Shown here in pieces: positions 1-35,268 of a stretch of 35,268 nt of DNA. The stretch lies in NCBI RefSeq assembly GCF_002931235.1, contig NZ_PSTT01000010.1, forward strand, positions 1 to 35,268. The letters run 5' to 3'. The notes beneath the pieces were generated by a model. The model was given only the letters and a program-made list of their open reading frames with translations, had not been told where the DNA came from and did not search any database. Origin of the DNA: Subtercola sp. Z020 (lineage in GTDB: Bacteria; Actinomycetota; Actinomycetes; Actinomycetales; Microbacteriaceae). The translations under genes and the position numbers were made by a program. Numbering within the stretch: the stretch's first letter is position 1; every line of letters begins with the position of its first letter.

Positions 1-83
1 TCCCAACGCACCCGAGGACTCTCACCTCCACTGCACAGCACCGCCCACCCCGCAACACGGCCGTGCGCCCAGCCGAGGTGCGC

Positions 84-98
84 GACAATGGAGGGGTG
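84..98 (+). promoter_or_regulatory. -10 element and leaderless start of the first gene
   Basis: GACAAT at 84-89 is followed by six bases and then GTG at 96-98. A -10 hexamer 6-7 nt before the start codon is the usual layout of leaderless actinobacterial genes. The intervening GGAGGG is too close to the GTG to act as a normal ribosome site. No convincing -35 is visible. Confidence 0.4.
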
Positions 99-722
99 AG
101 CAACACAGGTGCAGCCGAGTCCGAGCCGACGCGCGGCGGCGTGCCCGTCCCCGGCGCCGAGCGCACCCCGGGTGAGGCCGCGCCCGACGCCGGCCTCCGC
201 AACGGCGCGGCCGCGACATCCAGAGCCGGCACCGACCGTAGCGACCCAGCCCTCGAGTCGGTGACCGAGCGCGCCGCAGCCGAGCGTGCGGCGTACCTCG
301 ACGACGAGCGCCCCGCGGGTGTCGACACCGTCACGATTCACAGGTCGCCCCGCTACTTCCGCTTCATGACCGTCGGAGCGATCGCCGGGCTTCTCGTCGC
401 GCTGATCCTGACGTTCGCGTTCCCCGAGCCGCCCGGGTTCAACCTCGCCCAGATCTTCGGATTCCTCGGCATCCTCTTCGTGGTCGTCGGCATCGTCGCG
501 GGCGCCGTCGTGGCGCTCGTGGTCGACCGCGCCTCCCGCCGCCGCGCCAAGACGATCGAGATCGAGCGCATCGAGTCGGTCGGCTCCGCGCCCGCTCCCG
601 CGCCCGGGCTCACGGACGCCGCGCCCCTCGCGGCTCCGTCTTCCCATCCGGTTCTGGATGCCGGGACCGAACCCGAGCGACCCGCCCCCGACGCGGCCCC
701 TCGCCCCGACGCCTCCCGCTGA
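96..722 (+). CDS. Small membrane protein of unknown function with two TM helices
   Basis: The predicted protein has 208 residues. About the first 85 are low-complexity (Ala, Pro, Glu, Arg) and presumably disordered. A conserved-looking stretch with VDTVTIHRSPRYFRF follows, then two hydrophobic helices at about 90-110 and 120-145, an Arg-rich stop-transfer segment (RASRRRAK), and a Pro/Ala-rich tail. This suggests two membrane passes with both disordered ends on the same side. No catalytic motif is visible. Similar small proteins occur in Microbacteriaceae, where some carry the label 'potassium transporter Trk', but nothing here resembles Trk. I chose GTG 96 because of the -10 element six bases upstream; an upstream GTG at 63 is the alternative. 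The gene is convergent with the DUF3073 gene. No function is assigned. Confidence 0.7.
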   Translation: MSNTGAAESEPTRGGVPVPGAERTPGEAAPDAGLRNGAAATSRAGTDRSDPALESVTERAAAERAAYLDDERPAGVDTVTIHRSPRYFRFMTVGAIAGLLVALILTFAFPEPPGFNLAQIFGFLGILFVVVGIVAGAVVALVVDRASRRRAKTIEIERIESVGSAPAPAPGLTDAAPLAAPSSHPVLDAGTEPERPAPDAAPRPDASR

Positions 723-870
723 CCTGCTCGCCCATAGCAGCCGGCACGGCTACTCGGACACTCCTCAGCCGAACCTCCCCGCTCTTCGGTCCGGATCGGC
801 TCAGCGGTGTCCTGGCGAACCTCCGGACACGTCGCGCTGACCCAGCGCCGCCGCGGTAAGCCGTTCGGCG

Positions 871-931
871 GTCGAAACCCCAACGGTCGCGGCACTCGGC
901 GCCGCCTACCAGCGACTTTCGGGGTTTCGAC
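871..931. repeat. Perfect 11-bp inverted repeat with a 39-bp loop
   Basis: GTCGAAACCCC at 871-881 is the exact reverse complement of GGGGTTTCGAC at 921-931. Positioned between convergent genes, it could fold into a bidirectional transcription stop or be a dispersed intergenic element. There is no T-tract. Whether it recurs elsewhere cannot be seen from this window. Confidence 0.5.
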
Positions 932-1074
932 TGAGCGGCGGTGCCGGGGTTGCCGGGGAAGGAAGGCGTAGCGCGCTGGCGAAGAACGTCAGCCAGAAAG
1001 GGTTCTCCGGCGATCGGGCGTCAAGCAAGGCAGACAGGGACGCGCGGCCGCCGCCTGAGACGGGCGGGGCGAGC

Positions 1075-1132
1075 GGCGGATCGTGTGGCTCGGCGGAGCC
1101 GCCGTGGCGGATCGTTTGGCTCGGCGGAGCCG
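1075..1132. repeat. 27-bp direct repeat, two copies, each with a hairpin
   Basis: Copies at 1075-1101 and 1106-1132 differ at one base. Each holds the self-complementary core GGCTCGGCGGAGCC, whose arms GGCTC and GAGCC flank GGCG. The 31-bp spacing and the internal palindromes resemble a REP-type intergenic element. Confidence 0.55.
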
Positions 1133-1144
1133 CGCCGGGCGTGC

Positions 1145-1159
1145 GGCGGCGGAGCCGCC
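1145..1159 (-). terminator. Possible hairpin terminator of the DUF3073 gene
   Basis: GGCGGC (1145-1150) and GCCGCC (1154-1159) can pair across three bases, six bases beyond the DUF3073 stop codon on the minus strand. No U-tract follows, which is common in high-GC actinobacteria. It may instead belong to the neighbouring repeat element. Confidence 0.35.
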
Positions 1160-1165
1160 AGCGGG

Positions 1166-1420
1166 TCAGGCGCGCTTCTGCTCGTCGTTCGGCAGCCAGG
1201 AGGCGGCCAGGTCGGGAGCGTCGGACTCGGGGTCGTCGTCGAAGTCGGGGTCGTCGAGGTCGGCGTCGGGTACGTCGTACTTGGCGGCGAGCGCAGCGAA
1301 GTCGGGTTCGGAGTGAGTGCCCAGTTCGCGCTCGAGCGCGCTGTAGTTGGTGTCGGGGCTGAAGTACTTCAGCTCGCGCGCCACCTTGGTGTGCTTAGCT
1401 TTTTGACGGCCGCGCCCCAT
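1166..1420 (-). CDS. DUF3073 domain protein
   Basis: An 84-residue acidic protein with a short basic head. Its N-terminus (GRGRQKAKHTKVARELKY) and the following FSPDTNY-SALERELG segment match DUF3073, a small family of unknown function conserved across Actinobacteria. The second half is rich in Asp and Glu (DDPDFDDDPESD). It has no signal peptide or TM segment, so a cytosolic location is expected. ATG 1420 is chosen because the family begins at this Met and a purine-rich GGTGAGGGGG stretch lies just upstream. The gene is convergent with the small membrane protein and transcribed in the same direction as the KimA homologue, with a 164-bp gap between them that probably holds its own promoter. 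Its role is unknown. Confidence 0.85.
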   Translation of the reverse strand: MGRGRQKAKHTKVARELKYFSPDTNYSALERELGTHSEPDFAALAAKYDVPDADLDDPDFDDDPESDAPDLAASWLPNDEQKRA

Positions 1421-1584
1421 GCGTGACCCCCTCACCTTTCGGGCCGGGGGATGAACGCCACCCGGATGAGTTGAATACAAGAAAAACTACACGTGAGTTT
1501 AGCATGCAGCGCACGGGGTTCTTCTGTGCACTCCGAGCGTGGCGGGGCCGCGGCCCGGGCGGCGTGGCCGCCGACGAGACGCGC

Positions 1585-3846
1585 TCAGCTCCGCGGGTGC
1601 GGCCGTTCGACAGTGGCATCGCGGGAGGCGTGCCGCCGGGCATCCAGAGACTGACCGGCGCCAGCCAGCCCGGCCCCGGACCCTCCGGCCCCAGACCCTC
1701 CAGAACCAGGCCCAGCCACCCCCGACCCCACCGAGACGGGCGCAGCAGCGCCGACCGGCGCCTGCGCTGCCCCCGCGTCCCCCACGAGTGCCGTTCCGTC
1801 GGGTGCGTGCGCGCCGGACGGATGCCGCGGCGACCCGTCTGAGACCGTGGGCGTGTGCGCCCGCACCACGGGCCGCACGGGGTCGCCGCGGCGCTCCTGG
1901 CCGGGTACGGGGCGCGACCGACGCCCATAGATGAGTTCGCTCGAATCGAGCAGCCACGGAACCAGTGAGATCGTGACACCGTGCACCAGCATGAGCCGCC
2001 TGTTGAGCCGGCGCGCCTTGTGGTTGTGCAGCAGCGACTCCCACCAGTGGCCGACGATGTAGATCGGTGTGTAGACCGTTACCACCTCGGCGCCGAACTG
2101 CGCGCGGTGCTTCTTGATGTAGGCGCAGAGCGGCTCTGCCACATCCCGGTAGGGCGACTCGATGATGCGCAGCGGCACCGCGATGTTCTGGCCGGCCCAG
2201 GCCCGCTCCAGCTGGGCGGTCTGCTCCTCGTCGATCGAGACGTGCACCGCCTCGAGCGAGGCGTGGCGGGCGGCGATCGCGTAGTCCAGCGCCTTCAGCA
2301 CCGGCTTCTGCATGCGCCCGACGATCACGATGGCGTGGTCGCCCTTCGCTCCGAACGTGGTGACCGGGTCGACCTCGATCTCCTTGTTCACGTCGCGGTA
2401 GTAGCGGTTGATGCCGAGCATGAAGATGTAGAGGATCGGCATGATCACGAAGACGAGCCAGGCGCCGTGGGTGAACTTGGTGATGGTCACGACGATGAGC
2501 ACGACGCCGGTGAGCAGGGCGCCGAACGAGTTGATCGTCAGGCTGCGGATGGTCGCGCCGCGGTCGGGTGCACCGCTTCGGAGCAGCTTGACCCAGTGCA
2601 CGATCATCCCGCTCTGGCCGAGGGTGAACGACACGAAGACGCCGATGATGTACAGCTGGATGAGGTTCGTGAGCGACGCCTGGTAGACGAGCAGGATGGC
2701 GGCCGCCGCCAGCGCCAGCAGGATCATGCCGTTCGAGAACACGAGGCGGTCGCCGCGGGTGAGCATCGCCTTCGGGGCGTAGGAGTCCTTCGCGAGCACC
2801 GAGCCGAGCAGCGGGAAACCGTTGAACGCGGTGTTGGCGGCGAGCAGCAGAACGGCGGCCGTCGCGGCCTGGATGATGTAGAACGGAATCGTGTTGTTGC
2901 CGAACACCGACGCGGCCACCTGCGCCATCAGGCTGCGCTGGGGGGTGGTCGAACAGTTCGCGAAGCCGACGAGCTCGCAGCTGTTCTCGGCGTAGTGCAC
3001 GCCAGAGATGAGGGCGAGCGAGATGAGCCCGGCGAACAGCGTGATGGCGATTCCGCCCATCAGCACCAGCGTGCGCTGGGCGTTCTGGATCTTGGGGCGA
3101 CGGAACGCGGGCACACCATTGGCGATCGCTTCGACGCCGGTGAGGGCCGAGCATCCACTCGAGAAAGCGCGGAGCAGCAGCAGGATGACTGCCACCTGGC
3201 CCAGGCTCTCGGCCTTCACCCCGTAGTCGGCCGACTCGGCGACCGGCGCGCTGCCCACGGCGGTGCGGGTGAGGCCGACGATGATCATCAGCAGCACGCT
3301 GCCGACGAAGACGTAGGTGGGAATGGCGAAGGCCTTGCTCGACTCCCGCACGCCCCGGAGGTTCACTGCGGCGAGCAGAATGACGAAGAAGATGGCGAGC
3401 TCGACCCGGAACCCGTTCAGTTCGGGGATCGCCGAGATGATGTTGTCGACGCCACTGGCGACCGAGACAGCGACGGTCAGCACGTAGTCGACCAGCAGCG
3501 CGGAGGCGACGACCAGGCCGGCCTTCTCGCCGAGGTTCTTGTGCGCGACCTCGTAGTCGCCGCCGCCCGAGGGATAGGCCTTCACGAGCTGGCGGTACGA
3601 GGCGACGACGACGACCAGCAGCAGCACGACGGCCGCGGCGACGTAGGGGGCGAAGGAGAAGAACGCGAGACCGCCGATGAGGAGGATCATCAGCAGTTCC
3701 TGCGGCGCGTAGGCGACGCTCGAGAGCGGGTCGCTGGCGAAGATCGGGAGTGCCAGACGCTTCGGGAGAAGCTGCCCCTCCAGCTTGTGGCTGGGCAGCG
3801 GTTCGCCGATGATCCAGCGCTTCGCTGACTTGGGTTCGTTAGTCAC
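1585..3846 (-). CDS. kimA: KimA-type APC family potassium/proton symporter homologue
   Basis: The predicted 753-residue protein follows Bacillus subtilis KimA along its whole core. It has ASDPLSSVAYA at 37-47, YPSGGGDYEV near 91-100, LLVDYVLTVAVS near 118-129, and SGCSALTGVEAIAN around 230-243. The residues implicated in KimA K+ and H+ handling (D36, Y43, D117, E233 in B. subtilis) correspond to D39, Y46, D120 and E239. About 12 TM helices are followed by a cytosolic alpha/beta domain (about 475-620), as in KimA. A Gly/Pro/Arg-rich tail of about 115 residues, absent from KimA, ends the protein. GTG 3846 is chosen from the promoter position and the conserved NEP-KSAKRW start; GTG 3858 is possible. 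The KimA family imports K+ and is controlled by c-di-AMP in Firmicutes. A generic amino-acid permease is the weaker alternative. Confidence 0.82.
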   Translation of the reverse strand: MTNEPKSAKRWIIGEPLPSHKLEGQLLPKRLALPIFASDPLSSVAYAPQELLMILLIGGLAFFSFAPYVAAAVVLLLVVVVASYRQLVKAYPSGGGDYEVAHKNLGEKAGLVVASALLVDYVLTVAVSVASGVDNIISAIPELNGFRVELAIFFVILLAAVNLRGVRESSKAFAIPTYVFVGSVLLMIIVGLTRTAVGSAPVAESADYGVKAESLGQVAVILLLLRAFSSGCSALTGVEAIANGVPAFRRPKIQNAQRTLVLMGGIAITLFAGLISLALISGVHYAENSCELVGFANCSTTPQRSLMAQVAASVFGNNTIPFYIIQAATAAVLLLAANTAFNGFPLLGSVLAKDSYAPKAMLTRGDRLVFSNGMILLALAAAAILLVYQASLTNLIQLYIIGVFVSFTLGQSGMIVHWVKLLRSGAPDRGATIRSLTINSFGALLTGVVLIVVTITKFTHGAWLVFVIMPILYIFMLGINRYYRDVNKEIEVDPVTTFGAKGDHAIVIVGRMQKPVLKALDYAIAARHASLEAVHVSIDEEQTAQLERAWAGQNIAVPLRIIESPYRDVAEPLCAYIKKHRAQFGAEVVTVYTPIYIVGHWWESLLHNHKARRLNRRLMLVHGVTISLVPWLLDSSELIYGRRSRPVPGQERRGDPVRPVVRAHTPTVSDGSPRHPSGAHAPDGTALVGDAGAAQAPVGAAAPVSVGSGVAGPGSGGSGAGGSGAGLAGAGQSLDARRHASRDATVERPHPRS

Positions 3847-3854
3847 GAGTGACG

Positions 3855-3882
3855 ACACTACACCTCGCAAACGGGGTCTCAA
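3855..3882 (-). promoter_or_regulatory. Candidate promoter of the KimA homologue
   Basis: On the minus strand, TTGAGA (3877-3882) and TAGTGT (3855-3860) are separated by 16 bp, and the GTG start lies 8 nt after the -10. The short gap leaves no room for a c-di-AMP riboswitch. The gene may also be read from the membrane-protein gene upstream. Confidence 0.45.
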
Positions 3883-3900
3883 ACTGCCGGGGAACCGCTT

Positions 3901-5061
3901 TTATTCCCCTTCTGCAAGCATCTTTCGTGCCGATTCCGGGCGGGCGGATTCTGCGGGCGCAGAGTCGAAGTATCGAGCGCGCACCTCGAGTGCCCGGCCG
4001 GCGTCGTCGAAGAGGGGGTCGTAGAAGGCCGACCGGTACGCGGCCCCCGTCGTCGCCGAGATGAGGAAGTTCAGTGACGAGACGCAACTGAGCAGCGCCG
4101 CGGTCTTCACGAGGGCGGCGTCGAGGGGGAGGGGGATGCCGGCCGGGGCGAACGGCTCGCGGTCCGGCCCGAGCCAGGCGTCAAGCAGGCTGTCGCTGAA
4201 GGCGACCCGGCCAAGCACGGTGAGAAAGGCGCAGACCAGAACAGAGAAGATCGCGACCTGGAAGCCCTGTGCGAGCACGAGCACCGTGGTCACGTTCGCG
4301 TGCTCCCGCCGGCTGAGGGGTGGGCCGGGGTTCTCGAGCCCCACGGTCTCTGCGCGGGTCACCGGCACGATGAAGAACAACCCCAGCAGGGCGAACAGGG
4401 CGACGACGCCCCCGAGGCGGGCCGGCGACATCCCGTTCGCCACCTCCCAGAGGGTGCGCGAGAAGAACGAGACGACCACGACGAGCATCAGCAGCGGAAG
4501 GGCGCGACTCGTCAGCTGGCCGATCGCCCCGAGTTGGCGAACCGCCGTGCGGAGCGACCAGCTGACGAGCGAACCGACACCGCACCAGGTCGCGAGCAGC
4601 GCCAGGGCGACGTACGCACCGTTGGTCGCTGCTTCGGGGAATGGATGCCCGGCCAGCCACGGCGCGGCGGCGACGTAGAACGCGATGAGCACGAGGCCCG
4701 AAACGGTCATCGCTCGCGGCGACGTGCGGATCCACTCCGCCGACAGCAGGAACGCGGCCGCCGGGGCCCCCACGAGCACCACCAGCGCGAGACCGGTCAG
4801 CACGAGGAGGGCGAGGCCGGCCGCGGGGGAGTCGGCGTCGAGGCTGAACGTGGTGCGGTCGAGCATCCCGCGCCCGAGGTCGGCGGCGGCCAGCAGCGCG
4901 ACGAACGGCGCCGTGCGTGCCACGAGCAGCGCGCCCCGCCGTCGCCGCCGCACGAAGAACGGCAGCCCCCGAGCCCGCAGCCACGCCTCCGCCTCCGCCT
5001 CGGTTGCGCCCGGCTCGAGCGTGACCCGATCGCTGCTTCCGGTAGTTCTTCCCTCCTTCAT
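3901..5061 (-). CDS. Integral membrane protein of unknown function
   Basis: A 386-residue protein with a hydrophilic head of about 40 residues that ends in a basic cluster (RRRRRG), then about eight TM helices. Among the recognisable features are SWSLRTAVRQLGAIG near the middle and a C-terminal YRSAFYDPLFDDAGRALEVR segment. That ending resembles a broad group of uncharacterised actinobacterial integral membrane proteins, from memory and without a search. No transporter signature, nucleotide-binding motif or catalytic motif is visible. It lies 54 bp upstream of the KimA gene on the same strand and may share a transcript with it. ATG 5061 is preferred because the -10 element GATAAT lies 10 nt upstream; ATG 5073 is in frame but overlaps that element. 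No function is assigned. Confidence 0.75.
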   Translation of the reverse strand: MKEGRTTGSSDRVTLEPGATEAEAEAWLRARGLPFFVRRRRRGALLVARTAPFVALLAAADLGRGMLDRTTFSLDADSPAAGLALLVLTGLALVVLVGAPAAAFLLSAEWIRTSPRAMTVSGLVLIAFYVAAAPWLAGHPFPEAATNGAYVALALLATWCGVGSLVSWSLRTAVRQLGAIGQLTSRALPLLMLVVVVSFFSRTLWEVANGMSPARLGGVVALFALLGLFFIVPVTRAETVGLENPGPPLSRREHANVTTVLVLAQGFQVAIFSVLVCAFLTVLGRVAFSDSLLDAWLGPDREPFAPAGIPLPLDAALVKTAALLSCVSSLNFLISATTGAAYRSAFYDPLFDDAGRALEVRARYFDSAPAESARPESARKMLAEGE

Positions 5062-5070
5062 CCATAGTGA

Positions 5071-5077
5071 CATTATC
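5071..5077. promoter_or_regulatory. Overlapping divergent -10 elements
   Basis: One short AT-rich patch gives CATTAT on the plus strand (5071-5076) and GATAAT on the minus strand (5072-5077). The two can serve the surface-protein gene and the membrane-protein gene respectively. Overlap would make the two promoters compete for polymerase. Confidence 0.4.
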
Positions 5078-5099
5078 TCATTTATGGTAGGAATAGGTC

Positions 5100-6341
5100 A
5101 TGATTCCTGCTTACCTTTCTCATCCCGCGGTCGCTCGACGACCTGCCCGCCTCGCCGCCGTGCGTGGGCTGGCGCTCTCAACGGCACTCGCCTCGACGCT
5201 GCTCGCCTCGGCCGTGTTCGCCTGCCCGGCCCAGGCGGCCGATGCTTCACCCGCCCGTTCGGGTCCCGTTCACACGGCTCCTGTTCGCCAAGTGGTACCG
5301 ACGATCTCTGACAAGACCCTTCCGACGGCGGTGATCGGAGTCGAGTACGGACAGTTCATCCCTGCATCCGGTGATGGTCCGTTGCAGTTCACCACCACCG
5401 ATCCCCTTCCGCCGGGGATCACACTCTTCACAACAGGGTCACTTGTCGGGACGCCGACCGCGACCACCATGACGTCCTACACATTCACTGTGACGGTCGG
5501 TGGTAAAGGCGGGATAGCCAGTGCGAAGATCACTGTTCCTGTTCGAGCAGCGGAGCTCCCGAACATCGATCCGACCACACTCCCGGCTGCGTCAGTCGGA
5601 ACCTTCTTCTTTCAGAAGGTCGTTGCAACCGGCGATGGGCCCCTTACCTTCGAAACGCTCGACCCGTTGCCGCCGGGACTTGAAATTCGTTCGGATGGAC
5701 TGATATTCGGAACGCCGACGATGACGACGATGAGCAGCTACGCCGTACGCGTTCGCGTTGTGAGCTCCCTCGTCAACGCGAATGCCACCGCGATCATCAC
5801 CATTCCGATCGCCAACCCGTCGAGTGTGCCCGTGATCACCTCCGGCGCGTCTGGTGCCGCCGTTGTGAGAACGCCATACTCGTTCCAGCTTGCCGCCTCG
5901 GGAGTTCCGGTTCCGACATTCGCTGTGGTCGGGGCGCTGCCCGCGTGGCTGAAGCTCGATGCGGGTACCGGAGTGCTCTCTGGAACTCCGACCGAGATCG
6001 GTCGGAGTTCCTTCTCCGTCGTGGCCACCAACGCTGCCGGTACCTCGGCTGCGGTGCCGCTGACGATCGTGGTGGTGGCCGCTCCCATCGATCCCACCAC
6101 GCCTTCCACCGGTGGCGGAGCTGGCGGGGGCGGAGCGATCACGTCGACCGGCGGTGCGACCACGCCCACGGGCGGCTCCTCCCTGCCAGGCGGGACTGCT
6201 GGCATCCACGGTTCCCACCTCGCAGAGACCGGTCTCGGCGAGACGTCGTGGGTGAGTGCCGTGTTCGCCTCGCTGCTCCTCGGGGGCGGCATCGTGCTCG
6301 GGCCGATCATGCGGCGCAGGCGCCGCCGGGCAGCCGCCTGA
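5100..6341 (+). CDS. Cell-wall-anchored surface protein with Ig-like repeats and an LAETG motif
   Basis: A 413-residue secreted protein. Residues 1 to about 49 form a signal peptide with a basic head, a hydrophobic ALSTALASTLLASAVFA core and AQAAD near the cleavage site. Three putative Ig (He_PIG-like) domains follow at about 65-150, 155-240 and 243-330. The first two share a GDGPL-x-F-x-T-x-DPLPPG motif and a GTPT-x-TTM-x-SY motif; the third has LPAWLKLD and GVLSGTPTEIG. A Gly/Thr/Pro wall-spanning segment leads to LAETG (374-378), a TM helix and a poly-Arg tail, which is a sortase sorting signal of the LAxTG type used by class E sortases. Base composition is visibly less GC-rich than in its neighbours. 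AGGA sits just before ATG 5100. Ligand and role are unknown; adhesion is a guess. The gene is divergent from the membrane-protein gene. Confidence 0.85.
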   Translation: MIPAYLSHPAVARRPARLAAVRGLALSTALASTLLASAVFACPAQAADASPARSGPVHTAPVRQVVPTISDKTLPTAVIGVEYGQFIPASGDGPLQFTTTDPLPPGITLFTTGSLVGTPTATTMTSYTFTVTVGGKGGIASAKITVPVRAAELPNIDPTTLPAASVGTFFFQKVVATGDGPLTFETLDPLPPGLEIRSDGLIFGTPTMTTMSSYAVRVRVVSSLVNANATAIITIPIANPSSVPVITSGASGAAVVRTPYSFQLAASGVPVPTFAVVGALPAWLKLDAGTGVLSGTPTEIGRSSFSVVATNAAGTSAAVPLTIVVVAAPIDPTTPSTGGGAGGGGAITSTGGATTPTGGSSLPGGTAGIHGSHLAETGLGETSWVSAVFASLLLGGGIVLGPIMRRRRRRAAA

Positions 6342-6370
6342 CCAAAGAGGCGACTCCTCGCGCAAACGCC

Positions 6371-6404
6371 AGTGGGCGGGCCATCCTGAGATGACCCGCC
6401 CACT
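6371..6404. terminator. Bidirectional terminator hairpin
   Basis: AGTGGGCGGG (6371-6380) and CCCGCCCACT (6395-6404) form a perfect 10-bp stem with a 14-nt loop between two convergent genes. The downstream bases include a weak TGTTACTTT run on the plus strand. It is well placed to stop both the surface-protein gene and glpK. Confidence 0.75.
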
Positions 6405-6422
6405 GTTACTTTCGCGGAGAAG

Positions 6423-7943
6423 CTACTCGCGCACGTCTTCGTCGACCCAGTCGAGGGTCTTCGTGACGGCCTTCTTCCAGTTGCGGTAGAGGCGCGCGCG
6501 CTCGTCTTCGTCCATGCTCGGCTCCCAGCGCTTGTCTTCGAGCCAGTTCGCACGCAGGTCGTCGAGGTTCGCCCAGAAGCCGGTCGCGAGACCCGCTGCG
6601 TAGGCGGCACCGAGCGCGGTCGTCTCGGCGACGACCGGGCGCACCACGGGTACGCCGAGGATGTCGGCCTGGAACTGCAGCAGGGTGTCGTTCTGCGTCG
6701 CTCCGCCGTCGACCTTGAGCTCGGTGAGCGGAACGCCGGAGTCGGCGTTGACCGCGTCGATGACCTCTTTGGTCTGGAACGCGATCGCCTCGAGCGCGGC
6801 CCGGGCGATGTGGCCCTTGTTGACGTAGCGGGTGAGGCCCACAAGGGCGCCACGGGCATCCGACCGCCAGTGCGGAGCGAACAGGCCCGAGAACGCGGGC
6901 ACGAAGTACGCGCCACCGTTGTCGTCGACCGTCTTCGCCAGCGTCTCGACCTCGGGGGCCGAGCTGATGATGCCGAGGTTGTCGCGCAGCCACTGCACCA
7001 GCGAACCGGTGACAGCGATCGAGCCTTCGAGCGCGTAGTGCGTCTCGCCGTCGCCCAGCTTGTAGCCGATCGTCGTCAACAGGCCGTTCTCGCTCTTCAC
7101 GATCTCGGTGTCGGTGTTGAAGATGATGAAGTTACCGGTGCCGTAGGTGTTCTTCGCCTCGCCCTTGTCGTAGGCGGCCTGGCCGAACGTGGCCGCCTGC
7201 TGGTCGCCGAGGATGCCGGCGATCGGCACCTCACGGAGCAGCGAGTTGTCGCTCGCCGTGCCGTAGACCTCCGAGGAGCTCTTGACGGTCGGCAGCATCG
7301 ACTTCGGCACACCGAAGTCGGCGAGGATGTCGTCGCGCCACTCGAGCGTCTTGAGGTCGAGGAACATCGTGCGGGAGGCGTTGGTCACGTCGGTGACGTG
7401 GATGCCGCCGTTGACGCCGCCGGTGAGGTTCCAGAGAACCCAGGTGTCGGTCGTGCCGAAGATCAGGTCTCCGGCCTCGGCGCGCTCGCGGGCGCCGTCG
7501 ACGTTCTCGAGGATCCAGACGATCTTCGTTCCGGCGAAGTACGTCGAGAGCGGGAGGCCCACGATGTCCTTGTACTTCTCCACGCCCTCAGAGCCGGCCA
7601 GGCGGTCGACGATCGACTGCGTGCGGGTGTCCTGCCAGACGATGGCGTTGTAGACGGGCTCGCCGGTGTTCTTGTCCCACACGACGGCGGTCTCACGCTG
7701 GTTGGTGATACCGATCGACACGATGTCGTGACGGGTCAGGTTGGCCTTCGAGAGCGCCTGGCCGATGACCTCGCGAACGTTGTCCCAGATCTCCTTCGGG
7801 TTGTGCTCGACCCAGCCCGCCTTCGGGAAGATCTGCTCGTGCTCCTTCTGGCCCGTGGCGACGATGCCGCCCTCGTGGTTGAAGATGATGGCGCGCGACG
7901 AGGTGGTTCCCTGGTCGATGGCGATGACGTACTGCTCGCTCAT
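6423..7943 (-). CDS. glpK: Glycerol kinase
   Basis: Phosphorylates glycerol with ATP to sn-glycerol-3-phosphate in the cytosol and so traps the glycerol that GlpF admits. The 506-residue length is typical of the family. It begins with the FGGY-family phosphate motif [11 protein letters not shown], then has the glycerol-binding NQRET segment, [10 protein letters not shown], an NTYGTGNFI region, [12 protein letters not shown], and the C-terminal signature [18 protein letters not shown]. All regions expected for an active kinase are present, with no truncation. A good AAAGGAG ribosome site precedes ATG 7943. The gene lies 48 bp downstream of glpF on the same strand, so the two probably form an operon. 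The convergent hairpin at 6371-6404 would end the transcript. Confidence 0.97.
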
Positions 7944-7991
7944 TTACTACTCCTTTGTAATTTCTGTTGTCGGGTTCAGTCGAGCAGCGGG

Positions 7992-8762
7992 TCAGCCGAG
8001 GATGGGGAGCAGCGGGATGGCCAGCAGACCTGCGAGCACACCACCGATGATCGGGCCCACGACGGGAACCCAGGAGTACGACCAGTCGGACGGACCCTTG
8101 CCCTTGATGGGGAGGATGGCGTGCGCGATGCGCGGGCCGAGGTCACGTGCCGGGTTGATGGCGTAGCCGGTCGGTCCACCGAGCGAGGCGCCGATGCCGA
8201 TCACGAGCAGGGCGACGGGCAGTGCGCCGAGGGCCGCGAGGCCGCCCTCGCCCTGGCGACCGCCACTGAAGCCGATGACGACGAAGACCAGCACGAAGGT
8301 GCCGATGATCTCGGTGACGAGGTTCCAGCCGTACGAACGGATCGACGGACCGGTCGAGAAGACGCCCAGCTTGTTGGCCGGCTCCGGCTCCTCGTCGAAG
8401 TGCTGCTTGTAGGCGAGCCAGGTGAACACGGCGCCGATGATGGCACCGATCAGCTGGGCGCCGATGTAGGCGATCACCGTGACGACGTTGACGTCGACCA
8501 GGCTGTTCGCGCCACCGAACGTCTTGGCGCCGTTCGCGACGAGACCGAGGGTCACAGCCGGGTTGAGGTGTGCGCCCGAGGCGTACGAGACGATGACACC
8601 GGCGAAGACAGCAAGACCCCAGCCGAAGTTGACCATCAGGGTGCCCCCGTTGAAGCCTTTCGACTTCGTGAGGGCGACGTTGGCGACCACGCCGCAGCCG
8701 AGGAGCACGAGGAGGGCTGTGCCCACCAGCTCCGATACGAAATCAATACCGAGATTGTCCAC
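7992..8762 (-). CDS. glpF: Glycerol facilitator (aquaglyceroporin)
   Basis: A MIP-family channel in the cytoplasmic membrane for facilitated glycerol entry. The predicted 256 residues carry both half-helix motifs, HLNPAVT (NPA at 67-69) and INPARD (NPA at 203-205), plus six hydrophobic helices. The Asp just after the second NPA-Arg (D207) is the usual mark of glycerol-conducting rather than water-only members. GTG 8762 is chosen because GAAAGG lies five bases upstream and the conserved region begins immediately afterwards; a longer form from 8807 would add a charged, unlikely leader. It is the first gene of the glpF-glpK operon. A promoter and a palindromic operator lie between it and glpD. 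Confidence 0.95.
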   Translation of the reverse strand: MDNLGIDFVSELVGTALLVLLGCGVVANVALTKSKGFNGGTLMVNFGWGLAVFAGVIVSYASGAHLNPAVTLGLVANGAKTFGGANSLVDVNVVTVIAYIGAQLIGAIIGAVFTWLAYKQHFDEEPEPANKLGVFSTGPSIRSYGWNLVTEIIGTFVLVFVVIGFSGGRQGEGGLAALGALPVALLVIGIGASLGGPTGYAINPARDLGPRIAHAILPIKGKGPSDWSYSWVPVVGPIIGGVLAGLLAIPLLPILG

Positions 8763-8837
8763 GTTGACCTTTCTTCTGAGGCGACTTCGCCACATTTGTG
8801 TGCCCACGCCCCAGGGCGCGGTTCGGAACCAGTTTGA

Positions 8838-8867
8838 AACCTAGCGCCGACCCCGCCCCAGGGACAA
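8838..8867 (-). promoter_or_regulatory. Candidate glpFK promoter
   Basis: On the minus strand, TTGTCC (8862-8867) and TAGGTT (8838-8843) are separated by 18 bp, leaving a leader of about 70 nt before the glpF GTG. The palindrome at 8878-8893 lies directly upstream, a position typical of activator binding. Confidence 0.4.
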
Positions 8868-8877
8868 GGCGTCTGTC

Positions 8878-8893
8878 ATGCACATCCGTGCAT
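8878..8893. promoter_or_regulatory. Palindromic operator upstream of glpFK
   Basis: ATGCACATCCGTGCAT has perfect 6-bp arms around a 4-bp centre. It matches the layout of the palindrome beside the SorC regulator (TTGCAC, 4 bp, GTGCAA). It is centred about 55 bp upstream of the predicted glpFK start point. Confidence 0.55.
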
Positions 8894-8904
8894 AATTCTG
8901 CGTT

Positions 8905-10707
8905 CTACAGCTGGCTGGCGGAAGCGCTTGCAGAAACGCCCCCCGCGACCTTCTCCGCGACGGCGTCGGGAACGGCCGCCTCGAGCTCCAGACCGTGGTT
9001 GAACGCGAGGTCGTCCACGGCGAGCCGGCGTTCGGCGGCAAGTTCGTCGGCCGACCATCCGAGCTGCTTGCCGACGATCGTGCTGAGCTCGTCGAAGACG
9101 GGCTGCGTCAGGCCGCCGGTGAAGGCGACGATGGTTCGGCGCAACACGAGGTCGGTCAGGTGCACGACGTACTCGGTGCTGATGAGGTAGTCGAGCTCGG
9201 CCGTGCTGTACTCCGGCAGCGAGGTGAGCGCGGTGTCGTCGCTGTGCTCGCCGATGAAGGAGATCACCTGCGATGCCTTGGTGCCGTAGCGCTTCAGCAG
9301 CTGCGTCGCGCGTGCCGGAGTGAGTCCGCCCGAGTTCTTCGCGACCCACGCCTTCACGCCCGAGTCAGTGGTCGGGAAGTCGACGCCGCCGCCGATCTGC
9401 AGGTTCTCGGTGCCGACGGAGCGGGTCTTCTTCAGCAGTGCGAGCGTCTCGTTGGTGAGGTGTTCGCTGAGCGCACGCCACGTGGTCCACTTGCCGCCGA
9501 CCAGGCTGAGCATCGGGGTCTTCTTGTCGCCGGCGAACACGTTCTGTTCGATGCGGTAGTCGCGCGAGACGAAGCCGGGTGCGGTGTCGTCGTGCTTCGG
9601 CAGGGGGCGGATGCCCGAGTAGCGGAAGACGATCTGCGAACGATCGATCGCGATCGTTGGGAAAACGTGCGAGACGAGTTCGAAGAAGTAGTCGACCTCC
9701 TCTTCGGTGCAGACGGCGGGCTCCGCGGGGTCGGCGTCGATGTCGGTGGTGCCGACCAGCACGCGGCCGTTCAGCGGGTAGATCAGAACGATGCGGCCGT
9801 CGTTGTTCTCGAAGAACATCTCGCCCCCGGCGCAGGCGTCGAAGAGCTCCTGGTTGTCGAGAACGATGTGCGAGCCCTTCGTGCCGCCCATGTAGCTGGT
9901 CGACTTGCCGAGCGCGGCGTTGGTGAGGTCGGTCCACGGGCCGGAGGTGTTGACCACGACGTCGGCCTTCACGGTGAACTCGGTTCCGCTGACGTTGTCG
10001 CGCAGCACGACGCCCTCGGGGCTCGAGCCGATCGCCTCGACGTAGTTCGACTGGCGGGCCTTGGCCTTGCCGGCCACGATGCCGTCGCCGACGATGTCGA
10101 GCGCCAGGCGCTCCGGGTTCTCGACGGCTGCGTCGTAGTAGCGGGCCGTGTACTTCACGGTGTCGCGGAGCTTCGGGAACTTCTGCATGCTCTTCTTGTG
10201 GCCCTTGAACTCGTGGCGGGGCACCGTGCCGCCGTCGCGCGAGAACGAGTCGTACCCGGTGAGGCCCATCTTGATGAGCAACGCGCCGCGCTCCTTGGTC
10301 TTGCCGCCCGGCTTGTGGGTCAGCAGGCGCAGAGGGGCTGACAGGATGCCAGAGAAGGTCGAGAAGATCGGGATGGTCGTGGGCAGTGGCTTGACGTAGT
10401 GGGGTGCCAGCCGCAGCAGACGGTTGCGTTCCTGCACCGATTCACGAACCAGCCGGAACTCGCCGTTCTCGAGGTAGCGCACGCCACCGTGGATCATGTG
10501 ACTCGACGCGGCAGATGCGCCGGAGACGAAGTCGGCGCGCTCGATGAGCACGACGTCGACTCCCTGAAGGGCGAGGTCACGGAACGTTCCCACGCCGTTG
10601 ATGCCGCCGCCGATGACCAGGACTTCAGCCGTGGGGCGATCGATGATGGCCTGTACATCGCTGCGGAGACCGGTGGTCGCAGCCGATGAGGAGTTGTTGT
10701 CAGTCAC
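8905..10707 (-). CDS. glpD: Glycerol-3-phosphate dehydrogenase (FAD-dependent)
   Basis: Oxidises sn-glycerol-3-phosphate to dihydroxyacetone phosphate at the membrane and passes electrons to the quinone pool. The predicted 600-residue protein starts its core with the FAD dinucleotide fold VIGGGINGVG (31-40), followed by IERADFVSGASAASSHMIHGGVRYL, the typical GlpD signature. LVGTTDID, SYSGIRPL-like FRYSGIRPLPK and VGGKWTTWR follow, and a C-terminal DAO_C-type helical domain ends the protein. GTG 10707 is chosen because GAAGGCGAG lies about eight bases upstream and the preceding reading frame contains the promoter. It is transcribed separately from glpFK but in the same direction, and is divergent from the SorC regulator. 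Paired palindromes in the divergent region suggest shared control. Confidence 0.96.
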   Translation of the reverse strand: MTDNNSSSAATTGLRSDVQAIIDRPTAEVLVIGGGINGVGTFRDLALQGVDVVLIERADFVSGASAASSHMIHGGVRYLENGEFRLVRESVQERNRLLRLAPHYVKPLPTTIPIFSTFSGILSAPLRLLTHKPGGKTKERGALLIKMGLTGYDSFSRDGGTVPRHEFKGHKKSMQKFPKLRDTVKYTARYYDAAVENPERLALDIVGDGIVAGKAKARQSNYVEAIGSSPEGVVLRDNVSGTEFTVKADVVVNTSGPWTDLTNAALGKSTSYMGGTKGSHIVLDNQELFDACAGGEMFFENNDGRIVLIYPLNGRVLVGTTDIDADPAEPAVCTEEEVDYFFELVSHVFPTIAIDRSQIVFRYSGIRPLPKHDDTAPGFVSRDYRIEQNVFAGDKKTPMLSLVGGKWTTWRALSEHLTNETLALLKKTRSVGTENLQIGGGVDFPTTDSGVKAWVAKNSGGLTPARATQLLKRYGTKASQVISFIGEHSDDTALTSLPEYSTAELDYLISTEYVVHLTDLVLRRTIVAFTGGLTQPVFDELSTIVGKQLGWSADELAAERRLAVDDLAFNHGLELEAAVPDAVAEKVAGGVSASASASQL

Positions 10708-10736
10708 TGTGTACTCGCCTTCGTGTAAGTCCCAGG

Positions 10737-10750
10737 TTGCACCCGCGCAA
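10737..10750. promoter_or_regulatory. Second operator-like palindrome in the glpD leader
   Basis: TTGCACCCGCGCAA is followed by TCCGTG, the same six bases that follow the main palindrome at 10802-10817. The spacer between arms is two bases shorter. It lies just downstream of the predicted glpD start point, where binding would be expected to block transcription. Confidence 0.4.
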
Positions 10751-10767
10751 TCCGTGTGACTCAATAC

Positions 10768-10796
10768 ATACTGAGAACTGTGACACGAATGGTCAA
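10768..10796 (-). promoter_or_regulatory. glpD promoter
   Basis: On the minus strand, TTGACC (10791-10796) and CAGTAT (10768-10773) are separated by exactly 17 bp. The palindrome at 10802-10817 abuts the -35, centred about 48 bp before the expected start point. Confidence 0.6.
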
Positions 10797-10801
10797 GGTA
10801 G

Positions 10802-10817
10802 TTGCACACATGTGCAA
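10802..10817. promoter_or_regulatory. Palindromic operator between glpD and the SorC regulator
   Basis: TTGCACACATGTGCAA has perfect 7-bp arms around a 2-bp centre. It lies next to the glpD -35 and only 18 bp before the regulator's start codon. It could activate glpD while repressing the regulator's own gene. Confidence 0.6.
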
Positions 10818-10835
10818 TCCGTGGAAGGGCGCACG

Positions 10836-11813
10836 ATGAGACCACCGGTGGCCGAGCATCCGGCAGCCAGCGAACGCGTGCGAGACGCGTTGCGCGCCGC
10901 ACACCTCTACTACATGCAGGATCTCACGATGGAGGCGATCGCGGCAGAGTTGCACACCTCGCGTTCGTCGGTCTCGCGCCTGATCAGCTACGCCCGGGAG
11001 GCCGGCCTGGTCGAGATCCAGGTGAAGACGCCGGCCGAGCGCATCTCGACGGCGCTGCAGCGCATCCAGGACAAGCACCATGTCACCGTGCACGTCGTGC
11101 CGGTGCCCGATTCGGCGAACGAGGTCGACCGTCTGGAGCGGGTGGGAATGTCGGCCGCGCGCATCCTGAACCAGTACTTCGACTCGAACATGACGATGGG
11201 CATCGCCTGGGGCAGCACCGTGAGCGCCGTCTCCCGCCATCTGCAGCCGAAAGTGACGCACAACTCGCAGATCGTGCAGCTGAATGGGGCGGCAAACACG
11301 CGAACGACAGGAATCGTCTACGCCAGCGAGATCATGAGCCGGTTCGGTACGGCCTACGGCGCGTACGTTCAGCAGTTCCCTGTTCCGGCCTTCTTCGACG
11401 ACCCTGCGACCAAGCAGGTGCTCTGGCGTGAGCGCAGCATCCGCCGGGTGCTCGACATTCAGAAGCGAATGGATGTCGCGCTCTTCGGGCTCGGCACGCC
11501 GCTCTCAGACGTACCCGGCCACGTCTACACGAGCGGCTACCTCGACGAACAGGACTTCCAGAGCCTCACGGCCTCGCATGTCGTCGGTGACGTCGCGACC
11601 GTGTTCTACCGCTCAGACGGGTCGAGTTCAGACGTGCCGATGAACCTGCGCTCGAGCGGGCCGCCCCTCGACCAGCTCGCGCGGGTGTCGAGGCGCATCT
11701 GCGTCGTCTCGGGCAAGTCCCGGATGCCCGCCCTCCGCGGCGCGCTGGCCGCGCACCTGATCACCGACCTCATCGTCGACGAGGCCACGGTGCACGGCCT
11801 GATGGACGACTGA
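10836..11813 (+). CDS. SorC/DeoR-type sugar-binding transcriptional regulator, predicted glycerol regulator
   Basis: A 325-residue DNA-binding protein. Residues 15-60 form a helix-turn-helix (LYYMQDLTMEAIAAELHTSRSSVSRLISYARE), which is the typical SorC-family start. From about 95 to the end lies a sugar-phosphate sensor domain with MGIAWGSTVSAV, LNGAAN, RFGTAYGAY and DVALFGLGTPLSD. Family members sense phosphorylated sugars; here the ligand is probably glycerol-3-phosphate or a later triose phosphate, inferred only from the neighbours. ATG 10836 is preceded by GGAAGG. The gene is divergent from glpD and shares a 128-bp region with it that contains two related palindromes; a third lies before glpFK. 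It appears to take the place that a DeoR-type GlpR holds in many bacteria. Confidence 0.85.
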   Translation: MRPPVAEHPAASERVRDALRAAHLYYMQDLTMEAIAAELHTSRSSVSRLISYAREAGLVEIQVKTPAERISTALQRIQDKHHVTVHVVPVPDSANEVDRLERVGMSAARILNQYFDSNMTMGIAWGSTVSAVSRHLQPKVTHNSQIVQLNGAANTRTTGIVYASEIMSRFGTAYGAYVQQFPVPAFFDDPATKQVLWRERSIRRVLDIQKRMDVALFGLGTPLSDVPGHVYTSGYLDEQDFQSLTASHVVGDVATVFYRSDGSSSDVPMNLRSSGPPLDQLARVSRRICVVSGKSRMPALRGALAAHLITDLIVDEATVHGLMDD

Positions 11814-11821
11814 ATATTCTG

Positions 11822-11846
11822 GTGCGCCGCCGCCCCTGCGGCGCAC
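11822..11846. terminator. Hairpin terminator between convergent genes
   Basis: GTGCGCCGC (11822-11830) pairs with GCGGCGCAC (11838-11846) around seven bases, six bases after the SorC regulator's stop. There is no T-tract. It could also serve the convergent aldo/keto reductase gene. Confidence 0.6.
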
Positions 11847-11936
11847 GACCGGGGGTGCCGACTCGGCGGTGCCTCCTGCCCCGGAAGACGGAGGAAGCGA
11901 CGTACACGCCGCCGCTTCCTCCCGACCACGCCGCCG

Positions 11937-12884
11937 CTAGCCGTTCCAGGCGCTGACGGCGTCGAGCTCGGCGACCTCGTCGGAGCTGAGCGTCACGTCG
12001 GCGACAGCCACGAGGTCGGCGACCTGCGAGACCCGGCTGGCGCTCGCGATGGGGGCGACCACGGTCGGCTTGGCCAGCAGCCAGGCGAGCGCGGTGGTGG
12101 TGATGCTGGCGCCGTGGGCGCGGCCGATGCGTTCGAGCGCGTCGATGATGGCGAGGCCCTGGGTGCTGACGAACTTCGCCGCCCCCGAGGCGCGGGGGGA
12201 GTCGCCGATGTCGTCTTTCGAGCGGTACTTGCCGGTGAGGAAGCCGCTGGCGAGAGAGTAATACGGTACGACTCCGAGGTGCTCGCGCTCGGCGATCGGC
12301 GCGAGGGTGTCTTCGAAGTCGTTGCGGTGCACCAGGTTGTAGTGCGGCTGCAGCGCGACCGGCAGGGCGAAACCGTTGGCCCTGGCGACCTCGAAGTACG
12401 CGTCGATGCGCTCGGGCGAGTAGTTCGACAGGGCGATGTAGCGCACCTTGCCGGCCTTCACGAGCTCGTCGAAGGCGCCGGCGGTCTCTTCGAGGGGGGT
12501 CTCCTCGTCGTCGAAGTGGGCGAAGTAGAGGTCGATCACGTCGGTCTGCAGGCGCGCGAGCGAGGCGTCGGCGGCGGCGCGGATGTTCGCGGCCGCGAGA
12601 CCCATGAAGTCGGGATGCCGGCTGACCTTCGTCGCGACGACGATCTGGTCGCGCACGCCGCGGTCGGCCATCCACTCGCCGATGATCGTCTCGGACTCCC
12701 CGCCGTGGTTGCCGGGAGCGAAAGCCGAGTACGAGTCGGCGGTGTCGATGAAGTTGCCGCCCGCAGCGGTGTAGGCGTCGAGGATGTCGAAGGAGGCGTC
12801 GCGGTCGGCCGTCCAGCCGAACACATTGCCGCCGAGGGAGAGGGGAAAGACGTCGAGGTCGCTGGAACCGATGAGAGAAGTCAT
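11937..12884 (-). CDS. Aldo/keto reductase
   Basis: A 315-residue cytosolic NADPH-dependent oxidoreductase of the AKR superfamily, a TIM barrel that reduces aldehydes or ketones. The catalytic tetrad is intact: D47 and Y52 in FIDTADSY, K86 in VATKV and H123 in YFAHFDD. The C-terminal half carries VVPYYSLASGFLTGKY and a cofactor-binding run around TVVAPIASASRVSQVADL. Sequence style suggests the bacterial YajO/YdhF-like oxidoreductase group; the substrate cannot be read. The start at ATG 12884 is supported by a -10 element six bases upstream and no ribosome site, so it is probably leaderless. It is divergent from a MarR regulator 67 bp away, which is the likely controller. It is convergent with the SorC gene. 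Confidence 0.93.
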   Translation of the reverse strand: MTSLIGSSDLDVFPLSLGGNVFGWTADRDASFDILDAYTAAGGNFIDTADSYSAFAPGNHGGESETIIGEWMADRGVRDQIVVATKVSRHPDFMGLAAANIRAAADASLARLQTDVIDLYFAHFDDEETPLEETAGAFDELVKAGKVRYIALSNYSPERIDAYFEVARANGFALPVALQPHYNLVHRNDFEDTLAPIAEREHLGVVPYYSLASGFLTGKYRSKDDIGDSPRASGAAKFVSTQGLAIIDALERIGRAHGASITTTALAWLLAKPTVVAPIASASRVSQVADLVAVADVTLSSDEVAELDAVSAWNG

Positions 12885-12896
12885 ACTTTCAGGCTA
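12882..12896 (-). promoter_or_regulatory. Leaderless start of the aldo/keto reductase
   Basis: On the minus strand, TAGCCT (12891-12896) is followed by GAAAGT and then ATG (12882-12884). A -10 element six bases before the start codon leaves no untranslated leader. Confidence 0.5.
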
Positions 12897-12951
12897 CGCC
12901 GAGTGTGGCTGCAGATGGTGCTCGAAGGTTTGGTCGGTAGTGTCGGGTTCC

Positions 12952-13425
12952 ATGTCGCCTGACGATTCGCCCGCCGCCGCAGGGCCACCCGAGCAGAGCG
13001 TCGTGCTCGACATCGAGTCGGGCATCGCGCAGTTGTTCCGGTCGGCGCGGCAGGCCATCCGCCTGTACTCGGCCGAGGTGCATCCCGACCTCCAGCCCAC
13101 GGGCTTCTCCATCCTCCGGCACATCGCGCAGAACGGGCCCTCGCAGGCGAGCAGCATCGTGGCCGTCACGGGGCTCGATAAGAGCGCGGTCAGTCGCCAG
13201 CTCTCGACGCTCCGGATGCTCGGACTGGTGACCACGCGGCCCGATCCGAACGACGGCCGCTCGAGCTACCTGGTGATGACGCCGCTCGCCGAGGAGCGGC
13301 TGGCGGCCGTGCGCGCGATGGTGACCAGGGACTATGCGGAGCGGTTCGAGACGTGGAGCCCGGCGGAGCTCGCCACCTTCGCGTCGCTGCTCGGGCGCTT
13401 CAACGGCGCTGCCGGGGGTCGCTGA
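12952..13425 (+). CDS. MarR family transcriptional regulator
   Basis: A 157-residue winged-helix regulator that acts as a dimer. The recognition region reads LQPTGFSILRHIAQNGPSQ, then SSIVAVTGLDKSAVSRQLSTLRMLGLV, followed by the wing TTRPDPNDGRSSYLVMT, which is textbook MarR. The ligand is unknown. It is divergent from the aldo/keto reductase gene and probably represses it in response to a toxic carbonyl or phenolic compound (inference). TAGTGT at 12938-12943 lies 8 nt before ATG 12952, so this start may be leaderless; GTG 12940 is an in-frame alternative. No clear palindrome was found in the 67-bp divergent region, so the operator is not assigned. Confidence 0.9.
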   Translation: MSPDDSPAAAGPPEQSVVLDIESGIAQLFRSARQAIRLYSAEVHPDLQPTGFSILRHIAQNGPSQASSIVAVTGLDKSAVSRQLSTLRMLGLVTTRPDPNDGRSSYLVMTPLAEERLAAVRAMVTRDYAERFETWSPAELATFASLLGRFNGAAGGR

Positions 13426-13470
13426 CCGCGCAGTGCTGGCCGGATGCGCTGGCCGGGCCAGCTGCCTCGG

Positions 13471-13499
13471 CTTGACCCTGACGCAGCGTCAACCTCAAG
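13471..13499. promoter_or_regulatory. Long MerR-type palindromic operator
   Basis: A core of TGACGC and GCGTCA around one base (13479-13491) is flanked symmetrically by CTTGA (13471-13475) and TCAAG (13495-13499). It lies directly before the TipA-like gene. Boxes of this shape, with a TTGACC -35 at the left edge, are typical of the TipA/Mta branch of MerR regulators. Confidence 0.65.
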
Positions 13500-13500
13500 C

Positions 13501-14310
13501 GTGGCCGGTATAACGAACGACGACCGGGAGTGGACGATCCAGCAGACCGCTGCGCTCGCCCGAACCACCAGCCGCACCTTGCGGCACTACGACGAGCTCG
13601 GGCTGCTGGTGCCCAGCCGTGTCGGGGCCAACGGCTACCGCTACTACGACGCCGCCGCACTGCTGCGACTGCAGCGCATCCTGCTGCTGCGGCAGCTCGG
13701 GCTCGGGTTGCCGGCCATCGCCGGGGTGCTGGCGAACGCCGGCGACCCCGCTTCGACGCTCGGCACGCACCTCGAGTGGCTCCGTTCGGAGCGCCAGCGA
13801 CTCGACACGCAGATCGCCGCCGTTCAGCAGACGCTCGACGGCATACAGAAAGAAGAACCACTGATGGCAGACACGATGTTCGACGGATTCGATCACACGC
13901 AGCACGAACGGGAGGTGATCGAGCGCTGGGGCCCGTCGGCGTACGCGCACTCCGACTCATGGTGGCGCGGGCTGACGGATGCCGAGCAGCACGCGTTCAC
14001 GGCCGAGGGCCGCGCGACGGCGGCCGACTTCGCGGCGCTCCGTGCGGCGGGAGCCGATGCTGCGGGCGCGGCGGCGCAGGCCCTCGCCGCGCGCCACGTC
14101 GCGTGGCTCGCCCGCGCGCTGGGCGGCGCCGCTGCCGGGGGCGGCGCGCCTGTCGGGTCCGGCGGCATCACGGCCGAGTACCTCGTCGGGCTCGGCGACC
14201 TCTACGCCAGCGACGAGCGCTTCGGCCGCACCTACGATCGCCACGGCGCAGGCACCGCGGCCTCCGTGCGCGACGCGCTGCGCGCCTACGCCGCCACCCT
14301 CCCCGACTGA
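13501..14310 (+). CDS. TipA-like MerR family regulator with TipAS ligand-binding domain
   Basis: Predicted 269 residues. The MerR helix-turn-helix spans about 10-78 (WTIQQTAALARTTSRTLRHYDELGLL, then GYRYYDAAALLRLQRILLLRQLGLGL), followed by a coiled-coil dimer helix to about 118. The C-terminal TipAS-type domain runs from about 125 to 269, with FDHTQHEREVIERWG, SDSWWRGL, YLVGLGDLYASDERFGRTYD and HGAGTAASVRDALRAY. In Streptomyces TipA this domain traps thiopeptide-like compounds and the protein activates efflux or self-protection genes. GTG 13501 is a provisional start, because a TATAAC just inside the gene (13508-13513) could be a -10 for a slightly shorter form. An in-frame ATG at 13864 lies where TipA makes its short form. 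The target genes are unclear; the gene probably controls itself. Confidence 0.88.
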   Translation: MAGITNDDREWTIQQTAALARTTSRTLRHYDELGLLVPSRVGANGYRYYDAAALLRLQRILLLRQLGLGLPAIAGVLANAGDPASTLGTHLEWLRSERQRLDTQIAAVQQTLDGIQKEEPLMADTMFDGFDHTQHEREVIERWGPSAYAHSDSWWRGLTDAEQHAFTAEGRATAADFAALRAAGADAAGAAAQALAARHVAWLARALGGAAAGGGAPVGSGGITAEYLVGLGDLYASDERFGRTYDRHGAGTAASVRDALRAYAATLPD

Positions 14311-14332
14311 CCCCCGTCTGGCCGGGGCCGCG

Positions 14333-14866
14333 CTAGAAGGCGGGCGCGGGCGGGGGCGGCGCCAGCACGGCGCGGTAGACGTCGGCCACTCGCGCGAGGT
14401 AGAGCTCGATGGCGGCGCGCTCGGCGGGGGCGAAGTCGTCGAGCACGGCATCGACCCCGAAGATGAGGGGGCGGAGGGCCGCGAAGGTGCGGGCGACGGA
14501 TGCCGCGGCCGGCACGACGCGCACGCTGCGGCGGTCGCTGGGGTGGGCTTCGCGGGCGGCGTGCCCAGCCTTCTCGAGGCGGTCGATGACGAGCGTGGTG
14601 GCGGCGGTGGTGATGCCGAGGCGGTGGGCGAGCTCGGTGGGGCTGAGTGGGCCGGCCTCGATGAGGTGTTCCATCGCCTCGAGGTCGGTGGTGTTGATGG
14701 CGAGGCGCGCAGCAAGGTGGCGCTCGAAGTCGGCGGTGAGATTCAGCAACTCGCGGAAGGTGAGGCTCGCCTGCCGCATCTCCGCCTGCCGCTCGCCCAG
14801 CAGCGTCTGCGGCGCATCGTCGCCACCCGCGGCCTCCAGCGGGCGAGGCGAACGCGACGGGGTCAT
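14333..14866 (-). CDS. MarR family transcriptional regulator of the MMPL/RND genes
   Basis: A 177-residue winged-helix protein. The DNA-binding part includes INTTDLEAMEHLIEAGPLSPTELAHRLGITTAATTLVIDRLEKAGHA and the wing REAHPSDRRSVRVV, typical of MarR. The first 40 residues and the final Pro-rich PPPPAPAF tail are variable. It is divergent from the MMPL transporter, with a near-perfect inverted repeat in the 71-bp gap. The simplest reading is an autoregulating repressor of the efflux genes that releases DNA when it binds a drug or lipid. ATG 14866 is preferred over upstream codons because TAGGAT lies seven bases before it (leaderless) and AGGA is within reach as a weak ribosome site. Confidence 0.9.
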   Translation of the reverse strand: MTPSRSPRPLEAAGGDDAPQTLLGERQAEMRQASLTFRELLNLTADFERHLAARLAINTTDLEAMEHLIEAGPLSPTELAHRLGITTAATTLVIDRLEKAGHAAREAHPSDRRSVRVVPAAASVARTFAALRPLIFGVDAVLDDFAPAERAAIELYLARVADVYRAVLAPPPPAPAF

Positions 14867-14888
14867 GACAACGATCCTATCGTCTGTT

Positions 14889-14909
14889 ATTGTCAAGGAG
14901 CTTAACAAT
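14889..14909. promoter_or_regulatory. Operator of the divergent MarR-MMPL pair
   Basis: ATTGTCAAG (14889-14897) and CTTAACAAT (14901-14909) form 9-bp arms with one mismatch around GAG. It lies between the two divergent genes, over a TTGACA-like box on the minus strand. Its size and symmetry fit a MarR dimer. Confidence 0.65.
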
Positions 14910-14937
14910 CAGGCAAGTGAGAGAAACGGACGACAGC

Positions 14938-17016
14938 ATGCGACACCTCACCGACTTCGTGAGTGGCAGGTTCACCGCGTGGATCGTGCTGGCCCTCGCT
15001 ATCGTGGCGGCGGGCATCCTGTTCGCCACCGCGCCCGCCAGCAGCGGAGCCGTCGCCCCCACCGCCGGTCTGCCTGCCAGCACCCAGTCGGCACAGGTCG
15101 CCGAGCTCGAGAAGCAGCTGCCGAATGCGGATGCCGGCTTCGCCCTCATCGTCTTCGACCGCGGCGGCGATGCGCTGACCGACGCCGACAAGACGGCCAT
15201 CCAGCAGCGCGCCGACGCGCTCGCCCCCGAGTCGCTCAGCGGTCAGCTGCCGCCCGCCCAGTTCTCTGACGATGGCACCACCGCGCTGCTCCCTCTTCCG
15301 CTGCCGGCAGCGACCGACTCCGACGCGCAGGGCGAACGCGTCGACAGCCTGCGCGAGACCGTGAAAGCCGATCTGCCCGACGGGCTGAACGCCTACCTGA
15401 CCGGGCCCGAGGGCTTCCAGGCCGATGTGGCCGCCGCGTTCCAGGGCGCCGACTTCCGCCTGCTGCTCGTGACCGTCATCGTGGTCGCCGTTCTGCTGCT
15501 CATCACCTACCGCAGCCCGTGGCTCTGGCTGGTTCCGCTCGCGGTCATCGGCCTCGCCGACGGGCTCGCCGGCATCATCGTCAAGCAGCTGGCCGAGGTC
15601 TTCGGCTTCACGATCGACGCATCCATCTCGGGCATCCTGTCGGTTCTGGTCTTCGGCGCGGGCACCAACTACGCGCTGCTGCTGATCGCCCGCTACCGGG
15701 AGGAACTGCGCCGAAACGAGAACCGGCGGGCAGCCATGTCCCGGGCGCTCCGCGGGGCGGGCCCGGCGGTGATCGCGAGCGGCAGCACCGTGACGCTCAG
15801 CCTGCTGACCCTGCTGTTCGCCGAACTCGAGGGCAACCGGGCTCTCGGCTTCGCCTGCGCCATCGGCATCGTGACCGCGATGGTGTTCGCCCTGCTCGTT
15901 CTGCCGGCGGCACTCGTCATCTTCGGTCGCGGCCTGTTCTGGCCGTTCGTTCCGGCCTTCGGCTCGGAGTCGCCGACCGAGCGCGGGTTCTGGTCGAAGC
16001 TCGGCCACGGCGTCTCTCGTCGGCCCGTGGTCGTGGTGGTCGGCAGCGTGGTGGTGCTCGGCGCGCTCGCCCTCGGCGCCCTGAACCTCAGCGTGGGCCT
16101 CTCACAGGTGCAGCAGTTCCGCGGCAACCCCGAGTCGGCCCAGGGCCAGGCGATCATCGACGAGGCCTTTCCCGCGGGCCAGAGCGCGCAGACGATCGTG
16201 ATCGCTCCGACGGATGCCGTGCAGAACGCGGCGTCGATCGCGACGAACACGGCCGGGGTCGCCTCCGTCGCGCAGGGTGCGTCGGCCGGTGACATCACGC
16301 AGCTGAGCCTGACTCTGGATGCCGAACCGCAGTCCGACGCCGCCTTCGAGACGATCGCGAACCTGCGGGCCGCCTACGCCGACGCCGGCAGCAGCGCGCT
16401 GGTGGGCGGAACGGATGCGACCGCTCTCGACGAGAAGACCGCCTCGGCGCACGACGAGGGCCTCATCATCCCGATCATCCTCGGCATCGTCTTCGTCGTG
16501 CTGCTCGTTCTGCTTCGTGCGCTCGTCGCACCCGTTCTGCTGATCATCACCGTGGTCGCCAGCTACTTCGCGAGCCTGGGCGCGGCGAACCTCGTGTTCA
16601 CGACTGTCTTCGCCATCCCCGCCTTCGACACGAACGTCGTGCTGTTCAGCTTTCTGTTCCTCGTGGCGCTGGGGGTGGACTACAACATCTTCCTGGTCAC
16701 CCGGGCCCGGGAGGAGGCCGGCCTCATCGGCACCCGGCCGGGCATGATCCACGCGCTGTCGGCGACCGGCGGGGTGATCACGAGCGCGGGCATCCTGCTC
16801 GCCGCGGTCTTCGCCGTGCTGAGCGTGCTGCCGATCATCGCGCTCACGCAGATCGGCGTCATCGTCGGCATCGGAGTGCTGCTCGACACCCTGCTGGTCA
16901 GAACCGTGCTGGTGCCGGCGCTCGTCTTCGTCACGGGCGATCGCTTCTGGCTGCCGTCGAAGCCCGCGAAGTCCGCCCCGGTCGGCCCGGCGAAGACCGT
17001 CTTCGACGCCCCGTAG
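14938..17016 (+). CDS. MMPL family transporter (YdfJ-like)
   Basis: A 692-residue RND-superfamily membrane protein driven by the proton gradient, predicted to move lipids or drugs outward. TM1 is at about 12-32 (WIVLALAIVAAGILFA), followed by an extracellular domain to about 170. TM2-6 run at about 175-355, a second extracellular domain at about 390-505, and TM7-12 to about 675. The TM4 motif reads FGAGTNY (N244), where many MMPL proteins have Asp-Tyr; the TM10 motif LGVDY keeps Asp (D581). Both are followed by the usual RxREE sequence. ATG 14938 begins the conserved MRHLTDF segment, although the upstream purine run is weak. It is divergent from the MarR gene with an operator between, and only 18 bp precede the RND gene, so the two are probably co-transcribed. 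The substrate is not readable. Confidence 0.92.
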   Translation: MRHLTDFVSGRFTAWIVLALAIVAAGILFATAPASSGAVAPTAGLPASTQSAQVAELEKQLPNADAGFALIVFDRGGDALTDADKTAIQQRADALAPESLSGQLPPAQFSDDGTTALLPLPLPAATDSDAQGERVDSLRETVKADLPDGLNAYLTGPEGFQADVAAAFQGADFRLLLVTVIVVAVLLLITYRSPWLWLVPLAVIGLADGLAGIIVKQLAEVFGFTIDASISGILSVLVFGAGTNYALLLIARYREELRRNENRRAAMSRALRGAGPAVIASGSTVTLSLLTLLFAELEGNRALGFACAIGIVTAMVFALLVLPAALVIFGRGLFWPFVPAFGSESPTERGFWSKLGHGVSRRPVVVVVGSVVVLGALALGALNLSVGLSQVQQFRGNPESAQGQAIIDEAFPAGQSAQTIVIAPTDAVQNAASIATNTAGVASVAQGASAGDITQLSLTLDAEPQSDAAFETIANLRAAYADAGSSALVGGTDATALDEKTASAHDEGLIIPIILGIVFVVLLVLLRALVAPVLLIITVVASYFASLGAANLVFTTVFAIPAFDTNVVLFSFLFLVALGVDYNIFLVTRAREEAGLIGTRPGMIHALSATGGVITSAGILLAAVFAVLSVLPIIALTQIGVIVGIGVLLDTLLVRTVLVPALVFVTGDRFWLPSKPAKSAPVGPAKTVFDAP

Positions 17017-17022
17017 AAGTGC

Positions 17023-17037
17023 GACACTGTAGCCATG
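17023..17037 (+). promoter_or_regulatory. Possible internal leaderless start of the RND gene
   Basis: GACACT (17023-17028) is followed by six bases and then ATG 17035. It resembles other leaderless starts in this window and could give the RND gene a transcript of its own within the operon. No good -35 is seen. Confidence 0.3.
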
Positions 17038-20000
17038 CATCTCCTCGCCGTGCTGAGCATGAAGAACCGGGCCCTGATCGCCCTCGTGACGATCGTGGTC
17101 GCCGTCTTCGGCGGGCTCGCGCTGACGAGCCTCAAGCAGGAGCTCATTCCGTCGATCGACTTTCCGCAGCTGGTCGTGCTGACGAACTATCCGGGAGCCG
17201 CGCCAGAGGTCGTGAACGACGACGTCTCGACGCCGATCGAGCAGGCGGTGCAGGGCGTCGAGGGCATCGACACCACCTCCGCGACATCCAGTACCAACCT
17301 CTCGATCGTGAACGCGACGTTCGTCTACGGCACGAATCTCGCCACCGCCGAACAGAAGATCACCCAGGCGATCAACCGCATCAAGTCGGCCCTGCCCGAA
17401 GACCTCGACCCGCAGGTGCTGAGCGGCGGGATCGCCGACTTCCCCGTCATCCAGATCGCTGTCACCGGCGGTGACACCACGGCGCTCGCCGCCTCGCTGA
17501 ACGCCTCGGCATTGACCGACATCGAGCAGGTCGACGGGGTGCGCGCCGCCCAGCTCGTCGGCGACCCGGGCCAGCGGGTCACCATCACGCCCGACAGCGC
17601 GAAGCTCGCCCAGGCCGGTCTGACAGAGGCCGCAGTGAAGACCGCCGTGACGTCGAACGGCACGCTGATTCCGGCTGGCTCCCTGACCGAGAACGGGTCG
17701 ACCCTGTCGGTGCAGGCCGGTTCGAAGCTCGGGTCGGTGAACGACATCCAGGCGCTGCCGTTGCCCGCGCAGAAAGACGGGGGCGGTGTCTACACGGTGG
17801 GGGATGTCGCGACCGTCGCGCTCGTCGACAACCCGGTGACCTCCATCTCCCGGGTGAACGGGCAGCCGGCGCTGACCATCGCGGTCACGAAGCTGCCCGC
17901 CGCGAACACCGTGGATGTGTCGAAGAGCGTACGCGATCTGCTGCCGCAGCTGCAGTCGGCGGTGCCCGGTGCGACGTTCACGGTCGTGTTCGACCAGGCC
18001 CCGTTCATCCAGCAGTCGATCGAGTCGCTCGCGACCGAGGGCCTGCTCGGGCTGTTCTTCGCGGTGGTCATCATTCTCGTGTTCCTGCTGTCTGTGCGTT
18101 CGACGCTGGTGACGGCGATCTCGATCCCGACGTCGGTGCTCATCACCTTCATCGGGTTGCAGGCGGCGAACTACACGCTCAACATCCTGACGCTCGGTGC
18201 CCTGACGATCGCGATCGGCCGGGTGGTCGACGACTCGATCGTGGTGATCGAGAACATCAAGCGGCACCTCTCCCAGGCGGAGGCCGGCGGCCCGATCAAC
18301 GGGGCCACGCGGGCGGAGGTCATCGTCGAGGCGGTGCGCGAAGTCGCCACGGCCATCACGGCGTCGACCATCACGACGGTCGCGGTCTTCCTGCCGATCT
18401 CCTTCGTGCAGGGAACGACCGGGGAGCTGTTCCGTCCGTTCGCCCTCACGGTGACGATCGCACTGGTCGCCTCGCTGCTTGTGGCGCTCACGATCGTTCC
18501 GGTGCTGGCGTACTGGTTCCTCGGCAGCAGGCACCGCACGGCACGATCCGTTCGCGACACCGTGGCGGTCGCGGGCGCGGCGCTCCCGGGTGCCGGCCGG
18601 CGTGCCCGCCGCCAGGCGGCCGTGATCGACGACGAGGCGCCGACCGCCCTGCAGCGCCGGTACCTGCCGATCATCACCTGGACCCTGCAGCACTCGTTCG
18701 TGACGTTGCTCATCGCCGTCGTCATCCTCGTGGGCACCGGCGGCCTCGCCGTCTTCATGAAGACGAACTTCCTCGGCTCGAGCGGCCAGAACACGCTCAC
18801 CGTGACGCAGACCGTGCCGGTCGGGGCGAGCCTGGCGGTTCAGGATGCCGCGGCCCAGAAGGTCGAGGCGGCGCTGCAGGGTATCGCGGGCATCCAGACC
18901 GTGCAGGCCTCCATCGGCTCCAGCGGCAGCAGCCTCCGCGATGCGTTCGTCGGCGGTGGCGGCAACGCGATCACCTACTCGATCACCACCGACGCCGATG
19001 CCGACCAGGATGCGCTGCAGAGCACGGTGCGCACCGATCTCGCGGCGATTCCCGACGCCGGGCAGATCTCGGTCGCGGCGTCGGCCGGGTTCGGTACGTC
19101 GAACGACATCGCCGTCGACATCACGGCGACGAACCAGGCCGACCTGCAGACCGCTGCCGCCGCGGTGCTCGCCTCTGTGCAGGGCCTCGATGGCATCACC
19201 CAGAGCTCGTCGAACCTCGCCGCGACGAGGCCGTACATCGCGGTCGCCGTCGACCGCGCCAAGGCGGTGCAGGCCGGTCTCAGCGAGGTGGCCGTCGGCT
19301 CCCTCGTCGCCAACGCGATGCAGCCGCAGACGGTCGGGTCGATCACGATCGACAGCACGCAGTACACGATCTACATCGCGAGCGACACGACGCCCACGAC
19401 GCAGGCCGAGCTCGCGGCCCTGCAGATTCCGACGGCCACCGGCCCGGTGCGGCTCGACTCGCTGGCCACGGTCTCGCAGGTCGCCGGCCCCGACACGATC
19501 ACCACGAGCAAGGGTCTGCGTACTGCGGCCGTGACGGTCACTCCGTCGAGCGACAACCTCGGCTCGGCCAGTTCGGAGGTGCAGAAGGCGGTCGACGCCG
19601 TGCAGCTGCCCGCCGGTGCGACGGCCGAGCTCGGCGGCGCCACCTCCGACCAGGGCGAGGCCTTCCGACAGCTCTTCATCGCGCTGCTCGCCGCCATCCT
19701 GATCGTCTACGTGGTGATGGTCGCCACCTTCAAGAGCCTGCTGCAGCCGCTTCTGCTGCTGGTCTCTGTGCCGTTCGCCGCCACAGGGGCCATCGCCCTG
19801 CAGGTGGTGTCGGGCATCCCGCTCGGCGTGCCGTCGATCATCGGTGTGCTGATGCTCATCGGTATCGTCGTGACCAACGCGATCGTGCTGGTCGACCTGG
19901 TGAACCAGTACAGGGGGAGGGGCCTGCTCGTTCGGGAGGCGCTCATCCAGGGCTCGTCGCGGCGCCTCCGCCCCATTCTCATGACGGCGCTCGCGACGAT

Positions 20001-20214
20001 CTTCGCCCTGCTGCCCATGGCCATCGGGCTGACCGGCCACGGCGGGTTCATCTCGCAGCCGCTCGCCATCGTGGTGATCGGCGGGCTGGTCTCGTCGACG
20101 GTGCTGACGCTGATCGTGCTGCCCGTCCTCTACAACCTCGTGATGGGCTGGCTCGAACGCCGGCACCTCCGGCGCGAGCAGCGCTTCGAAGCTGGGAGAC
20201 AGCCGACGGACTGA
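17035..20214 (+). CDS. RND efflux permease, HAE1/SwrC-like
   Basis: A 1059-residue proton-driven exporter of the AcrB fold. TM1 (about 11-30) is followed by the LKQELIPSIDFPQLVVLTNYPGAAPEVV segment typical of the hydrophobe/amphiphile efflux group. The TM4 proton-relay motif AIGRVVDDSIVVIENI carries the paired Asp residues near 401-402. The TM10 motif IGIVVTNAIVLVD has Thr at the place where AcrB has Lys, as in Gram-positive relatives. Two large extracellular porter domains flank the two TM bundles, and a charged loop near 500-540 joins the halves. The length is normal. It follows the MMPL gene by 18 bp under probable MarR control. No membrane-fusion or outer-membrane partner is encoded nearby, as is usual in Gram-positive bacteria. 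Surfactant or drug export is a family-based guess. Confidence 0.93.
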   Translation: MHLLAVLSMKNRALIALVTIVVAVFGGLALTSLKQELIPSIDFPQLVVLTNYPGAAPEVVNDDVSTPIEQAVQGVEGIDTTSATSSTNLSIVNATFVYGTNLATAEQKITQAINRIKSALPEDLDPQVLSGGIADFPVIQIAVTGGDTTALAASLNASALTDIEQVDGVRAAQLVGDPGQRVTITPDSAKLAQAGLTEAAVKTAVTSNGTLIPAGSLTENGSTLSVQAGSKLGSVNDIQALPLPAQKDGGGVYTVGDVATVALVDNPVTSISRVNGQPALTIAVTKLPAANTVDVSKSVRDLLPQLQSAVPGATFTVVFDQAPFIQQSIESLATEGLLGLFFAVVIILVFLLSVRSTLVTAISIPTSVLITFIGLQAANYTLNILTLGALTIAIGRVVDDSIVVIENIKRHLSQAEAGGPINGATRAEVIVEAVREVATAITASTITTVAVFLPISFVQGTTGELFRPFALTVTIALVASLLVALTIVPVLAYWFLGSRHRTARSVRDTVAVAGAALPGAGRRARRQAAVIDDEAPTALQRRYLPIITWTLQHSFVTLLIAVVILVGTGGLAVFMKTNFLGSSGQNTLTVTQTVPVGASLAVQDAAAQKVEAALQGIAGIQTVQASIGSSGSSLRDAFVGGGGNAITYSITTDADADQDALQSTVRTDLAAIPDAGQISVAASAGFGTSNDIAVDITATNQADLQTAAAAVLASVQGLDGITQSSSNLAATRPYIAVAVDRAKAVQAGLSEVAVGSLVANAMQPQTVGSITIDSTQYTIYIASDTTPTTQAELAALQIPTATGPVRLDSLATVSQVAGPDTITTSKGLRTAAVTVTPSSDNLGSASSEVQKAVDAVQLPAGATAELGGATSDQGEAFRQLFIALLAAILIVYVVMVATFKSLLQPLLLLVSVPFAATGAIALQVVSGIPLGVPSIIGVLMLIGIVVTNAIVLVDLVNQYRGRGLLVREALIQGSSRRLRPILMTALATIFALLPMAIGLTGHGGFISQPLAIVVIGGLVSSTVLTLIVLPVLYNLVMGWLERRHLRREQRFEAGRQPTD

Positions 20215-20229
20215 CCGATCGTGCAGAAC

Positions 20230-20245
20230 CTGACCGAGCGGTCAG
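20230..20245. promoter_or_regulatory. TetR autoregulatory operator
   Basis: CTGACCGAGCGGTCAG is a perfect palindrome with 7-bp arms around AG. It covers the expected -35 region of the TetR gene, one base before the -10 TAAAGT (20247-20252). The GTG start follows seven bases after the -10. Binding here would shut off the whole operon. Confidence 0.7.
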
Positions 20246-20259
20246 GTAAAGTCGATCGA

Positions 20260-20868
20260 GTGAAACCGCCCGCCACCCTCCGCTCAGACCGGCCCGACCC
20301 GGCCGCCGAGCTGAAGGCGGTCGCCCTGCAACTCTTTGTCGAGACGAGCTACGCCGGTGCCTCGCTGCAGCAGATCGCCGACGCGGCGGGCTACTCGAAG
20401 TCGAGTGTGCTCTACCACTTCGCGTCGAAGGAAGCACTGCTCGAGGCCGCCCTGCGCCCGGCCGTCGCGCGACTCGGCGAGTTGCTCGACGACTCGGTCA
20501 GCCGCATCTCGGATGCCCGGCTGCGCACCGCGTTCGTCGACGAGTTCATCGACTTCCTGCTGGTCTACGGGCTCGAGGCCCACATCGTGATCAACCAGGG
20601 CCAGTCGCTCGCGGGCATCCCGATCATCGATGAGGCCCGCGAATTCATCGTCCGCTTGGGCGACGCCTTCAAGAGCGGGCTGTCGACGACCGAACAGCGC
20701 ATCCGCCTCGGCGTGGCGCTGGCCGGCGCCGCCTACGTCGTCGCCACGGGCGTCTCACTCCAGGGCACCATCGACACCGAGCCCATCGACGACCTGCGCC
20801 GCTCGCTGGTCGGCGTCGTCACCGAACTCCTCCTCCCGCTCGCAGCCGCACCGACCGTCACTCTCTAG
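20260..20868 (+). CDS. TetR family transcriptional regulator
   Basis: A 202-residue regulator. The N-terminal helix-turn-helix spans about 15-60 (AAELKAVALQLFVETSYAGASLQQIADAAGYSKSSVLYHFASKEALLEAAL), which is a standard TetR DNA-binding domain. The rest is an all-helical ligand-binding and dimer domain without a recognisable ligand signature. GTG 20260 is chosen over GTG 20221 because the promoter and the operator lie between the two, and because the -10 is seven bases upstream (leaderless). It precedes the MMPL gene by 11 bp and the YhgE/Pip gene overlaps that one, so the three genes appear to be one autoregulated operon. Induction by a membrane-active compound is inferred from the targets. 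Confidence 0.92.
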   Translation: MKPPATLRSDRPDPAAELKAVALQLFVETSYAGASLQQIADAAGYSKSSVLYHFASKEALLEAALRPAVARLGELLDDSVSRISDARLRTAFVDEFIDFLLVYGLEAHIVINQGQSLAGIPIIDEAREFIVRLGDAFKSGLSTTEQRIRLGVALAGAAYVVATGVSLQGTIDTEPIDDLRRSLVGVVTELLLPLAAAPTVTL

Positions 20869-20879
20869 GGGTCAGCACC

Positions 20880-23800
20880 ATGGCAACACTGCTCTACCGC
20901 ATCGGCCGTTTCTCCTTCCGCCACCCCTGGCGTGTGATCGTGGCCTGGTTCCTGCTGCTCGGCGCTATCCTCGGCGGGGGCGTCGCACTCGGCGGCAGCT
21001 ACGACGAGGGCTTCTCCATCCCGGGCACGGAGTCGCAGCAGACGCTCGACAAGCTCGACGCGGTGTTCCCCGCAGTGGCCGGGTCGAGCGCGCAGGTGGT
21101 CTTCCAGGTGCCCGAGGGGCAGACCGTGAACGACGCTGCCGACCAGGCGGCCATCACGGCGGTGACGGATGCCATCGCCAAGATCCCGCACGTCAGCTCG
21201 GTGGTGACGCCCTACTCGGAGTACGCCACCAATGCGATCTCGGCTGACAAGACGATCGCCTTCGCCTCCGTGTCGTTCGATGGGCCGACCATCGACATCC
21301 CGGCCTCGACGATCGATGCCGTGCAGGCGACCCGGTCGCTCGCGGCCGACGCAGGCATCCGTGTCGAGTTCGGCGGCCAGGTCTTTCAGGACAACACGGT
21401 GGGAATCTCTCCCTCTGAGGGCCTCGGCGTGCTGTTCGCCGCCGTCGTGCTCTTCATCACCTTCGGCTCGCTGCTCGCCGCGGGCCTCCCGCTGCTCTCG
21501 GCGATCATCGGTGTGGGTATCTCCATCGGCGCCGTCACGCTGGCGACGGCGTTCGCCTCGATCTCGAGCACCGCTCCGCTGCTCGCCGTCATGATCGGGC
21601 TCGCGGTCGGCATCGACTACGCCCTGTTCATTCTGTCGAGGCACAGAACGCAGCTCGCCCAGGGGCAGGAGCCAGAGGAGTCCGCCGCCCAGGCCGTCGC
21701 CACGGCGGGAAGCGCGGTCGTCTTCGCGGGAACCACCGTCATCATCGCCCTGCTCGGCCTGCTCGTCGTCGGCATCCCGTTCCTCAGCGTGATGGGTGTG
21801 GCCGCCGCCTTCGCCGTGTTCATCTCGGTCTGCATCGCGGCGACACTGCTTCCCGCCATCATGGGGCTCGCGAAGAACCGGCTGCGGCCCAAGCGCGGTT
21901 CGCGGGTCGAGCGGCGGGCGCTCGCAGCTCTCGTGCACGACGAGGTCGAGCCCTCCGCTGCGGTCGTGGCTCCGGATGCCGCACTGCACCCGCACGCCGC
22001 CCCCGTCGTCGACGTGCCCGACACCGCCCCGGTTCACGCCGGTGCCCACGCCGCCGGCGCCGCCCCGGGAACCAAGCCGGTCTCGCGCTCGATGGGCGCC
22101 CGCTGGGTCGGGCTCGTGATGAAGGCGCCGATCGTGTTCATCATCGCCGTCTGCGGGATCGTCGGAGTCTCGGCAATTCCCGCCTTCAGTCTCGACCTGA
22201 ACCTGCCGACCTCCGGCCAGCAGCCCGCCGACTCGACGAACCGCCAGGCCTACGACCTCGTCGCGAAGGGCTTCGGCCCGGGCTACAACGGCCCGCTGAT
22301 CGTCGTCGCCGACATCACGCAGTCCACCGACATCCAGGGCATCCTGACGAAGATCGGTGACGAACTGAAGACTGTTCCGGGTGTCGCGGCCGTGGGCCAG
22401 GGGGTGCCCGACCCGACCGTCGACACGGCGATCTTCCAGGTGATTCCGACCACCGCCCCCGATTCGCCCGAGACCAAGACGCTCGTGCACGACCTGCGCG
22501 ACCTGAACGGCAAGATCACCGACGACCTGGGAACGCCGATCGCCGTGACCGGCCAGACCGCCGTCGCCGTCGACATCTCCGATCTGCTGACCGCTGCGCT
22601 GCTGCCGTTCGGCATTCTGGTCGTCGGGCTCTCGATCGTGCTTCTGGCGATGGTGTTCCGGTCGATCGCCGTGCCGATCAAGGCCGCTGTCGGCTTTCTC
22701 TTCTCGGTCGGTGCGAGCTTCGGCGTCACGGTCGCCGTCTTCCAGTGGGGCTGGGGCGCCGATCTGCTGAACATCGCGACCTCGGGGCCGCTGATCAGCT
22801 TCCTGCCCATTCTGCTGATGGCCATTCTGTTCGGGCTCGCGATGGACTATGAGGTGTTCCTGGTGTCGGGGATGCGCGAAGAGTTCGTCAAGACGAAGGA
22901 TGCCCGCCGGGCGGTGCGCGTCGGCTTCGTGCAGGGCGCCCGCGTGGTGACCGCTGCGGCACTCATCATGTTCTTCGTCTTCTTCGCGTTCGTGCCGGAG
23001 GGTACGGGGGCCATCAAGCAGATCGCCCTCGCGCTCGCGGTGGGAGTCTTCGTCGACGCGTTCCTGGTGCGCATGACGCTGGTGCCCGCCGTGATGACCC
23101 TGCTCGGCAGTGCGGCGTGGAAGCTGCCTGCCGGCCTCGCGCGCATCCTGCCGAACGTCGACGTGGAGGGGGAGGGGCTGCGCGAGCACATCTCCAGCGC
23201 GGCCTGGGCCTCGACCCACACCGACGACCTCATCACCGCAGAGCACCTCGTCATCAGCGGAGTCGAGAACTCGATCGACCTCTCCCTCCCCGCCCGCACG
23301 GCGCTGGTGCTCGTCGGCGACACCACCTCGCGCCGGCTCGTCGGCGCCACACTCGCCGGGCGACTCGTTCCGGAGTCGGGGGAGCTGCAGGTGCTCGGCC
23401 TGACGGTTCCCTCGGAGTCGGGTGCGCTCAGTCGCCGGGTGACCCTCGTCGACCTCGGCTCGTTCCGGCCCGACCTCGAGACGGCCGTGGGAGCGGCATT
23501 CGCCGAACGCCTGCGGTTCGCCCGCCCGCTCTTCCGCCGCGGTGCGTTCCGCGCCCAGGTCCACACCCTGGTCGATGACGTCAACCGAGCGCTCGCGAGC
23601 GTGCCGGGCGAGCTGCCGATCGGCGCGGAGACGGCCCTCGGGTCACTGAGCCCGGTGGCGAGCGCGCTCGTGCTCGCCGCGCTGGGTCTGGCCGACGGCG
23701 GGTCGATGCTTGTGCTCGACACCGGCGACGCCGGTGCGCCGTTCGAGAGCGCCGCGCAGTTCGCCGACGCTCTGTCGGCCCTCGTGCCGGCCGAGACCAC

Positions 23801-23948
23801 GCTCGTGCTCGGTGTTCCGGCCGGGGCAGAGCGGGCATCCGGTTCCCCCTCTCCATCGACAGCGTCGACCGCACCCTCCGCCGGCCGCCGCGGCCTTCTC
23901 ACCCTCGAACTCTCTGAACCGTCACGTCACGAAGGATCCCTCCGATGA
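20880..23948 (+). CDS. MMPL transporter fused to a degenerate ABC-ATPase-like domain
   Basis: A 1022-residue protein. Residues 1 to about 770 are a full MMPL/RND transporter: TM1 at about 18-38, an extracellular domain, TM2-6, an Ala/Pro/His-rich cytosolic linker (about 345-405), then the second half. Both proton-relay pairs are intact (D246 in GIDY, D656 in AMDY). Residues 781-1022 run in the order of an ABC nucleotide-binding domain: ITAEHLVI, LPARTALVLVGD, SGELQVLGL, RRVTLVDLGSF, a LGSLSPVASALVLAALGL helix at the signature position, and SMLVLD. However, the Walker A site reads GDTTSRRL (813-820) without GK[ST], the LSGGQ signature is absent, and DTGD replaces the Asp-Glu of Walker B. It is therefore probably catalytically dead. 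ATG 20880 follows GGGGTC, 11 bp after the TetR gene. The stop overlaps the YhgE/Pip start (ATGA). Confidence 0.9.
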   Translation: MATLLYRIGRFSFRHPWRVIVAWFLLLGAILGGGVALGGSYDEGFSIPGTESQQTLDKLDAVFPAVAGSSAQVVFQVPEGQTVNDAADQAAITAVTDAIAKIPHVSSVVTPYSEYATNAISADKTIAFASVSFDGPTIDIPASTIDAVQATRSLAADAGIRVEFGGQVFQDNTVGISPSEGLGVLFAAVVLFITFGSLLAAGLPLLSAIIGVGISIGAVTLATAFASISSTAPLLAVMIGLAVGIDYALFILSRHRTQLAQGQEPEESAAQAVATAGSAVVFAGTTVIIALLGLLVVGIPFLSVMGVAAAFAVFISVCIAATLLPAIMGLAKNRLRPKRGSRVERRALAALVHDEVEPSAAVVAPDAALHPHAAPVVDVPDTAPVHAGAHAAGAAPGTKPVSRSMGARWVGLVMKAPIVFIIAVCGIVGVSAIPAFSLDLNLPTSGQQPADSTNRQAYDLVAKGFGPGYNGPLIVVADITQSTDIQGILTKIGDELKTVPGVAAVGQGVPDPTVDTAIFQVIPTTAPDSPETKTLVHDLRDLNGKITDDLGTPIAVTGQTAVAVDISDLLTAALLPFGILVVGLSIVLLAMVFRSIAVPIKAAVGFLFSVGASFGVTVAVFQWGWGADLLNIATSGPLISFLPILLMAILFGLAMDYEVFLVSGMREEFVKTKDARRAVRVGFVQGARVVTAAALIMFFVFFAFVPEGTGAIKQIALALAVGVFVDAFLVRMTLVPAVMTLLGSAAWKLPAGLARILPNVDVEGEGLREHISSAAWASTHTDDLITAEHLVISGVENSIDLSLPARTALVLVGDTTSRRLVGATLAGRLVPESGELQVLGLTVPSESGALSRRVTLVDLGSFRPDLETAVGAAFAERLRFARPLFRRGAFRAQVHTLVDDVNRALASVPGELPIGAETALGSLSPVASALVLAALGLADGGSMLVLDTGDAGAPFESAAQFADALSALVPAETTLVLGVPAGAERASGSPSPSTASTAPSAGRRGLLTLELSEPSRHEGSLR

Positions 23949-26002
23949 GCATCCAGAACACCGCCCGCCCCTCCGGCGACCAGGCGGCGCCGGTCGACCC
24001 CGCCGCAGAGGCCCGCGTTCGCTCGCACCGCCGACGCCGCAGCTGGCTGTTCGCGATCGCCGCCATCGCGGTGATCGCCATCCCGCTCGCCGCCAACGCG
24101 CTGTTCTCCGGTGCGTTCTCGAACGTCGCCGACAACCTCGGCAGGGTGCCGGCCGCTGTCGTGAACAACGACAAGCTGATCACCACGACCGCCGCCGACG
24201 GAACGCAGTCGACGGTGTACGCCGGCCGCGGACTCGTCACAGAGCTCACGGGGCCGAACCAGACAGGGTTCGACTGGAACGTCACCAACAGCGATGATGC
24301 CGCGAAGGGCCTCGCAGACGGCACGTACTACGCGGTGCTCACGATCCCCGAGAACTTCTCCGCCCAGATCAACACGCTCGGCACCCCCGCTCCCGCACAG
24401 GGCTCGGTCTCGATCGTGACCGACGACGCGCACGGCTACCTCTCCGGTGTGGTCGCCAGCACCGTGGGCACGGCTCTGAAGGCCGGCTTTGGCGAGACCA
24501 TCACGGCGCAGGTGCTCACCGGCGTGTACTCCGGGCTCGGAACGGTCGGCACGCAGCTCTCGACCGCCGCGAACGGCGCGGGCCAGCTCGCCTCGGGCGC
24601 ATCCGGCCTCACCGACGGGCTCAACCAGCTCGCGACAGGGGCCTCCTCTGCGGCGTCGGGAGCAGGGTCCCTGAGTTCGGGCATCGACACCTACACCGGC
24701 GGCGTGGACTCGCTCGCCGACGGCGTCTCGACGCTCGATTCCCAGGCGGGCAGCCTCTCGCGCCTCTCGGGCGCGGTGAGCGACTACACCGACGGCGTCT
24801 CGACGCTGGCCGGCGGCTTCTCCCAGTTGCAGTCGGGCTTCGTGGCCGCGGTGAACAGCAACCCGAACCTGCCCGACGCGACCAAGCAGCAGCTGCTCGG
24901 CAGTTACGCGCAACTCTCGGGTGGACTGAACCAGGCGGCGGCCGGCGGTTCGACGCTGTCGTCGCAGACGGCGTCGGGTCTGGATGCCCTGCAGGGCGGC
25001 ATCGCACAGCTCTCGTCGGGGGCATCCCAGCTCTCGGGCGGTTCTGCACAGCTGCGCTCGGGCGCCTCTGATCTCTCGGGCGGCCTCACGACCCTCGCGT
25101 CGGGCGTACAGCAGTCGGCGGCAGGGGCCGCTCAGCTCACCAGCGGAGCGACCACGCTGCAGTCGGGCCTCCAGACGGGGGCGGATGCCCTGACGAAGTC
25201 GGCGGCGACCGACCCGGCCGCGTCGGCGGCTGTCGCGGCGAACCCCATCGCCGTCGACGTGTCGACCCAGAACAGCGCCGGCGGCATCGGCAGCGTCATC
25301 GCGGTGCTCGTGGTGCCCGCCGGCCTGTGGTTCGGGGCGCTCGCGATCTTCCTGTTCCTCCGGCCCATCCGGGCGTCGCTGCTGGCGAGCTCGACGCCGA
25401 CCGGTCGCCTCGCCGTGCGTCTGTTCGGGCGCGCCTCAGTGTTCGCCGCGCTCCAGGCGATCGTCGTCATCGCCTACCTGCAGTTCAGCCTCAACCCGGC
25501 GTGGAGCTCGCTTCCCGCGCTGCTCGGCTTCGGGCTGCTGGTGGCGCTGGCGTTCACGGCCTTCCACCAGTTTCTGACGGCCGCCTTCGGGCGGGTCGGG
25601 GCCGTGATCTCGCTCATCCTGTTCGCTGTGCAGATCGCGACGACCGCCGGAATCTACCCGGTCGAGATCCTGGCAGGGCCGTTCCAGTTCATCAACGCGA
25701 TCTCGCCGCTGGCATATGCCGTCTCGGGCATACAGGGCATTCTCACCGGAGGGGCCGCAGGGCCCGTCTGGACGAGCGTCGGCGTTCTGGCGGTGCTGCT
25801 CCTGCTGAGCCTGGTGTTCGCCACGGCGGCACTGGCGCGGCGGCGACGCCCGGAGCGTACCGGCTGGTTGCTCGTGGGTGCCCCGGAGCGCAGCACCGGG
25901 GTGCGCCGTGCCGCGGCGGTCGCGGCGGTCTCTGCGCCGGTGGCGAGTGCGTCTGCGGGTGGGGCGTCTGTTTCTGCGGTTGCCGCGCCGTCGGGTGCGT
26001 GA
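23945..26002 (+). CDS. YhgE/Pip family membrane protein
   Basis: A 685-residue protein of the YhgE/Pip (phage-infection-protein-like) group. A basic head (HRRRRSW) leads to TM1 at about 34-55, then an extracellular domain with VPAAVVNNDK and YYAVLTIPENFSA, both family hallmarks. Residues about 205-430 are a long Ala/Gly/Ser-rich repeat with recurring heptads such as QLASGAS, GLTDGL and QLSSGAS, likely an extended coiled coil. Five TM helices from about 440 to 640 resemble an ABC-2-type permease, including FAVQIATTAGIYPVEI. A low-complexity Ala/Ser/Val tail ends the protein. Its ATG overlaps the preceding stop (ATGA), so translation is coupled. Relatives serve as phage-infection receptors or in type VII-linked secretion; the role here is unknown, but it is probably a partner of the MMPL protein. 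Confidence 0.92.
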   Translation: MSIQNTARPSGDQAAPVDPAAEARVRSHRRRRSWLFAIAAIAVIAIPLAANALFSGAFSNVADNLGRVPAAVVNNDKLITTTAADGTQSTVYAGRGLVTELTGPNQTGFDWNVTNSDDAAKGLADGTYYAVLTIPENFSAQINTLGTPAPAQGSVSIVTDDAHGYLSGVVASTVGTALKAGFGETITAQVLTGVYSGLGTVGTQLSTAANGAGQLASGASGLTDGLNQLATGASSAASGAGSLSSGIDTYTGGVDSLADGVSTLDSQAGSLSRLSGAVSDYTDGVSTLAGGFSQLQSGFVAAVNSNPNLPDATKQQLLGSYAQLSGGLNQAAAGGSTLSSQTASGLDALQGGIAQLSSGASQLSGGSAQLRSGASDLSGGLTTLASGVQQSAAGAAQLTSGATTLQSGLQTGADALTKSAATDPAASAAVAANPIAVDVSTQNSAGGIGSVIAVLVVPAGLWFGALAIFLFLRPIRASLLASSTPTGRLAVRLFGRASVFAALQAIVVIAYLQFSLNPAWSSLPALLGFGLLVALAFTAFHQFLTAAFGRVGAVISLILFAVQIATTAGIYPVEILAGPFQFINAISPLAYAVSGIQGILTGGAAGPVWTSVGVLAVLLLLSLVFATAALARRRRPERTGWLLVGAPERSTGVRRAAAVAAVSAPVASASAGGASVSAVAAPSGA

Positions 26003-26040
26003 CACTGCGGGTGCGTGACATCGCGGGTGCGTGACATTGG
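25993..26040 (+). repeat. Three tandem 16-bp repeats over the YhgE/Pip stop codon
   Basis: Three head-to-tail copies, 25993-26008, 26009-26024 and 26025-26040, share GGGTGCGTGACA with variable last bases. The first copy includes the stop codon of the YhgE/Pip gene. Function is unknown; slippage here could alter the 3' end of the gene. Confidence 0.6.
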
Positions 26041-26362
26041 GGCGACCAGCGTGTAACGTTGGTGGGTCGGCTCTTGACACCGCGCACTGCGCGGATGGGT
26101 TTGTAAGTCAGGTGGGCCGGTTTCTCGTTTCGTGCGCCAGTGTTCGTTGCTGGCAAGGGTGCGGCGCAATATGGATGCGTCGTTCACGACAGTGCACAAG
26201 CGCAACAACACCGCACGAACGTGTGCATGGGTGTGAAGGCGCGGGGCGAGAACAATCACGTATGTGAAACGGCCCCGGCCAAAGACTGCCCGGGTTCAGC
26301 AAATGTCAATCGCAAAGGTATTGACCGCTTTGCCATGCAATTGAAATAACCCGGAAAGCATC
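26003..26362. other. 360-bp intergenic region before the RNA helicase
   Basis: This holds the end of the 16-bp repeats, an imperfect palindrome ACCAGCGTGTAACGTTGGT (26045-26063), a GC hairpin with arms CCGCGC (26080-26085) and GCGCGG (26089-26094) just after TTGACA (26074-26079), and two candidate helicase promoters. The first is TTGCTG (26147-26152) and TATGGA (26170-26175), 17 bp apart, which would give a leader of about 190 nt. The second is closer to the gene. No protein-coding gene is convincing. Composition becomes AT-richer toward the helicase. Confidence 0.5.
26321..26349 (+). promoter_or_regulatory. Candidate proximal promoter of the RNA helicase
   Basis: TTGACC (26321-26326) and AAATAA (26344-26349) are separated by 17 bp, 14 bp before ATG 26363. 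A GGAAAG ribosome site lies between them. Use of this promoter would give a very short leader. Confidence 0.4.
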
Positions 26363-28675
26363 ATGCCCGATTACTCCAAGAAGTCCGCCACCGGCGGCAA
26401 CAAGTTCGCACCCAAGGGCGCAGCGGGTGCCCGCAGCGCCGGCCACCGCGGTTCCCGGAGCGCCGACGCCGGCGCGCCCAAGAAGGCCCGCTGGAACGCC
26501 GACGAACGCGCCGCCCGAGGCGCCGCCCCCACCAGCCGGGGCGAGCGGCCCAACTGGGAGCCGCGGGGCGCTGCTCCGTCGCGCGAGTCCAGCAGCTACA
26601 GCGACCGCAACGGTCGCCCGTCGTACGGCGACCGCAACGCGTCCGGCGCAGGCCGCAGCGAGCGCCCGTCGTACGGTGACCGGCCCGACCGCGGTGCGCG
26701 CACAGAGCGTCCGAGCTATGGCGACCGTGGAGCATCCGCTGGCCGTTCCTCGTACGGTGACCGCCCGGAGCGCACCGAGCGCCCGTCGTACGGCGACCGC
26801 AACTCCTCCGGCGCTGGTCGCACGGAGCGCCCGTCATACGGTGACCGTGGAGCATCCACGGGCCGCCCGTCGTACGGCGACCGCAACGCGTCCGGCGCGG
26901 GCCGCACCGAGCGCCCGAGCTACGGTGACCGTGGAGCATCCGCTGGCCGTTCCTCGTACGGTGACCGCCCCGACCGCGGTGCCCGCACCGAGCGTCCGAG
27001 CTACGGAGACCGGGGAGCATCCACCGGCCGTCCCTCGTACGGCGACCGCACCGAGCGCACCGAGCGCCCTTCCTACGGCGACCGCCCCGCTCGCACGGAG
27101 CGCCCCTCCTACGGCGACCGTCCCGACCGTGGTGCGCGCACCGAGCGCCCCAGCTACGGCGACCGCCTCGCCCGCACCGAGCGCCCGTCGTACGGCGACC
27201 GCAGTGAGCGCCCGGCCCGCACCGAGCGCCCGAGCTACACCGAGCGCCCCGGCCGCCCGGAGCGGCCCACCTACGGCGACCGCCCCGAGCGTGGCGACCG
27301 GAGCGACCGCCCCGCGCGCTCGTTCGACGACCGCCGCGACTCCAACACCGACCGCGCCGCCCGTGGCAGCGACTTCTACCCGAAGCGCGAGAACACCAGC
27401 TACAGCGACGGCCAGGGCACGGCAGCAGCCGGCCGCTTCGGCGCCGGCGACGACGTCGTGCTCGAACGCCTCGAAGCCGAGGTGACCACCGCCAGCGACG
27501 TCGTCGACAAGACGTTCGGCGACCTCGGACTCGGCGACAACATCACCCGCCAGCTGGCGTCGATGGGTGCTCCGAGCCCCTTCCCGATCCAGGCCGCGAC
27601 CATCCCCGACGTTCTCGCCGGCAAGGACGTTCTCGGCCGGGGCAAGACCGGCTCGGGCAAGACCATCGCGTTCGGCGCCCCGCTCGTCGAGCGCCTGATG
27701 GAGAACGACGGAGCCAAGGGCCGCAAGCCCGGCCGCCTGCCCCGTGCGCTCATCCTGGCCCCGACCCGCGAACTCGCGATGCAGATCGACCGCACCGTGC
27801 AGCCCATCGCCCGCTCGGTCGGCCTGTTCACCACCCCGATCTTCGGCGGTGTGCCGCAGTTCAAGCAGGTGAGTGCCCTGCAGCGTGGCACCGACATCAT
27901 CATCGCGACCCCCGGTCGCCTCGAAGACCTCATCGAGCAGGGTCGCCTCGACATCTCGCAGGTCAAGCTCGTCGTTCTCGACGAGGCCGACCACATGTGC
28001 GACCTGGGCTTCCTCGAGCCGGTGCAGCGCATCCTGCGCCAGACCGCCCCGAAGAGCCAGAAGCTGCTCTTCTCGGCCACCCTCGACAAGGGTGTCGCCA
28101 AGCTCGTCAACGAGTTCCTCGTGGAGCCGGCCGTGCACGAGGTCGCCGGTGAAGACCAGGCCTCCTCGACGATCGACCACCGCGTTCTGCTCATCGAGCA
28201 GCGCGACAAGCGTGCGATCATCGAGCAGCTCGCGAGCGGCGAGGGCAAGACGCTGATCTTCGCCCGCACCCGTGCCTTCGCCGAGGAGCTGGCCGACCAG
28301 CTCGACGACGCCGGCATTCCGTCCACGTCGCTGCACGGCGACCTCAACCAGTCCCGCCGCACGCGCAACCTCCAGCTGCTCACCAGCGGCCGGGTCAACG
28401 TGCTGGTCGCGACCGATGTGGCGGCACGCGGCATCCACGTCGACGACATCAACCTGGTCATCCAGGCCGATGCTCCCGACGAGTACAAGACCTACCTGCA
28501 CCGTTCGGGCCGCACCGGCCGCGCGGGCAAGCAGGGCACGGTCGTGACGCTCATCTCGAAGTCGCGTCGTCGTCGCATGGACGAGCTGCTCGGCCGCGCC
28601 GACATCGAGGCGACGATGGTTCCGGCAGCCCCCGGCGACCGCCTCATCGACGACCTGCAGAGCGCCGGCATCTGA
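26363..28675 (+). CDS. DEAD-box ATP-dependent RNA helicase with N-terminal YGDR repeats
   Basis: A 770-residue protein that unwinds RNA duplexes, probably in ribosome assembly or cold adaptation. Residues 1 to about 370 are disordered and extremely rich in Arg, Ser, Tyr, Gly and Asp; 85-307 contain 16 copies of YGDR plus one YTER. The helicase core follows: Q motif FPIQAATIP, Walker A GKTGSGKT (about 426-433), PTRELAMQI, TPGR, DEAD at 540-543, SAT, LIFARTRAFAEEL, ATDVAARGIHVDD and HRSGRTGRAG. The core alone is close to the normal RhlE-type length and the protein stops shortly after it. Relatives usually carry such disordered tails at the C-terminus, so the N-terminal position is unusual. ATG 26363 has GGAAAG upstream. 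Two hairpins follow the stop. Confidence 0.95.
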   Translation: MPDYSKKSATGGNKFAPKGAAGARSAGHRGSRSADAGAPKKARWNADERAARGAAPTSRGERPNWEPRGAAPSRESSSYSDRNGRPSYGDRNASGAGRSERPSYGDRPDRGARTERPSYGDRGASAGRSSYGDRPERTERPSYGDRNSSGAGRTERPSYGDRGASTGRPSYGDRNASGAGRTERPSYGDRGASAGRSSYGDRPDRGARTERPSYGDRGASTGRPSYGDRTERTERPSYGDRPARTERPSYGDRPDRGARTERPSYGDRLARTERPSYGDRSERPARTERPSYTERPGRPERPTYGDRPERGDRSDRPARSFDDRRDSNTDRAARGSDFYPKRENTSYSDGQGTAAAGRFGAGDDVVLERLEAEVTTASDVVDKTFGDLGLGDNITRQLASMGAPSPFPIQAATIPDVLAGKDVLGRGKTGSGKTIAFGAPLVERLMENDGAKGRKPGRLPRALILAPTRELAMQIDRTVQPIARSVGLFTTPIFGGVPQFKQVSALQRGTDIIIATPGRLEDLIEQGRLDISQVKLVVLDEADHMCDLGFLEPVQRILRQTAPKSQKLLFSATLDKGVAKLVNEFLVEPAVHEVAGEDQASSTIDHRVLLIEQRDKRAIIEQLASGEGKTLIFARTRAFAEELADQLDDAGIPSTSLHGDLNQSRRTRNLQLLTSGRVNVLVATDVAARGIHVDDINLVIQADAPDEYKTYLHRSGRTGRAGKQGTVVTLISKSRRRRMDELLGRADIEATMVPAAPGDRLIDDLQSAGI
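26615..27283 (+). repeat. In-frame repeats coding YGDR units
   Basis: Sixteen units around the residues RPSYGDR lie in about 670 bp. At the DNA level a 44-bp stretch at 26723-26766 recurs exactly at 26927-26970, 204 bp (68 codons) later, which points to recent duplication. Copy number may vary between strains, always in frame. Confidence 0.8.
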
Positions 28676-28679
28676 TCCC

Positions 28680-28704
28680 GTGGCGCGCCCTCGCGGCGCG
28701 CCAC
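28680..28704 (+). terminator. Hairpin terminator of the RNA helicase gene
   Basis: GTGGCGCGCC (28680-28689) pairs with GGCGCGCCAC (28695-28704) across five bases, starting four bases after the stop codon and followed by CTGTATT. The perfect 10-bp GC stem makes it a strong candidate. Confidence 0.75.
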
Positions 28705-28752
28705 CTGTATTCGCAGCACCTTCCGCAGCACAGAGCCACAGCAGGCTTGACC

Positions 28753-28803
28753 GAGACGGGCTCCGGATGCTCCACCCACGGGTGGGCATCCGGAGCCCGT
28801 CTC
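28753..28803. terminator. Large bidirectional hairpin between convergent genes
   Basis: An 18-bp perfect stem is formed by 28753-28770 and 28786-28803, ending in GGATGC and GCATCC at the loop side. The 15-nt loop contains a nested stem CCACC/GGTGG. It lies between the helicase gene and the convergent TMEM175-like gene. It probably stops transcripts from both sides. Confidence 0.75.
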
Positions 28804-28843
28804 TGCGTTCCCCGTGCCCAGTGCAGCCTTCGACGCCTCGGCG

Positions 28844-29491
28844 TCAGGCAGCGGGGGGCGCGGTCTCGACAGGGGTGAGGCGGGCGGCCGCGCGGGCCTT
28901 CTGGCGGCGGGCGATCACGCCCTCGGCGACCCCCGAGGCCAGCAGGATGAACAAGCCGAACAGCCCGACGCCGGGAATGAACGAGAGCGCGAACGCCGCC
29001 GCCATCGAGCAGGTGGCGACGACAGCGGGGGTGAGTCGCAGCGTGCCGCGCACCGCCTCGATCTGCATCTCGGGCCGGCGCACGATCATGATGAGCTGCA
29101 CCAGGCCGGTCAGCGACGTCACGAGCATCGTGCCGATGTAGAGCCCCGAGGTGACCGACCCGACCGTCGTGCCCTGGCCGAGCAGTTCGGTCGGGAACGG
29201 CAGGAAGACGATCGACAGCAGCCAGGCGAAGTTCACCCACACCAGGCGCAGCGTGTAGCCGTCGATCAGGCGGTAGATCTGGTGGTGCATCAGCCAGAAG
29301 CGCGCGATCACGACGAAGCTGAGCACGAACAGCAGCAGCTGCTGCATGTTGTCGGCGAGGAACTCCGCCGGGGGAGTCGACCTCAGGTCGCCGGCGGCGT
29401 CGACGAGCGGCAGGATCAGCAGCGTGACGGCGATCGCGATGACCGCATCGCTGAGGTTGACGAGTCGGTCGTAGCCGCGGGTGAACACCAT
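28844..29491 (-). CDS. TMEM175 family (DUF1211) potassium channel homologue
   Basis: A 215-residue membrane protein with six predicted helices, the single-repeat size of bacterial TMEM175 channels, which assemble as tetramers. The first helix contains RLVNLSDAVIAIAVTLLILPL, the family's R-x3-[FL]-SD signature whose following hydrophobic residues line the pore. HHQIYRLIDGYT and NFAWLLSIVFLPFPTELLG follow, as in other DUF1211 members. The C-terminus is basic and then Pro/Ala-rich. These channels conduct K+ without a classical TVGYG filter; the homologue here may be a K+ leak channel (family inference). ATG 29491 lies seven bases after the MFS stop, so the two genes probably form an operon. AATAAT, six bases before the ATG, could also start a leaderless transcript. 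An upstream start at 29587 would lie inside the MFS gene and is unlikely. Confidence 0.88.
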   Translation of the reverse strand: MVFTRGYDRLVNLSDAVIAIAVTLLILPLVDAAGDLRSTPPAEFLADNMQQLLLFVLSFVVIARFWLMHHQIYRLIDGYTLRLVWVNFAWLLSIVFLPFPTELLGQGTTVGSVTSGLYIGTMLVTSLTGLVQLIMIVRRPEMQIEAVRGTLRLTPAVVATCSMAAAFALSFIPGVGLFGLFILLASGVAEGVIARRQKARAAARLTPVETAPPAA

Positions 29492-29498
29492 GCGGCCA

Positions 29499-30728
29499 TT
29501 ATTCCGCGACAGGTACCCCGCCCGTGCGGCGCCCGCCGAGCATCCCGAGCCCCAGCACCGTGACGGCGCCGACGGCGGCGATCGCACCGGCCAGCCAGAA
29601 GTCGAAGGAGATGCCCGCAGAGCTCACGGCGATGGCCCCGACCGTCGAACCGGCCGCGATGGAGATCTGGATGGTCGTCACGAACAGTGCCAGCCCGCCC
29701 TCCGCCACGGCGGGGGCCGCATCGATGACCCACGTCTGCATAGCGAGCGGCAGACCGCCCCAGATCACACCCCAGAGCGCGAGCACGAGGAACGCCCCGG
29801 TCGATGAGCCGGCAACGAGGGGCAGCAGGATGATCGAGCCGGCCGCTATCGCCATCGCGCCGACGACGGTGGCGGTGATGCTGCGGCTGAGCGCGAAGCC
29901 GGCGAGGAAGTTGCCGATCACGCCGGCCACACCGAAGACGAGGAGGGCGAGGGTGATCGTCGCGGGCTCGAGGTGCACGAGCTGTTCGAGGTACGGAGAC
30001 ACGAAGGTGTAGGCCGCGAACTGCGCGAAGAAGACGAAGGTGGCTCCGATCAACCCGATCCGGGCCCTCGGAACCTTCAGCAGCGCGATGAGGGTCGACG
30101 GCCGCACCCGCAGCACGGAGGGCAGCTTCGGCAGCAGAACGAGCTGTCCGACCAGAGACACCAGGGCGAGCCCGGCGCCGATCACGAAGGCGAGCCGCCA
30201 GCTCGCGAGCGACGAGACGAGCGCACCGAGCGGCAGGCTGACGACCGTGGCGACCGAGATGCCGGCGGTGATGAACGAGGTCGCACGGATGACCGACCCG
30301 GGTTGCACGAGGCGCGACGCCACGGCGGCGCCGATCGCCCAGAAGCCGCCGAGCGCGGCGCCGAGCAGCAGCCGCGCGAGCAGCAGCACGGTGAAGTTCG
30401 GGGCCAGGGCGCCGAGCACGTCGGCGACCACGAGCGCGGCGGAGAGGGCCAGCAGCACCAGGCGACGGTCGACGCTCGACGACGCGATGGTGACCGCCGG
30501 AGCGCTGACGGCCGCGGCCAGGCCGGTGGCCACGACGACGAGGCCGGCGGTGCCGATGCTCACGTCGAGGTCGGAGGCGATCGCCGGCAGCAGCCCGATC
30601 GGCAGGAACTCCGAGAGCACCAGCACGAACGAACCGAGGGCGACGGAGGCGACGGCGAGCCAGCTCCGCGTGTCGGTGCGGGTGGTCGGCGCGGGCGGAA
30701 GCTGGACTGCCGCTGTGTCTGTGCTCAT
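29499..30728 (-). CDS. MFS transporter, DHA1 family (AraJ/NepI-like)
   Basis: A 409-residue 12-TM secondary transporter. TM1 reads LAVASVALGSFVLVLSEFLPIGLLPAIASDL, the typical opening of the AraJ/YdhP/NepI group of the DHA1 drug-proton antiporters. The loop 2-3 motif is degenerate (SSSVDRRLVLLAL). LLGAALGGFWAIGAAVASRLV follows, and two six-helix halves are joined by a loop near 195-215. Family members export sugars, nucleosides or drugs; the substrate cannot be read. ATG 30728 starts the protein directly upstream of a short hydrophilic head. It is transcribed with the TMEM175-like gene seven bases downstream and is divergent from the 5'-nucleotidase, whose product releases nucleosides outside the cell; any link between the two is speculative. 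Confidence 0.92.
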   Translation of the reverse strand: MSTDTAAVQLPPAPTTRTDTRSWLAVASVALGSFVLVLSEFLPIGLLPAIASDLDVSIGTAGLVVVATGLAAAVSAPAVTIASSSVDRRLVLLALSAALVVADVLGALAPNFTVLLLARLLLGAALGGFWAIGAAVASRLVQPGSVIRATSFITAGISVATVVSLPLGALVSSLASWRLAFVIGAGLALVSLVGQLVLLPKLPSVLRVRPSTLIALLKVPRARIGLIGATFVFFAQFAAYTFVSPYLEQLVHLEPATITLALLVFGVAGVIGNFLAGFALSRSITATVVGAMAIAAGSIILLPLVAGSSTGAFLVLALWGVIWGGLPLAMQTWVIDAAPAVAEGGLALFVTTIQISIAAGSTVGAIAVSSAGISFDFWLAGAIAAVGAVTVLGLGMLGGRRTGGVPVAE

Positions 30729-30774
30729 GGGGAGCTACAAGACAGCGGCCCTCCGATTCATTCCGCCGAATCGC

Positions 30775-30802
30775 TTGCCCAATATGAACAGTTCGTTACA
30801 GC
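30775..30802 (+). promoter_or_regulatory. Possible promoter of the 5'-nucleotidase gene
   Basis: TTGCCC (30775-30780) and TACAGC (30797-30802) are 16 bp apart, about 107 bp before the GTG. Nearby, ATGAAC-[AC]-GT occurs at 30784-30792 and 30830-30838. The match to consensus is moderate. Confidence 0.25.
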
Positions 30803-30908
30803 TCTGGCCCGGAGTCTGAGAATCGACACATGAACCGTACAGTTTTCTGGTGGCCCTGTTTTTCACCGCAGGCCGCTTCGCAGTGATTTGACGAACGAAG
30901 GAACCTTT

Positions 30909-33077
30909 GTGCGATTGAACAGCACCCCCTCCCACCGCATGCCGAGAGCCGTCGCTCTGGTCGCATCCGTGACCCTCGCGGCGGGCCTCAGCGTCGGAGC
31001 CGCAGGCACGGCGTCGGCCGCATCCGCCCCCGTCGACATCGACATCGTGAACATCAACGACTTTCACGGGCGCCTGGAGGCCAACGGCACGACGGCCGGC
31101 GCCGCCGTGCTCGCCGGGGCGGTGGAGTCGTTCCGCGCGGCCAACCCGAACACGATCTTCGCGTCTGCCGGTGACAACATCGGCGCGTCGACGTTCACCT
31201 CGTTCATCCAGGACGACCAGCCCACCCTCGACGCGCTCGACGCGATGAAGCTCGACGTGTCGTCGGTCGGCAACCACGAGTTCGACAAGGGAGCGAGCGA
31301 CCTCGAGAACCGTGTCGAGCCGGCCGCGGACTTCCCGTACCTGGCCGCCAACATCTTCGACAAGGCGACCGGTGAACCGGCGTTCGACCAGTACTTCGTG
31401 AAGGATGTGGCGGGCATCCGTGTCGGCTTCATCGGCGCCGTGACCGAAGAACTGCCGTCGCTGGTCAGCCCCGCCGGCCTGGCCGATGTCACCGTCGGCC
31501 CCATCGTCTCGAGCGTGAACACGGTCGCCGACGAGCTGAAAGACGGCGACGACGCCAACGGCGAGGCCGATGTGATTGTTCTGCTGGTGCACGAGGGTGC
31601 GGCGACCCCCGAGCCGGCCGCGCCCGACTCGGCCTTCGGCAAGATCGTCGGGGGAGTGAACGCGAACGTCAGCGCGATCATCAGCGCCCACACCCACCAG
31701 CTGTACAACTACGAGGCACCCGTGCCCGGGGTCGCGGGCGCGACCCGGCCCGTTCTGCAGACCGGTTCGTACAGCATGGATCTCGGCCACCTCGCCCTCT
31801 CTGTCGACCCCGACACGAAAGAGCTGCTCAGCATCTCCTCCGAGGTTCTGCCGCTGACCGACGCCGACGATGACGACGCACCTCTCTACCCCGCCGACCC
31901 GGCCGTGCAGAGCCTTGTCGACAAGGCCGTCGAGACCGCCGATGTGCTCGGCAGCGTCGAGACCGGCACCATCACGGCCGACTTCAACCGCGCCCGTCAG
32001 TCCGACGGCAGCGAGAACCGCGGCGGCGAGTCGACGCTCGGCAACTTCGTCGCCGACGTGCAGCTCTGGTCGACCGAAGATGCCGGCTCAGAGGTCGCCT
32101 TCATGAACCCCGGTGGCCTCCGCACCGACGTCAGCTACGCGGGCGCCGGCGACGCCGACGGTTCGGTCAGCTTCAAAGAAGCGGCGAGCGTGCAGCCCTT
32201 CGCCAACACCCTGGTGACGACGACCCTCACCGGTGCGCAGATCAAGCAGGTGCTCGAAGAGCAGTGGCAGCCGGCCGCGGCCACCCGCCCGTTCCTGAAG
32301 CTCGGCGTCTCGAAGTCACTCGCCTACACCTACGACCCCGCTGCCGCTGCTGGTTCGCACGTGACGTCGATGACGCTGAACGGCGCCCCGCTGGCCGCCG
32401 ACCGGGCCGTGAAGGTGACCGTCAACTCGTTCCTGGCGTCGGGTGGCGACAACTTCTTCACCCTCGCGAAGGGCACGGCTGCCGCCGACTCCGGCAAGAT
32501 CGACCTGCAGTCGATGGTCGACTACTTCGCCGAGTTCAAGGTGGCGACGCCCGATGACGCTCAGCGCGCAGTCGGTGTCGCCTACGACGGTGCTCTGGAT
32601 GCCGCGGCCGGCGTTCAGGCGGGCCAGTCCGTCACGGTGAACCTCTCCTCGCTGCTGTTCAGCGGGGGTGAGCCGAGCGCGACGACGGTCGACGTGGTGG
32701 CGGGTGGCCAGGTCATCGGCAGCGCTCCGATCGACCCGTCGATCGTGGACACGACAGACGAGGTCGGGCGGGCATCCGTCACGTTCACCGTTCCTGCCAC
32801 CGCCGCGGTCGGCGACGTGATCTCGGCGTCCGTGCCCGGAACCGGCACGACTGCTGCACTGCTCACGGTGACCTCGGCGGCCGCAGTGCCGCCGGTGGTT
32901 CCCGGCACGCCGGGCACGCCGACGCCGACGCCTGCTCCGACTGGCCCGGGTACGCCCGGCGGGCTCGCGAACACGGGTGCGAACGGCGCGGAGAGCGTCG
33001 GGCTCGGTGCCCTGGCGCTGCTCGCGCTCGTAATCGGAGGGGCTGCGGTGGCCCTGCGCCGCCGACGCACCGCCTAG
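30909..33077 (+). CDS. Cell-wall-anchored 5'-nucleotidase (UshA family) with an LANTG motif
   Basis: A 722-residue exported phosphoesterase that releases phosphate and nucleosides from nucleotides at the cell surface. A signal peptide occupies 1 to about 37 (ending GTASA). The metallophosphatase domain has the metal ligands D51 and H53 (NINDFHG), D89 (AGDNIG), N122 and H123 (GNHEFD), and HTHQ further on. The C-terminal nucleotide-binding domain includes NPGGLRTDV and SFLASGGDNF. A beta-rich domain at about 560-655 and a Pro/Thr/Gly spacer lead to LANTG (686-690), a hydrophobic helix and RRRR, a sortase signal. GTG 30909 is chosen because AAGGA lies seven bases upstream. It is divergent from the MFS gene and monocistronic, ending in a strong hairpin. 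Phosphate control is likely but not shown. Confidence 0.94.
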   Translation: MRLNSTPSHRMPRAVALVASVTLAAGLSVGAAGTASAASAPVDIDIVNINDFHGRLEANGTTAGAAVLAGAVESFRAANPNTIFASAGDNIGASTFTSFIQDDQPTLDALDAMKLDVSSVGNHEFDKGASDLENRVEPAADFPYLAANIFDKATGEPAFDQYFVKDVAGIRVGFIGAVTEELPSLVSPAGLADVTVGPIVSSVNTVADELKDGDDANGEADVIVLLVHEGAATPEPAAPDSAFGKIVGGVNANVSAIISAHTHQLYNYEAPVPGVAGATRPVLQTGSYSMDLGHLALSVDPDTKELLSISSEVLPLTDADDDDAPLYPADPAVQSLVDKAVETADVLGSVETGTITADFNRARQSDGSENRGGESTLGNFVADVQLWSTEDAGSEVAFMNPGGLRTDVSYAGAGDADGSVSFKEAASVQPFANTLVTTTLTGAQIKQVLEEQWQPAAATRPFLKLGVSKSLAYTYDPAAAAGSHVTSMTLNGAPLAADRAVKVTVNSFLASGGDNFFTLAKGTAAADSGKIDLQSMVDYFAEFKVATPDDAQRAVGVAYDGALDAAAGVQAGQSVTVNLSSLLFSGGEPSATTVDVVAGGQVIGSAPIDPSIVDTTDEVGRASVTFTVPATAAVGDVISASVPGTGTTAALLTVTSAAAVPPVVPGTPGTPTPTPAPTGPGTPGGLANTGANGAESVGLGALALLALVIGGAAVALRRRRTA

Positions 33078-33096
33078 CGCGCTCGGCACTTCCCGA

Positions 33097-33138
33097 GGGG
33101 TGGGCCTGTGGAGAACTGTTTCTCCACAGGTTCACCCC
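33097..33138 (+). terminator. Strong terminator of the 5'-nucleotidase gene
   Basis: GGGGTG and CCTGTGGAGA pair with TCTCCACAGG and CACCCC around a 6-nt loop. The GG/TT step between the two stem blocks (33103-33104 and 33131-33132) can form two G-U pairs in RNA, giving 18 continuous pairs, followed by TTT. It sits 19 bp after the stop codon. Confidence 0.8.
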
Positions 33139-33166
33139 TTTCGGCTTTCGTGTCAGGGGTCGAATC

Positions 33167-33178
33167 TAGACTGGTCGC

Positions 33179-33181
<3 letters not shown>
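33167..33181 (+). promoter_or_regulatory. Leaderless start of recQ
   Basis: TAGACT (33167-33172) is followed by six bases and ATG 33179. A weak TTTCGT lies at a -35 distance. This is the clearest leaderless arrangement in the window. Confidence 0.55.
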
Positions 33182-35266
<2,085 letters not shown>

Positions 35267-35268
35267 CC

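Follow-up and report, generated by a model that had tools for sequence, protein, structure and literature searches.

RND pumps and ABC transporters are regarded as distinct superfamilies that draw on different energy sources. MMPL exporters such as MmpL3 belong to the first, whereas exporters with ABC-2 (ABCG/ABCA-like) domains belong to the second. The YhgE/Pip proteins are known from phage-receptor work and, to our knowledge, have no established transport role. In the literature we found no published MMPL protein with an ABC-type C-terminal end. In this work, we describe a locus in which transporters of these two unrelated kinds seem to be physically coupled. Its MMPL core shares homology, including both Asp-Tyr pairs, with MmpL3 and the other RND-superfamily exporters of the MMPL type, and its downstream gene encodes a member of the YhgE/Pip family (TCDB 9.B.74, PIP family). 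What sets it apart from that family is that YhgE is paired here with an MMPL protein bearing an apparently dead relative of YhgE's own ATPase. The N-terminal part of this YhgE is also distantly similar to EsaA/YueB of type VIIb secretion (TIGR03929, E 8.9e-8), but a role as the EsaA part of a type VII system was rejected (31.9 bits against a cut-off of 122). In enterococci, a second protein with the YhgE/PIP domain is reported to be an EsaA orthologue (PMC4999554).

The window, that is, the whole stretch of 35,268 nucleotides of Subtercola sp. Z020 that was analysed, carries the cassette listed in Table 1. The initial annotation had described an MMPL transporter with a degenerate ABC-ATPase tail, overlapped at its stop codon by a gene for a YhgE/Pip protein. 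The ATGA overlap is where it was said to be, and the identity of the downstream gene holds, both of its NCBIfam halves scoring above cut-off (126.0 against 96.15 bits for TIGR03061 and 134.7 against 102.2 for TIGR03062).

Table 1. Predicted features of the cassette and their positions in the window.
Feature	Positions	Strand	Support
TetR-family regulator, first gene of the cassette	20221..20868	+	Pfam TetR_N, E 3.7e-13
MMPL ORF, 1022 aa	20880-23948	+	
MMPL/RND core, residues 1-760	20880..23159	+	Pfam MMPL, E 1.1e-83, in two stretches
Asp246-Tyr247, first membrane Asp-Tyr pair	21615..21620	+	D and Y aligned in 26/26 fused cores
Asp656-Tyr657, second membrane Asp-Tyr pair	22845..22850	+	D and Y aligned in 26/26 fused cores
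C-terminal pseudo-ABC nucleotide-binding domain, residues 761-1022	23160..23945	+	profile search, AlphaFold, Foldseek, profile-profile match
Degenerate Walker A GDTTSRRL, residues 813-820	23316..23339	+	alignment of 81 sequences
Glu876-Arg877, kept in dead and loop-bearing relatives	23505..23510	+	alignment counts
Walker-B-like strand MLVLDTGD, residues 943-950	23706..23729	+	Asp947 kept, no Glu at 948
ATGA overlap of MMPL stop and YhgE start	23945..23948	+	
YhgE/Pip-family ORF, 685 aa	23945..26002	+	TIGR03061 and TIGR03062 above cut-off
YhgE long helical heptad-repeat stalk, residues about 184-419	24494..25201	+	TIGR03057 repeats; AlphaFold helices
YhgE ABC-2-like membrane domain, residues about 399-626	25139..25822	+	Pfam PF12698, E 3.2e-19

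Two criteria were used to place the core in the MMPL/RND group, a Pfam MMPL score above cut-off and the presence of both membrane Asp-Tyr pairs, and both were met (281.4 bits against 20.5 for the score). We take these pairs to have the proton-relay role known from MmpL3 work, and the protein is expected to be an RND-type pump using the proton gradient, its energy source being inferred. The nearest solved chains are those of MmpL3 (best E 4.9e-56). Nevertheless, orthology to MmpL3, the trehalose monomycolate exporter, was rejected: the MmpL3 model NF052608 (992 positions) scored 213.5 bits against a cut-off of 1400, and its best stretch stops at protein residue 757, model position 746.

The tail domain begins shortly afterwards, at a DVEGE motif (residues 761-765). 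Among 20 untailed MMPLs, 19 end 16 to 57 residues past the corresponding point and the remaining one ends 156 residues past it. Searches with single sequences did not reveal the nature of the tail: the window tail had no ABC match in Pfam, a best ABC E of only 0.14 in NCBIfam and no ABC match above noise with phmmer against PDB, and 18 tails scanned one by one against Pfam gave none above noise. A profile of 18 tails, taken from 25 fused tails by leaving out L009, L011, L024, L025 and L027-L029, did match ABC ATPases among the PDB sequences over profile positions 24-230, the best being CbiO (E 4e-6). The AlphaFold (AF2) model of the tail alone (pLDDT 89.4, pTM 0.87) also matched ABC ATPases in Foldseek (best E 4.3e-11); every informative title among the 50 matches listed was of the ABC type, six being uninformative, and TM-scores on the query were moderate (0.46 to 0.56). 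An ABC assignment was to require both an ABC-type fold and a sequence relationship, and the tail has both. On profile and model evidence, residues 761-1022 are thus confirmed as a conserved ABC-type domain. The strings by which the initial annotation had traced the ABC order all occur in the protein and its ABC-like region is real, although it begins slightly earlier than the residue 781 given there.

That annotation had also held that the tail matches ABC nucleotide-binding domains without their catalytic residues, and the counts over the window and 80 relatives (81 sequences) bear this out. No tail of the 81 has a Walker A GxxxxGK[ST], the SGG[QE] signature that served as the LSGGQ criterion, a catalytic Glu at residue 948 (Thr in the window) or an H-loop His, either at residues 978-980 or in the wider stretch 976-981. 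The Walker B Asp947 is retained in 74/81. The tail looks catalytically dead, an inference from these motifs alone. Glu876 is E in 76 of the 81 tails and Arg877 is R in all of them; among the relatives that have a G[KR]T loop, the first position is E in 32/33 and the second R in 31/33.

The order TetR, MMPL-pseudoATPase, YhgE is repeated across Microbacteriaceae. YhgE is the next gene after the tailed MMPL in 80/80 relatives, and in 78 of them the called start (ATG or GTG) lies in a 4-nt overlap. A TetR homologue stands upstream on the same strand in 76/76 loci with at least 900 nt of upstream sequence, the other four having less. Sixty-five of the 80 loci, plus the window, entered one alignment and 55 another. 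This set was selected by a sequence pattern placed where MMPL and tail join; it is therefore biased to fusions and cannot measure their frequency. A search with the tail only gave 30 loci, two of which (L023 and L030) are ordinary ABC ATPases and were excluded from the tail counts; 25 were fused to MMPL, all 25 with YhgE present. When 29 loci were picked by similarity of the core, YhgE came next in 9/9 tailed MMPLs and in 0/20 untailed ones, these loci being related to each other and not independent.

Relatives of the tail also occur alone. In other actinomycetes, relatives that are separate proteins and have a Walker A loop (with either Lys or Arg) adjoin YhgE/Pip genes, and a profile-profile comparison (hhalign) of tail and stand-alone ATPases gave a probability of 99.6 and an E of 1.6e-23. 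A YhgE gene lies beside the loop-bearing ATPase in 30/30 kept loci of a first set and in 26/28 of a second. Of the two misses, L165 lies at the edge of a contig and L168 is unexplained. Judged by sequence relationship, the tail belongs to the ATPase family of YhgE itself, a membership newly found here. Five of the 30 first-set loci, all from one lineage, are MMPL fusions with an intact Walker A. Altogether, 33 Walker A loops were compared, ten with Lys (five fused, five stand-alone) and 23 with Arg, all stand-alone; in the second set of 28 ATPases, 22 had Lys and six Arg. A stand-alone ATPase with its YhgE looks like a two-part exporter of the ABC-2 kind, but differs from such exporters in that none of the 33 loop-bearing ATPases compared has SGG[QE], the Walker A Lys is replaced by Arg in 23, and the place of the catalytic Glu is held by Asp in 28, Asn in three, Gln in one and Ser in one. 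The window differs further, its ATPase appearing dead and being tied to an RND pump. In the MMPL tree, a single branch separates all 26 fused cores from unfused MMPLs (support 94/96; 95/95 without the longest outlier), L194 and L200 being omitted since their full core could not be cut out. The joining of the MMPL and ATPase genes probably happened once. A tail match at E 1e-6 was found in 148 of 199 genomes, but this figure mixes in ordinary ABC ATPases and truncated tails and is not used as the prevalence of full tails. In this and several other genome searches, scoring was limited to a maximum of 8 to 13 first-look candidates per genome, and misses there are no proof of absence.

The evidence on YhgE itself is more uneven. 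The claim that its C-terminal part resembles an ABC-2 permease is supported by Pfam ABC2_membrane_3 (69.7 bits against a cut-off of 31.6) and weakly by structure, but not by the profile search of PDB sequences, in which no ABC-2 permease appeared among 47 matches and coiled-coil and chemoreceptor proteins came out on top. Pfam ABC2_membrane stayed below its cut-off (18.9 against 26.9). The AlphaFold model is only fair (pLDDT 79, pTM 0.53); Foldseek gave no match at E 0.001 or better, the weak ones being ABCH-9C (E 0.015), ABCA4 (E 0.019) and ABCG25 (E 0.036), all with probability 1.00. The first part of the ABC-2-like Pfam match overlaps the stalk.

The reading we prefer, with somewhat more confidence than doubt, is that the dead tail descends from YhgE's cognate ATPase and docks the MMPL pump onto an ABC-2-like YhgE. 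Such docking had been proposed in the initial annotation, and it is strengthened by the finding of both intact versions and separate ATPases beside YhgE. An ATPase gene that elsewhere sits beside yhgE would have become fused, probably in a single event, to the end of an MMPL gene. The fused ATPase would later have lost ATP catalysis in Microbacteriaceae, an inferred order of events. The dead tail would most likely still hold the YhgE ABC-2-like domain at its cytoplasmic face; this contact is likewise inferred, there being no contact data. MMPL and YhgE would then form one fixed complex in which the dead ATPase holds the pump to YhgE and the pump gives the energy. The YhgE stalk, which on inferred topology should point outwards, and the membrane domain may carry or receive cargo across the wall, perhaps a lipid or hydrophobic compound; transport by YhgE and the nature of the cargo are both inferences. 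It is possible, although we doubt it, that the MMPL captured an ATP-driven YhgE exporter by way of a fused intermediate whose Walker A was still intact, giving a composite RND-ABC exporter. Only as tentatively can it be suggested that ATP use was then lost and that proton energy now reaches YhgE via the dead ATPase.

In the dead tails, the place of Walker A is taken by a near-invariant Arg-Arg. Residue 818 is R in 81/81, residue 819 is R in 76, K in four and V in one (basic in 80/81), and residue 820 is L, V or I in 80/81. The register of the lost loop is ambiguous by one residue, and the Arg that replaces the Lys was therefore not assigned. This pocket could still bind some phosphate compound, and such constancy exceeds the needs of a plain scaffold. 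It is the ground for regarding the tail as a ligand sensor whose Arg-Arg pocket binds a nucleotide, a phosphate compound or an anionic lipid head group, which we consider unlikely; that the tail would thereby switch MMPL on and off without holding YhgE is no easier to accept, because membership of YhgE's ATPase family and the adjacency of YhgE to tailed but not to untailed MMPLs are then left unexplained. Moreover, a truncated branch keeps the Arg-Arg motif non-uniformly.

Tail dN/dS is 0.06 to 0.34 in 10/10 pairs, never higher, and exceeds that of the core in all ten; not all pairs are independent, and the core values include some untranslated sequence because the ORFs of relatives were taken from stop to stop. 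The truncated side branch (eight sequences aligned) has lost about 70 residues of the tail, with the helical signature subdomain and the Glu-Arg pair, and still precedes YhgE, so a kept contact would not depend on that subdomain everywhere. The window genome has a second MMPL-YhgE pair, whose 407-residue MMPL tail the family profile does not match. The faster change of the tail, the loss in one lineage and the unmatched second tail would all suit a decaying remnant of the fused ATPase that persists merely by being in frame. This is improbable in our judgement, given the low dN/dS, several positions invariant over 66 to 81 sequences and the lack of internal stop codons among the matches listed by the tail search. 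The tail is conserved in homologues and not random.

ABC heterodimers with degenerate sites are well known, and the tail might in principle pair with a separate, working ABC ATPase into a unit with one hydrolysing site, leaving the system ATP-driven. Weaker ABC-like matches do exist elsewhere in the window genome. However, its next tail relative reaches only E 1.9e-6 (all 62 first-look candidates scored) and nothing matched the stand-alone-ATPase profiles at E 1e-12 among the candidates scored with them, 8 and 10 out of 120, which leaves the absence of such an ATPase unproven. In a composite site, Walker A and signature have to come from opposite partners, and the tail has neither. We consider the pairing very improbable. 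That the tail is an ordinary MmpL3-kind C-terminal cytoplasmic domain, unrelated to ABC ATPases, might be expected from the kinship of the core with MmpL3, but can hardly be maintained when the MmpL3 match ends before the tail and the tail itself, searched by profile and by structure, returns ABC ATPases.

An MMPL protein carrying an apparently dead ABC engine in front of the matching ABC-2-like partner, an arrangement maintained in many Microbacteriaceae, is a natural setting in which to ask whether one mode of energy coupling can be exchanged for another. The YhgE/Pip proteins gain likely partners of two kinds, a family of ATPases and a pump. If the composite RND-ABC reading were true, the living lineage in which the fused ATPase is intact would be a pump with two energy sources in one chain.

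The C-terminal tail of the MMPL protein (residues 761-1022; the MMPL/RND core comprises residues 1-760) is, on the strength of profile and structure comparisons, an ABC nucleotide-binding domain by descent, a relationship invisible to single-sequence library searches. A profile of 18 tail sequences gave 126 matches at E ≤10 among PDB sequences, the best 60 being ABC-type ATPases, ABC transporters or ABC-fold relatives (UvrA, RNase L inhibitor), with CbiO at the top (E 4e-6). An AlphaFold model of the tail from a 66-row alignment (pLDDT 89.4, pTM 0.87) led to 1089 Foldseek matches at E ≤0.001, of which the best 50 were ABC-type wherever the title was informative (six were not). The domain is altered, as TM-scores on the tail query were 0.46-0.56.

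Judging from its motifs, the tail looks catalytically dead. The initial annotation had assigned it to the ABC type and reported the lack of Walker A, LSGGQ and the Walker B Glu; the fold comparisons bear out the former, and the latter holds well beyond the window. Tails were compared from the window and from 80 relatives, which had been selected by a pattern at the fusion joint: none (0/81) has Walker A, an SGG[QE] signature, a Glu after the Walker B Asp or a His near the H-loop position. Of these tails, 74 retain the Walker B Asp and all 81 have Arg818, while residue 819 is R in 76, K in 4 and V in 1. The helix that follows the Q-loop position likewise keeps a Glu-Arg pair (Glu 76/81, Arg 81/81). 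Tail dN/dS ranged from 0.06 to 0.34 in ten pairs and exceeded that of the core in all ten.

The gene lies in a run of five, arranged head to tail; taking the starts of the ORF list, the first three junctions leave 18, 6 and 11 nt between genes and the last is the ATGA overlap.

Genes of the five-gene run
Gene	Position	Strand	Source
MMPL transporter	14890-17016	+	ORF list
AcrB-type RND transporter	17035-20214	+	ORF list
TetR regulator	20221-20868	+	ORF list
MMPL with pseudo-ABC tail	20880-23948	+	ORF list
YhgE/Pip	23945-26002	+	ORF list

The last three genes are a conserved cassette. A same-strand TetR homologue lies upstream in all 76 relatives, of the 80 loci, whose sequence extends 900 nt or more upstream, and YhgE is the next gene in 80/80. 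The overlap noted initially in the window recurs as the called YhgE start in 78 of these 80, the start lying 3 nt further on in two. Selection by a pattern at the fusion joint biases this set to fusions. An AcrB-type gene was found near the cassette in 6/80 loci, all Subtercola. In the window, the two RND-superfamily genes at 14890-20214 directly precede the cassette, and the five genes may thus include three RND pumps. The DEAD-box RNA helicase gene at 26363-28675 contains imperfect DNA repeats of 18 to 153 nt, which encode a long N-terminal stretch of ERPSYGDR-like repeats.

The tail and YhgE go together. Searching with the tail alone yielded 30 loci: 25 were MMPL-fused, all with YhgE, and the other five comprised two ordinary ABC ATPases lacking YhgE and three stand-alone ATPases, of which two have YhgE and the third lies at a contig edge. 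Among 29 loci chosen by similarity to the MMPL core (L194-L222, the window excluded), YhgE was next in 9/9 with a tail and, within about 1.4 kb, in 0/20 without one. The tail of one locus (L205) was recognised by alignment, not HMM; another (L202), with a 156-residue Gly-rich extension lacking an ATPase match, was scored as untailed. These loci are related, so that the association statistic is only a guide. The same genome holds a second MMPL-YhgE pair on another contig (L223, ORF 2728-6234), whose 407-residue MMPL tail was not found by the tail profile, and fused MMPLs from other genomes of the genus (L027-L029) matched the window tail weakly.

The ABC-2-like permease part proposed for YhgE is only partly supported. 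The protein passes both NCBIfam halves and Pfam ABC2_membrane_3, and in its model an N-terminal helix and an alpha/beta domain are followed by a long helical stalk (about residues 184-419) and, at the C-terminus, by a helical block. Foldseek matched ABCH, ABCA4 and ABCG25 with a probability of 1.00, yet with E-values no better than 0.015, and none of the 47 PDB matches of the YhgE profile was an ABC-2 permease, the top ones being coiled-coil and chemoreceptor proteins; the predicted ABC-2 relationship thus rests on Pfam and weak structure matches. An MmpL5 complex had the lowest Foldseek E (1.8e-3) and was not counted as a fold match, its TM-score being 0.14.

We also found stand-alone proteins with an intact Walker A (L021, L022, L026) among the matches of the tail search; their profile matched the tail profile with probability 99.6. 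Matches to this stand-alone profile occurred in at least 62/296 class-level and at least 47/248 order-level genomes (E 1e-12), and in at least 13/296 phylum-level genomes (E 1e-15), these samples overlapping and scoring having covered no more than 8 or 10 candidates in each genome. YhgE adjoined the ATPase in all 30 loci kept from the class-level search, five of them MMPL-fused, and in 26 of the 28 from the order-level one; of the two exceptions, L165 is identical in location to L022 and sits at a contig edge. The survey suggested by the initial annotation, for intact versions and for a separate ATPase beside YhgE, thus uncovered both, the former as stand-alone proteins and as MMPL fusions. 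Among 20 longer stretches of 9 to 16 kb around the ATPase, an MMPL gene was seen only in five, fused there, and therefore the ATPase-YhgE pair looks like the core of the system and the MMPL like an addition. The 33 loop-bearing ATPases compared all have a G[KR]T loop, with Arg in place of the Walker A Lys in 23, all of which belong to the 28 stand-alone relatives in the comparison (among L115-L144, plus L021, L022, L026); none of the 33 has SGG[QE], and in 28 the position of the catalytic Glu is occupied by Asp. By these motifs they are already atypical, and ATP hydrolysis by the stand-alone forms is unestablished.

Extant loci fall into stages: (a) stand-alone ATPase and YhgE; (b) a fusion of MMPL with an ATPase whose Walker A is intact, then YhgE (L117, L118, L119, L120, L122), possibly pumps with two energy sources; (c) MMPL fused to a dead domain, then YhgE, as in the window and other Microbacteriaceae; and (d) tails with the helical (signature) subdomain of ~70 residues deleted and Walker A gone, YhgE still being next (L194, L195, L203-L206, L024, L025). 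A branch of the MMPL tree has all 26 fused cores to one side (support 94/96; 95/95 without the longest outlier), and stages (b) and (d) cluster together (100/99) beside (c). This grouping is consistent with a single fusion and with catalysis having been lost twice, separately. The tree of the ATPases groups the stand-alone forms (95/91); neither tree is rooted.

No description of an MMPL fused to an ABC domain, or of a machine built from MMPL and YhgE, was found in the open-licence PMC literature, a scope that leaves out bioRxiv and most subscription journals. In stage (a), YhgE would be an ABC-2-type exporter powered by the ATPase. By stage (c), ATP use would have been abandoned, and the tail would most simply be retained to hold the MMPL to YhgE, because the domain persists together with its Glu-Arg pair, and the gene order has stayed strict. 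The Asp-Tyr pairs of MmpL3 are thought to carry protons. Since both pairs are present in the window MMPL, and in 26/26 fused cores compared, energy would come from the proton gradient via the MMPL, which may move YhgE too or merely hand cargo to its stalk. In Saccharopolyspora hirsuta, a published table has a YhgE/Pip gene and, under a neighbouring locus tag, an MMPL gene, both apparently raised by cholesterol (PMC9782250). This hints at joint MMPL-YhgE regulation, with the fusion of that MMPL unestablished, and the cholesterol response is a possible hint of the cargo or inducer.
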